Shown here in pieces: positions 1-64,000 of a stretch of 64,000 nt of DNA. How positions within the stretch are numbered: position 1 is the first letter of the stretch; each line of letters begins with the position of its first letter. Under the pieces are notes generated by a model, which was not told where the DNA came from, made no database searches, and saw only the letters and a program-made list of their open reading frames with translations. A program made the position numbers and the translations under genes. This DNA comes from Bacteroidota bacterium (GTDB lineage: Bacteria > Bacteroidota > Bacteroidia > Palsa-965): the NCBI GenBank assembly GCA_016194975.1, contig JACQAM010000007.1, forward strand, positions 186,001-250,000, in the 5' to 3' direction.

Positions 1-169
1 TGCGGTCCTGAGCTTGTCGAAGGATCCTCATTAGCGTAACGAAGAAGGTCTTCGCTGTCGATTCCGAGGTTCATAATTTCAGTAGTAGTAGTTTTTATCA
101 TTCAGGAGAGTGTTGGTTTTGATGTATAACGGGAGGGTATTTACGATTATTGTGTTCAATTCCTTTTTT

Positions 170-250
170 GTTGGTCGTTTTAAGGTTGGTCGTTGGTGGT
201 GGCTACATCAATTACAACGACAACCAACCACCAACGAAACGACGACCAAC
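170..250. repeat. Imperfect inverted repeat, GTTGGTCGT family
   Basis: The left arm (about 170-202) is rich in GTTGGTCG and GTTGGTGG. The right arm (about 218-250) is its imperfect complement, rich in CCAACCACCAAC and CGACCAAC. It lies between the window edge and the ECF sigma gene. A related CCAAC-rich stretch occurs inside uvrA near 2043-2070. Bases 1-169 show no other recognisable feature. Confidence 0.6.
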
Positions 251-281
251 GAAAAAGGGCCCATCCTCGCGGACAAGCCCT
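251..281 (-). terminator. Rho-independent terminator of the ECF sigma gene
   Basis: On the minus strand an 11-bp stem (AGGGC plus six pairs, three of them G-U) closes a GCGA tetraloop (stem-loop 256-281). It is followed at once by a run of five T. It sits about 30 bases past the sigma-factor stop codon, where a terminator is expected. Confidence 0.7.
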
Positions 282-311
282 AATTTACCGATGTTGATAC
301 CACTTTCCCTG

Positions 312-896
312 TTACGCAGAGAGAGCGATCTTTTGTGGCTCGAGCGCCTTGCGCATATTGATGAGCGCATAACGCATACGGCCGAGGGCAGTATTGATGC
401 TGACGTTGGTGGTGTCGGCAATTTCTTTGAAACTCATATCGAGATAGTGACGCATAACGAGTACTTCCCTTTGTTCGGATGGAAGATTTTCGATGGCCTT
501 GCGGATGTCACTTCTCATTTGTGATTTTACAATGCGGTCTTCCACATTTCCCTGGCGAAGTGTGATGACATCGAAAATATCGAAGTCTTCTCCTCCGTCA
601 ACGATCGGCATTCGCTTGAGCCGGCGGAAATGGTCGATCACAAGATTATGCGCAATGCGTAAAACCCACGGAAGAAATTTTCCTTCGTCGTTGTAGGTAC
701 CGCGCTTCAGTGTGTGAATGACCTTGATAAATGTATCCTGAAAAACATCTTCTGCAAGATGGCGGTCGCGCACAACCATCATAATGTACGAGAAGACTCT
801 CTTCTTGTGGCGGGTGATCAATACTTCGAGGCAGGATTCTTTACCGGCGATGTACAGGTCGACCAGTTCCTGGTCTTGCAATTGGTCGTAACGCAT
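312..896 (-). CDS. ECF-type RNA polymerase sigma-70 factor
   Basis: A 194-residue protein with the two-domain layout of extracytoplasmic-function sigma factors. Region 2 is at about residues 20-90, with the core-binding and -10 recognition stretch around LAEDVFQDTFIKV and WVLRIAHNLVIDHFRR. A short linker leads to region 4 at about 125-180, whose helix-turn-helix includes FKEIADTTNVSINTALGRMR. It would direct RNA polymerase to a specific promoter set. No anti-sigma gene is adjacent, since the neighbour is divergent uvrA; this resembles the conserved orphan ECF factors common in Bacteroidota. The ATG at 896 is supported by a strong Shine-Dalgarno sequence five bases upstream, which is unusual in this phylum. 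A terminator follows. The family call is secure; the regulon is unknown. Confidence 0.93.
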   Translation of the reverse strand: MRYDQLQDQELVDLYIAGKESCLEVLITRHKKRVFSYIMMVVRDRHLAEDVFQDTFIKVIHTLKRGTYNDEGKFLPWVLRIAHNLVIDHFRRLKRMPIVDGGEDFDIFDVITLRQGNVEDRIVKSQMRSDIRKAIENLPSEQREVLVMRHYLDMSFKEIADTTNVSINTALGRMRYALINMRKALEPQKIALSA

Positions 897-901
897 AATA
901 A

Positions 902-908
902 CCTCCTT
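902..908 (-). promoter_or_regulatory. Strong Shine-Dalgarno site for the ECF sigma gene
   Basis: The minus strand reads AAGGAGG with five bases before the ATG at 896. Most genes in this window have no such motif, as is typical of Bacteroidota, so it both fixes the start and suggests unusual translation control. Confidence 0.65.
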
Positions 909-1149
909 TTTGGTTTTTCGTCAGTTGGTCTGGTAGAAAAAGTAGAGGTGTACGCGATAGGACTCCTGTTTTTAGTGGCCTAAAAATAAATCGGCCGGTT
1001 AGTGCAATAATATTTGGTGTTACGAGGACAAACGCTGAGCGGTTTCATTTATTGTGCGGAATTATGAAAAAATTCCAAGCAACGACCTTTGTTTGTAAAC
1101 GTCTTAAACAAATATAGCAGTAATAATGGAATAGTCAAATGCTATGCCG

Positions 1150-1157
1150 TAATTTTG
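1150..1157 (+). promoter_or_regulatory. Putative -7 promoter element (TAATTTTG) for uvrA
   Basis: This is an exact match to the Bacteroidota TAnnTTTG element, about 31 bases before the preferred uvrA start. No convincing TTTG -33 box lies at the right distance. The position argues against the longer reading frame that begins at 1089. Confidence 0.4.
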
Positions 1158-1187
1158 CCGCCTTCTAAAAAGGGGTTATTCCCGGGA

Positions 1188-4187
1188 ATGATGGCCGAAA
1201 CAACGGAACTATACGATCCAAAGAAATTCATTGTCATTAAAGGAGCGAGGATGCACAATCTCAAAAATGTGGATCTCGCCATTCCGCGCAATCGTTTTGT
1301 AGTCATTACCGGGCTTTCCGGATCAGGAAAATCTTCGCTTGCTTTCGATACACTTTTTGCAGAAGGACAACGCCGCTATGTGGAAAGTCTTTCTTCCTAC
1401 GCGCGACAGTTTCTCGGGAAAATTGAAAAACCGCAAGTCGATTATATCAAGGGAATTTCTCCCGCTGTTGCCATCGAGCAGAAAGTGAATACCAGAAATC
1501 CGCGTTCTACAGTAGGAACTTCCACTGAGATTTATGATTATCTCAAATTACTTTTCGCAAGGATCGGAAAAACATTTTCTCCTGTTTCCGGTGAATTGGT
1601 AAAAAGACATACGGTTTCCAATGTGGTTGATGCGGTAATGAATTTCCCTTCCGGGACAAAAATTTTCCTGCTCGCTCCTGTACATCAGAACAGAGAAAAA
1701 ACGCTCAAAGAACAAGTCGGGCTTTTATTACAGCAGGGTTTCACCAGAATTTTGTACGATGGAGAAATGGTTCGGTTGAATGAGATTAATGTTTCTAAAC
1801 TCTCACCGAAAAAAGAGATCATGATCGTCATTGATCGTTTTGCTGTTAATGCTAATGATGAAGAACTTTCATCGAGAATAGCCGATTCCGTTCAGACTGC
1901 ATTTTTTGAAGGAGAAGGGGATTGCGTGGTGGAAATTATTCCGGAAGAAGTAGAAGCGGACTATAAAAAAAACACATCAGCAGAAAGCGGCAGCAATCAG
2001 CGGAAGTCCGGAGAAACTGGTAAGACCAAGAAGAAAACCACGGGCCAACAACCAACCGCCAACCGCCAACTTTTTTCAAATCGATTCGAAGCAGATGGAA
2101 TTTTATTCGAAGAACCGAACGTTCATTTTTTCAGTTTCAATAATGCAGTGGGCGCATGCAAAACGTGTGAAGGATTCGGAAGTGTGATCGGCATTGATCC
2201 TGACCTTGTTGTTCCGAATAAAAATCTTTCTGTTTTTGAAGAAGCGATCGCGTGCTGGAAAGGCGAAAAGATGGGCGAATGGAAAGAAAAATTATTGATG
2301 AATGCTTATAAGTTCAATTTCCCAATTCACAAACCTTATTGCGATTTATCGACAGCGCAGAAAGAATTATTGTGGACCGGGAATAAATATTTCGACGGGC
2401 TGAATTCTTTTTTTCTTTTTCTTGAAGAGCAGAGTTATAAAATTCAATACCGCGTTATGCTTTCCCGCTATCGTGGAAAAACAACCTGTCCCGATTGCAA
2501 TGGAACGCGGTTGAGAAAAGATGCGAACTATGTGAAAGTAGCCGGCAAATCGATCAGCGATATTGTGCTCATGCAGGTGAAAGATGCGCTGCAATTTTTT
2601 CTCTCTGTAAAACTCCCGGAGTACGAAACAAAAGTTGCGAAGCGTCTTCTCACGGAGATCACGAATCGTTTGCGTTTTCTCACTGATGTTGGCCTGGGTT
2701 ACCTGAGTTTGAATCGCCTCTCCTCTACTCTTTCGGGTGGTGAATCGCAACGCATTAATCTTGCAACTTCACTCGGAAGTTCGCTGGTGGGATCGATGTA
2801 TATTCTCGATGAGCCGAGCATTGGCCTTCACCCGCGCGACACCGGGCGACTGATACGCGTGTTGCACGCGCTGCGCGACATTGGCAATACAGTGATCGTT
2901 GTTGAACACGATGAGGAGATCATGCGTTCTTCGGATGCGATGGTAGACATGGGCCCGATGGCAGGAACACTCGGTGGCCATGTTGTTTTCTCCGGTACAC
3001 ACAATGATCTTTTAAAAGCGGAAAGTTTAACAGCTAAATACCTTACGAAAAGAGAAAACATTCCTGTTCCTTCTTCAAGAAGAAAATGGAAATATTTCAT
3101 GGAGATCACCGGCGCCACAGAAAATAATCTGAAAAATCTCAACGTGAAATTTCCGCTCGATGTGATGACGGTCATTACCGGTGTAAGCGGTTCGGGAAAA
3201 TCCACATTGGTGAAACGAATCCTTTACCCGGCGCTGCAAAAATCTTTCGGTGGATTCGGCGGAGAACAAACAGGGCAACATGCAGCGCTTAAAGGAGATT
3301 ATCATCACATAGCAGCCGTGGAATTCATTGACCAGAACCCGATCGGAAAATCGTCACGTTCAAACCCGGTTACGTATGTGAAAGCGTACGATGAGATACG
3401 CGCGCTATACGCAGATCAGGCGCTTGCGAAATTGCGCGGGTACAAGCCCTCTCATTTTTCTTTCAATGTGGATGGAGGCCGTTGTGAGATCTGCGAAGGA
3501 GAAGGAGAAGTAATTGTGGAAATGCAGTTCATGGCCGATGTGCATTTGCAATGCGAAGCGTGCCATGGAAAAAGATTTAAAGACGAAACGCTGGAAATTC
3601 TTTACAACGAAAAAAATATTTACGACATCCTGGAAATGACGATCGATGATGCGGTCATTTTTTTCAATGATGCCCGCCCGCCCGCCCGTGCCGCCCGCCC
3701 GGACGAGCCATTCGGACGGGGTACGGACGGGGATGACACGGTCGGACGGGGAACAAAGCCAGGAGAAAAAATTGTTTCGAAACTGAAACCGCTGCAGGAT
3801 ACAGGCCTTGGTTATGTACACCTCGGTCAATCGTCAAGTACACTCAGCGGCGGAGAAGCGCAACGGATCAAACTTGCTTCCTTTCTCGGAATGGGACAAC
3901 ATCAGCCGCCTACACTTTTTATTTTCGATGAACCAACGACCGGTTTACATTTTCATGACATAAAAAAACTTCTTGATGCTTTCAGTGCACTCATCGAACA
4001 AGGGCATTCCATAATCATCATTGAACATAATCTTGAAGTAATAAAATGTGCTGACTGGATCATTGATCTGGGTCCCGAAGGCGGTGATGAAGGCGGACAA
4101 GTGATGTTTGAGGGAACACCCGAAGAAATGGTGAAGAGTAAAAGTTCGCTGACGGGAAAATACCTGAAGGAGAAATTGGAAATTTAA
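1188..4187 (+). CDS. uvrA: Excinuclease ABC subunit A (UvrA)
   Basis: DNA-damage-recognition ATPase of nucleotide excision repair, acting as a dimer that loads UvrB. It has two ABC modules: Walker A GLSGSGKSS at about residues 42-50 and GVSGSGKST in the second half; signatures LSGGESQR and LSGGEAQR; Walker B YILDEPS and IFDEPT. The CxxC zinc modules include CPDCNGTR and a CEICEGEG...CEACHGK pair. I start at ATG 1188 (or 1191), because the frame upstream to 1089 is unlike UvrA and a promoter element lies within it. The 999 residues are longer than the usual 930-950. The excess is two in-frame inserts (about residues 260-294 and 827-859) that look like genomic repeats. All catalytic motifs remain, so it is probably functional. 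Confidence 0.97.
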   Translation: MMAETTELYDPKKFIVIKGARMHNLKNVDLAIPRNRFVVITGLSGSGKSSLAFDTLFAEGQRRYVESLSSYARQFLGKIEKPQVDYIKGISPAVAIEQKVNTRNPRSTVGTSTEIYDYLKLLFARIGKTFSPVSGELVKRHTVSNVVDAVMNFPSGTKIFLLAPVHQNREKTLKEQVGLLLQQGFTRILYDGEMVRLNEINVSKLSPKKEIMIVIDRFAVNANDEELSSRIADSVQTAFFEGEGDCVVEIIPEEVEADYKKNTSAESGSNQRKSGETGKTKKKTTGQQPTANRQLFSNRFEADGILFEEPNVHFFSFNNAVGACKTCEGFGSVIGIDPDLVVPNKNLSVFEEAIACWKGEKMGEWKEKLLMNAYKFNFPIHKPYCDLSTAQKELLWTGNKYFDGLNSFFLFLEEQSYKIQYRVMLSRYRGKTTCPDCNGTRLRKDANYVKVAGKSISDIVLMQVKDALQFFLSVKLPEYETKVAKRLLTEITNRLRFLTDVGLGYLSLNRLSSTLSGGESQRINLATSLGSSLVGSMYILDEPSIGLHPRDTGRLIRVLHALRDIGNTVIVVEHDEEIMRSSDAMVDMGPMAGTLGGHVVFSGTHNDLLKAESLTAKYLTKRENIPVPSSRRKWKYFMEITGATENNLKNLNVKFPLDVMTVITGVSGSGKSTLVKRILYPALQKSFGGFGGEQTGQHAALKGDYHHIAAVEFIDQNPIGKSSRSNPVTYVKAYDEIRALYADQALAKLRGYKPSHFSFNVDGGRCEICEGEGEVIVEMQFMADVHLQCEACHGKRFKDETLEILYNEKNIYDILEMTIDDAVIFFNDARPPARAARPDEPFGRGTDGDDTVGRGTKPGEKIVSKLKPLQDTGLGYVHLGQSSSTLSGGEAQRIKLASFLGMGQHQPPTLFIFDEPTTGLHFHDIKKLLDAFSALIEQGHSIIIIEHNLEVIKCADWIIDLGPEGGDEGGQVMFEGTPEEMVKSKSSLTGKYLKEKLEI
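1968..2074 (+). repeat. In-frame low-complexity insertion inside uvrA (N-terminal half)
   Basis: It encodes a hydrophilic stretch (Ser, Gly, Lys, Thr, Gln, Asn) just before the conserved SNRFEADGI block, where UvrA homologues normally have only a few residues. Bases 2043-2070 are a CCAAC/CCGCCAAC repeat resembling the intergenic inverted repeat at 170-250. I infer a repeat-derived insertion. Confidence 0.5.
3671..3760 (+). repeat. GC-rich palindromic element inserted in frame within uvrA
   Basis: The left half is runs of GCCCGCCC; the right half is repeated GGACGGGG. They form an imperfect inverted repeat that stands out sharply from the flanking coding DNA. It encodes Arg/Pro/Ala- then Gly/Asp-rich sequence between the conserved DDAVIFF and KIVSKLKPLQD segments. 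Similar GCCCGCC/GGCGGG palindromes are intergenic at 61537-61649. Confidence 0.65.
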
Positions 4188-4201
4188 TAATGCGTGCCGG
4201 G

Positions 4202-4226
4202 AAAAAATGAGTGAATTCTTTTCACT
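4202..4226 (-). terminator. Terminator after the GT-C glycosyltransferase gene
   Basis: On the minus strand AGTGAA-AAGAA-TTCACT forms a 6-bp hairpin, followed by CA and six T. It overlaps the stop codon region of the glycosyltransferase and lies between two convergent genes. Confidence 0.5.
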
Positions 4227-5700
4227 TCACCGGCCTGCAAACAGAAAGTTTTGCTTTCTCCGTTTCAAATTTCTCCAGCTCACTCATCGGAACATTCTTC
4301 TTCACTGAATCGGAAAGCGGTGTGGTTTCCAGGTTGGAAAAAATACACAGCTCGGTAGTTTCGTCGAAATGAGAAGTAACATTCGGAAATCTTTCTTTTC
4401 CGTCGAGGTAACCCGATAATGTATCACCGAGCGCATATTCCATCAGGTAGTTGGTGAAAATAATTTTGTTCCTGAATTTTTTATCAATGCAATAGTCCAC
4501 GCACTTTTTGTAGGCAACAACAGCATTTTCATATCCAAGATTCACATCGCTGTTCGTCCTCTCCGTCGCATCATAATAAATGAACGTGGAAACTAAACCG
4601 GCAACTGCTGTCCACTTCAGAATTCTTTTTGATAATGCAGCATCCATAAAATAAGCACAGGGAATGATCAGTGCGACGACACCAACCATCATGTACCTGT
4701 CGAGATAAAAATTCAACGAGCTGAACGAGAAAAAAATAACAAGAAATAATCCGAAGAAAGAAAGAATTTTATTCTGCAAAATACTTTGCACCGCGATCCT
4801 GTTTTTCATTCTCCGGATAACAGCGAAAATACTGCAGGCAATTCCCCCGAAGAAAAGAACATTTCGTCCATAATAAATACAGGTGAATAAAAAAGCGCCC
4901 CTGAATTTTCTTGCAAAATCAGCCCATTTGAATGAAATATAATTCATGTGTTCCGGGAAGAAGAACCATCCGTACATTTTTTTCTGAATGATAAAGTGAA
5001 CAGACGCAATAAAAACCGGGACGATAATGAGAAGATACTTCCTGAAATTTCTGAATGGTTTTGACCAGCGGGGAAATTTTTCTACCTCTCCCCTATTTAC
5101 GAACCAATCGAAAAGCAGTTCATTCAGAAACAAGGTGAGCAGAGCAACCAATCCTGTTTCTTTGGTGAATAACATGAACGTGGCAAAGATTACATATCCT
5201 GTTTTTTTTTCGGAATAAAAAGCGAGAATGGAAAGGATGATCCACAGTGCAAGCATCACCTCGGGCAACACGGCACAGGACTGCGCGAGAAAAATGCTCT
5301 GGAATAAAAGAATCGTCGACGCAAAGAAAGCAACACGGGCTGAAAAAAATGTTCTGCATAATTTATATACGGCCAGCACAAGAAGAACAGAAATAAAAAG
5401 AGAAAACAGATGGCTCGCGAAAATGGTGTTGCCAAATATTTTCAGCCACACTGAAGTGAGGAAATAAAACAACAACGGATGTCCACGGGAAACATCTACA
5501 GGTAATGCACCAGGTAAAATTCCAGGGCCTGATGCGCACATCAACCGGCTGCCGTGTCCGTAGACCCACGACTCATCCCAATAATAAGGAAGATGCAGAT
5601 CGGGAATTTTAAAAATGATGAATCCTGCAATAAGAAAAAGCAACGATAGAAAATACGTATCGCTGAAAAAACGGGAAAAAATGCTCTTCCTACTTTTCAC
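4222..5700 (-). CDS. GT-C glycosyltransferase (ArnT/PMT, GT39-like), membrane protein
   Basis: A 492-residue polytopic membrane protein with about ten hydrophobic segments. The first loop after TM1 carries YYWDESWVYGHG, the acidic (DE) motif of the GT-C fold used by ArnT and protein-mannosyltransferase enzymes for lipid-phosphate-sugar donors. A second loop motif, SRGHPLLFYFLTSVWLKIFG, is also typical. It probably transfers a sugar from a polyprenyl-phosphate carrier to an extracytoplasmic acceptor such as a lipid or protein; the acceptor cannot be read from sequence. The soluble C-terminal part (about 390-492) is not recognised. It converges on uvrA and is transcribed alone. The ATG at 5700 begins a basic leader directly before TM1, as expected. 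Family call good, substrate unknown. Confidence 0.8.
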   Translation of the reverse strand: MKSRKSIFSRFFSDTYFLSLLFLIAGFIIFKIPDLHLPYYWDESWVYGHGSRLMCASGPGILPGALPVDVSRGHPLLFYFLTSVWLKIFGNTIFASHLFSLFISVLLVLAVYKLCRTFFSARVAFFASTILLFQSIFLAQSCAVLPEVMLALWIILSILAFYSEKKTGYVIFATFMLFTKETGLVALLTLFLNELLFDWFVNRGEVEKFPRWSKPFRNFRKYLLIIVPVFIASVHFIIQKKMYGWFFFPEHMNYISFKWADFARKFRGAFLFTCIYYGRNVLFFGGIACSIFAVIRRMKNRIAVQSILQNKILSFFGLFLVIFFSFSSLNFYLDRYMMVGVVALIIPCAYFMDAALSKRILKWTAVAGLVSTFIYYDATERTNSDVNLGYENAVVAYKKCVDYCIDKKFRNKIIFTNYLMEYALGDTLSGYLDGKERFPNVTSHFDETTELCIFSNLETTPLSDSVKKNVPMSELEKFETEKAKLSVCRPVK

Positions 5701-5876
5701 AACTCCAGATTCGGCAGATTAATTGTGAAAATTACTGAAATAACTTCAACGGCTTTTTTCATTGGCACAGAAACATGGCCAGCAATGAAATAATTTCTTA
5801 AAAGAAAATCAAAAAGAAATTTTATTGCACTGCAGTTTTTATCCTAACCCCGATGTGCACACCTGCTCCGTCAGTG

Positions 5877-5912
5877 TGCGCAGCGGGACCGGCGGGAATT
5901 TGACGCTGCGCA
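5877..5912. repeat. GC-rich hairpin repeat
   Basis: Perfect 9-bp arms, TGCGCAGCG (5877-5885) and CGCTGCGCA (5904-5912), around an 18-base GC-rich loop in the gap between the glycosyltransferase gene and the Kir channel gene. No T-run follows, so it reads as an interspersed palindrome rather than a terminator. Confidence 0.5.
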
Positions 5913-5983
5913 GTTGCGTTCCAAAACATTCGCATAGAAAAAACCAATACGGATTTACGCGAAAACATCTTTAGTTTTACGTC

Positions 5984-6934
5984 ATGGCTTCCTCCCTTAA
6001 AACAAAGAATAATGACGATCTCGGTTTCGGTACGAAAGGCGCCGACCGCAGCATGAAGAAAGACGGTTCGTTCAATCTCGAACGCGTGGGTGAACCGAAA
6101 TTCAAGAACTATGAAATTTATCATACGCTGATCACTATGTCGTGGCCGAAATTCATCCTGCTGATCACGATCGGTTACCTGGCCACGAATTTAATTTTTG
6201 CAACCGTTTATTTTTTTCTCGGGATGGGAGAACTGAAAGGTGTGGAGGCAGTGGATTCAACTCATCAATTCTTCGAAGCATTTTTTTTCAGTTCACAAAC
6301 ACTGACCACGCTCGGTTACGGACGCGTTTCTCCAATAGGAATTTCAGCGAGCACGGTTGCTGCGATCGAATCGATGATGGGGTTGCTGAGTTTCGCGCTC
6401 GCAACAGGATTGCTTTACGGAAGATTCTCGCGCCCGCAGGCGAAACTGCTTTACAGTGAAAATGCGATCATCGCTCCTTACCGCGACATGACCGGGCTGA
6501 TGTTCCGTCTCGTGAATATGCGAAGGAACCAATTGATAGAAGTGGAAATGGAAGTGACGCTTGCCTGGTTTGAAAAAAATAATCCGATCCGCCAGTTTAC
6601 ACGTTTACCACTTGAGCGGAATAAAATAAATCTTTTCCCGACGAGCTGGACGATCGTTCATCCTATTGATGAGAACAGTCCGTTCCTCGGAAAAAATCTG
6701 GAAGAGATTATGGAAACCAAAGCGGAACTCATTGTATTGCTTAAAGCTTTCGACGATACATTTTCGCAAACTGTTTATTCGAGAACTTCTTATCGTGCTG
6801 AAGAATTCCGTTACGGAAAAAAATTCCTCCCGATGTTCACGATCCTCGAGAGCGGAAAAACAAGAATGGATCTGCGGCTGATAAATGCGATGGAGAATAT
6901 TCAAATTCCTGCAGGGAAAATTGTAAGTAACTGA
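5984..6934 (+). CDS. Inward-rectifier potassium channel (KirBac family)
   Basis: A 316-residue channel subunit. It has an amphipathic N-terminal region, outer helix TM1 at about residues 56-80, a pore helix and selectivity filter TLTTLGYGR at about 106-114, and inner helix TM2 at about 122-147. A C-terminal immunoglobulin-like cytoplasmic Kir domain fills about 150-316. The TLGYGR filter is diagnostic of prokaryotic Kir channels, and the cytoplasmic domain carries the typical LMFRLVNMRRNQLIE strand. It would form tetramers giving potassium conductance across the inner membrane. It is monocistronic and convergent with the ABC exporter gene, from which it is separated by a long inverted repeat. 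No other ion-transport gene is nearby. The ATG at 5984 gives the expected N-terminal length. Confidence 0.95.
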   Translation: MASSLKTKNNDDLGFGTKGADRSMKKDGSFNLERVGEPKFKNYEIYHTLITMSWPKFILLITIGYLATNLIFATVYFFLGMGELKGVEAVDSTHQFFEAFFFSSQTLTTLGYGRVSPIGISASTVAAIESMMGLLSFALATGLLYGRFSRPQAKLLYSENAIIAPYRDMTGLMFRLVNMRRNQLIEVEMEVTLAWFEKNNPIRQFTRLPLERNKINLFPTSWTIVHPIDENSPFLGKNLEEIMETKAELIVLLKAFDDTFSQTVYSRTSYRAEEFRYGKKFLPMFTILESGKTRMDLRLINAMENIQIPAGKIVSN

Positions 6935-6949
6935 GGGGATTACGCGGGA

Positions 6950-7064
6950 GGATTACAGATTTTTACGGAATACAGATTACAGATTAACGGATGTTCCGGA
7001 TACAATTCTTATAGGTAAAATCAGTTTACATCCGTAATCTGTATTCCGTAAAAATCTGTAATCC
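6950..7064. repeat. Long inverted repeat between convergent genes
   Basis: The left arm 6950-6994 and right arm 7028-7064 match over 37 bp, except that the left arm has an extra 8-base duplication (AGATTAAC region). The arms carry the motif GGATTACAGATTTTTACGGA. Transcripts from either side would fold into a very stable hairpin. It could act as a bidirectional terminator for the Kir and ABC genes, or be a MITE-like repeat. Confidence 0.75.
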
Positions 7065-7067
7065 ACC

Positions 7068-8849
7068 CTACACCAGTTCTTCTTTGAATTGCAGTTCAAA
7101 TAATCTGCGGTACTGGCCTTCTTTCTTCAGCAGTTCATCGTGCGTTCCCGATTCAATTATTTTTCCGTGATCGAGTACAATGATAGTGTCGGCTTTGCGG
7201 ATGGTGGCGAGGCGATGTGCAATGACCACGGAAGTTCTTCCTTCCGTGAGCACCTTTGTCGCTTTCTGAATGAGAATTTCCGATTCTGTATCGATGGAAG
7301 AAGTGGCTTCATCCAACACAAGAATCCCCGGATCGTACACGTAGGCGCGTATGAACGCGATGAGTTGGCGCTGTCCTACTGAAAGTGTTGCGCCTCTTTC
7401 TTTCACATCATAATCATATTCGCCCGGGAGGCGGGAAATAAAATCGTGCGCGCCCACCGCTTTCGCCGCAGCGATCACTTTTTCTCTCGTGATGGACGGA
7501 TCGTGCAGCGTGATGTTATTGTAGATGGTATCGGAAAAAAGAAAAACATCCTGCAGCACCACACCGATGTTCGAACGAAGATCGTGCAGTTCGTAGTCGC
7601 GGACATTTTTCCCGTCGAGCATTATTTCCCCTTTATTGTATTCGTAAAAACGATTGAGCAGGTTGATGATGGAACTTTTTCCTGAACCCGTTGCACCGAC
7701 GAGCGCAAACATTTGCCCCGCTTTCACCTCGAAAGAAATTCCGTTGAGCACAAAATCTTTTTCATTGTAAGCGAACCACACTTCCCGGAAAGAAATATCT
7801 CCTTTTATTTTCAGCAATGCTGTTTTTCCATTATCGTCAATAGCATCTTTCGTGTCCATCACTTTGAAAACGCGTTCCGAAGCCACCATTCCCATTTGCA
7901 AAGTATTGATGCGATCAGCAAGCATGCGGATCGGGCGGAAAAACTGGTTAATAAGAATTACAAAAAGCGTAACGTCGCCGGGTTCTGCAAATCCGTCAAA
8001 GATTTCTTTCCCCGCATACCATACGAGCAATCCGAGAGAAACAGAAACAAGAATTTCCACCACCGGAAAAAATATGGAGTAGTAAAGAACCGAGCGCACA
8101 TTCGCATCGCGGTGTTTGCGGTTTATTTTTTCAAAACGGCCCATCTCCACTTTCTCGCGGTTAAAAACCTGTACCACGCGCATGCCCGTGATGTGCTCCT
8201 GCACGAATGTATTGAGAGCGGCCACTGCATTGCGCACTTCAATGAAAGAAGCTTTCACTGCATTCTTAAACCACCACGTGGCAATGAACATAACAGGAAC
8301 TGTGGAAAGAACGATGAGTGTAATTTTCCAGTTCACAAAAAACATGGCGCCCATGTAAACGAAAATTGTGAGCAGGTCGCCGGCAATGACAATGAATCCC
8401 TGTGAAAAAACATCGTTGATGGATTCGATATCGGAAACTGTTCTTGTCACCAGCATTCCTATTGGCGTTTGATCAAAATATCTTGAACGGAAATGGAGAA
8501 TTTTATTGTGAAGCTGAACGCGCATATCTTTCACGATGCGCTGTCCGAGTAATGAAGTGCTGTAGGAATTAATGAACTGGAAAACAGATTCGATGATGAG
8601 CATGCCGATCATGAGCGCACAGAAAATAATAAGCTGGTGATGAAGTTCATTTTTTTCTGCAACTGCATTCCCCGTATGCACGAACGTGTTCATCGTGTAA
8701 CGGATGAGCATGGGCCGCACAATAGACAAAAATGAAAGCGTGATGGTGAGACTGATCGCGAGATATAAAAGTCCGCGGTAAGGGCGCGTGTATCCGAGAA
8801 TACGCTTCAGTAATTTCCAGTCTATCGCTTTTCCGGATACGGCACTCAT
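7068..8849 (-). CDS. ABC exporter, fused permease and ATPase (MsbA/MdlB type)
   Basis: A 593-residue half-transporter. A six-helix type IV exporter domain occupies about residues 20-320. The nucleotide-binding domain has Walker A GATGSGKSS near 388, a Q-loop in VVLQDVFLFSDT, the signature LSVGQRQL (Val replaces the usual Gly of LSGGQ), Walker B ILVLDEATSS and the H-loop IAHRL. It probably dimerises and exports a lipid or drug-like substrate, which sequence does not reveal. Its ATG overlaps the truA stop codon (ATGA), so the two genes are translationally coupled. The 28-bp heptanucleotide repeat at the truA 3' end lies just upstream and could affect this coupling. The long inverted repeat follows the stop. 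Confidence 0.93.
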   Translation of the reverse strand: MSAVSGKAIDWKLLKRILGYTRPYRGLLYLAISLTITLSFLSIVRPMLIRYTMNTFVHTGNAVAEKNELHHQLIIFCALMIGMLIIESVFQFINSYSTSLLGQRIVKDMRVQLHNKILHFRSRYFDQTPIGMLVTRTVSDIESINDVFSQGFIVIAGDLLTIFVYMGAMFFVNWKITLIVLSTVPVMFIATWWFKNAVKASFIEVRNAVAALNTFVQEHITGMRVVQVFNREKVEMGRFEKINRKHRDANVRSVLYYSIFFPVVEILVSVSLGLLVWYAGKEIFDGFAEPGDVTLFVILINQFFRPIRMLADRINTLQMGMVASERVFKVMDTKDAIDDNGKTALLKIKGDISFREVWFAYNEKDFVLNGISFEVKAGQMFALVGATGSGKSSIINLLNRFYEYNKGEIMLDGKNVRDYELHDLRSNIGVVLQDVFLFSDTIYNNITLHDPSITREKVIAAAKAVGAHDFISRLPGEYDYDVKERGATLSVGQRQLIAFIRAYVYDPGILVLDEATSSIDTESEILIQKATKVLTEGRTSVVIAHRLATIRKADTIIVLDHGKIIESGTHDELLKKEGQYRRLFELQFKEELV

Positions 8850-9664
8850 GATCTGTTTTCTGTTTTCTGTTTTCTGTTTTCCGCCTTCTGCATTTTTTCC
8901 GGCTCCAATCCGAATTCCAAAGGATATTTCACATCCGTAAGAAAAAGTCCTCCAGGCGGAACCGACATCGATGCTTCCGAACGGTCTCCGCTTTCAATTA
9001 TTTTTTTGAATTCACCGGCAGAAATTTTTCCGCGCCCCATATCCGTGAGCGTGCCCGCGATGGCGCGCACCATGTTGCGCAGGAAACGGTTTGCAGAAAT
9101 AAAATAGACTATTCCTGTTTCTGTTTTTTCCCATTCGGAAAATGTCACTTTACAGAACGTCGTTTTATTGTCGCTTCCTGTTTTACTGAATGCGGAAAAA
9201 TCATCATACCCCATAATTATTTTTGCTCCTTCATTCATTTTTTCAAAGTTGAGTTCTTCATGCAGTTCCCAGGAGAAATTGGCTCCGAACGGATCTTTCA
9301 CTTGCGAAATATGATATTCATAACTTCTCGATGTGGCGGCGAATCGCGCGTGCGCGTTATCAGGCATTCTGAAAATTTTTTGAATGGCAATTCCGGGAGG
9401 AAGCATTTTGTTGAGCCGGAAAATTATTTTTTCATCGTTCTCTATTCCTTCCTGCGCACAATCGAAATGAGCAAAATATTTTTTCGCGTGCACACCGGAG
9501 TCCGTACGCCCGCACCCGACGACAACAGTTTTTTCTCTCAGCAGCAAACTCATTTTTTCCTGCAGTGTTTCCTGGATGGTGGGAACGCCGGGCTGGAATT
9601 GCCATCCGCAGAAACCGGTTCCATTGTAGGAAAGCTGAATGAAGTAGCGGAAATATTTTTGCAT
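8846..9664 (-). CDS. truA: tRNA pseudouridine(38-40) synthase TruA
   Basis: Isomerises uridines 38-40 in the tRNA anticodon arm to pseudouridine. Catalytic Asp55 lies in the conserved CGRTDSGVHA motif, and the N-terminal YFIQLSYNGTGFCGWQ and the ISANRFLRNMVRAIAGTL block are characteristic. I prefer ATG 9664 (272 residues) over 9676, because a TAnnTTTG element at 9688-9695 would leave only a few bases of leader for the upstream ATG. The last ten or so residues (KAENRKQKTENRS) are encoded by four copies of a heptanucleotide and are not part of the family fold. The stop overlaps the start of the ABC exporter gene. The enzyme call is secure. Confidence 0.95.
   Translation of the reverse strand: MQKYFRYFIQLSYNGTGFCGWQFQPGVPTIQETLQEKMSLLLREKTVVVGCGRTDSGVHAKKYFAHFDCAQEGIENDEKIIFRLNKMLPPGIAIQKIFRMPDNAHARFAATSRSYEYHISQVKDPFGANFSWELHEELNFEKMNEGAKIIMGYDDFSAFSKTGSDNKTTFCKVTFSEWEKTETGIVYFISANRFLRNMVRAIAGTLTDMGRGKISAGEFKKIIESGDRSEASMSVPPGGLFLTDVKYPLEFGLEPEKMQKAENRKQKTENRS
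8853..8880. repeat. Heptanucleotide tandem repeat, 4 x CTGTTTT
   Basis: Four perfect 7-bp units lie in the extreme 3' end of truA, directly before the start of the downstream ABC gene. The unit length is not a multiple of three, so copy-number change would shift the truA frame at its tail and alter coupling to the exporter. Confidence 0.9.
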
Positions 9665-9687
9665 GAACGCGGCCATAAATTGCGGGA

Positions 9688-9695
9688 CAAAGTTA
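9688..9695 (-). promoter_or_regulatory. -7 promoter element (TAACTTTG) for truA-ABC
   Basis: An exact TAnnTTTG match on the minus strand, 24 bases before the preferred truA start. No clear -33 box was found. Confidence 0.5.
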
Positions 9696-9803
9696 CGGTT
9701 TACACAGAAACATGTAGTTACAGTGAATTGCTATTTTCTATTGGGTAATAAGCCTATTCAGGAGGGCAACCCCTGTTCTTCAAATTTCCTGTGCTCCCGC
9801 TGC

Positions 9804-9834
9804 GGCACATCCCGATCGCGATCGGGAAGGTGCC
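9804..9834. repeat. Palindromic element with 16-bp perfect core
   Basis: A perfect palindrome CCCGATCGCGATCGGG (9811-9826) is flanked by GGCAC and GTGCC, which extend the hairpin. It sits in the 0.65-kb AT-rich gap between truA and moxR. Apart from this and a doubtful small frame, that gap shows nothing recognisable. Confidence 0.7.
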
Positions 9835-9944
9835 ACATCGGGCCTATACTAAATTTCTTCAGCTCGTTAAATGACCGGTCACCCATGGCAAAAATAATAT
9901 TACAACTATTAGAGGTTATCCTCAACAATCTATACTCATCAAAG

Positions 9945-10151
9945 CTAAAATGAAAACATTTTATTAAAACTTTTTCTTGTCTTCGTCAAATAAATATTTT
10001 CAAGTAAATAATATTCAATTACGATTATTTCCAACAAAAGAATTTCTACTGTTAAAAAAAACAAGGCAGCAACTCTGACTAGTTTCATTCGCATTTCATT
10101 TTCTCTATAAGCTATTTCAGATAAAAGCAACACAGTACTCAACGATTTCAT
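9945..10151 (-). CDS. Possible small membrane protein, unrecognised
   Basis: A 68-residue frame with one strongly hydrophobic segment (about residues 24-50, Leu/Ile/Val-rich) and a short basic tail. It lies in the AT-rich gap upstream of moxR. A TATTTTTG element at 10182-10189 (minus) is a TAnnTTTG match about 30 bases before the ATG, but such matches are common by chance in AT-rich DNA. I recognise no family and there is no strong coding signal, so it may be spurious. Confidence 0.2.
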   Translation of the reverse strand: MKSLSTVLLLSEIAYRENEMRMKLVRVAALFFLTVEILLLEIIVIEYYLLENIYLTKTRKSFNKMFSF

Positions 10152-10320
10152 TTCAAAACCCTTTCTCCATCATCCATCTTCCAAAAATATTATTGCAACA
10201 AAAAATTTAATTCTTAAACATTTCGTCACTTCGAAGCAAATCCCAATAGCAAATGACCATTTACCAATAACCATTAACATTATTTTACAACAAGCCACCT
10301 TCCTTTACATAGCATACCAC

Positions 10321-10328
10321 TAACTTTG
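10321..10328 (+). promoter_or_regulatory. -7 promoter element (TAACTTTG) of the bat operon
   Basis: An exact TAnnTTTG match 26 bases before the moxR ATG. A -33 TTTG box is not evident. It is the only such site before the operon. Confidence 0.55.
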
Positions 10329-10354
10329 ACTCACTGCCAATCTCACACCAATTT

Positions 10355-11344
10355 ATGACAACAGATATTCAGGCGCTGAACGATCGCATTGCGAAAGAAT
10401 CAGCTTTCGTTCCGAAGATCCATGCAGAACTCGATCACGTGATCGTGGGACAAAAAACAATGATCGAGCGTTTGCTCATTGCGCTGCTCTCGAACGGCCA
10501 CATTCTCCTCGAGGGAGTTCCAGGCCTTGCAAAAACACTTGCAGTGAAATCACTTGCGTCTACCATTCACGCCGACTTCAGCCGCATCCAGTTCACACCC
10601 GATCTTCTTCCGGCCGATCTCATTGGTACAATGATCTACAGCCAGAAGCAGGAATCGTTCACGGTGCGCAAAGGCCCTATCTTCTCCAACTTCGTTCTTG
10701 CTGACGAAATCAATCGCGCTCCGGCAAAAGTGCAGAGTGCGTTACTCGAAGCGATGCAGGAAAGACAAGTGACCATCGGTGATAACACGTTCAAACTTCC
10801 TTCTCCGTTTTTGGTTCTTGCGACGATGAATCCCATTGAGCAGGAAGGAACTTATCCACTTCCCGAAGCGCAGGTGGATCGTTTCATGCTCAAGTGCGTG
10901 ATCAAATATCCTACGCGTGAAGAAGAGCAACGCATCATTCGCCAGCAACTTGCAGTGAACCGTACCGAACCGAAACCTATTCTTACACCGGAAGAAATTA
11001 TTCGTGCCCGCGATGTAGTGGCCGACGTTTATCTCGATGAGAAAATTGAAAAATACATTGTGGATATTGTTTTTGCCACGCGTGTTCCCTCTGAATATCG
11101 TTTATCGAAACTTGCGCCGCTTATTTCATTCGGCGGATCTCCACGCGCGTCCATCTCGCTCGCACAGGCGGCGAAAGCGTACGCATTCCTGCAGCAGCGT
11201 GCGTTCGTGATCCCGGACGATATACGCGCAGTGGCGTACGACGTATTGCGCCACCGCATCGGGCTCACTTACGAAGCGGAAGCAGAAAACATCACGAGTG
11301 AAACAGTGATACGCGATGTACTTGCCGTAGTACAGGTTCCCTGA
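10355..11344 (+). CDS. moxR: MoxR-family AAA+ ATPase, first gene of the bat operon
   Basis: A 329-residue MoxR AAA+ protein. Walker A is GVPGLAKT at residues 54-61, Walker B is in LADEINRAPAKVQSALLEAMQE, sensor 1 is near LATMNPIEQEGTYPLPEAQ, and there is a C-terminal lid. MoxR ATPases act as chaperones with von Willebrand factor A (VWA) proteins, inserting cofactors or assembling complexes. Here it is followed within 30 bases by a DUF58 gene and then by two VWA genes (batA, batB), the classic arrangement for this family. In Bacteroides fragilis the bat locus is linked to aerotolerance; the molecular function is still unclear. A TAnnTTTG promoter element lies 26 bases upstream. The call is secure. 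Confidence 0.95.
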   Translation: MTTDIQALNDRIAKESAFVPKIHAELDHVIVGQKTMIERLLIALLSNGHILLEGVPGLAKTLAVKSLASTIHADFSRIQFTPDLLPADLIGTMIYSQKQESFTVRKGPIFSNFVLADEINRAPAKVQSALLEAMQERQVTIGDNTFKLPSPFLVLATMNPIEQEGTYPLPEAQVDRFMLKCVIKYPTREEEQRIIRQQLAVNRTEPKPILTPEEIIRARDVVADVYLDEKIEKYIVDIVFATRVPSEYRLSKLAPLISFGGSPRASISLAQAAKAYAFLQQRAFVIPDDIRAVAYDVLRHRIGLTYEAEAENITSETVIRDVLAVVQVP

Positions 11345-11372
11345 TTTTTTTCGCCCCGAATCAATTTCTCCA

Positions 11373-12251
11373 ATGGAAACCGATGAACTTCTAAAGAAAG
11401 TCAGGCAGATCGAACTGAAAGCGCGCGGACTCACCAACCAGGTTTTTTCCGGTGAATATCACAGCGCTTTCAAAGGAAGAGGAATGACTTTTTCTGAAGT
11501 GCGCGAATACCAGCAGGGCGACGAAGTGCGGACGATAGACTGGAACGTTACTGCGCGATTCAATCATCCTTATGTAAAAGTTTACGAAGAAGAACGCGAA
11601 CTTACAGTGATGATTCTTGTGGATGTGAGTTACTCCGGAGATTTCGGAACGCATGCACAACTGAAACGGGATCTTGTTACTGAGCTGAGCGCCGTACTTT
11701 CTTTTTCTGCAATTCACAACAATGATAAAGCCGGCGTACTTTTTTTCAGCGACATCGTGGAGAATTTTATTCCGCCGAAAAAAGGAAGGCCGCACATCCT
11801 GCGCATCATTCACGAATCGTTGTTGCACAAACCTTCGGGGAAAGGAACGAACATCAGCGCCGCACTCGAATATGTAACGAATGCGATCAAGAACCGCTGC
11901 ATTGTTTTTATCATTTCTGATTTCATGGCGGGCAGTTATGAAGATGCACTTCGTATTGCGAATCGTCGTCATGATGTGGTTGCACTCCGTATTTACGACC
12001 GGCGTGAACTTGAAATGCCCGACATCGGTTTGGTGCAACTCATCGACAGTGAGAGCGGCGATTTGATGTGGGTAGACACTTCGAATCCAATAGTTCGCCA
12101 GAATTATGCGCGTGCTGCACGATCACATCGATTGTGGCTCGATGATCTTTTCAGAAAAACAGGAATTGATTCAGTACATATTGCAACCGGTGCTCATTAC
12201 ATGAGCATACTCTCCTCTTTATTCCGGCGGAGAGAAAAACGTGTCCGATAA
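11373..12251 (+). CDS. DUF58 domain protein (VWA-like), bat operon
   Basis: A 292-residue soluble protein. The N-terminal region with GRGMTFSEVREYQQGDEVRTIDWN is the diagnostic DUF58 block. It is followed by a VWA-like fold (residues about 85-250) with ILVDVSYSGDFG in the position of the metal-ion-dependent adhesion site. DUF58 proteins nearly always sit directly after moxR, and are thought to work with the ATPase on membrane or periplasmic VWA partners. It lies 28 bases after moxR and 3 bases before the next gene, so the genes are co-transcribed. No signal peptide or membrane helix is visible. Exact function unknown; family call strong. Confidence 0.92.
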   Translation: METDELLKKVRQIELKARGLTNQVFSGEYHSAFKGRGMTFSEVREYQQGDEVRTIDWNVTARFNHPYVKVYEEERELTVMILVDVSYSGDFGTHAQLKRDLVTELSAVLSFSAIHNNDKAGVLFFSDIVENFIPPKKGRPHILRIIHESLLHKPSGKGTNISAALEYVTNAIKNRCIVFIISDFMAGSYEDALRIANRRHDVVALRIYDRRELEMPDIGLVQLIDSESGDLMWVDTSNPIVRQNYARAARSHRLWLDDLFRKTGIDSVHIATGAHYMSILSSLFRRREKRVR

Positions 12252-12254
12252 AAA

Positions 12255-13220
12255 ATGTTCCGTCATTCACACGTATTCCTATTTTTTCTTTCGCTGATCA
12301 CGGCGAATGTTTTCGCGCAGGACAAAGGTGCGATCGCCAAATTGCAGAAAGACCAGATGAAGATCGGCCAGCAGATTGAGTTGAAGTTAAGTGTGCATTA
12401 CCGCGAAGGATCGGTGAAATCGAAAGTGATATGGCCGGAGTTGAAAGATACGATCATGAAAAATATTGAGATCGTAAAAGCAGATACACTTTCCACCAAA
12501 CTCATCGATCGCGCTTCGGTTCTGTATGAGCAGGCAAAAAAACTCACGATCACTTCTTTTGATTCCGGCATGTATCGCATTCCTCCGTTCATTTTCATTG
12601 TGGATAATGATACCGTCCGGACGGATACTTTATTTCTTTACGTCGCAACAATTCCGGTTGACACCACGAAACCGATCATGGACATCAAGGGGATCATTGA
12701 CGTTCCTGCAGAAAAAATAATTCCAACAAATCCCTGGCCGATCGTTCTTTATATTTCACTTGCAACTCTTGTTGTGATCACAGGAATCATTCTGCTGATC
12801 GTTGCGCTGAGAAAGAAAAAGAAACAGGTTCCGATTGCGCAGATTCCGATGCACAACCTCTTGCCGCATGAACGCATCCTCGAGGAACTGGCTGAACTTG
12901 GCCGGAAAAAATTATGGAGAAGTGCAGGAATGAAAATGTATCACATTGCACTTACCGACATTCTTCGTCAATGGATCGTGGAGCGTTACGGAATAAATGC
13001 GAAAGAAATGACTACGGGAGAGATCCTGCGTGCGCTCAATGGAAAAAGAGCGGAAGTGCATTCGATGAAAATTATTGAAGGAATTCTCCGCAATGCCGAT
13101 ATGGTAAAATTCGCGAAGGTCATTCCAACTGAAATGGATTGCGAGAATAACCTGCAGTCGGCGATCGAATATGTGCAGATGACTATTTATGTTCCACCAC
13201 CAGAACCGATGATGCCATGA
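12255..13220 (+). CDS. BatD-like single-pass membrane protein in the bat operon
   Basis: A 321-residue protein with a cleavable signal peptide (ending near FAQ, residue 22) and a periplasmic beta-rich domain of about 140 residues. A single transmembrane helix (about 160-183, followed by RKKKKQ) leads to a cytoplasmic C-terminal domain of about 130 residues. The topology and the HERILEELAELG and LTDILRQWIVERYG segments resemble BatD/DUF4381-type proteins found in this slot of Bacteroidota bat operons. The gene is 3 bases after the DUF58 gene and overlaps batA by 4 bases (ATGA). It probably forms part of the Bat membrane complex. I cannot assign a more precise role. Confidence 0.75.
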   Translation: MFRHSHVFLFFLSLITANVFAQDKGAIAKLQKDQMKIGQQIELKLSVHYREGSVKSKVIWPELKDTIMKNIEIVKADTLSTKLIDRASVLYEQAKKLTITSFDSGMYRIPPFIFIVDNDTVRTDTLFLYVATIPVDTTKPIMDIKGIIDVPAEKIIPTNPWPIVLYISLATLVVITGIILLIVALRKKKKQVPIAQIPMHNLLPHERILEELAELGRKKLWRSAGMKMYHIALTDILRQWIVERYGINAKEMTTGEILRALNGKRAEVHSMKIIEGILRNADMVKFAKVIPTEMDCENNLQSAIEYVQMTIYVPPPEPMMP

Positions 13221-14230
13221 TAGACTGGTGGGACTCCCTGATTTTTGCCGATAAATGGGCGCTGTGGTTTTTACTTGCAGTTCCCGTTCTTGCCGTAGCT
13301 GTTTTTTTATTGGCGGGAAAAGGAAAACCAGTTCTTCGTCTCTCTTCGTTCCGTTATCTGCAGGGCGCTCCCTCTCCACCGATCGTGAAATGGAGAACCT
13401 TACTTTATATTCTTCGTCTCGGCGCGATCGTTCTTCTGATCATGGCATTCGCAAGGCCGCAATCAAAATCAGAATTCAAACGTTCACACGGAGAAGGGAT
13501 CGACATCATGCTCGCCATTGACGTTTCCCCGAGTATGAACGCGATCGATATTTCGCCAACGAGAATGATCGCTGCAAAAACGCAGGCCGAAAGATTCATT
13601 GATGCGCGTCCCGACGACAGGATCGGTGTGGTTATTTTCAGTGCAGAAACTTTTACACTCTGCCCGCTCACTTCCGATCATGAAGCGCTGAAGACGATGA
13701 TCGAAACAATGGATCCGGCTACACTCGAAATGGGAACTGCTATAGGAATGGGACTTGCGAAATGTGTGGAGCGGCTGAAAGATTCGAAAGCAAAAAGCAA
13801 AGTGATCATTTTACTTACCGATGGAGAAAACAATGCAGGCATTATTGCGCCGCTCGATGCAGGAAAACTTGCGAAGACTTATAACATTCGTGTTTACACG
13901 ATCGGCCTTGGCGCCAACAGCGGAAAAGTTCTTGCACCGGTTACGCAAAATCCCGACGGAACATTTGTTCAGCAATACCAGGATGTGGACATTGATGAAG
14001 CAACGCTGATGAACATTGCGAAGAATACCGGTGGAAAATATTTCCGCGCCGGCGATTCCGGTAAACTGGAAGAGATCTACAATGAGATTAACCGGATGGA
14101 AAAAAGTGAATTTGAAAAGAATGACAATGAGCAGCGGCAGGAAGAATTTCTTCCGTTCGTGAATATTGCAATTCTTCTTCTCTTCGTGGAATTTATTTTA
14201 CGTTACACTTTATTCGACAGCATCACATGA
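13217..14230 (+). CDS. batA: BatA, VWA-domain membrane protein
   Basis: A 337-residue protein with the Bat layout: two N-terminal transmembrane helices (about residues 12-32 and 60-80), a VWA domain (about 92-290) exposed to the periplasm, and a C-terminal helix (about 312-332). The metal-ion-dependent adhesion site is intact, with DVSPSMN as DxSxS and further Thr/Asp positions in LTDGENNAG. BatA and BatB are thought to be membrane-bound partners of the MoxR ATPase. The gene overlaps both its predecessor and batB by 4 bases, indicating translational coupling and probably stoichiometric production. Its role in oxidative tolerance is known in outline only from Bacteroides fragilis. Confidence 0.93.
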   Translation: MIDWWDSLIFADKWALWFLLAVPVLAVAVFLLAGKGKPVLRLSSFRYLQGAPSPPIVKWRTLLYILRLGAIVLLIMAFARPQSKSEFKRSHGEGIDIMLAIDVSPSMNAIDISPTRMIAAKTQAERFIDARPDDRIGVVIFSAETFTLCPLTSDHEALKTMIETMDPATLEMGTAIGMGLAKCVERLKDSKAKSKVIILLTDGENNAGIIAPLDAGKLAKTYNIRVYTIGLGANSGKVLAPVTQNPDGTFVQQYQDVDIDEATLMNIAKNTGGKYFRAGDSGKLEEIYNEINRMEKSEFEKNDNEQRQEEFLPFVNIAILLLFVEFILRYTLFDSIT

Positions 14231-15231
14231 CACTCGACAGTCCATGGTTTCTTTTATTGCTGTTGCTGGCTGTTCCCTGTTGGTTACTGTGGAAGCGATC
14301 TGTTTCGCTCAGGAAAGAACGTTTGCAGAAATATGCAGAGAGTGCTTTCACCGGAAAATTATTACTCGGTGAAAATCTGGTGTTGCGCCTCTGGCATTTC
14401 ATTCTTCTTTTCGCCTCGGTTATTTTTCTTGTTGCCGCAGTTGCCGGGCCCCAGCTTGCAGGCGGAAAACAAAAAGTAAAAAACACCGGCATCGATATTG
14501 TTCTCGTTGTTGATATTTCGAACAGCATGCTTGCACGCGATCTTCAGCCGAGCCGGCTTGAGCGTGCGAAACTCGGTTTACTGCAATTCATTCCAAAAAC
14601 AGGAGAAGACCGTTTAGGTATAGTTGTTTTTGCAGGACAGGCGTATTCACAACTTCCGCTCACCTCCGATCATTCCGCTGCAGAAATGGTAGTGAATTCA
14701 CTTTCGCCGGATATTATTTCCATGCAGGGAACTTCCATTGGCGCGGCCATTGACCGTGCAACAAGTTCATTTATCAAAGATGATTCAAAAAGAGGAAAGG
14801 CGATCATTCTTATTTCTGACGGAGAAAACCATGAAGATGATGCGGTGGAAGAATCGAAGCGCGCTGCTGAACAGGGGATCATTGTGAATTGTATCGGTAT
14901 CGGATCTACAACCGGTGCGAAGATCCCGTTGTATGATGACCAGGGAAATTTTACAGGAAATAAACTCGATGAGAATGGCAATGAGGTGACCACGCGAATG
15001 GACGAATCACTTTTACAGGATGTGGCTTCTTCGGGAAAAGGGATTTATTTGCGCGCAACATCGGCCGACATTGGTTTTCAAACTATTTACAATAAACTCC
15101 AGGGATTGAATAAAACAACAAAGGAAACGTGGCGTTATTCTGTATTCACGCCGCTCTTCCAGATCTTTCTCATTCTTGCGATCATTTCACTCATCGCGGA
15201 AACTTTTCTTCCCGAAGGACAACGAAACTGA
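14227..15231 (+). CDS. batB: BatB, VWA-domain membrane protein
   Basis: A 334-residue paralogue of BatA with the same order: two N-terminal hydrophobic helices, a VWA domain from about residue 85 with an intact MIDAS (DISNSML as DxSxS, and LISDGENHEDD), and a C-terminal helix (about 300-325). It starts within the last codons of batA (ATGA overlap), and batC follows after 10 bases. Tandem VWA proteins in this operon suggest a heteromeric complex. The family assignment is firm; the ligand is unknown. Confidence 0.93.
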   Translation: MTLDSPWFLLLLLLAVPCWLLWKRSVSLRKERLQKYAESAFTGKLLLGENLVLRLWHFILLFASVIFLVAAVAGPQLAGGKQKVKNTGIDIVLVVDISNSMLARDLQPSRLERAKLGLLQFIPKTGEDRLGIVVFAGQAYSQLPLTSDHSAAEMVVNSLSPDIISMQGTSIGAAIDRATSSFIKDDSKRGKAIILISDGENHEDDAVEESKRAAEQGIIVNCIGIGSTTGAKIPLYDDQGNFTGNKLDENGNEVTTRMDESLLQDVASSGKGIYLRATSADIGFQTIYNKLQGLNKTTKETWRYSVFTPLFQIFLILAIISLIAETFLPEGQRN

Positions 15232-15241
15232 AAAACTGAAC

Positions 15242-16045
15242 ATGAAAAATATTTTCACCATCATCGCGATCCTTTTCTGCATTTCAGTTGATGCACAGAA
15301 GGACACCACGCATTACAAAGATCCGTACAAGAATACGCGAGCCGGAAATGCCGATTATAATAAGAAAGATTACAAAAGTGCCCAACAGCATTATGCAGAA
15401 GCCGTGAAGAAAGACAGTTTAAAAAATGTTGCGAGTTATAACCTGGGCAATGCGTATTACCAGCAGAAAAAATATGATGCGGCATCGCAGGCGTACGCGA
15501 ATGCGATCACGGGCAACAACGCAGACACGAATGCGCGTGCGTGGCACAATCTTGGAAATTCAATGCTCGAACAGAAAAAATATGAAGAGAGCATCAACGC
15601 TTACAAACAGGCGCTGAAAATTCATCCGGATGATGATCAGACGAGATACAATCTTGCTTATGCTCAATCGATGCTGAAAAAACAGCAGCAGCAGCAACAA
15701 CAACAACAACAGAACAACAATGGAAATTCGCAGGACAAGAACAATAAGAAGAACCAGAACAATTCCAATAATTCAAACAATAAGAATCAGAAAAATAATC
15801 AGAATCAGCAACAGAATCAGCAACAGAGTCAGCAACAGAATCAGAATAAAAATAATCAGAGTCCTCAGCAGCCGAATAAAAGCCAGGATCAGCAGCAGAA
15901 CCAGGATAATTCAAAACTCAGTGATGACCAGGCCCAGCGCATGCTCGACGCAATGAAAGATGAAGAGCGAAAGACGCGGAATAATATGAATAATAAAATG
16001 CGGGCGCGGAATTCGAAACACCGTTCGCTTGATAAAGACTGGTGA
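15242..16045 (+). CDS. batC: BatC, TPR protein with long Q/N-rich low-complexity tail
   Basis: A 267-residue exported protein. A signal peptide (MKNIFTIIAILFCISVDAQ) is followed by about three tetratricopeptide repeats (residues about 30-140), including ASYNLGNAYYQQKKYDAA and AWHNLGNSMLEQKKYEESI. A roughly 90-residue tail (about 142-235) is almost entirely Gln and Asn with some Lys and Ser. I choose ATG 15242, 10 bases after batB, because it starts a good signal peptide; the frame upstream overlaps batB and does not. BatC proteins are typically TPR proteins with variable low-complexity tails, but this one is strikingly prion-like. The stop overlaps the batD GTG start. It presumably scaffolds the Bat complex in the periplasm. 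Confidence 0.9.
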   Translation: MKNIFTIIAILFCISVDAQKDTTHYKDPYKNTRAGNADYNKKDYKSAQQHYAEAVKKDSLKNVASYNLGNAYYQQKKYDAASQAYANAITGNNADTNARAWHNLGNSMLEQKKYEESINAYKQALKIHPDDDQTRYNLAYAQSMLKKQQQQQQQQQQNNNGNSQDKNNKKNQNNSNNSNNKNQKNNQNQQQNQQQSQQQNQNKNNQSPQQPNKSQDQQQNQDNSKLSDDQAQRMLDAMKDEERKTRNNMNNKMRARNSKHRSLDKDW

Positions 16046-17787
16046 GAACGAACTGGAAAATATTTTCTCTTTTACGGACAGTACTTTTTCTTTTATTGTC
16101 CGGCAATACTGTGTCTGCGCAATTGCAGATCAGTTGCAATAAGGATACCATCACACTCGGGGAAAACGCGGTCATCACCCTCTCTGGTCAGGTGCAGGAT
16201 GCAACTGATTTTGCCACACTACCTGAATCGGATGGTTTTGCGATCGTCAGTACTTCCAATAATTATTCTTATGCCGGAGGAAGCGGCAAAGTAAATCTGA
16301 GCCAGACCTTCGAGATTCAGCCATCGCGCACAGGAACTTTCACCATCGGCCCGGCTTATGTTCAGTCAGGAACACAACGCATTTTTTCGAACTCACTTAC
16401 GCTTACAGTTTCCACGACCGGCACGGTGAAGATCACGCGCGATACAAAAGTTTTTCTCCGTTGCGAACCAGATAAGAGAACCGTGAAGGTGGGAGAACAG
16501 ATCGGACTCACGATCCGCATTTATGGAATACCGGGAACAACGTACTACAGTTCCGATCGGCCCATTGCACAATCCTTTGTTGGATTTTATTATAACAACG
16601 CTCCGTATCCCATCGATTTTTCTTATCCTGATACAACAATTATAGTTAACGGAGTGACTTACGTTGGAAAAGTGATCTATCGTGAATTTGTATTTGCCAA
16701 CAGTACAGGAAAAATCCCACTTCCTATCTATACATTTCCGTGTACTGTAAAAACGGTTGCTTTCCCTACGGGAGATGAAATTGTGGATGATCTTAATTCA
16801 ACAGAAACTACAGTTGAGCTTCAATCGCAACCTGTTTCAGTTAATTCAGTAAAAGTTCCTGATGAGGGAAAGCCAGCCGGTTTTTCCGGTGACGTCGGAG
16901 AATTCACGTTGAAGGCTTCATTGGATAAAAACACGGTGAAAGCGGATGAACCGGTAACACTCACCGTCATCGTAAGCGGAAGCGGGAACGTAAATCTTGT
17001 ACAGCTTCCGAAACTGAATTGCCCTTCGGATTTCGACGTTTTTCCAGCGGATGCGTATGATACACTGACGACCACTTCTGCCGGAGTTTCCGGATTCAAA
17101 AAATTCACGTTCAATTTTATTCCGCATAAGGCAGGCGATTTTCACCTGGAACCGGTTTCATTTTCTTACTGGGATCCGGCCGATCAAAAGTACCACACTG
17201 TTCAATCTTCTTCTTTCGATCTTCACGTTGATGCGGCTGCTCAGGGCAATGCTGCTTTAAAAAGTAACCTGCCGGATTCCTTTCCCGGTGAACACGAGAG
17301 CACTTCTTATTTTGAAACTGCGCTCTGGATCATTATTCCCATGGTGATCGTTATTCTGACAGTGTTGCTCATTTATTTGCAGAAGAAAAAAAAACAGGGG
17401 GAACTTTTGAGAAAAGAAAAAATTGCAAGTGGGAAATCGGCAGAACCTCCGATTCCCGTTTATACCGGTCCATTACCTGTCGATCATATGCAAAGTGCAG
17501 ATCAATATCTTTCATACGGAAATCCGCAGCGGTGTATCATCGAATTGTACGAAGCCGTTCTTCTGGGAGTTTGTCTGCGATGTGAATTGCAGAGGGAAGA
17601 ATCTTCTCCTTCAAATATTCGTTATCGTCTCGGTTTGAAAAAATTCCAACCCGAAATGTGTGAGCGCACGATCGTCCTTATTAATGATCTTTCGCTTAAG
17701 CGTTACTCCCGGAGATTAATTCCTTCTGCCGAACTGCGTGACATTATTATGAACTGCCAGAAAATTCTTCTGGAATTGGGTTTTTAG
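16042..17787 (+). CDS. batD: BatD, periplasmic/membrane protein
   Basis: A 581-residue BatD protein: signal peptide (to about residue 26), then tandem immunoglobulin-like beta domains. The first contains CNKDTITLGENAVITLSG, and further ones follow around residues 140-240 and 285-400. A transmembrane helix at about 427-447 is followed by KKKKQ, then a cytoplasmic helical domain. It starts with GTG in a GTGA overlap with the batC stop. It is the last gene of the operon; batE, present in some relatives, is missing here. BatD is thought to be the oxygen-tolerance partner of BatA/B, with no known catalytic activity. The family call is strong. Confidence 0.9.
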   Translation: MRTNWKIFSLLRTVLFLLLSGNTVSAQLQISCNKDTITLGENAVITLSGQVQDATDFATLPESDGFAIVSTSNNYSYAGGSGKVNLSQTFEIQPSRTGTFTIGPAYVQSGTQRIFSNSLTLTVSTTGTVKITRDTKVFLRCEPDKRTVKVGEQIGLTIRIYGIPGTTYYSSDRPIAQSFVGFYYNNAPYPIDFSYPDTTIIVNGVTYVGKVIYREFVFANSTGKIPLPIYTFPCTVKTVAFPTGDEIVDDLNSTETTVELQSQPVSVNSVKVPDEGKPAGFSGDVGEFTLKASLDKNTVKADEPVTLTVIVSGSGNVNLVQLPKLNCPSDFDVFPADAYDTLTTTSAGVSGFKKFTFNFIPHKAGDFHLEPVSFSYWDPADQKYHTVQSSSFDLHVDAAAQGNAALKSNLPDSFPGEHESTSYFETALWIIIPMVIVILTVLLIYLQKKKKQGELLRKEKIASGKSAEPPIPVYTGPLPVDHMQSADQYLSYGNPQRCIIELYEAVLLGVCLRCELQREESSPSNIRYRLGLKKFQPEMCERTIVLINDLSLKRYSRRLIPSAELRDIIMNCQKILLELGF

Positions 17788-17825
17788 TCGATATTATCGT
17801 CTATTTTGTCGATGAATTTATATGA

Positions 17826-17858
17826 TTTGTCGTGATTACCTATTTTTTTTTATCTTTG
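17826..17858 (+). promoter_or_regulatory. Promoter of first SprB-repeat adhesin (TTTG-N21-TATCTTTG)
   Basis: Both Bacteroidota elements are present: TTTG at 17826-17829 and TATCTTTG at 17851-17858, separated by 21 bases. The start codon follows within 16 bases, giving a very short leader. Confidence 0.7.
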
Positions 17859-17873
17859 CCCCGGCAAACGATG

Positions 17874-20282
17874 ATGAAAAAACTACTCCTGATCCCGGTT
17901 TCGGTTGTTACTGTTGCGCTTTCCCTTAGTGCACAGAGCGGATCAACTCCCCAAAATGGACATAATCCAGCGGTAACAAATTCAGTGAATACATTGAGTG
18001 TGGGCAATCCGAATTCGCCACAGAACGGAAACGCAACACTCGGCCCCACTTTTTCAATGTCGGCGTGTGGTTTGAATTATACTAAAGCCACGGTCAAGAT
18101 CGGTCAGCGATTTTCTCCACCGGGTGTTATTCAACCTGCAACTTTTACTATTGCCGGAATTCCAGCGACAGCAAATATTCAGAAAGCATTTATCTGGTGC
18201 GACGCTTCAGGCAATGGAATTGCGATCACGATCAACGTTACAAATCCGTCGGCATCATCTGCTGCTTTTCCAATGACGATGATTGGGCAGGATCAGGATA
18301 AATGCTGGGGATATGTAGGAACTTTTTCTTATCGCGCCGACATTACTTCCATTACAAATGGAAATGGAAATTATACGATCAGTGGTTTTCCTACCGGAAA
18401 TCCGAATGATGTTGATGGTGCAACAATGGTTGTGATCTGGAGTGATCCGACTGCAACGTTCCAGGGTGATATTAATATATGGGATGGAGCTGTTGTGATC
18501 AATGGTGGAACCACCACACAAACTATGACAGGATTTACTGCATGTACAGGAACAGTGAGTAATGCGCGCGCATTCATGTTCGTTGGTGATCTGCAGGGCC
18601 TCGGTTCTCAGCTTACTTTAAATGGAGTTTTCCCGATCACAACTGTTGAAGATTGGTGGAATGATATTGATGTTGCAACTACAGTTACTCCCGGGCAGTC
18701 GTCTGCGGTTTTCGGAAATAATTCTTCCGGCGATTGTTATAATTTTTGTGTGATGGGATTGTATTTTCAATCAAATTGTCAAACGTGTTGCGCCAATCCT
18801 TTTACTCTTACAATGGCACAAACACCAAGCAGTTGTTCTGCAAGTAACGGAACCGCAAGTGCAACACCGGTTGGAGGATCAGGAACTTTTACTTATTCGT
18901 GGAATACCACACCGGTTCAAACCACGCAAACTGCAACAGCGTTGCCGCCCGGACAATACATTTGCACAGCAACGGATAGTCTTGGCTGCACAACAGTTGA
19001 TACGGTTGTAGTATTGGGCACTGGATCTTTGCCAATGAATACTACTTCGGTCAATGTTATTTGTAATGGAGGGAATAATGGTTCTGCTTCGGTAACTCCA
19101 ACAGGGGGAACCGCGCCATTCACTTACACTTGGACACCTAACGTGAGCATCACCGGCACTGCGTCAAATCTTACTGCGGGAATTTATGTTGTGGATGTCA
19201 CTGATAATTTCGGTTGTCAGAATTCATTCACATTCAATATTACAGAGCCCGCACTTGTGCCTATCACTGCGACTATCGCCGGAACTTCCCCGATCTGTAT
19301 TGGACAATCAACTACTTTATCGGTAAGTGCAGTGGGTGGTGCGCCACCTTATTCCTGGCTGTGGTTGAATAATAATTCAAACAACGTATCCATTACTGTT
19401 TCTCCAACGGTAACTACAACCTATACTGTAGTCGCAACGGATGTCTGCAATACACCTGCTGATACAACAACATTTACAGTGACCGTCAATCCACTTCCTG
19501 TAATCACTTTCAGTGGCGATGTATTGAGCGGATGCGCTCCGCATTGTGTGAACTTCACGGGTTCATCAAATCCTTCAAGCGCAAATTGCATCTGGAATTT
19601 CGGAGATAACACTTCTGCTTCAGGATGCAATACTTCACATTGTTATATAATTCCAGGTACATATCCGGTGACGCTTCATGTTGATGATGTGAACGGATGT
19701 ACAGATTCTCTTACGATCAACAATTATATCACGGCAGATCCGACACCGGTTGCCGGGGTCAATATCCTTTCTTCGCAACCTGCTACAATTGATGAAGCAA
19801 CGATCTCCTTCGAGGATTTAGAAATTGGCGGTGATACATGCTATTGGGATTTTGGTGATGGGAACACCGTGACTTCAATTGGTTGTTCCGATGTTGCGCA
19901 TACTTATCCCGATACAGGAATTTATCAGGTCACTGAAATTGTGGTCAACCAATTCGGTTGTGCAGATACAATTACAATGGATGTTGTCATTGTTCCGTAT
20001 ACTACGATTTATGTTCCGAATTCTTTTACACCGAATGGAGATGGAAAGAATGATGAGTTTAAATCTTATGGTGAATATGTGGATGATTTTCACATGATGA
20101 TATTTGATCGCTGGGGAAATTTACTTTTCGAAACATATGATCAGAATAAAGGATGGAATGGTCACGTAAAAGATGGCCCCACACTTTGCCAGATCGATAC
20201 CTATGTTTGGGTGATCACTTATTCGGATGCGTATCTTGGATTCAAGCATAAATTGATTGGTCACGTGAATTTAATTCATTGA
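17874..20282 (+). CDS. T9SS-secreted adhesin with 2 SprB repeats, PKD domains and type B CTD
   Basis: An 802-residue secreted protein (ATG 17871 is an alternative start). A signal peptide (MKKLLLIPVSVVTVALSLSAQ) is followed by an N-terminal domain of about 300 residues shared with the next two proteins. Its landmarks are CGLNYTKA, DKCWGYVG, YRADITS, DGATMVVIWSD, DGAVVINGG and GDCYNFC. Then come two SprB-type repeats (containing SSCSASNGTA and VICNGGNNGSA), an Ig-like unit, two PKD domains (WNFGDN and WDFGDG) and the type B CTD (CHU_C) with IYVPNSFTPNGDG, IFDRWGN and KGWNG. It should be exported by Sec and then type IX secretion to the surface. Relatives such as SprB act in adhesion and gliding. 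It has its own promoter and terminator. Confidence 0.9.
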   Translation: MKKLLLIPVSVVTVALSLSAQSGSTPQNGHNPAVTNSVNTLSVGNPNSPQNGNATLGPTFSMSACGLNYTKATVKIGQRFSPPGVIQPATFTIAGIPATANIQKAFIWCDASGNGIAITINVTNPSASSAAFPMTMIGQDQDKCWGYVGTFSYRADITSITNGNGNYTISGFPTGNPNDVDGATMVVIWSDPTATFQGDINIWDGAVVINGGTTTQTMTGFTACTGTVSNARAFMFVGDLQGLGSQLTLNGVFPITTVEDWWNDIDVATTVTPGQSSAVFGNNSSGDCYNFCVMGLYFQSNCQTCCANPFTLTMAQTPSSCSASNGTASATPVGGSGTFTYSWNTTPVQTTQTATALPPGQYICTATDSLGCTTVDTVVVLGTGSLPMNTTSVNVICNGGNNGSASVTPTGGTAPFTYTWTPNVSITGTASNLTAGIYVVDVTDNFGCQNSFTFNITEPALVPITATIAGTSPICIGQSTTLSVSAVGGAPPYSWLWLNNNSNNVSITVSPTVTTTYTVVATDVCNTPADTTTFTVTVNPLPVITFSGDVLSGCAPHCVNFTGSSNPSSANCIWNFGDNTSASGCNTSHCYIIPGTYPVTLHVDDVNGCTDSLTINNYITADPTPVAGVNILSSQPATIDEATISFEDLEIGGDTCYWDFGDGNTVTSIGCSDVAHTYPDTGIYQVTEIVVNQFGCADTITMDVVIVPYTTIYVPNSFTPNGDGKNDEFKSYGEYVDDFHMMIFDRWGNLLFETYDQNKGWNGHVKDGPTLCQIDTYVWVITYSDAYLGFKHKLIGHVNLIH

Positions 20283-20301
20283 CATTTTTGAATTCTTTAA
20301 T

Positions 20302-20333
20302 AAGCGGCTACTATCATAAAGGCCGCTTTTTTT
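20302..20333 (+). terminator. Rho-independent terminator after first SprB adhesin
   Basis: AAGCGGC (20302-20308) pairs with GCCGCTT (20322-20328), with a T-run to 20333, about 20 bases past the stop. Confidence 0.8.
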
Positions 20334-20454
20334 ATGTTTTTTATCCTCGATTTTGGGCTAATGCCAACTTCATTTGGAATAACCATTTATTTGAAGTAAA
20401 TTGCCATTGGCAAATACCTAATAAACACACCATTTTCTAAAAAACGGAAACAAG

Positions 20455-23400
20455 ATGATCAAACATCTACGCTTTCTCGTAACGTTCGCGATTGTTTTCT
20501 TTTTCTCTTTTGCGTTCGCCCAAACTAATATTTCCGGTTCAGGATGTCTTGGAATTCCAGGTGCCTGCGGATATCATTCCACTAATTCTTCGAATGTATC
20601 GCGCTCGGGCCCGAATCAAACTCCCCAAAACGGTAACGGTACGCTCGGAAATATTTATAACAATACCGCATGTGGATTAAATTATTCATCCGCATCTCAA
20701 AGACTTGGAAAACGATTTTCTCCTGCGGGAATAAATCAGCCTGCGCCATTTGTTATCAGTGGAATTCCTTCCTGTGCAATTATTCTCAAAGCCTATTTGT
20801 GGGCGGAAGGATCAGGAAACGGCGCAGCACAAACTGCAAATATCAACGGCCCTTGTGGTGTGGCAGGTTATCCAATGGCAGTAGTAGGTTCTGGTCCCGA
20901 TAAATGCTGGGGCTATAGCGGATCTTATACCTATCGCGCTGATGTAACTCCTTCCGTTTGTGGAAATGGAACATATAACATCAGTGGAATCCTCACAAAC
21001 CCGCCAACTCCTGGAAATGATATGGACGGCGCAACACTGCTCGTTGTGTGGAGAGATCCAACGCAATTGTATTCCGGAACATTAATAATTGACGATGGAG
21101 CTATCGTCATCAATGGCGGAAGTACAACTTATAATATGAATTACCCTGCAGTCTGCGGCGCTACAACGAATGCGGTAGCCTTTTGCGGATTGGGTGATAT
21201 TCAAATGGCGGTGTCTTCTCTTGATTTGAATTTCACAGCTGATCCTATCGTATGGAACTGGTGGAATTTTGAACAAGTGAATACAACAGTTGCTGCCGGG
21301 CAAACCACTTCTCCTTTCTTTATCAGTACACCTAGTGATTGTTATAATCTGTGCATTGCAGGGTTGTATTATCGCACAACCTGTACTGTTTGCACTCCAA
21401 GTTCTTCTATCACATTAACCACCTCTACAACTCCCGCTTCCTGTTCTGCATGCAATGGAAGTGCAACCGTAAGTGTTACTCCGGCCGGTCCATATACTTA
21501 TTTATGGTCGCCATCGGGGCAAACAACTTCCACTGCTACTAATTTATGTGCCGGGACTTACACCGTTACTGTTACGGCCGCCTGCGGAACCGGCACCGCT
21601 GTTGTCACTGTTCCAACTTCAGGTGGTGGAATAACTGTGACCAATACCGGGCAGACTAATGTCTCGTGCAATGGACAATGTAATGGATCTGCAACGGTTA
21701 CTCCGTCCGGAGGAACTCTTCCGTACACTTATGCATGGATGCCTTCAGGAGGAACTAATCCGACTGCTCCGAATTTATGTGCAGGAAATTATACTTGTAC
21801 TGTTACGGATGCAGCGGGTTGTACTGGAACACAATCTTTCGCTATAACGCAACCTCCGCTTCTCACTGCAACAAGTTCATTTGTAGGTGCCACTTGTGGT
21901 AATTCGAATGGCAGTGCAACTGTTACTCCTGCTGGCGGAACTCCGGGTTATGGATATTCGTGGTCTCCGATCGCTGGATCGACTCCAACATTACCCAATA
22001 TTCCTCAGGGCACTTACACCTGTGTGATCACGGATGCACTCGGATGTACTACAACTGTTACTGTTACTGTACCGAACGCCAGTGGACCTGCAGCAACTCT
22101 TGCTTCATTCACCAATGTGTCGTGTTTCAATGCCTGCGATGGAACAGCCAACGTAACTGTTGCTGGTGGAGCTCCGCCAATCACATATAACTGGTTGCCC
22201 TCAGGCGGAAATTCTGCGAATGCAACTGGATTATGTCCGGGTACTTATACCTGCACAACAACAGATGCCAACTCCTGCACTTCAACTGCAACAGTTACAA
22301 TAACTCAACCAACAGCACTTGCTGTTACTGCAGCTCAGGCAAACGTCACTTGTTTTGGCGCTTGCAATGGATCCGCAACTGTAACTGTTACAGGTGGAAC
22401 CGCACCCTACACATACAACTGGCTGCCATCGGGAGGAACGGGGCCGAGCGCACCTGCTTTGTGCGCAGGCACGTACACCTGTACCGCAACAGATGCCAAT
22501 GGTTGTGTTATAACACAACAGGTAACTATTACCGAGCCACCCATACTTACTTTGACTTCTGCTGGCTTTAATGTTTCCTGCTTTGGAGTTTGTGACGGAC
22601 AGGTTGTGGTGATCCCGGCCGGCGGAACTTCTCCTTATTCTTTCTCATGGAATACGGGATGTACTGCTGCAAGTTGTTCAAACGTTTGTGCCGGAACTTA
22701 TAATGTAACTGTAACTGACCTCAATGGATGTACTGCTACTTCAACTGCAACAGTGACAGAACCCCCGGCAATCATTATCACCACATCGGAGATCGATGCA
22801 CATTGCGGCCAATCTGACGGATCTGCAACAGCAACTTTCTCCGGTGGAACAGGAGGACTTACACCGGTTTGGTATAATCCACAGCAAGCTACGGGTTCTA
22901 CTTATTCCAATATTCCTCCGGGCAATTATTTCGTTGTAGTTACTGATGCAAATGGTTGCGATGACACTGCTCAGGCAACTGTGAATAATATTCCGGGAGT
23001 GATTGCTTCACTTGGGCAGGTGAGTAATGTGTCTTGCTTTGGTGGCAATAATGGTTCCATTACTGTGCTGGATAACGGGGTAAATACCCCTTATAGTTAT
23101 TCATGGAGTTGTTCGCCAAGTACAACAAATACTGCACCTAATTTGTCCGCCGGAAATTGTACTGTTACGCTAACTGATGCAACGGGATGTACTTCTTCCG
23201 TAACTGCAACTGTAACTCAGCCGACTCAATTAACATTAACAGTGACTGCGAATCCACCATCTGTTTGCAATGGTCAACCTGTTTCACTTTCTGCAACAGC
23301 CGGAGGTGGAACTCCGGGATATCAATATGTATGGATGCCAGGAATATTACCTGGACAGAATCAGAATATCGTTCCCGTTGCAACCCAAACTTACAGCGTT

Positions 23401-24255
23401 TACATTACGGATGTGAATAATTGTGTGGACAGCGCAAATGTTCTTGTAACGGTTAATCCGATTCCTGTCGCTGGACTCAGCGGTGATTCGCTACAGGGAT
23501 GTGTTCCTCTTTGCGTGAATTTCTCAGACCTTTCAACACTTGCTAGCGGAACGATCAATCAATGGTCATGGAATTTCGGTGACGCCAATACTTCAACACA
23601 ACAGAACCCAACTCATTGTTACATTACCGCCGGAGTTTATACAATTACGCTTACTGTTTCATCGACCAGCGGTTGTGCGAATACAATTACGATGACGAAT
23701 TATGTAAATGTATTCACGAATCCAATTGCTGATTTCTCAGCAAGTCCACAACCAACGACGGAACTTGATGCTACAATTTATTTTACGGATCAATCAATAA
23801 ATGCAACTACCTGGTCTTGGAGTTTCGGCGATACAACAAATGCAAGTTCGCTTTTGCAGAACCCTAGTTACACTTACGGAGGTTCTGGTTGTTATCCGGT
23901 TGTACTTTCTGTAAGTACACCCAACGGTTGCGTAGATACAACCATGCATGTCGTTTGTATAGATCCTGATGTAACAATCTATGTGCCGAATGCATTCACC
24001 CCGAATGCAGATGGAATAAATGATATTTTCTTTGCACAGGGAATCGGACTTGATCCGGAAAAATTCCAAATGTGGGTATTCGACCGTTGGGGAAATCTCA
24101 TATTTACATCTACTGATATTAATAAAGGATGGAACGGATGTGTGCAAGGTCACTCGGATATTTGCCAGGAAGATGTGTATGTCTGGAAAATAAAAGCGGT
24201 GGATGTTCTCGGCAAAAAGCATAGCCTGATAGGGCACGTTTCCCTAATTCGATGA
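20455..24255 (+). CDS. T9SS-secreted adhesin with 8 SprB repeats and type B CTD
   Basis: A 1266-residue paralogue of the preceding protein. It has a signal peptide (ending near FAFAQ) and the same N-terminal domain to about residue 315 (CGLNYSSA, DKCWGYSG, YRADVTP, DGATLLVVWRD, DGAIVINGG, GDCYNLC in variant forms). About eight SprB repeats of roughly 75-80 residues follow (317-920), each with a VSC/VTC...CNGSATV core, PYTYxW, a CAGTYTCTVTDANGC-like strand and a TQPP/TEPP end. Then come an Ig-like unit, two PKD domains (WNFGDAN and WSFGDTT) and the CHU_C sorting domain (1172-1266; IYVPNAFTPNADG, VFDRWGN, KGWNG). The Cys/Asn/Thr/Gly-rich extracellular array is adhesin-like. No clear TAnnTTTG promoter was found; a terminator follows. 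Confidence 0.92.
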   Translation: MIKHLRFLVTFAIVFFFSFAFAQTNISGSGCLGIPGACGYHSTNSSNVSRSGPNQTPQNGNGTLGNIYNNTACGLNYSSASQRLGKRFSPAGINQPAPFVISGIPSCAIILKAYLWAEGSGNGAAQTANINGPCGVAGYPMAVVGSGPDKCWGYSGSYTYRADVTPSVCGNGTYNISGILTNPPTPGNDMDGATLLVVWRDPTQLYSGTLIIDDGAIVINGGSTTYNMNYPAVCGATTNAVAFCGLGDIQMAVSSLDLNFTADPIVWNWWNFEQVNTTVAAGQTTSPFFISTPSDCYNLCIAGLYYRTTCTVCTPSSSITLTTSTTPASCSACNGSATVSVTPAGPYTYLWSPSGQTTSTATNLCAGTYTVTVTAACGTGTAVVTVPTSGGGITVTNTGQTNVSCNGQCNGSATVTPSGGTLPYTYAWMPSGGTNPTAPNLCAGNYTCTVTDAAGCTGTQSFAITQPPLLTATSSFVGATCGNSNGSATVTPAGGTPGYGYSWSPIAGSTPTLPNIPQGTYTCVITDALGCTTTVTVTVPNASGPAATLASFTNVSCFNACDGTANVTVAGGAPPITYNWLPSGGNSANATGLCPGTYTCTTTDANSCTSTATVTITQPTALAVTAAQANVTCFGACNGSATVTVTGGTAPYTYNWLPSGGTGPSAPALCAGTYTCTATDANGCVITQQVTITEPPILTLTSAGFNVSCFGVCDGQVVVIPAGGTSPYSFSWNTGCTAASCSNVCAGTYNVTVTDLNGCTATSTATVTEPPAIIITTSEIDAHCGQSDGSATATFSGGTGGLTPVWYNPQQATGSTYSNIPPGNYFVVVTDANGCDDTAQATVNNIPGVIASLGQVSNVSCFGGNNGSITVLDNGVNTPYSYSWSCSPSTTNTAPNLSAGNCTVTLTDATGCTSSVTATVTQPTQLTLTVTANPPSVCNGQPVSLSATAGGGTPGYQYVWMPGILPGQNQNIVPVATQTYSVYITDVNNCVDSANVLVTVNPIPVAGLSGDSLQGCVPLCVNFSDLSTLASGTINQWSWNFGDANTSTQQNPTHCYITAGVYTITLTVSSTSGCANTITMTNYVNVFTNPIADFSASPQPTTELDATIYFTDQSINATTWSWSFGDTTNASSLLQNPSYTYGGSGCYPVVLSVSTPNGCVDTTMHVVCIDPDVTIYVPNAFTPNADGINDIFFAQGIGLDPEKFQMWVFDRWGNLIFTSTDINKGWNGCVQGHSDICQEDVYVWKIKAVDVLGKKHSLIGHVSLIR
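21405..23215 (+). repeat. SprB repeat array (about 8 units) in the second adhesin
   Basis: Roughly 225-bp units, diverged at the DNA level, with recurring codons for NVSC...CNGSATV, TYxW, PSGG and CAGTYTC. The units are divergent enough that this array looks older than the one in the third adhesin. Confidence 0.85.
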
Positions 24256-24272
24256 TAAAAACTATTTACCGG

Positions 24273-24306
24273 AAGGCCGTTTTCACTTAGGAAACGGCCT
24301 TTTTTA
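24273..24306 (+). terminator. Rho-independent terminator after second SprB adhesin
   Basis: The 10-bp stem AAGGCCGTTT (24273-24282) / AAACGGCCTT (24292-24301) is followed by a T-run. Confidence 0.85.
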
Positions 24307-24407
24307 TTGTTTTTGAACAATTGTTGGTATCAATTATTTGATTTTATTCAGAATTGCTATATATTGGCTACGGCAAACACTTGAATTTCACTTAAATCCC
24401 TTCCAAT

Positions 24408-27400
24408 ATGAAACAGATATTACGCTCTGTCATATTGTTCGTGATGTTTCTCCCCGGAATTGCATTCGGACAAACACACAACAACTCGTTGAATGACTGC
24501 CCTGGTATTCCGGGTGCATGCGGTTATCATCCCAGCGATAATACTGCTGTTCAACATTCAATTCCCAATGTAAATCCGCAAAATGGAAATGGAACGATGG
24601 GAAATATTTTTTCCCTGACAAAATGCGGACTGAATTATGCAACCGCATCTCAGCGTTTGGGAAAACGCTTCACACCTGCAGGAATTAATCAACCTGCTCC
24701 TTTTGTGATAAGCGGTATTCCTGCATGCGGAGTAATTGAAAAAGCTTATCTCTGGGCGGAAGGATCAGGAAACGGTGCAGCTCAAACTGCAACCATTGTA
24801 AATCCTGCTCTTGTCAGCACAAATTATCCAATGGCAATTGTTGGACAGGGTCCGGATAAATGCTGGGGATATGCAGGATCTTATACTTATCGCGCAGACG
24901 TTACTTCCTGCATTAGCGGAAACGGAACTTATAACATCAGTGGAATTCTTACTAATCCTCCTACATCGGGAAATGATATGGATGGAGCTACTCTTATCGT
25001 CATCTGGAGTGATGCTTCCCAGGCATGGCAGGGTACGATCAACATCGCGGATGGAGCAATTGTTGTCAATGGAGGAAATGCGAGTTGGAATATGACCTTC
25101 CCTGCAATTTGCGGAACCCCTACCAACGGAAATGGATTTTTCGGCATTGGAGATATTCAATTCAATCCGAATTCATGGTCGATCAATGGAACTGCATGTG
25201 CATTGACATGGAACTGGTGGAATATTATTTCTACTGCTACTACTTATGCAGTCGGACAAACATCAGCTAACTTTAGTGTGAGTTCGAGTGGCGACTGTTA
25301 TAATTTATGCATTGCGTGTACCTATTGGCGAACTACATGCGTCGCCTGTACATCTGCCTCCATTACTCTAACAACAAGTGCTGTTGGAGCCACGTGTTCC
25401 GCTTGTAATGGATCTGCCACAGTCACGGCTACTCCTGCAGGCGCGTACACGTATAGTTGGTCTCCAAGTGGAGGTACTGGTTCTACTGCTACTGCACTCT
25501 GTGCGGGAACATATACTGTAACAGTTACCGGAACATGCGGATCTCAAACCGCAACCGTTGTTGTCCCAACTGTTGGAGGTACTTTAACTTTGTCTGGCGC
25601 GCAAACCAATGTCACGTGTTTTGGCAGTTGTAATGGATCGGCAACAGTAACAGTCACTAGTGGAACAGGTCCATTCACTTACGCTTGGTCACCTTCCGGT
25701 GGAACTGGATCAAGCGCAACCGGATTATGTGCAGGCACCTATACATGCACGGTTACCGGTGCAGGTGGTTGTACTGGAACACAAACCTTCAACATCACTC
25801 AACCGCCAGCAATCACTGATGTACCCTCTCAGGTGAACGTTACCTGCTTTGGAACGTGTAACGGAAGTGCAACAGTAGTTGCCGCAGGTGGTACAGGAAC
25901 TTATACGTATTCCTGGGCACCGGTTGGAGGAACCGCTGCAACCGCTTCTGCTCTATGTGCAGGAAGCTATACCTGCACGATCAGTTCGCCTGCCGGATGC
26001 ACCCACACCCAGACATTCACCATCACACAACCCCCTGTAATTACCGCTACTCCATCGCAAGTAAATGTTACCTGTAACGGTTCGTGCAATGGAAGTGCAA
26101 CAGTAGTTGCCGCTGGTGGTACCGGAACTTATACTTATTCATGGGCGCCAGTTGGAGGAACCGCTGCAACCGCTTCTGCTCTATGTGCAGGAAATTATAC
26201 ATGCACCATTAGTTCGCCGGCGGGTTGTACTATAACACAAACATTCAACATTACACAACCACCAGCTATCACAGCAACAAATTCTCAAGTGAACATTACT
26301 TGTAACGGAAGTTGCACGGGATCAGCCAGCGTTGTTGCTTCCGGCGGAACAGGAACATATACTTACGCATGGACTCCTTCCGGAGGAACAGCAGCAACTG
26401 CTTCCGCACTTTGTGCAGGTAATTATACTTGCACTATAAGTTCGCCCGCAGGTTGTACTATAACACAATCATTCTCGATCACTCAACCGCCTGCAATAAC
26501 TGCTACTCAATCGCAAACCAATGTCACTTGTAATGGTGGATGCAATGGAACTGCAACCGTAGTTGCTGCCGGTGGTAATGGTACTTACACTTATGCATGG
26601 GCTCCTTCAGGTGGAACAAGTGCAACTGCGAGCGGATTGTGCGCGGGCACATACACCTGCACGATCAGTTCTCCGGCAGGATGTTCTATCACCAAAACTT
26701 TTACGATAACTCAACCTACTGCTGTCGGAGCTACAACATCATTTGTCGGCGCTACCTGTGGTAACTCAAATGGTTCTGTAACTGCCACCGGTAACGGTGG
26801 AACCGGTCCATATACTTATTCATGGAATTCTACACCGGTTCAGAATACTTCTACTGCAACTGGATTACCATCCGGAACTTACACTTGCACAATTACAGAT
26901 GCAAATCTCTGCACATTCACCGTTGCGGTTACAATTCCCAACGCGGGATCTCCTACTGCAACCATCACTGCATTTACAAACGTAACTTGTTTCGGTTCAT
27001 GTAATGGAACTGCAACCGGATCAGCTTCGGGTGGCACAAGTCCTTACACCTATAGCTGGTCTCCAACTGGAGGAACAGGAACAAATGCAGTAGGATTGTG
27101 TCCTGCTACTTATACGTTCACAGTCACAGATGCGAACGGCTGTTTGAATGCTGCTACTGTTACGATCACACAACCTCCTGTCATTACAAGCACCGGATCG
27201 CAAGTGAATGTATCCTGCAATGCTGCATGTAACGGAAGCGCAACAGTTGTTGCTTCTGGTGGAACCGGAACATACACTTATTCATGGTCACCTTCTGGTG
27301 GTACGGGCGCTACTGCAAGTGCATTATGTGCGGGTAACTATACCGTTACCATCAATTCTCCTGCAGGATGTTCGGTTACACAATCTTTCGCGATCACGCA

Positions 27401-30029
27401 ACCTGCTGCTTTAGCAATTACACCTTCTCAAACAAACGTTACATGTAATGCTGCGTGCAACGGCTCTGCAACCGTTACTGTTACCGGTGGAACTCCTCCT
27501 TATTCCTATGGATGGGCTCCTTCAGGCGGAACAGGATCATCAGCAACAGGATTATGTGCAAACAACTATACCTGCACTGTTACGGATGCCAATGGTTGTA
27601 TTCTAACACAAACCTTCAATATTACTCAGCCTACTGCTCTTACGGCAACTTCGTCATTCATTCAATCTACCTGTGGAAACCCGAACGGATCTGCCACTGC
27701 AACAGCGTCTGGCGGTACTCCGATATATTCTTATTCATGGAATACAACCCCGGTGCAGACTACAGCAACTGCTTCTAATATTCTCGCGGGTACGTACACC
27801 TGCACGATCACAGACGCGAATCTATGCACGTTCACAATTTCTGTTACAGTTCCGAACGCAGGATCACCTACCGCAACACTTTCTGCATTCACGAATGTAA
27901 CTTGCAATGGCGCTTGTAACGGTACTGCCGACGTAACTGTAGCAGGAGGAACTCTTCCTTATACATACAACTGGACACCTGCAGGTGGAAATGCGGCGAA
28001 CGCTACCGCACTTTGTCCCGCAACATATACTTGCACCGTAACAGATGCAAATGGATGTCAATCCACAGCAACAGTAACAATAACAGAACCACCTGCACTT
28101 ACCATTTCAGGAACGCAGGTAGATGTGAATTGCAATGCAGCCTGTAACGGATCTGCAACGGTAACCGTTGGCGGAGGTGTTACACCTTACTCTTATAACT
28201 GGACCCCTTCAGGCGGAAGCGCTGCAACGGCCGCATCACTTTGCGCGGGCACCTATACTTGTACCGTGACGGATGCGAATGGTTGTATTATAACACAAAC
28301 CTTCACGATAACGGAACCAACAGCTCTTACGCTAGCTGCTGCAGGATTCAACGTTACCTGTTTCAACGCCTGTGACGGCCAAATAGTGGTCATTCCTTCC
28401 GGCGGAACACCAGTATATACCTTCCTTTGGAGCACGGGTTGCAATCAACCATCATGCAGTAATATCTGCGCTGGAACTTATAACATAACCGTAACTGATA
28501 ATAACGGATGTACGGCAACCGGAACTGCAACGGTAACACAACCGACTGCAGTTGTTGCAACAGCAACTGAAGTGGATGCACATTGCAACCAGTTCGATGG
28601 ATCTGTGACTGCAAGCGGATCAGGCGGAACAGGAACACTTAATTACCAGTGGACTGGTGGCCCTGCAACTGCAACATGGAATGGTGTACAACCCGGAAGC
28701 TATACATGCACAGTTACTGATGCAAATAACTGCACAGGAACAGTTATAATTACTGTAAATAATATTCCAGGTGTCGTTTCGAATTTTGTCTCTTCTGCAA
28801 ACGTGAGTTGTAATGGCGCGTGTGATGGCACGATCACTTGTTCTACAACAGGCGGAACCGGAGTTCCAACTTATGCATGGACTCCATCGGGCGGAACTGG
28901 CCTGACCGCTTCTGCTCTTTGTAACGGAACTTACACATTCACAGCAACAGATGCTGCAGGATGTACCGATACAACAGTTACAACAATAACTCAACCAACT
29001 CCGCTTGTAGTTACTGCATCTGTGAATCCTCCTGCAGTTTGCGCAGGACAAAGTGTAACGCTTACAGGTGGTGCTTCTGGCGGAACTCCCGGATACACTT
29101 ACAACTGGGTGCCGCTCGGACAATCAGGTTCATCTCAGACTTATGTTCCTGTTGCAACCGGACCACAAACTGTGTTAGTGCAGGATGCGCATGGTTGCAT
29201 CGACAGTGCGAGTGTGAATATTACTGTCAATGCAAATCCAGTTGCAACACTTGCTGGTGATTCGCTCACAGGTTGCGTTCCTCATTGCGTGAACTTCTCC
29301 GATCTTTCCACCTTAGCAAACGGAACGATCACAGGATGGAGTTGGGATTTTGGCGATGGTGTAACTTCTACTTCTCAGAATCCTTCACATTGTTATATCA
29401 CTGCAGGAACTTATTCTGTAACATTAACAGTAACCACATCTACAGGATGCACGAACACAATAGTAATGCCGAATTACATTACGATCTACCCGCTGCCAGT
29501 TGCAGATTTCACTGCAAGTCCGCAACCGACAACAGAACTTGATCCAACCATTTATTTCCTGGATGCTTCTATCGGCGCAAATACCTGGTCATGGACATTC
29601 GGTGATACAACCAGTGCTTCCTCAACACTTCAGAATCCTTCGTTCATGTATGGCGGATCCGGATGTTTCAACGTCGTTCTCACTGTGAGTTCAGTGAACG
29701 GATGCGTGGATACAACCGTCCATCCTATTTGCATAGATCCGGATGTAACGCTCTTCGTTCCGAATGCATTTACTCCGAACGGAGATGGAATCAACGAAAC
29801 ATTCTTCGCACAGGGAATCGGAATTGATCCTGATAAATTCGAAATGTGGATCTTCGACCGCTGGGGAAATCTCATCTTCTACACCGATGACATGAACAAA
29901 GGATGGAATGGAAAAGTGCAGGGACACGAAGATCTTTGCCAGATCGATACTTATGTCTGGAAAATCAAAGCGATCGATGTGATGGGACACAAGCACAGTC
30001 TCATTGGTAAAGTGAGCCTGATCCGGTAA
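24408..30029 (+). CDS. Giant T9SS-secreted adhesin with 16 SprB repeats and type B CTD
   Basis: An 1873-residue protein, the largest of the three paralogues. It has a signal peptide (to IAFGQ) and the shared N-terminal domain to about residue 315. About sixteen SprB repeats follow (318-1535) in recognisable sub-types: QVNVTCNGSCNGS, SFVGATCGNSNGS, FTNVTCxGxCNGT, GFNVTC...CDGQ and EVDAHC. Then come an Ig-like unit (PPAVCAGQSVTL), two PKD domains (WDFGDG and WTFGDTT) and CHU_C (about 1778-1873; LFVPNAFTPNGDG, IFDRWGN, KGWNGKVQG). Some neighbouring repeats are nearly identical in DNA, indicating recent tandem duplication. Secretion through T9SS and surface attachment are inferred from the type B CTD. 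By analogy with SprB it may serve adhesion or gliding, but the gliding machinery is not in this window. Confidence 0.93.
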   Translation: MKQILRSVILFVMFLPGIAFGQTHNNSLNDCPGIPGACGYHPSDNTAVQHSIPNVNPQNGNGTMGNIFSLTKCGLNYATASQRLGKRFTPAGINQPAPFVISGIPACGVIEKAYLWAEGSGNGAAQTATIVNPALVSTNYPMAIVGQGPDKCWGYAGSYTYRADVTSCISGNGTYNISGILTNPPTSGNDMDGATLIVIWSDASQAWQGTINIADGAIVVNGGNASWNMTFPAICGTPTNGNGFFGIGDIQFNPNSWSINGTACALTWNWWNIISTATTYAVGQTSANFSVSSSGDCYNLCIACTYWRTTCVACTSASITLTTSAVGATCSACNGSATVTATPAGAYTYSWSPSGGTGSTATALCAGTYTVTVTGTCGSQTATVVVPTVGGTLTLSGAQTNVTCFGSCNGSATVTVTSGTGPFTYAWSPSGGTGSSATGLCAGTYTCTVTGAGGCTGTQTFNITQPPAITDVPSQVNVTCFGTCNGSATVVAAGGTGTYTYSWAPVGGTAATASALCAGSYTCTISSPAGCTHTQTFTITQPPVITATPSQVNVTCNGSCNGSATVVAAGGTGTYTYSWAPVGGTAATASALCAGNYTCTISSPAGCTITQTFNITQPPAITATNSQVNITCNGSCTGSASVVASGGTGTYTYAWTPSGGTAATASALCAGNYTCTISSPAGCTITQSFSITQPPAITATQSQTNVTCNGGCNGTATVVAAGGNGTYTYAWAPSGGTSATASGLCAGTYTCTISSPAGCSITKTFTITQPTAVGATTSFVGATCGNSNGSVTATGNGGTGPYTYSWNSTPVQNTSTATGLPSGTYTCTITDANLCTFTVAVTIPNAGSPTATITAFTNVTCFGSCNGTATGSASGGTSPYTYSWSPTGGTGTNAVGLCPATYTFTVTDANGCLNAATVTITQPPVITSTGSQVNVSCNAACNGSATVVASGGTGTYTYSWSPSGGTGATASALCAGNYTVTINSPAGCSVTQSFAITQPAALAITPSQTNVTCNAACNGSATVTVTGGTPPYSYGWAPSGGTGSSATGLCANNYTCTVTDANGCILTQTFNITQPTALTATSSFIQSTCGNPNGSATATASGGTPIYSYSWNTTPVQTTATASNILAGTYTCTITDANLCTFTISVTVPNAGSPTATLSAFTNVTCNGACNGTADVTVAGGTLPYTYNWTPAGGNAANATALCPATYTCTVTDANGCQSTATVTITEPPALTISGTQVDVNCNAACNGSATVTVGGGVTPYSYNWTPSGGSAATAASLCAGTYTCTVTDANGCIITQTFTITEPTALTLAAAGFNVTCFNACDGQIVVIPSGGTPVYTFLWSTGCNQPSCSNICAGTYNITVTDNNGCTATGTATVTQPTAVVATATEVDAHCNQFDGSVTASGSGGTGTLNYQWTGGPATATWNGVQPGSYTCTVTDANNCTGTVIITVNNIPGVVSNFVSSANVSCNGACDGTITCSTTGGTGVPTYAWTPSGGTGLTASALCNGTYTFTATDAAGCTDTTVTTITQPTPLVVTASVNPPAVCAGQSVTLTGGASGGTPGYTYNWVPLGQSGSSQTYVPVATGPQTVLVQDAHGCIDSASVNITVNANPVATLAGDSLTGCVPHCVNFSDLSTLANGTITGWSWDFGDGVTSTSQNPSHCYITAGTYSVTLTVTTSTGCTNTIVMPNYITIYPLPVADFTASPQPTTELDPTIYFLDASIGANTWSWTFGDTTSASSTLQNPSFMYGGSGCFNVVLTVSSVNGCVDTTVHPICIDPDVTLFVPNAFTPNGDGINETFFAQGIGIDPDKFEMWIFDRWGNLIFYTDDMNKGWNGKVQGHEDLCQIDTYVWKIKAIDVMGHKHSLIGKVSLIR
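25360..29010 (+). repeat. SprB repeat array (about 16 units, 76-residue period in places)
   Basis: Units of about 228 bp. The block 25923-25965 is identical to 26151-26193 at an offset of exactly 228 bases, and the surrounding units are nearly identical. A larger super-unit (SFVGATC/SFIQSTC type followed by FTNVTC type) also occurs twice. Confidence 0.9.
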
Positions 30030-30044
30030 ATAATTTCACTTGTT

Positions 30045-30078
30045 GAACGGTCATCGGAAATTCCGGTGGCCGTTTTTT
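30045..30078 (+). terminator. Terminator after giant SprB adhesin
   Basis: The arms AACGGTCATCGG and CCGGTGGCCGTT pair over about 12 bp, with two G-T wobbles and an AAATT loop. T6 follows. It ends just before the start of the next gene (30090). Confidence 0.7.
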
Positions 30079-30089
30079 ATTTTCAACTC

Positions 30090-30767
30090 ATGCGAAAAAA
30101 TATTTTTCTTCTTTTCTTTTTATTCTTCAATTCGCTTTTGTGCGCACAGGATCATGTGCCCCTGCCCTGTGAAACAGGAATTGTTATTCCAACGGTTTTC
30201 ATTGGCAATAATGACGGAATCCCTCAGTTATTCCGGCCTTATTTCAGTGGAATAGAACCGTGGTATCTTACCATGGAAATTTACGATACGTCAAACACAC
30301 TTATTCTCACAACCTATTCTCCGGAAGAAGGCTGGAATGGCCATTACTGGAATCATGGGAATGTAATGCCGGATGGAATTTATAAATGGAAGATATCCTA
30401 CCAGTGGACAAAAAAAGATTCCCTCCTGCAATGTGATGGAACAGTGCGTTGCAGCGATCTTGAATTTAATATTGCGGAGGTGAATGATTCGATCGGTTGC
30501 GGAATTTTTATTCCCAATGAAATGTCATCTGAAGATGATAATTTCCGTCCGCGATTTGTTTGTCCTCCACTTTCATTTCACATGCAGATCTTCGACCGCT
30601 GGGGAAATCTCATTTTTGAAAGCAAAGATTACAATGCGGGATGGGATGGCAGAAAAAATAAAAATGAAATAGCTCCGGAAGGAACTTATTATGTAGTGAT
30701 CGATTGCATCTCGAATCCCGGTGAAGTGAAAAAGCATTGCGTCACCAATCTTTTGCTGATCAGATGA
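30090..30767 (+). CDS. Small secreted protein made of two CHU_C-like domains
   Basis: A 225-residue protein. After a signal peptide (MRKNIFLLFFLFFNSLLCAQ) come two tandem domains resembling the type B CTD and almost nothing else. The first (about 30-120) is degenerate, with YLTMEIYDTSN, EEGWNGHYWN and PDGIYKWKISY. The second (about 130-225) is canonical, with FIPNEMSSEDDN, MQIFDRWGN, AGWDGRKN and GTYYVVIDC. The ATG at 30090 is chosen because it begins the signal peptide, downstream of the terminator hairpin. A sorting domain without a passenger is unusual; it may be a surface-anchored cap, a decoy for the secretion machinery, or the remnant of an adhesin that lost its repeats. Family recognition is good, function unknown. 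Confidence 0.75.
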   Translation: MRKNIFLLFFLFFNSLLCAQDHVPLPCETGIVIPTVFIGNNDGIPQLFRPYFSGIEPWYLTMEIYDTSNTLILTTYSPEEGWNGHYWNHGNVMPDGIYKWKISYQWTKKDSLLQCDGTVRCSDLEFNIAEVNDSIGCGIFIPNEMSSEDDNFRPRFVCPPLSFHMQIFDRWGNLIFESKDYNAGWDGRKNKNEIAPEGTYYVVIDCISNPGEVKKHCVTNLLLIR

Positions 30768-30837
30768 ACAGTAGAGTTTATTCCGAATAAGATACTAAAT
30801 GCGAAATCGGAGACTTTTTGACATTCAAATGAATAAG

Positions 30838-30876
30838 ACTGAGCATCGGGAATGTCTTGCAAATACTCAGTTTTTT
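30838..30876 (+). terminator. Possible weak terminator
   Basis: ACTGAG (30838-30843) and CTCAGT (30866-30871) form a short stem around a 22-base loop, then a run of T. The rest of the 325-base gap to 31093 shows no recognisable feature. Confidence 0.35.
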
Positions 30877-31092
30877 ATAATGGAGCGTTTGTAATCATTG
30901 TTATGCAAATCTTAATCGATATAAACTCTAGTTATTGCAGCTATTTTTTTCAATGAGAAAATTCAATGGAAAAAGTACAGGCCTTGTTCAGGAAGACAAT
31001 TATGTTTTCAGCGTGAAATGCCGATTTTTTTTCATATTGATATCCGGCACAATTATACCGGAAAAATTGCAGTGGTAAAATAATCCGGCCGC

Positions 31093-31587
31093 ATGAAAAA
31101 GATCGCACTGCTATCCGATACGCATGGTTACCTCGATGAAAAAATTATTTCTCATTGCAGGAATGCCGACGAGATCTGGCACGCCGGCGATGTCGGAAAC
31201 AAATACTTGATAGAAGAACTGGAAAAAATAAAACCGGTACGTGGTGTTTACGGAAATATTGACGGGCAGGAGGTGCGAAATTTTTTTCCGAAAGCCAATC
31301 GCTTTTTATGTGAAGAGGTGGATGTAATGATGACACATATAGCCGGAAGGCCGGAAAATTATATTGCTGAAGTGAAAAAAATAATGGAAAAAGATCCGCC
31401 ACAAATTTTCATCTGTGGACATTCACATATCCTGCTTGTGAAATTTGAGAAAAAATACAATTGCCTTCACCTCAATCCAGGCGCCGCAGGAATTTCGGGT
31501 TTTCACAAGGTGAGAACTATGATGCAGTTTGTGATCGACGGGAAAAATATTTCCAATATGGAAGTGATCGAATTGGGTAAGAGATAA
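31093..31587 (+). CDS. YfcE/MJ0936-family metallophosphoesterase
   Basis: A 164-residue calcineurin-like phosphoesterase with all metal-binding motifs: LSDTHG (Asp9, His11), HAGDVGN, YGNIDGQ, MTHIAG and ICGHSHI. The length matches the compact YfcE type, which hydrolyses phosphodiesters in vitro; the cellular substrate is unknown. The gene stands alone between the adhesin cluster and rho, with intergenic gaps on both sides and no convincing promoter. ATG 31093 gives the usual N-terminus directly before strand 1. The family call is secure. Confidence 0.93.
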   Translation: MKKIALLSDTHGYLDEKIISHCRNADEIWHAGDVGNKYLIEELEKIKPVRGVYGNIDGQEVRNFFPKANRFLCEEVDVMMTHIAGRPENYIAEVKKIMEKDPPQIFICGHSHILLVKFEKKYNCLHLNPGAAGISGFHKVRTMMQFVIDGKNISNMEVIELGKR

Positions 31588-32021
31588 AATAGGCGTTAAT
31601 CAGTCGTCAATATTCTCGAATAAAGAACCACTAATACCTGACAGAAATATTGCCACAGATTATCACGGACTGATCACCGATTCTTTAGTCAAAATTGATA
31701 TGCCAAGCGAAAAGAGAGGTAGTGAAAATGCCCGCAAAACATCGAAAAAAAACTCCGGAATTCGTTTGAAACAAAAAATTCTTCGTATTATTGCATAAGC
31801 ATTCCAGATATAAAAGCCCTTCCGGGTTTTTCCCTTCCCAAAAAAGTTTCTTTCACATCGCATTAAAAAAAAATCTCTTTATCCGACACGGATCTTTTTA
31901 TTCTCAGGTTACAAACTAAGTGCTGAAACGTCACAGCGTAGCAGATCCGCCAGTCAGAATTCCCAATCAAAACCGAACAAAAATCAATATCCTTTAATTC
32001 TATTACTTCTTAAAAAAAAAC
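31588..32021. other. Long non-coding leader region before rho
   Basis: A 434-base gap with no credible gene on either strand and no exact TAnnTTTG element. Rho leaders in other bacteria can be autoregulated, which could explain the length, but I see no defined riboswitch or attenuator here. Confidence 0.3.
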
Positions 32022-33932
32022 ATGTACGATATTATTGATCTGAACAGCAAGCTGGTCGGTGAGCTCCGCGAAATTGCAAAGCAGCTGAACATTCCCAAAC
32101 ACGACACGCTTAAAAAACAGGAACTGGTTTACAAGATCCTCGATGCGCAAGCTATTACCGGTCCGAAAAATGAAAACACTGAAACGAACGATATGACCAA
32201 ACAGAGAAAAGTAAAAAAATCCAAATCAGAAGAAACAACAAATGATTCCGAAGAAAAGATTGATTCACGTTTCGTGACACTCGATACCGGCGATTCTGAT
32301 CAGACTCTTTTGCCCGATCCCAATCCGGATACAACAAGAATAGAAGTGGATCCGAATCCTGCAGTGAACACCACGCCGACTCCTGAACAGAATCCCGTTC
32401 CTCTTCAGCAAAATATTATTCCCCCTCAAACGCAACAGCAGAATTTACAGCAACGTCAGCAAAACCCTCAGCAACGCCAGCAATACAATCAAAATCAACA
32501 GCGGCAGCCTTTCAATAAAAACGCGCCTCCTCCTCCGGCACCTCCGGCTTACAATCAGCCCCCGGCTTTTATTCAGGCACAAATGGGAACAAACAATCCG
32601 AACCCGCAGCAGGGAAGTGACAAACCGAATGCAGACAACCCGCAGAATATTCCGCCAAACACCGGGGGCGTAAACAATCCGCAGAATATTCCGCAGAACA
32701 CAGGGAACGTAAATAATCCGCAGCAACGCCCTTACCAGCAATTCCAGCAGCGCCCTTATCAGCAACAACAGTTTCAACAGAAACCTCCTCTCGAAGAAAT
32801 GTACAATTTCGATAACGTGGTGGTGGCTGAAGGTGTGCTCGAAATTATGCCCGATGGTTATGGTTTCCTCCGCTCTTCCGATTACAATTACCTGAATTCT
32901 CCCGACGATGTTTATGTTTCTCAATCGCAGATAAAACTTTTCGGACTCAAAACAGGTGACACTTGTCGCGGTGCTATTCGTCCGCCGAAAGAAGGAGAAA
33001 AATATTTTCCATTAGTAAAAGTGGACAAGATCAACGGGCGCGATCCTTCCTACGTGCGTGACCGCGTACCTTTCGATTTTCTTACGCCGCTTTTTCCGAA
33101 AGAGAAATTCAAATTGTGCGGAAGCGGAAAATCAAAAACAAGTATGTCCATGCGCATCATGGATATGTTCACGCCGATCGGAAAAGGTCAGCGCGGACTC
33201 ATTGTTGCGCAACCCAAAACAGGAAAAACTATTTTGCTGAAAGAAGTTGCGAATGCGATCGCGGATAATCATCCTGAAGCGTATCTCATGATCCTGCTCA
33301 TTGACGAACGCCCGGAAGAAGTGACCGATATGGCGCGCAGTGTACGTGCAGAAGTGATCGCTTCTACATTCGATGAACCGGCCGATCGCCATGTGAAAAT
33401 TGCAAACATCGTTCTCGAAAAAGCAAAGCGAATGGTGGAGTGCGGACATGACGTTGTCATTCTTCTTGATTCCATAACACGTCTCGCCCGCGCCTACAAC
33501 ACCGTGCAACCTGCTTCCGGAAAAGTTCTTTCCGGTGGTGTGGAAGCAAATGCATTGCAGAAACCAAAACGTTTCTTCGGCGCTGCGCGGAAAATTGAAG
33601 GAGGCGGATCACTTACGATCATTGCCACCGCGCTCATCGATACTGGTTCGAAAATGGATGAGGTGATCTTCGAGGAATTCAAAGGAACAGGAAATATGGA
33701 ATTGCAGCTCGACCGCAAACTTGCGAACAAACGCGTATTCCCTGCGATCGATCTCGTTTCTTCTTCTACACGGCGCGATGATCTGCTCATGGATAAAGAC
33801 ACCATGCAGCGCATCTGGATCCTGCGCAACCATCTTGCTGATATGAATCCGCAGGAAGCGATGGATTTCCTTAAAGGGCAGATGAAGAACACGCAAAGTA
33901 ACGAGGAGTTTCTGATCTCGATGAACGGATAA
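32022..33932 (+). CDS. rho: Transcription termination factor Rho with long disordered insert
   Basis: A 636-residue hexameric RNA helicase that terminates transcription. The N-terminal helical Rho_N domain is at 1-45. A disordered, charged then Q/N/P-rich region of about 210 residues (about 50-262) includes several QQxQQRQQ and NNPQNIPxNTG repeats. Then comes the RNA-binding cold-shock fold (about 266-345; [15 protein letters not shown]) and the ATPase core with Walker A QPKTGKTI near 400, Walker [17 protein letters not shown], the Q-loop and R-loop region, and [20 protein letters not shown]. coli Rho has 419 residues. Long intrinsically disordered regions between the RNA-binding domains are known in Bacteroidota Rho, and in B. 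thetaiotaomicron drive phase separation. A palindrome follows the stop at 33953-33970. Confidence 0.97.
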
Positions 33933-33952
33933 CAATTTCTTCATTGGTAAAA

Positions 33953-33970
33953 GTTGTATTAAAATACAAC
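33953..33970. repeat. Perfect palindrome downstream of rho
   Basis: GTTGTATTAAAATACAAC is a perfect 18-bp palindrome 21 bases past the rho stop. No T-run follows, so it may be a transcript-end hairpin rather than an intrinsic terminator. Confidence 0.4.
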
Positions 33971-34052
33971 AAGGCTTCTTGCCGCTGACAAGTATAATCA
34001 TCAACAGACATCCGCATTTTCGTAACATCTGCACTATCTGTAATCCTCCCAC

Positions 34053-34532
34053 ATGAACCAGGCAGTAAAAACAGGATTGGTGACCGGCGCAATCTCCGTC
34101 GCCTGCATGATAGGTGTGATCTACGTGCCACGCGGAAATGCCACCGCCATTTTCCAGTATGCTTCCTTTCTTGTTTTTCTCAGTGGCGCTTACGTGGCCA
34201 TCAAGCGCACGCGCGATCACGAGATGGACGGGCACATCGAATTCAAACTCGGATTGAAAGCAGGCGTAAGTGGTGGAAGCGTTGCTGCGCTTATGATCAG
34301 TATTTTTCAGTTCATCGCGTGGACACACATTGACCTGAAAGAATTCACCGGCGAACTGAAAATTCACGGCGCAAGCGACAGTGAGATCATGGCGCAACTT
34401 CGCGGTGTAACGCGTGGAAATTTTTTCCGTGGAGCAAGCATGCTGTGCGCAACAAATATCATTCTTTCACTTTTTGTTTCCATTGCCGCTTCACTTATCC
34501 TTCGCAAAAAAGGCGGGCTGCTTAATCAGTAA
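34053..34532 (+). CDS. DUF4199-like small membrane protein
   Basis: A 159-residue inner-membrane protein with four hydrophobic segments: about 8-25, 30-48, 68-88, and 125-148 followed by RKKGG. It has a polar stretch at 90-120 (FTGELKIHGASDSEIMAQL). The pattern of an AVKTGLxTG start, a SGAYVAIKRTR loop and a final KKGG tail resembles the DUF4199 family, which is largely confined to Bacteroidota and has no known function. It sits between rho and the convergent lipid operon and is transcribed alone. The membrane topology is clear; the family assignment is moderately sure. Confidence 0.7.
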   Translation: MNQAVKTGLVTGAISVACMIGVIYVPRGNATAIFQYASFLVFLSGAYVAIKRTRDHEMDGHIEFKLGLKAGVSGGSVAALMISIFQFIAWTHIDLKEFTGELKIHGASDSEIMAQLRGVTRGNFFRGASMLCATNIILSLFVSIAASLILRKKGGLLNQ

Positions 34533-34600
34533 TAATTTGAGATTTTAAAAAGACTTCATCATTTCTGTTTGCAATAAATATCGAATCCTGAATTTCGGGT

Positions 34601-34647
34601 CTGCCGCAGGCAGGCAAATCTCGAATTTTCCGGATGGTGTGCGGCAG
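34601..34647. repeat. GC-rich inverted repeat between convergent genes
   Basis: CTGCCGCA (34601-34608) and TGCGGCAG (34640-34647), with GCAGGCAGG in the loop, lie between the DUF4199-like gene and the last gene of the lipid operon. No T-run is adjacent. It resembles the other GCCGC/GGCAGG palindromes in the window. Confidence 0.5.
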
Positions 34648-34688
34648 AATGAAACAGAGAATTGGTTTGAGAAACCTGGACAGATTTC

Positions 34689-35582
34689 CTAATTTTTTTT
34701 TATGAACGGATATTTCAACTGGCCCCAGATGGAATTGGGAACTTTGTCCTTATCCTGAATTCCAACTTTATTTATTTGTTTTTCTTTTGGAAAATAAAAT
34801 GTGCCGAATACAATGTCCCATACTGAAATAATTTTCCCAAAGTTAGAATTGGATTCGCGCACTTCAATCGAATGATGCCACCGGTGAAGCTGCGCGGTAT
34901 TGAAAAAATAATTAAGATACCCTGCTCGAAAATCCACATTGGCATGTTCGAGAAAACCTGTGACTGCACTTAATCCGATAAACAGGATCATTACTTCAAC
35001 CGGAGCCCCGAATAATACCAGTGGAAAAAAGAAAAACAGGGAATCTATGAGTGTGTCAAGAAAATGAAATCTTCCGGAATTAATCCAATAAACTCTTTCA
35101 CAGGCATGATGAACAGCATGGAATCGCCATAGAAATTTATTAGTGTGGCTAAAGCGATGAATCCAGTAAAAACAGAATTCAGCCATTAAAAGAATTATGA
35201 ATAGCTGCAGCAGGACAGGAATTCCGGCTGACCAGATATTGATACCGATTTTATTTCTGACCCATAATGCAGGATAAAATAAAATAAGCGGCAAAATATT
35301 TTCAATGATCTTGGAAGCAAGAGGAACGGAGACAAAAGTCTGAACAAAATCCGCACCGGCATCGCCCTGATTTTTTTGCCACTCCTTTTTGTACGGCAAG
35401 TACCTTTCTCCAATTTCAATAATAATTATGACACCAAAAACAAGCAGGAGTGGTATGAATGGCCAGTATTTTTTTTCAAAATAACCGAAAAGCATCATAT
35501 TGACAGCTAAGCAACCAAACACGATCAACGGGTAGAAAGAATATTGCACGGCTCTTATGAGTGCAGGATTTTCAGATTTCAT
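34689..35582 (-). CDS. Fatty acid hydroxylase / sterol desaturase family protein
   Basis: A 297-residue integral membrane di-iron oxygenase with the full histidine-box set: HRFSH, HAVHH, LEHANV and LHRWHHS, set among four or more hydrophobic helices. Family members hydroxylate or desaturate sterols, fatty acids, carotenoids or alkylglycerols, using oxygen at the membrane. ATG 35582 is preferred, because the longer frame would run 68 bases back into the P450 gene with sequence unlike the family. It is the last gene of the nine-gene minus-strand lipid operon, 40 bases after the P450 gene, so a tailoring oxidation of the pathway product is likely. Substrate unknown. A second family member lies at 58196. 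Confidence 0.9.
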   Translation of the reverse strand: MKSENPALIRAVQYSFYPLIVFGCLAVNMMLFGYFEKKYWPFIPLLLVFGVIIIIEIGERYLPYKKEWQKNQGDAGADFVQTFVSVPLASKIIENILPLILFYPALWVRNKIGINIWSAGIPVLLQLFIILLMAEFCFYWIHRFSHTNKFLWRFHAVHHACERVYWINSGRFHFLDTLIDSLFFFFPLVLFGAPVEVMILFIGLSAVTGFLEHANVDFRAGYLNYFFNTAQLHRWHHSIEVRESNSNFGKIISVWDIVFGTFYFPKEKQINKVGIQDKDKVPNSIWGQLKYPFIKKN

Positions 35583-35622
35583 TTTTTTACGGCTACTTTC
35601 AAAACTGTACAATGGTTTGTAT

Positions 35623-36996
35623 TCATGATTTTCTTTTTTCAAGTTGAACGATAATGTCTTTTTCAGGGCGAAGTGTAATATAAGCACCAAGCTTAACGTT
35701 ATCTCCGCTCACAATTTTTATTCTGAATTTCCTGATAATAGCCGCTACAGTTATCAGCAATTCCATCATTGCAAAATTCTGCCCAATGCATAATCTCGGC
35801 CCTCCTCCGAATGGAATGTAGGAATAGGGTAATCTGTTTTTTGAATTTTCAGGAGAAAAACGTTCGGGATCAAATTTATCAGGTTCATTCCAGTATGCGG
35901 GATGCCGGTGCATCACATAAGGGCAGATCATAATGTCAGTCTTCTCCGGAATAATATAATCGCCAAGTTTGTCTTCCTTGATCGTTTGCCTTCCGATCAA
36001 CCATATAGGAGGATATAACCGGAGCGATTCTTCAATTACCTGAGAAGTATAAATCAGTTGCGGTAAATCCTCGAATGAAATTGGTTTGTTCTTCGCAACA
36101 TTTTTAACTTCAATTAATATTTTTTCCTCAGCATCAGGGTTTCTGGCAAGGAGATAAATGCACCACATCAAAGCGTCCGCGGAAGTTTCATGTCCTGCCA
36201 GGAAAATGGTGAGTACCTCATCGTGCAGTTGTTTATCGGTCATCCCCTCCCCTGTTTTTTCATCGCGCGACTTCATCAGCATGGATAAAAGATCAGTATA
36301 CTCATCCACTTTATTTCTTCGCATTTCAATGGTCCTGTAAATTACTTTATCAATATTTTCAGAAGCTTTCGAAAATTTTATGTTCGCAGGGGTCGGGAAA
36401 TTTGCCGGGAGATTAAACGGATTGGTCCGTGTTCTGTTGTTCACATATTTTAGTGCGTAGGATAATGCATGCCAGAATTCGTCCGGTTCATTTTCAAAAT
36501 CAAAACTCAACAGCGTAATTCCTGTTATTCTCGAGGTGAGTTTGATCAACTCGAGAGAAAGGTTGATCGTTTTATTTTCATTCGTCATTCCTTCCCACCG
36601 GTCGAGCATCTCACCCACAGCATGAAGAACAGTATTTGAATATTCCTGGATATTTTTTCTGCTGAATGCAGGTTGCTGAAGCCGTCGCTGTTTCAGCCAG
36701 AAATCACCTTCACTGGTCAGCAATCCATTTCCAAGAAATAGCCGCAGCGGAGCATAGCCGGTACCTTTGGTATAGTTGGTATTATTTTCCTGTAAAATTT
36801 GCTTGATATAATTCGGATTACTTACCAGGGCAAATTTGAAATTCAATGCCTTGAAAAAAACAACATCGCCGTATTTCCGCATATTTTTAAGAACAAATTC
36901 CGTCGGATTCAATGCGAATCCCATCGCGTTACCGATCAGTGGAATAGATTGGGGCCCGGGTTTCTTATTCAGCTTTGTCGTCTTACTACTTTTCAT
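35623..36996 (-). CDS. Cytochrome P450
   Basis: A 457-residue soluble P450 with no membrane anchor. It has the N-terminal GPQSIPLIGN, the I-helix oxygen-binding motif FLAGHETSAD near 270, the ExxR pair in EESLRLYPP, PERFSPEN, and heme loop FGGGPRLCIG with Cys near residue 402. It resembles the CYP102/CYP4-like bacterial lineage that often acts on fatty acids or terpenoids. Its ATG overlaps the stop of the upstream acyl ligase by 4 bases, giving tight coupling. No ferredoxin or reductase gene is nearby, so electrons must come from elsewhere. In this operon it presumably hydroxylates the lipid or isoprenoid intermediate. The substrate cannot be inferred from sequence. Confidence 0.95.
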   Translation of the reverse strand: MKSSKTTKLNKKPGPQSIPLIGNAMGFALNPTEFVLKNMRKYGDVVFFKALNFKFALVSNPNYIKQILQENNTNYTKGTGYAPLRLFLGNGLLTSEGDFWLKQRRLQQPAFSRKNIQEYSNTVLHAVGEMLDRWEGMTNENKTINLSLELIKLTSRITGITLLSFDFENEPDEFWHALSYALKYVNNRTRTNPFNLPANFPTPANIKFSKASENIDKVIYRTIEMRRNKVDEYTDLLSMLMKSRDEKTGEGMTDKQLHDEVLTIFLAGHETSADALMWCIYLLARNPDAEEKILIEVKNVAKNKPISFEDLPQLIYTSQVIEESLRLYPPIWLIGRQTIKEDKLGDYIIPEKTDIMICPYVMHRHPAYWNEPDKFDPERFSPENSKNRLPYSYIPFGGGPRLCIGQNFAMMELLITVAAIIRKFRIKIVSGDNVKLGAYITLRPEKDIIVQLEKRKS

Positions 36997-38534
36997 TTTG
37001 CAGAGGATCTTAATTGCAATCGGAGCAAAGCGTAATCAATTTTTGAATTATGCCTGGGGTCGCGTGGAATTTTTTTCAGAAAAATAATTTTATCGAATTC
37101 AATTCCGTAAGTGTACGCCTTTTCACGCGCTGCTTTTTCCTGCGACGGATCATTAAGTTCAAGGACCGCTGTCAATTTTTCACCGAGCATCATTACTGTT
37201 CCCATTTCAATTCCGGGAATAGTCTGAAAAATATTTTCATAGATGAAAGGGGCAATAATTTTTCCGCCCTTCGTGATCAGGGTGGCGCACCTGCCCGTTA
37301 AAAATAAATTCCCATTCTTACCCAGGTAGCCGCTGTCGCCGGTACGATGCCAGCAATTTTCACCGATGAATATTTTATTCCTCCTCAGGCCTTCGGGATT
37401 GTTGAAGTATTCTGTAAGAACATGATCGCCACTTACAATTATTTCCCCAATCACAGTTTCCGGAACTTCCAACGCGTTCAACTCCTGCTCACTTGTCACC
37501 GCAATATTTTCTTCTGTGATCTGGATGACTTTTACGGTTGTATTTTTATCCGGTTTACCCACGTTGAGTCCACGTTCAGAAATTCTATCTGCACTTTGCA
37601 CAAGTTCCTTCACATCAATTGAACTGATAGGTTCGGCTTCAGTGGAACCGTAAACAATTTGCACTGCAGCATCGGGAAATGCATTTCGATAAATGATCGC
37701 TTCGCCGGGAAAAACAGGAGCCCCACCCGTGAATATTTTTTTCAGGTGCGGCAATAAAATTTTATTTTTAATGACATACCTGGAAATTTCTTTCACAAAA
37801 AACGGAGATGCCGTTATCCTGTTTACTGAATTCGATTCAAGTTGCCCGATTATTTTTTCCGGTTGCAGTGAACCCGGCTTGCCCGCTTTGAAATCGGCTA
37901 TCACTGATGTTGTTCCTGAACCAAGGTTTATAAGAAGTACGATCGGTAGAACAGGCATGTCAATATCATCTTCTGCCGGATTAATTTTGGTAAGTAGTGC
38001 ATTGAATTGCACTTGCAAAAAACCATGCGTTCGTTTTGCGGCTTTAGGAGTTCCCGTGCTTCCTGTTGTAAATGTAATAAGGGCAGTATCCTCCCTGGAA
38101 GTAGCAGGAAATGCTACAGGAGAAACCGGCGCTGAATAATTCACACCAAGATGAATCGGAATTTTTTTCAATTCAGATGAAAAAAACGAGAGTATTCTCG
38201 CTTTGAATATTCCAATGAATACTTTGCATCCTGCTACCTTGCAACATTCTTCCATTCTTTTTTTGCTCACCCATTCATCAAGAAAAACTGCAGTAGCGCC
38301 GATCCTGAAAAGTGCCAGGACAATTCTGTACAGATCAAAACTCATAGGAACAAAAATCATAACGCGGTCGCCTTTACAGATTCCTTTACTCATAAAATAA
38401 GCGGCGGTATCCGTAATCTGTTTCCGGAATTCTCCAAACGATATTTTTTGTCCCTTATAAATGATTGCGGTCTTTTGCGGATCGCGTTCCGCAGACTCAA
38501 AGAATAAATCAACTATGTTGAAATTATTTTTCAT
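36993..38534 (-). CDS. AMP-forming acyl-CoA/acid ligase (ANL superfamily, OleC-like)
   Basis: A 513-residue adenylating enzyme. The P-loop is TFTTGSTGTPKAAKRTHG (about 148-165), the A5 motif is YGSTEAEPIS, the A7/A8 region is WHRTGDSGYLGKNGNLFLTGR, and the catalytic Lys is in HNSKIDYALLR near 500. It activates a carboxylic acid to an acyl-AMP, usually transferred to CoA. The STEAEPI motif and overall order resemble the branch containing OleC (a beta-lactone synthetase acting on beta-hydroxy acids), but no oleA, oleB or oleD homologue is present. In the lipid operon it lies 18 bases after the GNAT-like gene and overlaps the P450 gene by 4 bases. It probably activates an acyl or isoprenoid acid building block. 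Confidence 0.88.
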   Translation of the reverse strand: MKNNFNIVDLFFESAERDPQKTAIIYKGQKISFGEFRKQITDTAAYFMSKGICKGDRVMIFVPMSFDLYRIVLALFRIGATAVFLDEWVSKKRMEECCKVAGCKVFIGIFKARILSFFSSELKKIPIHLGVNYSAPVSPVAFPATSREDTALITFTTGSTGTPKAAKRTHGFLQVQFNALLTKINPAEDDIDMPVLPIVLLINLGSGTTSVIADFKAGKPGSLQPEKIIGQLESNSVNRITASPFFVKEISRYVIKNKILLPHLKKIFTGGAPVFPGEAIIYRNAFPDAAVQIVYGSTEAEPISSIDVKELVQSADRISERGLNVGKPDKNTTVKVIQITEENIAVTSEQELNALEVPETVIGEIIVSGDHVLTEYFNNPEGLRRNKIFIGENCWHRTGDSGYLGKNGNLFLTGRCATLITKGGKIIAPFIYENIFQTIPGIEMGTVMMLGEKLTAVLELNDPSQEKAAREKAYTYGIEFDKIIFLKKIPRDPRHNSKIDYALLRLQLRSSAK

Positions 38535-38552
38535 TTTTATTTTTGATCAACT

Positions 38553-39563
38553 TTAAAGTGCTTTGCCGTACAACGCATAATTCTTATAGACCTCGCCGAA
38601 AGTATTTCTTGATAATTGCACCGACGTTCCTTCTTCCCGCATAAATGCATGAACCAAAGATTTGTAACCGGCATTCATGGCCCGTTTGAGAATTACATTT
38701 GCCATAATGTGTCCTAACCCTCCCCATTTTTTATCCGGGTGCCTTGCAATGGATTTTACGATAAGCGATTTTTCTGTACGGTTAAAAAAATCTTCCACGC
38801 AGAAAAAAAATCCTATGATGTTACTCTTTTCATCTTCAGCAATAATTACAAATTCAGGGTTTATGAATTTTCGCGCTTCGGTGTATTTTTTTTGAAATGT
38901 TCCCAGTGATACCGGTGTGTAAAGAAAATTGGTATGAAACGCCAACTCATTGAACTCAAACATTTTTTTTAATTCATTTTTAAAATCAGCGAGGTTGATA
39001 TTCCTGATCTTCATGCCCGATGCTACCAATTGTTTCTCCCGCTGAATTAATTCCGGAATATCGGCCTTCATTTCACGTTCAAGACTTGAGAAATATTTTG
39101 CGATTACCTCAAAACCTGAATCGACAAATTGCCGGTTGTAGTACAAATGCTGGTACGGTTCTAAAAAAAAATTGGGAGCGTTATGATGCAGACTGAAACG
39201 GTAATTATCCCACGTACTTCCATTCATTGGCCCTATCAGGTAAGCTGCACCCAGTTGTTTTGCTTCTTGTGCAACATAAGCAAGTAAAGTTTCGGAAACG
39301 GCCGCATCATTCACCGATTCATAATTTCCGATACAAAAGGATTTTTTTCCATTGTACATTAAATAAGGATTATTGTAAAGCGCGATCCTGGCCCTGCATT
39401 GTCCATCTTCTGTAAGCACATAACAGGATTCAAGATATTCTGTATTGATAGGGTCAGGAAGTTTGAAATGCAAACTATCAGCGGGATAAATATTTTTCGG
39501 AAAATTTTCAAAGAGATTAAAATTTCCGTCACCGGGTTTTGTCGGAACGATGGTGTATTTCAT
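38553..39563 (-). CDS. GNAT-superfamily-like acyltransferase (possibly YghO-like)
   Basis: A 336-residue soluble protein. The C-terminal half (about 180-330) has the look of a GNAT fold, with FVIIAEDEKSNIIGFFFCVED as beta4-like strands and LIVKSIARHPDKKWGGLGHIMANVILKRAM as the acyl-CoA-binding loop and helix. The N-terminal half contains LIGPMNGSTWDNYRFS, a conserved block that I associate tentatively with YghO-like proteins. It would N- or O-acylate a small molecule or lipid headgroup. It starts in an ATGA overlap with the kinase-like gene and ends 18 bases before the acyl ligase, whose acyl product it could use. The fold assignment is moderate; the substrate is unknown. Confidence 0.65.
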   Translation of the reverse strand: MKYTIVPTKPGDGNFNLFENFPKNIYPADSLHFKLPDPINTEYLESCYVLTEDGQCRARIALYNNPYLMYNGKKSFCIGNYESVNDAAVSETLLAYVAQEAKQLGAAYLIGPMNGSTWDNYRFSLHHNAPNFFLEPYQHLYYNRQFVDSGFEVIAKYFSSLEREMKADIPELIQREKQLVASGMKIRNINLADFKNELKKMFEFNELAFHTNFLYTPVSLGTFQKKYTEARKFINPEFVIIAEDEKSNIIGFFFCVEDFFNRTEKSLIVKSIARHPDKKWGGLGHIMANVILKRAMNAGYKSLVHAFMREEGTSVQLSRNTFGEVYKNYALYGKAL

Positions 39564-40252
39564 AAGAAAAAAATTAAAATTGTAATTACACAGGCAGGAA
39601 TGGTAATGTTGTCACTTCCTTTACCGCTCACCGCTTCCACAACGCAAGCCGATAAAGCTATTCCCGCTGCAAGAAGGAGAAGATGAAAAGTACCAGAAGA
39701 ATATTTCCCGGAACAAACCAGCATCACGATCGAAAGCAGTACGCTGCTGATAAAAAATGCGCCGGTCCCCACGATTGTTTTAGTGTCCTTCCCGATTGTG
39801 AATTTTCCGTAAGGATATTTTTTTCCGAATAGGGCAGCCATCGGATCACAAATAGCGAGCGTGAGAATCGGCAAATAAAAATAGATGTATTGATCCGGCG
39901 TTCTTCCGGATTTGTTTGTATAATAATTATATACAAGATAACATCCGTAAACGGAAACCGGATACAGAATACTGCCAAAAGAACTTCGCTCAATTGCATT
40001 GATAGATTTGAGCAGATTGAATTTCAAACTGGCCAGTAGTATGAACGCAAAACTTCCGCAAAGAAAAAGAACAAACCATTGATTGCTGAGCATAAGCGGA
40101 AATAACAGTGTGAGCAGTCCTGTTCCGAAATGAACGAGCTTTCTGGTGAGTTCAACCTTTACTTTAAATTTATGGTAAAGAATTTCCGCCAACCCGAAAA
40201 GCAGGAGAAAGGATGCCGCAAGAATGGCCGTATGAATAATGTCTTTGCTCAT
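39560..40252 (-). CDS. Phytol/dolichol-kinase-like (CTP:polyprenol kinase or cytidylyltransferase family) membrane enzyme
   Basis: A 230-residue polytopic membrane protein with about seven hydrophobic helices. It carries the signatures of the family that holds plant VTE5 phytol kinase, dolichol kinase and some phosphatidate cytidylyltransferase-like enzymes: ELTRKLVHFGTG (about 34-45), ERSSFGSILYPVS, CDPMAALFGKKYPYGKF and a final EAVSGKGSDNITIP. These enzymes usually transfer phosphate from CTP to a membrane alcohol such as a polyprenol. The gene is coupled by 4-base overlaps on both sides within the lipid operon. Together with a UbiA prenyltransferase it suggests activation of an isoprenoid alcohol. 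A cytidylyltransferase role on a lipid phosphate is the main alternative. Confidence 0.8.
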   Translation of the reverse strand: MSKDIIHTAILAASFLLLFGLAEILYHKFKVKVELTRKLVHFGTGLLTLLFPLMLSNQWFVLFLCGSFAFILLASLKFNLLKSINAIERSSFGSILYPVSVYGCYLVYNYYTNKSGRTPDQYIYFYLPILTLAICDPMAALFGKKYPYGKFTIGKDTKTIVGTGAFFISSVLLSIVMLVCSGKYSSGTFHLLLLAAGIALSACVVEAVSGKGSDNITIPACVITILIFFL

Positions 40253-41340
40253 TTTATTGTATCGATGATGAACTGGCTATAGAAAAAACCTTTGTCTTTT
40301 TCCATCAAAGCAAGAGACGTTTCTTTCTCATAGGAAACTTTCTCAGGAAAATTTCCGGATATTCTGCGCGGAACCATCAGGTTCCAATAAGCAAGTTTCC
40401 CTCCCTGTTGCGTGCCGGCAATCAACTCTTCCGCCGTTGAAGCAAAATGTTTCTCATCCATATATTCAAATATGTTGGAAAGATTCATAAAATGAAATTT
40501 TCCGTATTCAGTGATCGCGTTCTGGGCATAACCTTCTTTTATCTTCAACCGGTCTATATTCCGTTTTATTATTTCGAAATTATTTTTCCGGAGATAGTGG
40601 GGCAACAATGTCCCGAAGTTCCGATTCATGATAAAATAAAGCATGAAATTTTTCTGGGCCTTCCCGGTTTTTAAATGCACGCCTGCCTTGCTGAAAATAT
40701 ATTCCGAAACAGGTACTTCCACTTCTTTCAGAAATTCCGGATCCCTTCCGAATTTACCCATCACGTATTTGCTGAAGAATATCCTGAACAGCATTCTCCA
40801 CCTCCATGAATTCCATTTTTCATTATAGAATTTCTCCTGCTCCTTATCTGTTTTATCCCGGAATAATTCTGCTATTGTTTTTTTAGAATGGATCCATGGC
40901 AGAACTCTTCCACTGAACATTTGGAAATATTTTTCAAATTTCCCCTGGTAAATCACGCCATCCGCGATCGTTTGAATATTTTTTTCCCAATAATTTTTTG
41001 CATCATCACTTAAATCATTTTTGACCTGATCAAAGTAATCTTTCCTGTTCTCAGAAGGGATAAATCCTAAAAAAGCCAGGACTGCGTTATGATCGAATTT
41101 TTTTATAGCAACTTTCTTGAGTTCGATCAGGTAGAGCTGTATCCTGTTCACATCAACCGCAACTACCAATTCCGGATCTGCTGCAAGCATAGAAAAACTA
41201 TTATCACCTGCCGAACCGACCGAGAGAATTCTGCTTCCCGAATGAGGTGACAATCCCTCAAGGAGAATATCAGCATCCTCCCAGCAATTCGCATAGCGGA
41301 TGATCTCGAAATCGACGCGTTCTGTCAAATCGTCTTTCAT
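40249..41340 (-). CDS. BtaA-like (DUF3419) SAM-dependent 3-amino-3-carboxypropyl transferase
   Basis: A 363-residue protein of the DUF3419/BtaA family. Landmarks are RYANCWEDADILLEGL (about 15-30), the SAM-binding SVGSAGDNSFSML (about 40-52), VAVDVNRIQLYLIELK, and a C-terminal YGKFHFMNLSNIFEYM. BtaA transfers the 3-amino-3-carboxypropyl group of S-adenosylmethionine to diacylglycerol, the first step of betaine lipid (DGTS) synthesis. BtaB, the N-methyltransferase that normally follows, is absent here. Within this operon it sits between the dikinase and the polyprenol-kinase-like gene, with 4-base overlaps. Transfer to an isoprenoid lipid instead of diacylglycerol is possible. The family call is good; the acceptor is inferred only. 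Confidence 0.82.
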   Translation of the reverse strand: MKDDLTERVDFEIIRYANCWEDADILLEGLSPHSGSRILSVGSAGDNSFSMLAADPELVVAVDVNRIQLYLIELKKVAIKKFDHNAVLAFLGFIPSENRKDYFDQVKNDLSDDAKNYWEKNIQTIADGVIYQGKFEKYFQMFSGRVLPWIHSKKTIAELFRDKTDKEQEKFYNEKWNSWRWRMLFRIFFSKYVMGKFGRDPEFLKEVEVPVSEYIFSKAGVHLKTGKAQKNFMLYFIMNRNFGTLLPHYLRKNNFEIIKRNIDRLKIKEGYAQNAITEYGKFHFMNLSNIFEYMDEKHFASTAEELIAGTQQGGKLAYWNLMVPRRISGNFPEKVSYEKETSLALMEKDKGFFYSQFIIDTIK

Positions 41341-43958
41341 GCTTTCTGAATTATTTTTATTTCTCCGCTACTGCCGTCCATTTCTATTTCGTCTCCTGTT
41401 TTTAAAGTCTTGAGCAGTCCCGTAACCGAAACGATGCAGGGTTTTCCCATTTCGCGTGAGACGATGGCGGAATGACTCAGTAAACTTCCGCGCTCCACAA
41501 TTATTCCGGATGCACTTGGAAAAAGTGTCACCCAACCCGGATCAGTGCTGGATGTTACAAGTATATCTCCATCAAGAGAAGAAACTTCATCGGGATTCAA
41601 TATTACTTTCACTTTTGCTTTTACCCTGCCGGGGCAACACCCGATTCCTTTCAGATCTCCTTCTACTTTATTCACCCTGCTCAGACTGAAAAAATCATTC
41701 GCGTGGTAAACGGTTCCATAGGTTGCGAATCTTTCTGACGGAATATCCTGTTTCTGATAATTTTCAAATTCCGTTTTCCTCAGTTGAATCAGCGCTTTTA
41801 TATTCTGTGTTACGGAGGTTCCTTCGATAAAGCAGAATATTTCTTCCCGTGTGAGATAAAAAATATCCCGCGCGTTTTCAATGATCCCATCGGAATAAAA
41901 CCGGGTTCCCATATTCGAAAATATTTCGCGTACAATTCCGAAAGCTCTGGTCCGTTCATAACGGAGATTTTCCCTCGAACTGACCAGCGCACGGGCTTTG
42001 CTCAACGTTCTTTTCAACTTCCATTTTCTGTAAATATTATATTGAAGTGTTGCATTGACTTCCTTCTCCGCATTTGCGCGGAGTTCTTCTTCTATTTTCC
42101 CTGATGTGGTTTTCAGCGTAATGCCGGTTTCAACATAGGATTTTAATATTTTAATGAATTTAGCCGGATCCTGCGTGTAAGAAACTGTTTCAAGTTTAAG
42201 TTCACCAATGCAGCGTTCTCCGAAATCAGAAATATACCGGTCAATCTCTGTTTTCAGTTCACGGTATTTTTCCGCTTTATTTTCTGAAAGGTTTTTCCAG
42301 ATTGTTTTTTCATTTTCATGGATGAATAACTTTTTTAATTCTTCATCGGATGAAATAGAAGTGGCAAGAGCTATACTGCGATGAATGGGTTGAATGGAAA
42401 TAATGTCGCTGCTGCCACAGAGAAGATCGTTGTGAATGTTCTGATTTTTTTTGCTCAGGCCATATTTCACGCATCGTTTCTGAAGAAGGCCAAACCAGAT
42501 CATCGCAAAAAAGTCATTCAATAATGGCGCTTTCCATTCATTCAGCAATGTTCTTTCGAATTCGAGATACAATTGCATCAGTTCATTCGCATTTTTCTCG
42601 CTGTAATTGATTTTCTTATAATGAGAAATAGTTTCATTAAGCAACTTCATGAACGCTCTTCTTTTCCGGGGAAGAGAAATGAACCGCATATACATTCTCC
42701 CGATCATTTTTACAATGCTCCACCATGCTTTTCCTTTCGTCAAACGGTAGGTTTCCGGAATATCAAACCGCTCTTTCACACCCATCATTTTTTCCATGAA
42801 ACGCGCATTAATGCTATAGCCGGGCAGCATAGCGAGCATGTGATACCATGTTTTTAAATTATAATAAACTCTTCCGTTAATCAACCCGAGTGTATTCGCA
42901 AATACTCTTTCATTTTGTTTCTGGGTTTTTTCACTCACGCCCATAAAGCCACCAAAAAGCCGGTAAGCGCCCTCGTACGATTTGCTGATAAAAGAAAAAG
43001 TAAGCGGCGTGGTAATTCCCGGATAAGATTCAATGATATTACTGTTATCCCAGAGAATGTAATCTCCGCTCTGATCATTGAATTTATTTAGTGTAGTTAT
43101 CGGCCTTGCCTGCAACAGGAACAATTCACCGGATCTGAAAGCAAATTCAATGTCCTGTGGTTTTTTATATTCGGAAAAAAGCTGGTCGAGAATCCTGCCG
43201 ATCCCGTAAACTTTCTGCTCATCCAGCGAAGCGATGTTCTGTTTCACTTTTTCAACCTCGGCCATCCTGGTTCCACCGGAACTTTCTGAATCAAGAATAA
43301 TTTTATGTGTCTTTTCGGTAAGTTGCGAATTTATTTTTTCCCGGGTTAATGTATAATTATCTGAATTCAGTTCGCCGGATACAAGGCCCTCACCCAAACC
43401 ATATACCGAACTGATCAGTTTTTCATTTTTGTTTCCATTCATGGGATTTATCCCGAAGGCAACACCGGCAACTTCCGCATCAATCATTTCCTGGATGATA
43501 ACTGCAATTCCGAATTTCTGCTCCAGCTTATTGTTTTTCCTGTATTCAAAAACTCTTTCGGAAAAAGCCGAGCACCATACTCTTTTTATTTTTGCAGCAA
43601 TATTTTCTTCTTTTACAAACAAATGACTTTCAAATTGCCCCGCGAAAGAAAATTCACTTCCGTCCTCGTCAATTGCAGAAGAACGCACAGCAAAATATTC
43701 TGTACCCGGAAAATCAGCACGGATCTTTCTGATGAATTCTTCCGGAATGCTGATACGATCAATAAAATCAATGATACTTTTGTAATCAGAGTTCCTGATA
43801 TCTTCCGGAACAAGTGAAATCAATTCTTCCTGCGGGATCACCGCGAATTTAGGAACGTTCATCCCGATCTCTGCCATGCGAAAAAGATTTCTCGCTTTGC
43901 CGCCAACGACAAAATCTTTCGCACACTCTTTTTCAGTATTTAAAAAATAACGCATCAT
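41337..43958 (-). CDS. PEP-synthase/rifampin-phosphotransferase-like dikinase
   Basis: An 873-residue protein. The N-terminal ATP-grasp domain (1-320) has GGKARNL, FAVRSSAIDEDG (about 89-100), SFAGQFES, IQEMIDAEVAGVAFG, YGLGEGLVSG and LQARPITT. A helical middle region (about 330-760) begins WDNSNIIESYPGITTPLT, as in the rifampin phosphotransferase branch. The C-terminal swivelling phosphohistidine domain has GSLLSHSAIVSREMGKPC, with catalytic His near 829. The PEP/pyruvate-binding TIM barrel of true PEP synthase is missing, so it likely moves the beta-phosphate of ATP onto a small molecule or lipid alcohol. I choose ATG 43958 (ATGA overlap with the UbiA gene); the frame upstream of it is antisense-like sequence inside that gene. 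Substrate unknown, probably a pathway intermediate. Confidence 0.85.
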   Translation of the reverse strand: MMRYFLNTEKECAKDFVVGGKARNLFRMAEIGMNVPKFAVIPQEELISLVPEDIRNSDYKSIIDFIDRISIPEEFIRKIRADFPGTEYFAVRSSAIDEDGSEFSFAGQFESHLFVKEENIAAKIKRVWCSAFSERVFEYRKNNKLEQKFGIAVIIQEMIDAEVAGVAFGINPMNGNKNEKLISSVYGLGEGLVSGELNSDNYTLTREKINSQLTEKTHKIILDSESSGGTRMAEVEKVKQNIASLDEQKVYGIGRILDQLFSEYKKPQDIEFAFRSGELFLLQARPITTLNKFNDQSGDYILWDNSNIIESYPGITTPLTFSFISKSYEGAYRLFGGFMGVSEKTQKQNERVFANTLGLINGRVYYNLKTWYHMLAMLPGYSINARFMEKMMGVKERFDIPETYRLTKGKAWWSIVKMIGRMYMRFISLPRKRRAFMKLLNETISHYKKINYSEKNANELMQLYLEFERTLLNEWKAPLLNDFFAMIWFGLLQKRCVKYGLSKKNQNIHNDLLCGSSDIISIQPIHRSIALATSISSDEELKKLFIHENEKTIWKNLSENKAEKYRELKTEIDRYISDFGERCIGELKLETVSYTQDPAKFIKILKSYVETGITLKTTSGKIEEELRANAEKEVNATLQYNIYRKWKLKRTLSKARALVSSRENLRYERTRAFGIVREIFSNMGTRFYSDGIIENARDIFYLTREEIFCFIEGTSVTQNIKALIQLRKTEFENYQKQDIPSERFATYGTVYHANDFFSLSRVNKVEGDLKGIGCCPGRVKAKVKVILNPDEVSSLDGDILVTSSTDPGWVTLFPSASGIIVERGSLLSHSAIVSREMGKPCIVSVTGLLKTLKTGDEIEMDGSSGEIKIIQKA

Positions 43959-44926
43959 CCGAAAAGTAGTTTTGAAATCATGGGACCGCCTCCCAGCGTC
44001 AGGTACATGGCCATGGTCCATAAAGCGGAAGCGTATTCTATCATCCGCGAAAGCCGGTATGTTTTGGTGCGGAGAAAAAGAAAAGCGGGAAGAGAACACA
44101 AAATAAAAACACATCCAAGAACAATGAATGACGTCATTCCGTATCCCGCAAAAATACTTGCAGCAACATTAAGGACAAGTGTAATGAGTAACATAAAAAG
44201 CCACAGTATCACAGCGCGATTGGTTCCAAGCATGGACGTATAGGAGAGTACACCGTGCGCTTCTTTTTCCGGCGTGCGTATTTTTCTCCCGATCTCCAGT
44301 ACAATTCCATTCATATAAGTCACTGCAAAAAAGAACATCAATCCGGATGGGGCGCGCACACCATTAAGAAGCCAGTCCAGCCCGCTGGAATAAATATCGA
44401 TGAGCGGAATAATGAACATGTGAGAGGTCACGTACCAGAACTGGTGTTTCTTCAGCCATTCGCCCACAAAAAATTCTTTCCCCATCAGCGACAAATAAGC
44501 GATGATAATAAAATAAATGATCAGTATTTTCGGGAAGAAGATCAGGTTCACAGTGACCTGGAGAATTACAATACTAATTCCCATAATGGCAAGTTCCCTG
44601 AACGAGAGCAATCCTCTCGGCATCGGAAGTTCCTTCCTGTATTTTGCGTCATCCTCCGCATCTTTGAATTCATCAAATATCCTGACGAGAAGAAAAAGGG
44701 AAATCGTAGTAAAAATTCCTGCGAGATAAATTTTCCAGTCTACAAATCCGTGTGCGCCCCTGCATATCCGCGAGTACGCAATGGCAGAAAAACTGAATGA
44801 GGCCACTAATATTCCATGACCGAGTATCGGGAACCGTTCATTCTGATAGATGTAAAATCTTTTCAGAAAAGAAGCGTTGTTCTCTTCTGCTTTACTGAAT
44901 TCGTTTTCGCTGACTCCTGTTTTCAT
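43955..44926 (-). CDS. UbiA-superfamily prenyltransferase
   Basis: A 323-residue membrane protein with about nine helices. The first Asp-rich motif is FDEFKDAEDD (residues 84-93), a DExKDxxxD variant of the usual NDxxDxxxD. The second is EIGRKIRTPEKE (211-222), in place of DxxxD. Both binding sites keep acidic and basic residues for Mg-diphosphate, so activity is plausible. UbiA enzymes attach a prenyl chain from a prenyl diphosphate to aromatic or glycerol-based acceptors, and some cyclise terpenes. The gene overlaps HMG-CoA reductase upstream and the dikinase downstream by 4 bases each, which ties prenyl transfer to mevalonate supply. The superfamily is sure; acceptor and chain length are unknown. 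Confidence 0.88.
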   Translation of the reverse strand: MKTGVSENEFSKAEENNASFLKRFYIYQNERFPILGHGILVASFSFSAIAYSRICRGAHGFVDWKIYLAGIFTTISLFLLVRIFDEFKDAEDDAKYRKELPMPRGLLSFRELAIMGISIVILQVTVNLIFFPKILIIYFIIIAYLSLMGKEFFVGEWLKKHQFWYVTSHMFIIPLIDIYSSGLDWLLNGVRAPSGLMFFFAVTYMNGIVLEIGRKIRTPEKEAHGVLSYTSMLGTNRAVILWLFMLLITLVLNVAASIFAGYGMTSFIVLGCVFILCSLPAFLFLRTKTYRLSRMIEYASALWTMAMYLTLGGGPMISKLLFG

Positions 44927-46200
44927 TTTTTTCTTCCCAGTTTTTTGTGCGCCGAAGAAAAATGTCCTGCAGAAAGTGCGGCGGCAATGGAAAGTTCACC
45001 GGAAAGAATAACAGCTCCGCATATTTCAGCAAGTTTTCTTGCCTTGCCCTTTCCGTAACAATCCATTAATTCCAGGCATTCTCTTTGCGTGGGTAACGCT
45101 GTTCCGCCTCCTACAGTTCCCAATATCAAATTAGGCAACGTTACGCATGCATATAAATTTCCACCGGAAGTAACTTCCATTCTTGTAATTCCTACTGCTG
45201 CTTCCGACACGCACGCCACGTCTTGCCCTGTTGCAATAAAAAGCGCTGTAATTCCATTGGCAAAATGGCCTTGCGCACCAATTGCGCCGCTTTGAATTAT
45301 TCCAACTGTTGATGTCTGCCAATATTCGGCCATGATCTTAGGAGTGGTTTTCAGAACTTTTTCTACTATTTCTTTCGGCAGCTCCACTTCGGCCGTCACT
45401 TTTTTTCCGCGGACAGTTGTGAATGAAAGTGAAGTAGCTTTCTTATCGCCGGAATAATTTCCTTCAATGAACCAGAATACAGGTTGCACCGGCGTATTGG
45501 CAATGATATACTGACAGATTTCATCCGTACATATCGTTACCATATTCTGTCCCGAAGCATCACCGGTCTGGTACTCGAAAGTGATCATCAGGTTATTTCC
45601 TTCAATGTTCGGAATTACATCTAATAATTTCGCATGCTGACTTGTTGCCTCAATAATTTTTTTGAACTCCTCCACTTTTGAAAGCGCCCAAAGTAGAAAA
45701 ATTCCCAATTCACCAATGTTATTGAACTTGAAAACCGGACTTCGCTGAACCGCCTCAATTAAACAAATAGAAGTTATTCCGCCGCACAAACGGGTTGCTT
45801 TGGCTCCCCGGTGATAAGAGGCCACGAGCGCTCCTTCACTTGTTGCGAGCGGAACAAAAAAATCTCCCTGTGCTGCAGAACCAAGAACTCTCAGCGGGCC
45901 TATTATTCCTGTCGGAACCTGCGTCATACCTATGTAGTTCTCAATATTGCCTTCGAGCATTTTTGTATCCGCAAATATTTTTTTTCCGGCAAGGCAATCC
46001 GCATTTTTTCCTGTTTCTTTTTTCAGGTAATCCAGGCGCAGAGCTTGTCCTTCTGCAGATGCCATGGCTTCAATAGGAAAATGATCGTGCGTTATTTCCT
46101 GCGAAGATTTTTCTTTTATTTTTTTTATCAGGTCTGCAATATTGTGATGCTCGTCCAGGATCTGAATAGCACGCGAAGCTCTTGAAGTGGAAGTTCCCAT
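44923..46200 (-). CDS. Class I hydroxymethylglutaryl-CoA reductase
   Basis: A 425-residue HMG-CoA reductase, the NADPH-dependent committed step of the mevalonate pathway. All four catalytic residues known from the human enzyme can be located: Glu122 in TSEGALVAS, Lys253 in GDKKA, Asp327 in GQDVA, and His413 in SAGHFSS. Further motifs are ENYIGMTQVPTGIIGPL and the NADPH-site GDASGQNMVT, both typical of the class I (biosynthetic) form. There is no membrane domain. ATG 46200 is preferred over 46311, because a TTTG-N16-TAGATTTG promoter lies at 46245-46272. It is the first gene of the nine-gene operon and overlaps the UbiA gene by 4 bases. No other mevalonate-pathway gene is in the window. Confidence 0.96.
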   Translation of the reverse strand: MGTSTSRASRAIQILDEHHNIADLIKKIKEKSSQEITHDHFPIEAMASAEGQALRLDYLKKETGKNADCLAGKKIFADTKMLEGNIENYIGMTQVPTGIIGPLRVLGSAAQGDFFVPLATSEGALVASYHRGAKATRLCGGITSICLIEAVQRSPVFKFNNIGELGIFLLWALSKVEEFKKIIEATSQHAKLLDVIPNIEGNNLMITFEYQTGDASGQNMVTICTDEICQYIIANTPVQPVFWFIEGNYSGDKKATSLSFTTVRGKKVTAEVELPKEIVEKVLKTTPKIMAEYWQTSTVGIIQSGAIGAQGHFANGITALFIATGQDVACVSEAAVGITRMEVTSGGNLYACVTLPNLILGTVGGGTALPTQRECLELMDCYGKGKARKLAEICGAVILSGELSIAAALSAGHFSSAHKKLGRKK

Positions 46201-46244
46201 TGGATCGTTTTTTATTTTAGAATTGTTGATTAGGATGAACGAAG

Positions 46245-46272
46245 CAAATCTAAATACGGAGTCAGGATCAAA
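46245..46272 (-). promoter_or_regulatory. Promoter of the nine-gene lipid operon
   Basis: On the minus strand TTTG (46269-46272) is followed after 16 bases by TAGATTTG (46245-46252), an exact TAnnTTTG element. The predicted transcript start is about 38 bases before the HMG-CoA reductase ATG. No operator-like palindrome was seen. Confidence 0.7.
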
Positions 46273-46582
46273 AAAACTGTTTATTATTGCCCGTACCCTT
46301 ATTTGTTGCAAATACTACTAATTTTTCTGAAACGCCATCGGCAAATCGCGGATTTCCGCAAAAAGAACCTCGCATCGTCTGCCAATTTTTGTTTTTTGAT
46401 ATATTAATTTGAACAGTTGGCTTTATTTCATACTAATATTTTTTTCTTCCCTTTCATTCCTTTTCATGTGCACCGCATCAGCAGTTTAATGCAGCAGAGC
46501 CAATCCTTCCCGAATGTTCGTTCGCTATTGTAAATCCTGAATATTTTGGAGCGCAACTTCATCACTTTTTTGTTCCTCCGTT

Positions 46583-46620
46583 CCCGCTACCACCAGGCCG
46601 GAGGCGGTGGTGGTATCGGG
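46583..46620. repeat. GC-rich hairpin repeat
   Basis: CCCGCTACCACC (46583-46594) and GGTGGTATCGGG (46609-46620) pair over 12 bp with one mismatch. It is the only clear structure, besides the two promoter regions, in the 542-base gap between the lipid operon and the fourth adhesin. Confidence 0.6.
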
Positions 46621-46710
46621 GCTAATTATGTTACTGCAGCGCGTTGAAATTCCTGCATCACTTTCTGTTTTGTGTCCTTCGTTTTCCCTTGCAAAAACCA
46701 CCTTTTTTCG

Positions 46711-46718
46711 TAACTTGC
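46711..46718 (+). promoter_or_regulatory. Possible -7 element (TAACTTGC) for the Ig-repeat adhesin
   Basis: It differs from TAnnTTTG in its last three bases and lies 32 bases before the ATG at 46743, close to the spacing seen for stronger sites here. Weak. Confidence 0.3.
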
Positions 46719-46742
46719 TATGCTCAAATCCCTACTCTGAAA

Positions 46743-49682
46743 ATGAAAAAATGTTTACTTTTTTTCATTCCGTTTTTTTCCCTTTCAATTTTTTCGGATG
46801 CCCAGTCTTTCATGAACGGAAGTTTTGAGATCAATACAGCCGGCGTCGATCAGATCAATCTTTCCAATCCTGCTTTCAACGGTTTCATGTCGAACACAAT
46901 CGCCTTCGGAAGTTTCGGCGACATGGATATCATCCGCTCAGCAACTTATTGCGGGCTTCCGCAGAACGGAACGTGGTACACCGCGCTCACCGGTTCCGGA
47001 ACAGATGCAATCACCATGCAACTCGCCGCTCCATTGGTAACGGGAACAACGTACACCATCACTTTCTGGGATAAAGGTTGCTGGGGAACTTATTCGACCA
47101 GCGCTCCTCCTGTGCAGATCGGACTTTCTACTGTTGCAGGCGCATTGGGAACTGCAGTTTATACTGCACCTGCTCCAACAAATAATGTGTGGGTGCAACG
47201 CACTGCAACTTTTGTTGCACCAAACAACGGACAATATATTTCTGTTGTACTCACAGCAGGTGGCCTCGGCGACTGGACACAGATCGATAATTTTGCTTTC
47301 TCTGCAGCTGCTTCTCCCACTGCAAATTTTACTGCATCGAATACAAATATCTGTCCGAACAATTGCATCAACTTCACCGACATGAGTACGGGCGCACCCA
47401 CTTCCTGGTCGTGGACCTTTGCAGGAGGAATTCCCGCAACTTCCACAGCGCAGAATCCAACAAACATTTGTTATTCCACTCCCGGAACTTATGCAGTCAC
47501 TCTTACTGCAACAAATGCAAACGGATCGAACACCATGAACCAGACCACTTACATCACGGTAAATCCATTCCCTACAGTTACAGCAGCTTCTTCCGGAACC
47601 ATCACCTGCGCGAATCCGAGCGTAACACTTACGGGAACGAGCGCAGGAAATACCATGGTGTGGAATGGCGGCGCACTGGTGAATGCACCGAATCCCGCTA
47701 CCGTTAGTGCAGCTGGAACCTACACTTGCACTGCCACAAGTCCTGCAGGTTGTACTGCAACACAAACCATCACGGTCACATCCAATACCACTCCGCCTGT
47801 AGTTACTGCAGCTTCTTCCGGAACCATCACGTGCACGAACACGAGCGTAACGCTCACAGGCACGAGCGCGGGAAATACCATGGTGTGGAACGGTGGAGCG
47901 CTCGTAAATGCCCCGAATCCGGCAACTGTTTCTGCAGCCGGCACCTATACTGTGACTGCGACTGACGCAACTAACGGTTGTACTGCAACACAAACCATCG
48001 CCGTTTCATCAAATACAACTCCTCCCACTGTCATTGCAACTACAAGCGGAAATCTGTCATGCACTGTTTTATCAGTTACTTTGACCGGAACAAGTGCAGG
48101 GAATACTATGGTGTGGAACGGAGGCGCTCTCGTAAATGCGGCAAACCCGGCAACAGTTTCTGCAGCCGGATCTTATACCGTTACCGCGACTGATGCCACG
48201 AATGGTTGTACTGCAACACAAACCGTCACTGTCACATCCAGCGCAACACCGCCGGCTGTTACGGCAACAGCATCAGGAAATATTACCTGCACTACTACAA
48301 GCATTACACTCACGGGCACGAGCGCAGGAAATACCATGGTGTGGAATGGCGGCGCGCTGGTGAATGCACCGAATCCCGCTACAGTTAGCGCAACGGGAAC
48401 TTACACCTGCACCGCAACGGATCCTGTTACCGGTTGCACAAATACAACTACGGTCACCGTCACCGCAAACACCACACCACCTGTTGTTACTGCAACGGGC
48501 GGAACGCTCACGTGCTTCACCACCTCCGTAGTGCTCACGGGCACGAGCGCAGGAAATACCATGGTGTGGAATGGCGGCGCGCTGGTGAATGCACCGAATC
48601 CCGCAACAGTTAGCGCAACAGGAACCTATACGGTGACTGCAACTGATCCCGCGAATGGTTGTACTGCAACACAAACCGTCACTGTAACATCAAATACAAC
48701 TCCGCCAACTGTTACTGCAACATCATCGGGAAATATTTCCTGTACCAATCCTACTTCAACGCTCACCGGAACTTCTGCCGGAAGTACAATGGTGTGGAAC
48801 GGAGGTGCACTTTCAAACGCGTCAAATCCTGCGACAGTGAATGCAGCCGGAACCTATACGGTAACTGCAGTGGATATTGCGAATGGTTGCTCCAGCACAG
48901 CAACGATCACGATCACGGCAAATATAACTCCGCCATCAGTAACCATAGCGCCTGCCGATACGATCACTTGCGCTGTGACTACCGTTGCATTGAGTGCAAC
49001 CGGATCAGCGGGAGTAACCTATTCGTGGGCCGGCCCCGGAATTCAGAGCGGCGGAAATTCCGCAACACCTATTGTGAGTGCCGGTGGAAATTATACCTGC
49101 ACGGTTACCAACCCGGTGAATGGTTGTACTGCAACACAAATCGTGAATGTAGTGGCGAGTGTAAATCCTCCTGTTGCAACTGCGGGCGGCGGAGCAACAA
49201 TCAACTACGGCAACAGCACATTGCTCACCGGTACCGGCGGGGGAACTTACGCATGGCTTCCACACGCGGGACTGAGTTGCTACAGTTGTCCGAATCCTAC
49301 TGCTTCACCAACTGTAACGACAACTTATTGTGTGAACGTCACTGATTCGCTTGGATGTTCCGACAGTGCGTGTACGATAGTGGTGGTGGATATCACTTGC
49401 GGAACTTTTGGTTTTCCCAATGCATTTTCACCGAATAATGACGGGGAGAATGATGTATTCCATTGCATGATCAACCCGGGTTGCATCTCAGATTATCACC
49501 TGGTGATCTATGACCGCTGGGGAGAAAAAGTTTTTGAGACTGAAGATTACACGCAGGGATGGGACGGAACAGTGAAAGGAGAATTACTCGACAATGCAGT
49601 TTTTGTTTATTACGCCACAGCAACACTGAGCACCACGAAAGAAAAATTAGTGAGAAAAGGAAATGTCAGTTTGATACGGTAA
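46743..49682 (+). CDS. T9SS-secreted protein with Ig-like repeats and type B CTD
   Basis: A 979-residue secreted protein: signal peptide (MKKCLLFFIPFFSLSIFSDAQ), a beta-sandwich N-terminal domain (about 22-195; SFMNGSFEI, TYTITFWDKG, QIDNFAF) that looks carbohydrate-binding-like, and a PKD domain (WSWTFAGG). Then come about eight Ig-like repeats of roughly 75 residues. Six are nearly identical around LTGTSAGNTMVWNGGALVNA and TYTCTATD; two are diverged. The CHU_C sorting domain closes the protein (FPNAFSPNNDGEND, IYDRWGEK, QGWDG). ATG 46743 is chosen because it begins the signal peptide. The gene ends 10 bases before a PorP/SprF gene, the typical arrangement for a type B CTD substrate and its outer-membrane partner. 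Likely a surface adhesin. Confidence 0.9.
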   Translation: MKKCLLFFIPFFSLSIFSDAQSFMNGSFEINTAGVDQINLSNPAFNGFMSNTIAFGSFGDMDIIRSATYCGLPQNGTWYTALTGSGTDAITMQLAAPLVTGTTYTITFWDKGCWGTYSTSAPPVQIGLSTVAGALGTAVYTAPAPTNNVWVQRTATFVAPNNGQYISVVLTAGGLGDWTQIDNFAFSAAASPTANFTASNTNICPNNCINFTDMSTGAPTSWSWTFAGGIPATSTAQNPTNICYSTPGTYAVTLTATNANGSNTMNQTTYITVNPFPTVTAASSGTITCANPSVTLTGTSAGNTMVWNGGALVNAPNPATVSAAGTYTCTATSPAGCTATQTITVTSNTTPPVVTAASSGTITCTNTSVTLTGTSAGNTMVWNGGALVNAPNPATVSAAGTYTVTATDATNGCTATQTIAVSSNTTPPTVIATTSGNLSCTVLSVTLTGTSAGNTMVWNGGALVNAANPATVSAAGSYTVTATDATNGCTATQTVTVTSSATPPAVTATASGNITCTTTSITLTGTSAGNTMVWNGGALVNAPNPATVSATGTYTCTATDPVTGCTNTTTVTVTANTTPPVVTATGGTLTCFTTSVVLTGTSAGNTMVWNGGALVNAPNPATVSATGTYTVTATDPANGCTATQTVTVTSNTTPPTVTATSSGNISCTNPTSTLTGTSAGSTMVWNGGALSNASNPATVNAAGTYTVTAVDIANGCSSTATITITANITPPSVTIAPADTITCAVTTVALSATGSAGVTYSWAGPGIQSGGNSATPIVSAGGNYTCTVTNPVNGCTATQIVNVVASVNPPVATAGGGATINYGNSTLLTGTGGGTYAWLPHAGLSCYSCPNPTASPTVTTTYCVNVTDSLGCSDSACTIVVVDITCGTFGFPNAFSPNNDGENDVFHCMINPGCISDYHLVIYDRWGEKVFETEDYTQGWDGTVKGELLDNAVFVYYATATLSTTKEKLVRKGNVSLIR
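47588..48950 (+). repeat. Near-identical tandem Ig-like repeats (about 225-231 bp)
   Basis: Six consecutive units. A 71-bp block at 48309-48379 is identical to 48534-48604. Such sequence identity points to recent duplication or gene conversion, and the array length is likely variable between strains. Confidence 0.9.
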
Positions 49683-49692
49683 CCGCATCGCG

Positions 49693-50745
49693 ATGAAAAA
49701 TATTATCATAAAATGTTTTTTTATTTTCGGGATGCTGTTCTCCGTTTCGGTTTCTCATTCGCAGGATATTCACTTCTCGCAATTTCTCGCCACTCCATTG
49801 CTCATCAATCCTGCACAGACCGCACTCAACAACAGTGTACGCACGATCGCGAATTATAAAAATCAGTGGGCCGCATTCGGCGCGCCTTACACTACGTATG
49901 CATTTTCTACTGAGTTCGCATTGTTTCACAAGAAAGATCACCCGAATTACATGGGCGCAGGACTTGTTTTTTACAATGACAAAGCAGGCGATTCTCAAAT
50001 GGGAACCACCGAAGGTGCGATGACGCTTTCCGGAATTATCAAGGCAGGAGCAAACAGTCATCTGGCCGGCGGAATGCTTTGTGGATTTTCACAGCGTTCG
50101 ATCAATTATTCGAAACTCATCTGGGAAAATCAATACGACGGGATGAATTTCAATACGTCTTTGAATCCGAATGAACCGACGGGGGTAACAGCTTATCATT
50201 ACATCGATCTTGGTGCAGGGCTGGCGTACAATTACGGCACGCAGGAAAAATATATTTCTGCGAATGACGGGATCCACATCAACGCAGGAATTTCTGCCTG
50301 GCATTATGGTTTACCGAAATATACTTTCTACGGCATAGGCGACGAAAAACTGAATACAAAACTAATTGCGCATGGTGCCGTGGAAATTGGAATTGCAAAT
50401 AGCAACATGATCCTTGTTCCGCATGTGCTATTGATGAAGCAGGGGAAATTGCACGAGGAAGATCTCGGCTGCCAGATCAAATTCATTCTGAAAGAAAATT
50501 CAAAATATACGGGCCGCATTAAAGCGGCTGCTATCGGTTTTGGAATTTCGTATCGCCACAGGGATGCGATCATTCCTCAATTCACCTATGAGAATTCGCA
50601 TTACGCGGTCGGCATAAGCTACGATGCCAATATTTCAAAACTGCGCGCCGCGACTTCGATGCAGGGTGGAATGGAAATTTTTCTGCGCTTCACAACCGAT
50701 CATCTTTTCCGTTCGGCAGAATCGCCTGAACCTTTTTATAATTAG
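49693..50745 (+). CDS. PorP/SprF-family type IX secretion outer-membrane protein
   Basis: A 350-residue outer-membrane beta-barrel of the PorP/SprF family. It has a signal peptide (to about residue 24), the conserved QDIHFSQFLATPLLINPA start of the mature protein, then alternating beta-strands to the end. PorP/SprF-like proteins work with type IX secretion, and are needed for secretion or attachment of adjacent type B CTD proteins, as sprF is for sprB in Flavobacterium johnsoniae. It lies 10 bases after the Ig-repeat adhesin and is presumably its dedicated partner. It might also serve the three SprB-type adhesins, which lack partners of their own nearby. The family call is firm. Confidence 0.92.
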   Translation: MKNIIIKCFFIFGMLFSVSVSHSQDIHFSQFLATPLLINPAQTALNNSVRTIANYKNQWAAFGAPYTTYAFSTEFALFHKKDHPNYMGAGLVFYNDKAGDSQMGTTEGAMTLSGIIKAGANSHLAGGMLCGFSQRSINYSKLIWENQYDGMNFNTSLNPNEPTGVTAYHYIDLGAGLAYNYGTQEKYISANDGIHINAGISAWHYGLPKYTFYGIGDEKLNTKLIAHGAVEIGIANSNMILVPHVLLMKQGKLHEEDLGCQIKFILKENSKYTGRIKAAAIGFGISYRHRDAIIPQFTYENSHYAVGISYDANISKLRAATSMQGGMEIFLRFTTDHLFRSAESPEPFYN

Positions 50746-50794
50746 AAAAGACATTCTATCTTTCCGTACGCTTTTCTACAACAGAAAGAAAAAA

Positions 50795-51262
50795 ATGAAA
50801 AACCACGGAAGGTTCCTTGCACTATTTTTTCTCGTTTCGCTTTTTTCCTGCAAGCGGGATCCATTAACAGGAGATAAAAGTATTCTTACCGGCACATGGA
50901 ACTGGCACCGGTCTGATCTCTATGAGACCAATTCGCAGGGAAATTATTTTATCTATGATACTGATTCGCTCGGCGGTGCACTTGGAACCACTTCGCAAAT
51001 TACTTTTCTTGAGCGCGGAGAAGTTTCTGTTTCAGGCCCGCGACAAACCACGAGGAGCAGCAGGAGGATCACTTTTAATTCCTTCGAACACAACAGCACT
51101 GACAACAGTTACACCTTTGATATTAAAATTTATAATGGCCACGACGTACATCATTTATCGGGAACGCTGCTTGACCGTTCTACCGATACATTGCTGGTGA
51201 ATGAGATTCCTTATCCCGTGTCGGGCAATTATACAAAGACGGTGAATATTTACACGAAATAA
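50795..51262 (+). CDS. Lipoprotein, lipocalin-like
   Basis: A 155-residue predicted lipoprotein. The signal peptide ends in a lipobox (VSLFSC), with Cys about residue 19 as the lipidation site. The mature part starts with KRDPLTGDKSILTGTWNWHR, where the TGTW pattern and following beta-strands resemble lipocalin-like domains common in Bacteroidota lipoproteins. ATG 50795 is chosen to begin the signal peptide; the upstream frame overlaps the PorP-like gene. It lies 49 bases after that gene and could be co-transcribed. No function can be assigned. Confidence 0.7.
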   Translation: MKNHGRFLALFFLVSLFSCKRDPLTGDKSILTGTWNWHRSDLYETNSQGNYFIYDTDSLGGALGTTSQITFLERGEVSVSGPRQTTRSSRRITFNSFEHNSTDNSYTFDIKIYNGHDVHHLSGTLLDRSTDTLLVNEIPYPVSGNYTKTVNIYTK

Positions 51263-51326
51263 ATTTCGGGAGTGATTTAGAGGCTGTCTAAATTTCATCC
51301 TTCTGTTTTGTTCTTTTGCAATTCAA

Positions 51327-51398
51327 CTTCGCGTCTTGGCGCCTTCGCGGTTTCTATAATATTCTTTTATTTAACCGTTAAGACTAAGATGCTAAGAG
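51327..51398. repeat. Imperfect inverted repeat with AACCGnnAAG arms
   Basis: The left arm (51327-51352) reads as the complement of AACCGCGAAGGCGCCAAGA. The right arm (51373-51398) has AACCGTTAAGACTAAGATG with the same spacing of AAG and AAGA blocks. It looks like a degraded interspersed repeat in the gap between the lipoprotein gene and the STAS-like gene. Confidence 0.35.
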
Positions 51399-51486
51399 TT
51401 TTCAAACTGACCCACTCCAAATTTTGTATTCTGAATAATAACTGCGTTCTTCGTGTTGGCTTCACATCAAACATTTTTCAACCCTT

Positions 51487-51870
51487 ATGAATTCTACTCT
51501 TACTTCAGTATCGGAATTGTATTTCGATGAGGCGAATTCCATCCTGCATATCCGCATGCTTCCCGGTGCCGACATGAGTATGGAGAATACAAAAAAGCAT
51601 TATGATGTCATTCATAAATTGACCGGTGGAAAAAAATATCTCGCACTCGTCGACTCGCACGAATATTTTACAATGGACTCCGATGCGCTGCAGTTTACGT
51701 CACAAAGAGAAACCATCGCCAACAGGATTGCAACGGCACATTATAATTCTTCATTCGGAAATAAACTGACCATTGATTTTTTCCGGAACGTACTCAAACC
51801 GCATATCCCGGTGCAGGTATTCAGGTCGAAACAGGAAGCGGAAGAATGGCTTCTCTCACAACTCAAGTGA
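51487..51870 (+). CDS. STAS/SpoIIAA-like (DUF7793-type) protein
   Basis: A 127-residue soluble protein with an alternating beta-alpha pattern: SELYFDEANSILHIRML, a helix at NTKKHYDVIHKLT, strand KKYLALVD, and helices through SQRETIANRIATAHY. The C-terminus is PVQVFRSKQEAEEWLLSQL, whose EAEEWL ending is typical of STAS/SpoIIAA-like small proteins in Bacteroidota. No enzymatic motif is visible; such proteins may act in regulatory or lipid-binding roles. Its last 15 bases overlap the end of mpl on the other strand. Fold assignment moderate, function unknown. Confidence 0.65.
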   Translation: MNSTLTSVSELYFDEANSILHIRMLPGADMSMENTKKHYDVIHKLTGGKKYLALVDSHEYFTMDSDALQFTSQRETIANRIATAHYNSSFGNKLTIDFFRNVLKPHIPVQVFRSKQEAEEWLLSQLK

Positions 51871-53214
51871 GTCTGCCAGCAATTTAAAATCGACACCATC
51901 GAAATTGCCGCTGGTCATGAAAAGCAAAACTGAATTATTCCATTTTCTTTTTTTGAATTCCTCCATCAGCTCCGCCGAATTTGTTGTCACCCGCAGATCA
52001 TTTCTTGCGAATGCATTCTTCACCTGTTCTCCAGTGACAGGCGGAAGTTTTTTGTGCGCAATGGTATGCGGATTGAAATAAACGATCGCTTCATCGGCTT
52101 CATCCATTGCTCCATTGTATTCCAGCAGAAATTCAGAAGTGAGTGAAGAAAAAGTATGCAGTTCCATGCACGCGACTAATTTTCTATTGGGGAATTGCTG
52201 CTTCACTGCGGCAGTAGTTGCTTTTAATTTAGAAGGAGAATGCGCGAAATCCTTATAGCAATTAAAATATTTTTCTTTGCGAACGAGTTCCAGCCGGCGC
52301 GCAGCACCTTTGAAAGACTGAATTGCGTCATCGAATTTTTCATCACTCACGCCGATAGCGGCACAAACTCTTCTGGCGCCTTCGAGATTCATAAGATTGT
52401 GATCGCCGAAGATGAGCAACGGAACTTTTTTATTATTGCGCAAAAGAAAAGTTGTTCCATTCACAATTTCATTCGGCGGAACGGAATAGGGTTTCAGTGA
52501 AATATCATTCCTCACCTGCACTGATAATTTTTTCAACTCCGGATCATTCGTACAGTAAACAAATGTTCCATTCGTTTCTATAAGATCGATGAACTTCCGG
52601 AACTGGTCAAGATAAATTTCAAAAGTGGGAAACACATTGATATGATCCCACGCAATTCCACTGAGCAAAGCAACATGCGGATGATACAAATGAAATTTCG
52701 GGCGGCGATCGACCGGCGAGGCAAGATATTCATCTCCCTCGAGCACCATGAATTCTGCATCGGGTGTGATCTTCACCATTGTTTCAAATCCTTCCAGTTG
52801 CGCTCCAACCATGTAATCTGTTTCAATGCCGCAATATTTTAAAACATGAAGCACCATGGCCGTGATCGTGGTTTTACCATGACTTCCTCCAATGACAATT
52901 CTGGTTTTATTTTTACTTTGCTCGTAAAGATATTCCGGGTAGGAAAATATTTTCAGTCCGAGTTCCTGCGCGCGAACGAGCTCGGGATTATCCGCACGTG
53001 CGTGCATGCCCAGAATAATTTCATCGATCTCTTTACTGATCACTTCCGGCCTCCATCCCATTTTCTCCGGGAGCAAACCATGTTTTGCAAGGCGTGAATG
53101 CGAGGGTTCATTGATCTCATCGTCGGAACCGGAAACAATATTTCCTTTCAGCTTCATAGCGATCGCCATGTTGTGCATAGCGGAACCACCAATTGCAATG
53201 AAATGTATCCTCAT
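51856..53214 (-). CDS. mpl: UDP-N-acetylmuramate:tripeptide ligase Mpl
   Basis: A 452-residue Mur-ligase-family enzyme. It reattaches the recycled L-Ala-gamma-D-Glu-meso-diaminopimelate tripeptide to UDP-N-acetylmuramate, feeding peptidoglycan recycling. The N-terminal Rossmann motif MRIHFIAIGGSAMHNMA is Mpl-like, distinguishing it from MurC. The ATP-binding loop is GGSHGKTT (residues 109-115), and the central and C-terminal Mur domains follow (LEGDEYLAS, YKDFAHSPSKLKAT). ATG 53214 is chosen, because the longer frame adds 35 non-homologous residues that read through a tandem repeat. The gene stands alone and converges on the STAS-like gene. Secure call. Confidence 0.93.
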   Translation of the reverse strand: MRIHFIAIGGSAMHNMAIAMKLKGNIVSGSDDEINEPSHSRLAKHGLLPEKMGWRPEVISKEIDEIILGMHARADNPELVRAQELGLKIFSYPEYLYEQSKNKTRIVIGGSHGKTTITAMVLHVLKYCGIETDYMVGAQLEGFETMVKITPDAEFMVLEGDEYLASPVDRRPKFHLYHPHVALLSGIAWDHINVFPTFEIYLDQFRKFIDLIETNGTFVYCTNDPELKKLSVQVRNDISLKPYSVPPNEIVNGTTFLLRNNKKVPLLIFGDHNLMNLEGARRVCAAIGVSDEKFDDAIQSFKGAARRLELVRKEKYFNCYKDFAHSPSKLKATTAAVKQQFPNRKLVACMELHTFSSLTSEFLLEYNGAMDEADEAIVYFNPHTIAHKKLPPVTGEQVKNAFARNDLRVTTNSAELMEEFKKRKWNNSVLLFMTSGNFDGVDFKLLADSLEL

Positions 53215-53219
53215 TTTGT

Positions 53220-53249
53220 ACGAACTACTAAATTGACGAACTACTAAAT
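53220..53249. repeat. Direct repeat of 14 bp upstream of mpl
   Basis: ACGAACTACTAAAT occurs at 53220-53233 and again at 53236-53249, in the 5' region of mpl. The 16-base centre spacing could suit a regulator binding site, or it may be a simple duplication. Confidence 0.6.
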
Positions 53250-53410
53250 ACGAATGAGGCGAATTTACGAACCGGAGATCGTAAGAAAGTCTGAAGCTGT
53301 TTTCTTTTATAAACAACAACCTGCTGATTAATGTGCGAATGAACCAATGTGCAAATCATCTTTCGCTCGAAACCCGAAACCCGGAACTCCTAACTGCCAA
53401 CCATTTTTTC

Positions 53411-53418
53411 TATCTTTA
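53411..53418 (+). promoter_or_regulatory. Probable -7 element (TATCTTTA) for the polyQ membrane protein
   Basis: One mismatch (final A for G) to TAnnTTTG, 28 bases before the ATG at 53439, matching the spacing of stronger sites in this window. Confidence 0.4.
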
Positions 53419-53438
53419 AGCAACGAAATTTCTGCTCT

Positions 53439-54038
53439 ATGAAAGCCCTCTCTATCATTGGTATAATTATGAGTCTCGGTTGTGTACTTGCGTCTTTCTA
53501 CATTATGTCGGAAGCGCGGTGCCATTGTAATTGCGATAACGATTTTTATCTCGGCAGTGGCGATATTCCCGGTGAAGCGGTGGGCGGAAGCATCGTGACT
53601 TTACTCATCGGTATTTTTTTCCTGATCTTTTCCATTGTATCTGCTGTTATCAGTTTCGGAAGAAAAAATGAGTCGACACCCATGCAGCCCCTCTCTCCTG
53701 TTCCACCTTATCCGCAACCACAACCTTTCCAAAATTATCAGAACCCTTACCAGCAACAATATCCGAATTACAATAAACCGAATCCTTACAATAATCCCTT
53801 TCCACAAAATCCATTTCAACAACAACAACAACAACAGCAGCAACAGCAGCAACAGCAGCAACAGCAGCAACAGCAGCAACAGCAGCAACAGCAGCAACAG
53901 CAGCAACAACAACAAAATTATCCTAATCCAAATCCGAATATCAATCCATACGCTCCGAAACCTAATCAGTCCACTACTCCGCCTCCGGCCCCGCCCAATG
54001 AGAATGATGATAAGAATAGTCCATGGGCTCCTAAATAA
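53439..54038 (+). CDS. Two-helix membrane protein with polyglutamine (Q33) C-terminal tail
   Basis: A 199-residue protein. Two transmembrane helices (about 4-24 and 48-72) enclose a short loop with CHCNCDND. After FGRKNEST a cytoplasmic tail of about 120 residues begins, rich in Pro, Gln, Asn and Tyr (PYPQPQPFQNYQNPYQQQYP). An uninterrupted run of 33 glutamines follows (bases 53817-53915), then NYPNPNPNINPYAP and a Pro-rich end. The membrane part resembles small DUF4190-like or CCC-motif membrane proteins of Bacteroidota, where Pro/Gln-rich cytoplasmic regions are usual, but this polyQ length is exceptional. The run is coded by a CAGCAGCAA microsatellite, so its length is probably variable without frameshift. 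Function unknown. Confidence 0.7.
   Translation: MKALSIIGIIMSLGCVLASFYIMSEARCHCNCDNDFYLGSGDIPGEAVGGSIVTLLIGIFFLIFSIVSAVISFGRKNESTPMQPLSPVPPYPQPQPFQNYQNPYQQQYPNYNKPNPYNNPFPQNPFQQQQQQQQQQQQQQQQQQQQQQQQQQQQQQQQQNYPNPNPNINPYAPKPNQSTTPPPAPPNENDDKNSPWAPK
53817..53915 (+). repeat. CAG/CAA microsatellite encoding 33 glutamines
   Basis: 99 bases of uninterrupted CAA and CAG codons, mostly as a 9-base unit CAGCAGCAA repeated about eight times. All length changes by whole units keep the frame. Confidence 0.95.
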
Positions 54039-54069
54039 TTTGAAATTCGAGATTTGAAATTTGAAGTCA

Positions 54070-54918
54070 ATGAAGCTTCACTCGATAAACACCGGTTTTT
54101 TTAAATTAGACGGCGGCGCAATGCACGGCGTTGTTCCGAAAAGTCTTTGGAGCAAACAGAATCCTGCTGATGAAAATAATATGTGCAACTGGGCCATGCG
54201 CTGTTTACTTGTGGAAGATGGCGATCGCCTTATTCTCATCGACAATGGAATGGGCGAGAAACAGGATGCGAAATTTTTCAGTTACTATTTTCTGAATGGC
54301 AACGATTCACTGGAAAAATCGCTTCGTGCAAAAGGTTTTGATTTCGGCGATGTCACCGATATGTTTCTCACGCATCTTCATTTCGATCATTGCGGCGGAA
54401 GTATTAAATACAATAATGATCGCACCAAACTTGAAACTGTTTTTCCGAATGCTACTTACTGGAGCAACGAAGCACAATGGGAATGGGCCACGAAACCGAA
54501 TGCGCGGGAGAAAGCAAGTTTCCTGAAAGAAAATATTCTTCCCATAAAAGAAAGCGGCCGGTTGAAATTTTTAAAAGAAGGAGAAGATCTGTTCCCCGGA
54601 TTTTCCACGCTGTGGGTGCACGGGCACACGGGCGCGATGATGCTGCCGAAAATTTCCTGCAACGGAACAACCGTTGTATTCATGGCTGATCTTCTTCCGA
54701 GCATTGCGCATATTCCTCTCGCATGGATCATGGGATACGACACGCGTCCATTACTTACGCTGACAGAAAAAGAAAAATTTCTTCCTGTTGCGGCAAAAGA
54801 AAATTATGTACTCTTTTTCGAACACGATGGAGTGAATGAGTGTTGTACGGTTAGTGATACAGATAGAGGAGTTAGAGTTAATGAGAAGTTTAGATTGGAT
54901 GAGTGTTTCTCTTCTTAA
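54070..54918 (+). CDS. MBL-fold metallohydrolase
   Basis: A 282-residue metallo-beta-lactamase-fold hydrolase. The metal motif THLHFDHCGG is at about residues 100-109. Downstream ligands are VHGHTGAM and MADLLPS; the last His may be in FFEHDG. The N-terminal INTGFFKLDGGAMHGVVP is typical of the AHL-lactonase-like subgroup that hydrolyses esters or lactones, but sequence alone does not fix the substrate. ATG 54070 is used instead of an upstream TTG. It lies just after the polyQ protein gene and before a minisatellite. The family is certain, the substrate unknown. Confidence 0.88.
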   Translation: MKLHSINTGFFKLDGGAMHGVVPKSLWSKQNPADENNMCNWAMRCLLVEDGDRLILIDNGMGEKQDAKFFSYYFLNGNDSLEKSLRAKGFDFGDVTDMFLTHLHFDHCGGSIKYNNDRTKLETVFPNATYWSNEAQWEWATKPNAREKASFLKENILPIKESGRLKFLKEGEDLFPGFSTLWVHGHTGAMMLPKISCNGTTVVFMADLLPSIAHIPLAWIMGYDTRPLLTLTEKEKFLPVAAKENYVLFFEHDGVNECCTVSDTDRGVRVNEKFRLDECFSS

Positions 54919-54920
54919 GA

Positions 54921-54984
54921 GGTATTAGGGTATTGAGGTATTAGGGTATTGAGGTATTAGGGTATTGAGGTATTAGGGTATTGA
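54921..54984. repeat. Minisatellite, 4 x 16 bp (GGTATTAGGGTATTGA)
   Basis: Four perfect 16-bp units, each a near-duplicate of an 8-mer, start just after the MBL gene stop. A related reverse-complement motif (CTTAATACCTTAATACC) lies at about 55494-55510, on the other side of the four-helix-bundle gene. Confidence 0.95.
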
Positions 54985-55096
54985 GGTGCTGGCATGAATC
55001 GGATCGAATTTCCTAACGGTAAGTTGGAGTGTTGAAAAAATAATTTTGTTTTTATGAAACAGATATTACACATTTGCGGCCTTAATCTTTATTTAT

Positions 55097-55468
55097 ATGA
55101 ATGATACTTACGAATTTGAAACATTAGAAGTCTGGAAAAAAACAAGGGAATTCCGAAAAGCGATCTCGCAACTCACAAAAAAATTCCCTCCCTGTGAACA
55201 GTATGAATTGACGAAGCAGATCAAAATATCTTCAAGATCGGTGACTGCCAATATTGCTGAGGGAAATGGGCGCTATCATTACAAAGATAATAGCAGGTTT
55301 ATCCGGATATCCACCGGTTCTCTCAAGGAAACCATGGATCATCTTTACGTTGCCTTTGATGAAGAATATATTAAAGAGGACGAACTGAAATTTTTTAAAA
55401 GCGATTATTTGCATTGCAAAAAACTCCTCAACGGATATCTCGCCTATCTCAAGAAAAATATCAAATGA
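55097..55468 (+). CDS. Four-helix bundle protein (23S rRNA intervening-sequence protein family)
   Basis: A 123-residue all-helical protein of the S23/IVP family (TIGR02436-like). It has the N-terminal FETLEVWKKTREF (usually LxVWKxA in the family), ELTKQIKISSRSVTANIAEGNGR, and a C-terminal helical pair with HCKKLLNGYLAYLKK. Members were first found encoded by insertions in 23S rRNA genes, but many Bacteroidota copies are free-standing, and relatives serve as accessory proteins (Avd) in diversity-generating retroelements. Here it stands alone, flanked on both sides by GGTATTAGGG-type repeats, which suggests mobility. No reverse transcriptase is near. Function unknown. Confidence 0.88.
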   Translation: MNDTYEFETLEVWKKTREFRKAISQLTKKFPPCEQYELTKQIKISSRSVTANIAEGNGRYHYKDNSRFIRISTGSLKETMDHLYVAFDEEYIKEDELKFFKSDYLHCKKLLNGYLAYLKKNIK

Positions 55469-55530
55469 ACAGGAGTATATTCGCCCCAATATCTTAATAC
55501 CTTAATACCTTCTTTTAACTTTAGAATGAA

Positions 55531-56283
55531 ATGAAAACAGGATTAATATTAAGCGGCGGCGGCGCGCGCGGATTTGCTCACCTGGGTGTGTTGCGTGCGC
55601 TTGATGAATTAGGCGTGCACGTGGATGCAATAGCGGGTACGAGTGCAGGTGCATTGGCGGGTGCATTTTATTTCGCCGGTCATACACCGACCGACACATT
55701 GCGTTACATTCGTTCCTATAAAATTTATCAGTGGGCAAGAATTCTCTGGAGAAAGCCCGGCATACTGAACATGGAGAAGATCGGGAAAATGATCGCTCAA
55801 TATCTTCCTGAAAATTTTGAAGGCCTGAATGCCCCGCTCACCGTTTGCGCTACAGATATTCTCAACTGCAAATCCGTTTTTTTTAATTCAGGTCCGCTCA
55901 TTCCCGCCCTTTGTTCTTCAGCGTGTATTCCAGTTTTGTTTGAACCGGTAAACTTCGGCAGTAATCAATACGTGGACGGAGGCATCATGGATAATTTTCC
56001 GGTCGAGGCATTGCGTGAAAAGTGCGACCGCATCATTGGCGTTCATGTGAATCCGCTACAGAAAGAATTCCGGAATGTGCACATGAAAGATGTGATGGAC
56101 CGCAGTCTTCACCTCGCGCTTCGTCACCAGGTTTTTTCGAAAAGAGAGGAGTGCGATATTTTCATTGAGCCGGAAGAATGTTCGCAGTTTGGCATGTTCG
56201 ATCTTTCTTCGGCGGAAAAAATAGTTGAGATCGGTTATAAAGCAGCTATGCAGCAGAAAGAAGAATTACTGAAACTGAAATAA
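55531..56283 (+). CDS. Patatin-like phospholipase (RssA/YchK type)
   Basis: A 250-residue patatin-family lipid acyl hydrolase. The oxyanion hole is GGGARG (residues 9-14), the nucleophile elbow is GTSAG with Ser38, and the catalytic Asp is in VDGGIMDNFP near 149. There is no signal peptide, so it probably acts in the cytoplasm or at the inner membrane face, cleaving acyl esters of phospholipids. ATG 55531 gives the canonical start close to the first strand; a TAACTTTA element lies only 8-15 bases upstream. The gene is followed after 28 bases by a secreted YD-like protein. Family call firm, substrate unknown. Confidence 0.93.
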   Translation: MKTGLILSGGGARGFAHLGVLRALDELGVHVDAIAGTSAGALAGAFYFAGHTPTDTLRYIRSYKIYQWARILWRKPGILNMEKIGKMIAQYLPENFEGLNAPLTVCATDILNCKSVFFNSGPLIPALCSSACIPVLFEPVNFGSNQYVDGGIMDNFPVEALREKCDRIIGVHVNPLQKEFRNVHMKDVMDRSLHLALRHQVFSKREECDIFIEPEECSQFGMFDLSSAEKIVEIGYKAAMQQKEELLKLK

Positions 56284-56311
56284 TGGTATTGTATTTGCAA
56301 CACTTTTCCCA

Positions 56312-57268
56312 ATGAAAAAATCATTTTCCATTTTATTTTTTTTCTCCACAATACAATTTTCTTTCGCGCAGGAATTCACTCCGCCCGATTCCGTTGCTAT
56401 CATCAACAATCATGTGAAGGAAATCCGCATTTATTATACAGGGACAGGAGTGGTGAAAAATCTTCAGCATACGTATCGCTACAATAAAAAAGGCCAGTGC
56501 ATTTACAGCAGCGAAGGATCGCCCAATCCCGGAAATTATTATTATTCCTATAAATACGACAGCGTTGGCAGGAACAGCAAAAGTATTCAACGGCTTATTA
56601 GCGGAGAATTTGTAGCTGCTTATGATTTCAAATATTTTAAGAGTGGTAAATTATTGCGGGCCGGATATTATTCGCATAATGATTCCATTCATCCTTACCG
56701 GGTCTCCGATTATGATGAAAATGGAAATATTATTGCCGATACTTATTTCAGTGGAAAAGAATTCTCTGAGCAAAAAACGATGACTTACAATTCGAAAAAT
56801 GAACTCATGAGTACTGTGGACTCCATACCGAAAGTGAGAACAACTACGGTACTTGCGAATAACCGATTGGTGCGCGAGATTGATTACGACAGCAATTATG
56901 TACTGACTTCTTCCTGGCTATTATTTTATGATGCCAATGGAAAACTCACGAGCAATACGCATTTGAAAGGCGGCCACAAAACGGAGTACGCTGTTATTTA
57001 CAGCGGCAACGGTTATAAAATTCTAATGAACGGACTTCCGGCCACAGTGAGTGAAACAAAAAAATGGGCCTACAAATGGGAATATCTCACTTCTCCACCG
57101 GAATCCTTGACTGATGCAACCTATAACGAACAGGCCGTGCCAACTTACAAGCACGAATTAAAACGCGATGCGAAAGGAAATATTACAGAAGATATTATTT
57201 CTCCCAGTGAAACATGGATGATACAGAAGACGGTAAATTTTTCTTATGAATATGAGTACTGGAAATAA
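56312..57268 (+). CDS. Secreted YD-repeat-like protein, unrecognised
   Basis: A 318-residue exported protein with a signal peptide (ending near FSFAQ, residue 20). The mature part is a series of beta-hairpin-like repeats with Tyr/Asp patterns such as YRYNKKGQCIYS, YKYDSVGRN, SDYDENGNIIA and LFYDANGKLTS, like the short YD/RHS repeats of extracellular wrapping proteins. No toxin domain or sorting domain follows. A paralogue with the same pattern lies at 59160. It probably acts in the periplasm or at the outer membrane. Family uncertain, function unknown. Confidence 0.65.
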   Translation: MKKSFSILFFFSTIQFSFAQEFTPPDSVAIINNHVKEIRIYYTGTGVVKNLQHTYRYNKKGQCIYSSEGSPNPGNYYYSYKYDSVGRNSKSIQRLISGEFVAAYDFKYFKSGKLLRAGYYSHNDSIHPYRVSDYDENGNIIADTYFSGKEFSEQKTMTYNSKNELMSTVDSIPKVRTTTVLANNRLVREIDYDSNYVLTSSWLLFYDANGKLTSNTHLKGGHKTEYAVIYSGNGYKILMNGLPATVSETKKWAYKWEYLTSPPESLTDATYNEQAVPTYKHELKRDAKGNITEDIISPSETWMIQKTVNFSYEYEYWK

Positions 57269-57289
57269 ACGGCACTAATTTTTAGCCGA

Positions 57290-58060
57290 TCAATAGTTGG
57301 ACCGATCCGATTCGGATGTGCCACTGCTGAAACAAAAAATATTACATCTTATCCTGATCTGGAAATAAGAAAGCCGCGGAGAAAAAAAAGTATAACACGA
57401 AGCAGTTGAGTTGTTATACAATACCACAATCGTATTCACATTAACAACATTGAGTGAACCAAGAAAATAAATATATTCCAGATCAGCGCTTATGGAAAAA
57501 ATCCTTTTCCTGATCAAATCTATAAGCGAGAGTCCTGCACCAACCTCGGCTACAACAGGATTATTTGGTTTTCCGATTGCAAGGTTATAGTTAGATGCAT
57601 AACCTGTAGTAACAATTTTATTAATGAGAAAGAATTCATCGCATCCGGCAATTGCATTCACATTCACGCCCAGCTCGGATTTCCTTATTCTGAAATTTTC
57701 CCCGAATCTTAGCTGTTCACCGAACTGTTGATATTTCATATGGACTCCATAACCCCGCAGGTTCCAGCCGTTGGAGGGATATGTTGTATCCATTATTTCT
57801 GAATTCACAACATAATTACATTGATTGTACTTAATGACAAATCCTGCTGTGAATTTCTGGTGAATGAACGCATCACCAGATAACTCAAGAACGTATGGAA
57901 GATTAACTCCTTTCTGTATAGTTTCTGTATTGGTTTCCAAGTGCGATAGTTTCAAATTCCTGTCAAAAGGCAATCCGCCGGAAATTCCAATGGTATAATC
58001 AGTTTGAGACAATGCATCGAGCTTAATGAATAACGTTACAACTGAAAATAGTATTCTCAT
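57290..58060 (-). CDS. Hypothetical exported protein, possible outer-membrane beta-barrel
   Basis: A 256-residue protein starting at ATG 58060 with a signal peptide (MRILFSVVTLFIKLDALSQ). The mature part has alternating hydrophobic strands such as YTIGISGGLPF, KFTAGFVIKYN and AEVGAGLSLIDL, as in outer-membrane barrels of about 8-10 strands. The last 30 or so residues (with RIRCNIFCFSSGTSESDR) are unlike a barrel end; a frameshift near 57390 is possible. It is convergent with the YD-like gene. I recognise no family; low-moderate confidence that it is a real gene. Confidence 0.5.
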   Translation of the reverse strand: MRILFSVVTLFIKLDALSQTDYTIGISGGLPFDRNLKLSHLETNTETIQKGVNLPYVLELSGDAFIHQKFTAGFVIKYNQCNYVVNSEIMDTTYPSNGWNLRGYGVHMKYQQFGEQLRFGENFRIRKSELGVNVNAIAGCDEFFLINKIVTTGYASNYNLAIGKPNNPVVAEVGAGLSLIDLIRKRIFSISADLEYIYFLGSLNVVNVNTIVVLYNNSTASCYTFFSPRLSYFQIRIRCNIFCFSSGTSESDRSNY

Positions 58061-58195
58061 ATACGCAAGACGCAAAAACAAACTATACGTTGCTCCTCCG
58101 CCAGGGTTATCCTACAGAAATTTTGCCAGAGATTTTCTCGAATTTTCCTATTCCTTCAAATCGTAAATTGTAGATTGTAAATCGTAAATTTGAGT

Positions 58196-59098
58196 ATGGA
58201 TTTATTAAGGGAAAAATTCGTCTTCCTCCTCTCCACGCCGCTCTACACTTTTTTTATCCTCGGCGAGATGATCCTTTCGCGTATTCATCACCGGAAATTC
58301 TACACGCTCAAAGGAACGCTCATGAATGTGTGGCTCTCGGCGCTCAACTTCGGTCTCGATTTTGTTTTGCGCGGATTCGTTCTCGTTTTCCTTACTTATT
58401 TTTTCAATCACAAATATTTTCTCATCGCCACTCCCTGGATCTACTGGACGGCGCTGCTCATTGCTGAAGACTTTTTATTTTACTGGCTGCATCGTGTCGA
58501 TCACTACTGCCGTTTTTTCTGGGCAGTGCATGTTACGCATCATTCATCGGAAGAATTCAATCTCACCGTAGGATTCCGCTCTTCCGTTTTTCAGCCGTTG
58601 TATCGTTTCATCTGGTTCATTCCTCTTCCGCTTCTTGGATTCCGTGCAGAAGATATTATGCTCATGTACGCCATCACGCAGATCTACGGCATTCTCATTC
58701 ACACCCAATTCATAAATAAAATGGGGCCGCTCGAGTGGTTCATGAGTACGCCTTCGCACCACCGCGTTCATCACGGCGCGAATGTTCCTTATCTCGACAA
58801 GAATATGGGAATGGTTTTTATTTTCTGGGATAAACTTTTCGGAACGTTTGTTCCTGAAGAAGAAAAAGTAAAATTCGGTTTGACAAAAAATTTAGAACAT
58901 CCTTACAATCCTGTCACTTCTGTTTTTCACGAATGGGGAGCGATCTTGCGCGATCTCGGAAAAAAATCTTCACTCAAAGCAAAATTCATGTACGTGTTTG
59001 GCCCGCCGGGATGGAGTCATGATGGAAGTAAAAAAACGAGCGGGCAATTGCGAAAAGAATTCAAGATTCAAGATTCAAAGATTAATGGTGGGCTATAA
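58196..59098 (+). CDS. Sterol desaturase / fatty acid hydroxylase family protein (second copy)
   Basis: A 300-residue membrane di-iron enzyme of the same superfamily as the protein at 34689-35582. It has HRVDH, HVTHHSSEEFN, a HTQF motif and PSHHRVHHGAN, with four or more hydrophobic helices. The HHSSEEFNLTVG segment is typical of the alkylglycerol monooxygenase-like/sterol desaturase branch. ATG 58196 is used; an in-frame TTG lies six bases upstream. A TAAATTTG element ends four bases before the ATG, so if used it would give a leaderless transcript. The gene is free-standing. The substrate is unknown. Confidence 0.9.
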   Translation: MDLLREKFVFLLSTPLYTFFILGEMILSRIHHRKFYTLKGTLMNVWLSALNFGLDFVLRGFVLVFLTYFFNHKYFLIATPWIYWTALLIAEDFLFYWLHRVDHYCRFFWAVHVTHHSSEEFNLTVGFRSSVFQPLYRFIWFIPLPLLGFRAEDIMLMYAITQIYGILIHTQFINKMGPLEWFMSTPSHHRVHHGANVPYLDKNMGMVFIFWDKLFGTFVPEEEKVKFGLTKNLEHPYNPVTSVFHEWGAILRDLGKKSSLKAKFMYVFGPPGWSHDGSKKTSGQLRKEFKIQDSKINGGL

Positions 59099-59128
59099 TA
59101 ATCCGAAGGTTGTCGTAATTTTTTTTCC

Positions 59129-59136
59129 TAACTTTC
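59129..59136 (+). promoter_or_regulatory. Probable -7 element (TAACTTTC) for the second YD-like gene
   Basis: One mismatch to TAnnTTTG, with TTG 16 bases upstream (59110-59112) and the ATG 24 bases downstream. Confidence 0.4.
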
Positions 59137-59159
59137 GTTATAGCTAAAATACCGCTGCC

Positions 59160-60146
59160 ATGAAAACTCTACTCCCGCTTTTTATTCTCCTCTCGGTTCA
59201 ACTGAGCGCACAATTTAATTCCCTTACTTATAACCGCCAACATCTGCCCGATTCGGTTATCAAAGCAAACAAGATCCGTTCAAGAACATCTGTCCTGGTT
59301 TTCGATAAAGGAAAAAGCACCGATCGATGGGAAGTGGATTATGATGCGGATGCAAAAATTACCGGTGAACATTCCATTAGCAATACAAAAAATCATACCG
59401 ACAGCACTCGTGTAGTTTATATCCGTAATGCGAATGGAGATCTTACCGGCAAACTTCATTTCTCGAATGGAAAACTCACCGACAGTGTTGTTGTTATTCA
59501 CGATCGCCCCGATTATTCTGAACGTACTTATTCCAATGGGAAATTGATCGGCTGGGAAGAAACAAAAGGAGATTCGCTCGACAGAATATCCATTATAAAA
59601 ACAATGAATGGAAAGGATACCGCGACCACGATGACAGAAACCAAAATGCTGTACAATTCTTCCGGCAAACTGATGTTGAGTTCTAAATTGTACACCACCA
59701 TCAATAAAGGAAAAGTGGACACCACCTATTTTAATTCGCAGGATTACGGCAACCCTTCCATCACAAAATATTTTCTCACTTTTGGTTTCGCCGATGTACA
59801 TGAGAGCGAATTTGAATATCATTATCCGCAGGCAGATACTATTTTCGGTTACACCACGAGAAAAGGAAAACCGTCCTCTACTAGTGTCATCGCGATAGAC
59901 AGTCTCGGCCATTTTCAAAGCAGCAGATTCTATAACAAGAAAAAAAAGATTTTTGCCCTGAGCAATTATTCGTACGACAGCAATGGAAAAATCACGGCGA
60001 TCATTTCGAAAAACAAAAAAGGGAAAACGACTTACACGCAAACATTCACCCGTAATTCAAAGGGGCTATTGGACGAAGAGAAAAAAGGAGAAAATCTGAA
60101 GAAGCCGGAAGTAGATTTGAAATACGAGTACACCTATTACCAGTAA
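59160..60146 (+). CDS. Secreted YD-repeat-like protein, paralogue
   Basis: A 328-residue exported protein with signal peptide MKTLLPLFILLSVQLSAQ. The mature part has repeated short hairpins: VDYDADAKITGEH, IRNANGDLTGKLHF, MLYNSSGKLMLSS, YSYDSNGKITAI and FTRNSKGLLDEE. It is Lys-, Thr- and Ser-rich, and ends in EYTYYQ, just as the related protein at 56312 ends in YEYEYWK. The two are probably paralogues separated by a barrel-like gene and a desaturase gene. There is no sorting domain. Function unknown. Confidence 0.65.
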   Translation: MKTLLPLFILLSVQLSAQFNSLTYNRQHLPDSVIKANKIRSRTSVLVFDKGKSTDRWEVDYDADAKITGEHSISNTKNHTDSTRVVYIRNANGDLTGKLHFSNGKLTDSVVVIHDRPDYSERTYSNGKLIGWEETKGDSLDRISIIKTMNGKDTATTMTETKMLYNSSGKLMLSSKLYTTINKGKVDTTYFNSQDYGNPSITKYFLTFGFADVHESEFEYHYPQADTIFGYTTRKGKPSSTSVIAIDSLGHFQSSRFYNKKKKIFALSNYSYDSNGKITAIISKNKKGKTTYTQTFTRNSKGLLDEEKKGENLKKPEVDLKYEYTYYQ

Positions 60147-60187
60147 TTTCTTTCGCATAAAGTGCTTCATTTCATTCCTGATTTGGG

Positions 60188-60325
60188 CGTGTGCTGAAGC
60201 ATCCGCAAGCGGTTTGCTTCAGCACCGGGCTATCCGCTTGTACTCCTCGGCCGCAAGCGCCCTGTGGGGTACCGCTGCTATCCCTCACGCACGGAGCGAA
60301 GCCGGAATGCCTCCCGCCTGATTAT
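60188..60325. repeat. GC-rich palindromic repeat cluster
   Basis: GTGCTGAAGCA (60191-60201) and TGCTTCAGCAC (60215-60225) are perfect 11-bp arms around CCGCAAGCGG, itself a palindrome. A further GC-rich stretch (CGGCCGCAAGCGCC, GCTGCTATCCCTCACG) runs to about 60320. This fills the 280-base gap before the histidine kinase gene. Part (ATCCCTCACG) recurs near 61650. Confidence 0.75.
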
Positions 60326-60426
60326 AAGTTTACAAATGGATAAGACTGCAAACGGAAAAATGTTTTTGTAGATTCGCGCGGCTTTTTTCCCGGTCATAAA
60401 CCATTCAGAAAAATCCTCAGATAACA

Positions 60427-61473
60427 ATGGAAAATAACACACCCGACAAACTCAGATCACAATTCTTCGACGAGTCAGAAATTCTTTTCGCAATTTTTGA
60501 TAAAGATTTAAATTGCGTTGATGCGAATACTGCATTTTTAAAAACACTGCACTTCACAAAAGAAGGCATCATCGGAAAAAATATTACAGAAATTTCGCCG
60601 GACAATAAATCGAGCGGGCGAAACGATCTTTACAGAGAAGTTATCCGCACAGAAAAAACGCTCATCCTCGATGAGGTAAAACCTCACCCGAGCATGGGGA
60701 ATATTTATGTGCGTGTAAAAGCTTTTAAAGTAGGCGATGGATTGGGAACCGCTTCAGAAAATATTACCGATCTTAAAGAAGCTGTATCCGAACTTGAAAC
60801 TTTTATTTACAAATCATCTCACGACATGCGCAGCCCCATTGCAAGTATTCTCGGCCTTACCAATATTGCGGAGGAAGGTTTAAAAGATATTGATGAAGCG
60901 AAACGTTTCTGCAAAATTGTAAGGCAACAAACCCGGCGGCTCGATACTATTCTGCAGATCCTTGTTGCAACAACAAGGATCAGGGAAGGCGAAAAAATAA
61001 TTCGCCTTCTCGATTTTAAAGAAATTATTGAAGACACGCTGAAATCGTTGGAATCTGCAGAAGGATTCGATAAAATTAATTTTGAAAAACACATTTCTTT
61101 CAACGGAAAATTTTACAGCGACAAACTTCTGGTCATCTCCCTGTTCCAGAATCTTCTTGACAATGCCATCAAATACAAAAAAGAAAATACCCCAAACCCT
61201 TTTATTAATATCTCAGTTGTGAATGAAAACGATGGCGTAAAAATTACTGTCGCCGACAATGGGATCGGCATCCCCGATCATTTGCAGAAAGATGTTTTTA
61301 AAATGTTTTTCCGCGCCACAGAAAAAGCAAGCGGCAGCGGGCTCGGTCTTTACACCGTAAATCATACCCTCAAAAAACTAGGCGGAACAATACAACTCGA
61401 CAGTAAAGAAAAAACAGGGACTACGTTTACCATTTATTTGCCGAATGAAAAAGCGGGACCAGTAGAGAAATGA
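60427..61473 (+). CDS. PAS-domain sensor histidine kinase, cytoplasmic
   Basis: A 348-residue kinase without membrane helices. The PAS domain (about 10-115; ILFAIFDKDLNCVDAN) is followed by the dimerisation/phosphoacceptor helix with KSSHDMRSPIASILGLT (His about 132). The HATPase domain has the N box LLDNAIKYKKE, G1 VADNGIGIP, F box FKMFFRATEKASGSG, and G2 GLGLYTVNHTLKKLGG. It autophosphorylates on His in response to a signal read by the PAS domain. No response regulator is adjacent, so it is an orphan. A basic patch downstream suggests no extra domain. The family call is firm. Confidence 0.94.
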   Translation: MENNTPDKLRSQFFDESEILFAIFDKDLNCVDANTAFLKTLHFTKEGIIGKNITEISPDNKSSGRNDLYREVIRTEKTLILDEVKPHPSMGNIYVRVKAFKVGDGLGTASENITDLKEAVSELETFIYKSSHDMRSPIASILGLTNIAEEGLKDIDEAKRFCKIVRQQTRRLDTILQILVATTRIREGEKIIRLLDFKEIIEDTLKSLESAEGFDKINFEKHISFNGKFYSDKLLVISLFQNLLDNAIKYKKENTPNPFINISVVNENDGVKITVADNGIGIPDHLQKDVFKMFFRATEKASGSGLGLYTVNHTLKKLGGTIQLDSKEKTGTTFTIYLPNEKAGPVEK

Positions 61474-61536
61474 AATGGGAATTAATTCCGTTACGGCAAA
61501 AAAAGCAATCCGTAAATCCGTTTACGTCTGTAATCC

Positions 61537-61649
61537 CTGCCCGCAGCAGCGCAAGCCCTCGCTTCGGCAGGCGGGTGTATTGTCTGTCTTATTCGTAATC
61601 CATCTCCTACATCGGATCTACCCGCCTCCGCTTCACGTAGTCGGGCAGG
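61537..61649. repeat. Nested GC-rich inverted repeat
   Basis: CTGCCCG near 61537 pairs with CGGGCAG near 61642. Inside it, GGCGGGT (about 61570) pairs with ACCCGCC (about 61620). It includes GCCCGC-type and GGCAGGCGGG-type sequence like the insert in uvrA. It lies between the histidine kinase gene and priA. Confidence 0.65.
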
Positions 61650-61655
61650 CATCCC

Positions 61656-64000
61656 TCACATAGGATCAACGTCAGTAATAATTCCCACCCTCCTAAAATC
61701 ACCATGCGCCCTTAAGTGTGCAATTTCATTTGCAATAATTTTTTTTGCTGAAGAACTATTTGCATCGCGTTCCAGTTTCACTAAAATATTTTTAAGGTAT
61801 TCGTCTCTCACTTTTGAAACAGAAGGAAATTCAGGGCCAAGAATACGCTCTGCAAAATGCGTACGTAAACGATCGGCGAAATACAGCGCGGCTTCATCGA
61901 GGAGCACATGATCTTTTGTCTTCAATGTCAAACGGATCAAACGGTGAAACGGCGGATAATGAAATTCTTGCCGCTCCACAATTTCCGTTTCATACATCGT
62001 GAAATAATCTGAATTCAGCACGCAGGAAATAACAGGATGCTGCGGATTGAAAGTCTGTATGATCACTTCGCCGCGCTGTTCTCTCCTGCCCGCGCGCCCC
62101 GCCACCTGCGACATCAATTGAAAACTTCTTTCCACCGCACGGAAATCGGGATAGTTCATGAGCTGATCGGCTTGCAGAATTCCAACGAGCGAAACATTTT
62201 CGAAGTCGAGTCCTTTAGTCACCATCTGTGTTCCCACAAGAATATCAATTCGCCGTTCTTCAAAATCATTTACTAATTTCTGGAGCGCAAATTTTCCCCG
62301 CGTTGTGTCGAGATCCATGCGCGCCACTTTTGCTTCGGGAAATATCAATTGCAATTCTTCTTCTATTTTTTCTGTGCCGAATCCTTTCATGCGTAAGTCT
62401 GCATTCCCGCACGCCTGGCATTGCGCCGGAGGATTCGTGGTCCATCCGCAATAATGGCAACGCAGTTGATTGGAATTTTTATGATACGTGAGACTCACAT
62501 CGCAGCGCACACAATGCGGAATATGCCCGCAGTCCTGGCATTCGATGGAAGGCGCAAATCCACGTCGATTCTGAAATAAAATAATTTGTTCTTTTTTCTC
62601 CAGCGCGTTCGTCATCTTTTCCATGAGCGTCGGTGAGAAATGTGAATTCATTAATTTTTTCCGCGACGCTTCTTTTATGTCCACCACATTTATTTCCGGC
62701 AAACTCGATCCGCCGTAACGTTCAGTGAGAATCGCATAACCATATTTTTTTTCCTTTGAATTAAAATACGTTTCTACCGAAGGCGTTGCAGAACCGAGAA
62801 TAACTTTCGCATGGTGCGTACGCGCAAGCCACACCGCACTGTCGCGCGCATTGTAACGCGGCGCGCGTTCGTTCTGCTTGAAAGAAGAATCGTGTTCTTC
62901 ATCCACGATGATGATGCCCGGCGAATGAAACGGAAGAAAAACTGCAGAGCGCGCACCGATCACCAGGATCGGTTCTTTCTTCAGCACTTCGTTCCAGATC
63001 TCCACGCGTTCATTTTCATTGAAACGCGAATGATAAACAAAAACTTTATTCCCGAAATGTTTCTGCAAACGCGTCACGAGCTGCGTGGTGAGCGCGATCT
63101 CCGGGAGAAGATACAACACCTGTTTACCGGCATCCATTTGTTCGCGGATGAATTTAATGTAAACCTCCGTCTTTCCGCTCGAGGTAATTCCCTGGAGCAG
63201 GCAAACATCTTTCGTTTTGAATTCCTCTTTTATTTTATCGAAAGCAATCTGCTGATGCGAACTCAGCGTGAGTTCTTTTCCTTCACTTTGTTTCTGCAAC
63301 AAACGCGACACTTCCACTTCTTCCGTTGCAAGAATATTTTTTTTCACCAATGCGCGAAGTGCGCTGTCAGAAACACCGGAAGTTTTTAAAAGATCAGATC
63401 GGCGGACCGATCCGTGTTTTTTTCCATAGCGGTCAGAGAGATGAATGAACGCCATGATGGCCTGCAGTTGTTTGAAAGAACGTTTTTCCAATTGAGAAAA
63501 AACCACTTTCAGTTTTTCTTCGTCTTCCAATTCACCGGCAAGACAAATGTAGGTTTCGAATTTCGGATGATAACGTTGCTGCAGCTCTTCGTAAACGAGA
63601 ATAACACCGATCTCGAGTAATTCTTTGATCACCGGGTAAACAGTTTTTTTCTGCAGCAGTTCCACCATCTCTTCTATGGTGAGTGTATTCCGCACATCGA
63701 GCGCTTCACAAACAGCGAACTGGTCGTTGGTCAATTTGGCTCTATCACCATCCCAGGAAGTATTGAGCAGAATCATCGTTTCGCTCGACAGGCGCAATCC
63801 CGAAGGCAATGCAGCAAGCATCACTTCTCCTCTGGTGCAGAGATAGTATTCGCTCATCCATTTCCAGAACTCCAGTTGTTTTTCCTGCACTACTGGCTTT
63901 TCATCAATGAGCGAATCGATGTATTTCGCAATGTAACCAGGCGCTGTGCTGTGAATTTTTTCTACAATTCCTGAATAAAGTTTTTTCTTTCCGAACTGCA
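61656..64000 (-). CDS. priA: Primosomal helicase PriA (5' end cut by window edge)
   Basis: Replication-restart helicase PriA. Seen are the 3'-BD/WH-region remnants (QFGKKKLYSG on the right edge, EKQLEFWKWMSEYYLCTRGEVMLAALPSG), Walker A GITSSGKT, the DEEH box VDEEHDSSF, the zinc-binding cysteines (CQDCGHIPHCVRCD, CHYCGW, CQACGNAD), helicase motif V/VI GTQMVTKGLDFENV and QVAGRAGR. The frame continues uninterrupted past the GTG at 63890 to the right edge with PriA-like sequence, so the true start lies outside the window and at least 780 residues are present. It loads DnaB at stalled forks. Transcribed toward the GC-rich repeat. Secure call. Confidence 0.97.
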   Translation of the reverse strand, partial: QFGKKKLYSGIVEKIHSTAPGYIAKYIDSLIDEKPVVQEKQLEFWKWMSEYYLCTRGEVMLAALPSGLRLSSETMILLNTSWDGDRAKLTNDQFAVCEALDVRNTLTIEEMVELLQKKTVYPVIKELLEIGVILVYEELQQRYHPKFETYICLAGELEDEEKLKVVFSQLEKRSFKQLQAIMAFIHLSDRYGKKHGSVRRSDLLKTSGVSDSALRALVKKNILATEEVEVSRLLQKQSEGKELTLSSHQQIAFDKIKEEFKTKDVCLLQGITSSGKTEVYIKFIREQMDAGKQVLYLLPEIALTTQLVTRLQKHFGNKVFVYHSRFNENERVEIWNEVLKKEPILVIGARSAVFLPFHSPGIIIVDEEHDSSFKQNERAPRYNARDSAVWLARTHHAKVILGSATPSVETYFNSKEKKYGYAILTERYGGSSLPEINVVDIKEASRKKLMNSHFSPTLMEKMTNALEKKEQIILFQNRRGFAPSIECQDCGHIPHCVRCDVSLTYHKNSNQLRCHYCGWTTNPPAQCQACGNADLRMKGFGTEKIEEELQLIFPEAKVARMDLDTTRGKFALQKLVNDFEERRIDILVGTQMVTKGLDFENVSLVGILQADQLMNYPDFRAVERSFQLMSQVAGRAGRREQRGEVIIQTFNPQHPVISCVLNSDYFTMYETEIVERQEFHYPPFHRLIRLTLKTKDHVLLDEAALYFADRLRTHFAERILGPEFPSVSKVRDEYLKNILVKLERDANSSSAKKIIANEIAHLRAHGDFRRVGIITDVDPM

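Follow-up and report, generated by a model that had tools for sequence, protein, structure and literature searches.

Seven genes of a Bacteroidota bacterium, encoding an HMG-CoA-reductase homologue (HMGR), a UbiA-superfamily transferase, a dikinase, a DUF3419 protein, a phytol-kinase-like enzyme (PHYK), a GNAT protein and an acyl ligase, form a conserved cassette that recurs in at least a dozen phyla (about 13) and looks like an undescribed membrane-lipid pathway. The reading that we tentatively favour, with confidence falling a little short of even, is a dedicated and mobile membrane-aminolipid pathway that would yield a putative phospholipid on a homoserine-derived backbone. Residue conservation and gene content indicate that the cassette HMGR has an altered substrate pocket and plays no part in isoprenoid synthesis. 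The genes lie within the 64,000-nucleotide stretch of DNA analysed here (the window), the minus strand of which carries, from 46200 to 34689, nine open reading frames, all of them starting with ATG. The features of the region are as follows.

46245..46272, minus strand: TTTG-N16-TAGATTTG, a possible promoter of Bacteroidota type (present, at no more than chance frequency)
44923..46200, minus strand: non-canonical class I HMG-CoA-reductase homologue, 425 aa (PF00368, 378 bits; residue table; PDB alignment)
43955..44926, minus strand: UbiA-superfamily membrane transferase, 323 aa (PF01040, 35.1 bits, above the cut-off of 34.2; motifs)
41337..43958, minus strand: PEP-synthase/rifampin-phosphotransferase/PigC-like dikinase, 873 aa (PF01326 and PF00391; NCBIfam PRK06241.2-2, 782 bits)
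40249..41340, minus strand: DUF3419 protein of the BtaA-like SAM aminocarboxypropyltransferase family, 363 aa (PF11899, 216.5 bits, above the cut-off of 28.2)
39560..40252, minus strand: PHYK, putative CTP-dependent membrane kinase resembling phytol/dolichol kinases, 230 aa (invariant motifs; AF2 fold)
38553..39563, minus strand: tandem-GNAT acyltransferase, 336 aa (AF2 pLDDT 95)
36993..38534, minus strand: AMP-forming acyl ligase, OleC/PRK09274-like, 513 aa (PF00501, 139 bits)
35623..36996, minus strand: cytochrome P450, accessory, 457 aa (PF00067, 320 bits; FGGGPRLCIG at 396)
34689..35582, minus strand: di-iron fatty-acid/amino-lipid hydroxylase, accessory, 297 aa (PF04116, 105 bits)

The initial annotation had described a nine-gene coupled operon, and this description holds: all of the reading frames are present, and are joined by six 4-nt overlaps (HMGR/UbiA; UbiA/dikinase, within which the dikinase start at 43958 falls; dikinase/DUF3419; DUF3419/PHYK; PHYK/GNAT; ligase/P450) and by gaps of 18 bases between GNAT and ligase and of 40 bases between P450 and hydroxylase. 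The neighbours of the operon are a DUF4199 gene in convergent orientation (34053-34532) and a divergent gene beginning at 46644. The family calls were borne out by Pfam matches to HMG-CoA_red, UbiA, PPDK_N with PEP-utilizers, DUF3419, AMP-binding, p450 and FA_hydroxylase; the GNAT and phytol-kinase-like proteins gave no Pfam match at an E-value of 0.001. The promoter proposed at 46272-46245 is not usable as evidence, since 4.2 occurrences of its pattern would be expected in the window and three are found. Terminator-like sites occur at a frequency near chance.

Linkage of these genes in other genomes, which had been suggested as a test, was assessed at 38 loci picked by DUF3419 alone and having flanks of at least 6.5 kb per side. 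All seven genes are present at 26 of them, the ligase being found at 35, UbiA, dikinase and GNAT at 34 each, PHYK at 32 and HMGR at 29, with a median gene spacing of -4 nt. The gene order recurs beyond chance across many phyla, including Bacteroidota, Verrucomicrobia, Planctomycetes, Lentisphaerae, Chloroflexi, Spirochaetes and Myxococcota. With UbiA and DUF3419 as independent seeds, strong matches to the two proteins fell in one and the same group of nine genomes among 148 relatives, and pairwise distances computed for the seven families are correlated with one another (r 0.78-0.95). Cultured carriers comprise Dyadobacter, Rubritalea profundi, Lentisphaerae WC36 and Roseinatronobacter sp. S2, and a plasmid of cultured Roseinatronobacter bears the whole set. 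The expected linkage thus extends to seven genes, whereas the P450 and the di-iron hydroxylase are accessories that are not conserved with the cassette. An incomplete open-access search, covering open-licence PMC papers without preprints, returned no publication describing the seven-gene set; the lipocone paper was considered as a prior description and rejected, as its neighbourhoods differ.

The HMGR homologue, which is the sole HMGR of the host genome, has the fold, the catalytic Glu/Lys/Asp/His and the GTVGGGT motif of class I HMG-CoA reductases. Its catalytic residues Glu87, Lys253, Asp327 and His418, equivalent to Glu559, Lys691, Asp767 and His866, are kept in all aligned cassette copies. 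In human numbering, Lys735 forms a salt bridge with the carboxylate of HMG and Ser684 provides a polar contact (PMC9500038). These positions are occupied by Ser and Lys in the human, archaeal and plant enzymes of the PDB alignment, but by Glu246 (Ser684) and Thr296 (Lys735) in the window protein; indeed, the Ser684 position is acidic (Glu/Asp) in 37 of 37 cassette HMGRs, none of the 37 retains Lys at position 735, and Met657 is replaced by Gln. On the other hand, Arg590 and Lys692, which also contact HMG, are conserved, which counts against the model favoured here. The TIGR00533 equivalog score is 326 bits against a cut-off of 441.8. References were taken from the PDB and from a Streptomyces mevalonate operon, since the canonical HMGRs examined from Bacteroidota and Caldilineae lack the class I GTVGGGT (VGGAT in Caldilineae) and were unusable for this purpose. 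A second non-canonical HMGR type, of about 515-540 aa, showed no neighbour conserved across phyla.

The initial annotation had the reductase supplying mevalonate to isoprenoid synthesis, with a prenylated (meroterpenoid) lipid carrying an oxidised amino-acid-derived head group as the product. Membership of the HMGR and UbiA families and the intact catalytic residues are in keeping with this proposal, but the host uses the MEP pathway (DXR is present) and neither HMG-CoA synthase nor mevalonate-PP decarboxylase was found in its genome, a pattern repeated in most of the cassette genomes tested. Together with the loss of the HMG-carboxylate contacts in every cassette HMGR and the existence of several complete cassettes without HMGR, this makes mevalonate supply unlikely. 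Since the organisms that encode it have no mevalonate pathway and its HMG-holding residues are lost, the homologue probably reduces something other than HMG-CoA. HMGR is missing from some cassette genomes (the complete Lentisphaerae WC36, L053, as well as L047, L068 and L077), so that the reduction is either not universal or performed by another enzyme. Prenylation may still proceed from MEP-derived prenyl-PP through UbiA; the prenylated nature of the lipid is backed by UbiA family membership, although this divergent protein is its sole basis. The first Asp-rich motif is present (RIFDEFKDAEDD at residue 82; DEFKDAEDD), but the second DxxxD motif is absent, a conserved ExxRK (EIGRK at residue 211) standing in its place.

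Fusion proteins of HMGR with a small-molecule kinase of the APH/EcKL type occur in five lineages (MAGs of Thermincola and of Spirochaetes, two genera within Bacteroidota, and a plasmid from Streptomyces). This suggests that the alcohol formed by HMGR is probably phosphorylated and strengthens the earlier idea of a phosphorylated product. PHYK was not found at these fusion loci, and probably fills the role of the fused kinase in the window operon. PHYK, which is about 450 aa long in most other phyla, has the invariant motifs ExxRKxxH, DxxAAxxG, KSxxGSxxF and GxDNxxxP, and its AlphaFold model (AF2 pLDDT 93) matches best the fold of CdsA (4q2g, Z 9.1, for an all-helical protein), a resemblance to CTP-dependent membrane enzymes of the CdsA/CarS kind that is weaker than the match found for the GNAT protein. 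CTP_transf_1 matches weakly in five of 32 PHYK members and is absent from the window protein. In one genome (L119), an HMGR-PHYK pair lies without other cassette genes beside CdsA and a CDP-alcohol transferase. Two further sets (L130 and L163) combine HMGR, kinase, CarS, dikinase and UbiA without a detected DUF3419; what HMGR reduces may therefore be something other than the compound made by DUF3419. The co-occurrence of UbiA, CTP-transferase and CDP-alcohol transferase in L163 recalls the archaeal route to ether phospholipids, with its UbiA ether synthase, CarS and CDP-alcohol transferase, from which the cassette differs in that no GGGP synthase was seen and that HMGR, kinase and DUF3419 are additional.

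The reductase could instead act on leucine-derived HMG-CoA, and the mevalonate, once PHYK or the fused kinase has phosphorylated it, would then be a lipid building block. This is conceivable because HMG-CoA-lyase-like genes occur in the Bacteroidota cassette genomes (165-214 bits, under the 246-bit cut-off), and the cassettes of mevalonate-pathway genomes (Caldilineae and G048), which have no linked HMGR or PHYK, agree with it. However, Ser684 and Lys735 are lost everywhere and three Verrucomicrobia with a cassette HMGR show no credible HMG-CoA lyase or synthase, leaving this route slightly more doubtful than mevalonate supply.

The roles of UbiA and the dikinase are guesses. The dikinase has the ATP-binding and phospho-His swivel domains of rifampin phosphotransferase, PigC and RedH, with His829 as phospho-carrier in a conserved SH motif, but scores only 284 bits where the cut-off is 999 and 352 bits where it is 1300, the former (283.8 bits) for the NCBIfam rifampin phosphotransferase equivalog. 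The GNAT model superposes on the tandem GNAT 7q3a (Z 22.9, rmsd 3.8, 293 aligned residues). The ligase, with a C-terminal PRDPRHNSKID, scores 339 bits with PRK09274, under the cut-off of 478, and the hydroxylase 219 bits with the OlsE model NF052566, under 475. By family and linkage, ligase, alcohol-forming reductase, phytol-kinase-like enzyme and UbiA could be chained in the salvage or breakdown of an isoprenoid alcohol or acid (CoA ester formation, HMGR-like reduction, phosphorylation and UbiA transfer), amino transfer being incidental; this is improbable, as DUF3419 and GNAT, conserved equally with the rest, are left unexplained.

BtaA matches DUF3419 (PMC6642084), which supports the aminocarboxypropyl-type step that had been proposed for the operon; a search by sequence gave no PDB relative for DUF3419, whose acceptor could be another one or which could be a SAM enzyme of a different kind. 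A DGTS-like betaine lipid centred on BtaA is highly improbable: DUF3419 does predict DGTS synthesis in algae (PMC6642084), but the conserved cassette genes share with the BtaA/BtaB pathway only this family, include no BtaB-type N-methyltransferase, the gene for which adjoins the DUF3419 gene in Rhizobium leguminosarum (whose DUF3419 is only 21% identical to the window protein), and comprise six other enzymes that such a pathway leaves unaccounted for.

In the aminolipid pathway that we favour, UbiA and the dikinase would make or activate a long-chain alcohol or ether part. DUF3419 would attach the 3-amino-3-carboxypropyl group from SAM to a lipid hydroxyl, so that an ether of homoserine type results, R-O-CH2-CH2-CH(NH2)-COOH. 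The ligase would activate the carboxyl group, an acyl chain or both, with the amine N-acylated by the tandem GNAT. The HMGR homologue would take the resulting acyl thioester through a four-electron reduction to CH2OH; where HMG-CoA reductase binds the HMG carboxylate, its new Glu/Asp would face an amine or a different group that is not a carboxylate. PHYK, or the APH/EcKL kinase elsewhere, would then phosphorylate the alcohol. A head group may be added by the CdsA/CarS-like and CDP-alcohol transferases that some genomes encode alongside, and the P450 and di-iron enzyme would hydroxylate the product in the window operon. The predicted end product, similar to ceramide phosphate, is a phospholipid whose backbone is an N-acyl-homoserinol ether. 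The model is firmer on the non-mevalonate HMGR and on the phosphorylation of its alcohol than on the order of the steps preceding reduction and the exact structure, which are conjecture. Of the earlier interpretation, a single co-oriented operon for an uncharacterised lipid is retained, mevalonate supply is not supported, and P450 and hydroxylase stand outside the conserved unit.

Ceramide synthesis in Caulobacter involves an acyl ligase and a GNAT-type N-acyltransferase. The cassette resembles bacterial ceramide synthesis in its ligase and GNAT pair, able to N-acylate an amino lipid, and in the phosphorylated head, but it includes no serine palmitoyltransferase (SPT), and the nitrogen would derive from SAM via DUF3419. 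That many phyla possess an SPT-independent, sphingolipid-like route, in which a BtaA-type homoserine ether is N-acylated, HMGR-reduced and phosphorylated to a ceramide-phosphate mimic, is a bolder and unlikely proposal.

A pathway so widespread, if real, would add a class of membrane lipid. It would also be a case in which the fold of HMG-CoA reductase, intensively studied as a drug target, was co-opted to carry out a different reduction. The annotation 'HMG-CoA reductase' in bacteria with the MEP pathway should not be taken to mean mevalonate synthesis, and the cultured carriers make the pathway testable.

The operon described in the initial annotation is real, and as unusual as was judged there. 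On the minus strand, nine consecutive genes (46200 to 34689) are arranged head to tail, with 4-nt overlaps at six junctions and 18 and 40 bases at the remaining two, and with a GC content of 40.5%, against 44.2% for the remainder of the window:

HMG-CoA-reductase homologue (HMGR), 425 aa, minus strand, first gene of the operon
UbiA, 323 aa, minus strand
dikinase (DIK), 873 aa, minus strand
DUF3419 protein, 363 aa, minus strand
phytol-kinase-like membrane protein (PHYK), 230 aa, minus strand
GNAT, 336 aa, minus strand
AMP-forming acyl ligase (LIG), 513 aa, minus strand
P450, 457 aa, minus strand
di-iron hydroxylase, 297 aa, minus strand

Seven of the nine proteins were confirmed by Pfam, while GNAT and PHYK were modelled instead. 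The GNAT model (pLDDT 95) confidently displays a tandem-GNAT fold (Z 22.9, r.m.s.d. 3.8, 293 aligned, against 7q3a). The top structural match of the PHYK model (pLDDT 93) is CdsA, with CarS within the first ten, although a match at this level (Z 9.1, r.m.s.d. 6.0, 169 aligned) is only suggestive for an all-helical protein; the PHYK sequence contains a phytol/dolichol-kinase-like signature. Elsewhere in the window, large SprB/PKD-repeat proteins bearing CHU_C type IX secretion signals are encoded at 17832-30764, and a similarly repetitive protein at 46644-49682.

The conserved unit is seven genes rather than nine. When 84,980 species genomes were scanned with DUF3419 as the sole seed, 73 loci were obtained, and profile searches of their flanks revealed recurrent HMGR, UbiA, DIK, PHYK, GNAT and LIG. 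Of these loci, 38 have 6.5 kb or more of flank on either side; all seven genes are present at 26 of the 38, and UbiA, DIK, GNAT and LIG each at 34-35. Since the loci had been selected through DUF3419, linkage was rechecked with other seeds; in 148 host relatives, strong matches to UbiA and to DUF3419 fall in the same nine genomes. Pairwise distances among the seven families are correlated (r 0.78-0.95). Bacteroidota and Verrucomicrobia share one gene order, and in other groups the genes are rearranged or divided between the two strands; the DUF3419 tree, representing 13 phyla, groups mainly by phylum. Linkage in other genomes, the check proposed in the initial annotation, thus holds for these seven, but not for the P450 and hydroxylase, which are local tailoring enzymes, since few loci (L027/L126, L047 and L117) carry their homologues. 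A divergent LIG/DUF3419/EcKL-kinase/GNAT/DIK/UbiA cluster without linked HMGR or PHYK is found in the mevalonate-pathway Bacteroidota genome G048 (L128, 8500-16339). On a Deefgea piscis plasmid (L175, 7186-9415), DUF3419 adjoins an iron-containing redox enzyme and adenosylmethionine decarboxylase, a setting that differs from that of betaine lipids.

Transfer of the cassette is likely, because Roseinatronobacter sp. S2, an alphaproteobacterium in culture, has all seven genes on a plasmid (with HMGR spanning the origin of the record) and because the host DUF3419 is closer to Chitinophagaceae (68%) than to its own genus (50-53%).

The cassette HMGR does not serve isoprenoid synthesis: the earlier view of it as a mevalonate source is contradicted by both genome content and active-site residues. 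The only HMGR of the host lies in the operon; DXR of the MEP pathway is present, and HMG-CoA synthase and mevalonate-PP decarboxylase are missing from the genome, a pattern shared by most other cassette genomes. It does not extend to Caldilineae and G048, where the mevalonate pathway is used and neither HMGR nor PHYK is linked to the cassette, or to G159, in which mevalonate genes are present in addition to the cassette. Within the host family, HMGR occurs in cassette-bearing genomes and in none of the cassette-free ones. HMG-CoA-lyase-like genes of Bacteroidota score below the cut-off; leucine is a possible weak source of HMG-CoA there, and is not evident as one in three Verrucomicrobia with a cassette HMGR.

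Alignment to solved enzymes revealed that the host HMGR retains the four catalytic residues, with Ser684 replaced by Glu and Lys735 by Thr (human numbering). In all 37 cassette HMGRs position 684 is Glu or Asp and position 735 is never Lys, while a Streptomyces HMGR within a mevalonate operon retains both Ser and Lys; Arg590 and Lys692 are still present in the cassette enzyme. Lys735 forms a salt bridge with the HMG carboxylate and Ser684 a polar contact with the same moiety (PMC9500038). Judging from sequence, an acidic residue at 684 is expected to repel a carboxylate group and might accommodate an amine.

Other HMGR homologues were observed. A second non-canonical type of about 515-540 aa, with an N-terminal extension and a likewise acidic position 684 (L114, L115, L116, L177-L185), is found in MEP genomes and, in Caldilineae, alongside a canonical HMGR; it has no conserved neighbours across phyla. 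HMGRs encoded on Vibrio plasmids or second replicons (L169, 8001-9023; L173, 6001-7122) share 50-55% identity with that of the window and have Asp at 684, with no cassette genes nearby. An Alteromonas macleodii plasmid homologue with Ala at 684 (L170, 2349-9110), downstream of a thermostable-hemolysin-family gene, an AMP-binding ligase, an iron-containing redox enzyme and an SDR, possibly marks another HMGR-containing pathway.

The alcohol produced by HMGR is probably phosphorylated. HMGR of this type is fused to an APH/EcKL-type kinase in five lineages (L152, equivalent to L074; L154; L130; L163; L174), at loci where PHYK was not found, and an unfused EcKL-type kinase adjoins DUF3419 in the divergent G048 cluster. 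At L119 an HMGR-PHYK pair without other cassette genes lies beside a desaturase, a CDP-alcohol phosphotransferase and CdsA, while at L163 and L130 a CarS-like protein follows the fusion, and DIK and UbiA lie close by. These fusions and arrangements make a route from alcohol through alcohol phosphate and CDP-alcohol to a phosphodiester plausible. In two cassette-free Bacteroidota (L161, 6777-8917; L162, 6843-8822), PHYK homologues adjoin CdsA-like and CDP-alcohol phosphotransferase-like genes, which suggests a separate small phospholipid module.

BtaA acts on a lipid hydroxyl, to which it attaches the aminocarboxypropyl moiety of SAM. BtaA belongs to DUF3419 (PMC6642084), and the cassette member would form an ether-linked amino acid. 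The ligase and GNAT, adjacent at most loci, could carry out activation and N-acylation; reduction of an activated carboxyl to CH2OH would fall to HMGR, and phosphorylation of the resulting alcohol to PHYK. Should the DUF3419-derived carboxyl be the substrate of HMGR, the backbone would be HO-CH2-CH(NH-acyl)-CH2-CH2-O-R, a ceramide-like structure. UbiA and DIK, adjacent in almost every cassette variant, presumably provide or activate R; in L054 the ligase is fused to UbiA, which ties the ligase to the R side and makes its substrate ambiguous. The order of steps is conjectural and, given that HMGR is missing from some cassettes (L053, L047, L068 and L077), reduction must be optional or performed by other means. 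No description of the pathway or product was found in the open-access literature, the coverage of which was incomplete. The enzyme families are already known, and the operon is of a lipid biosynthetic kind, with a putative product.
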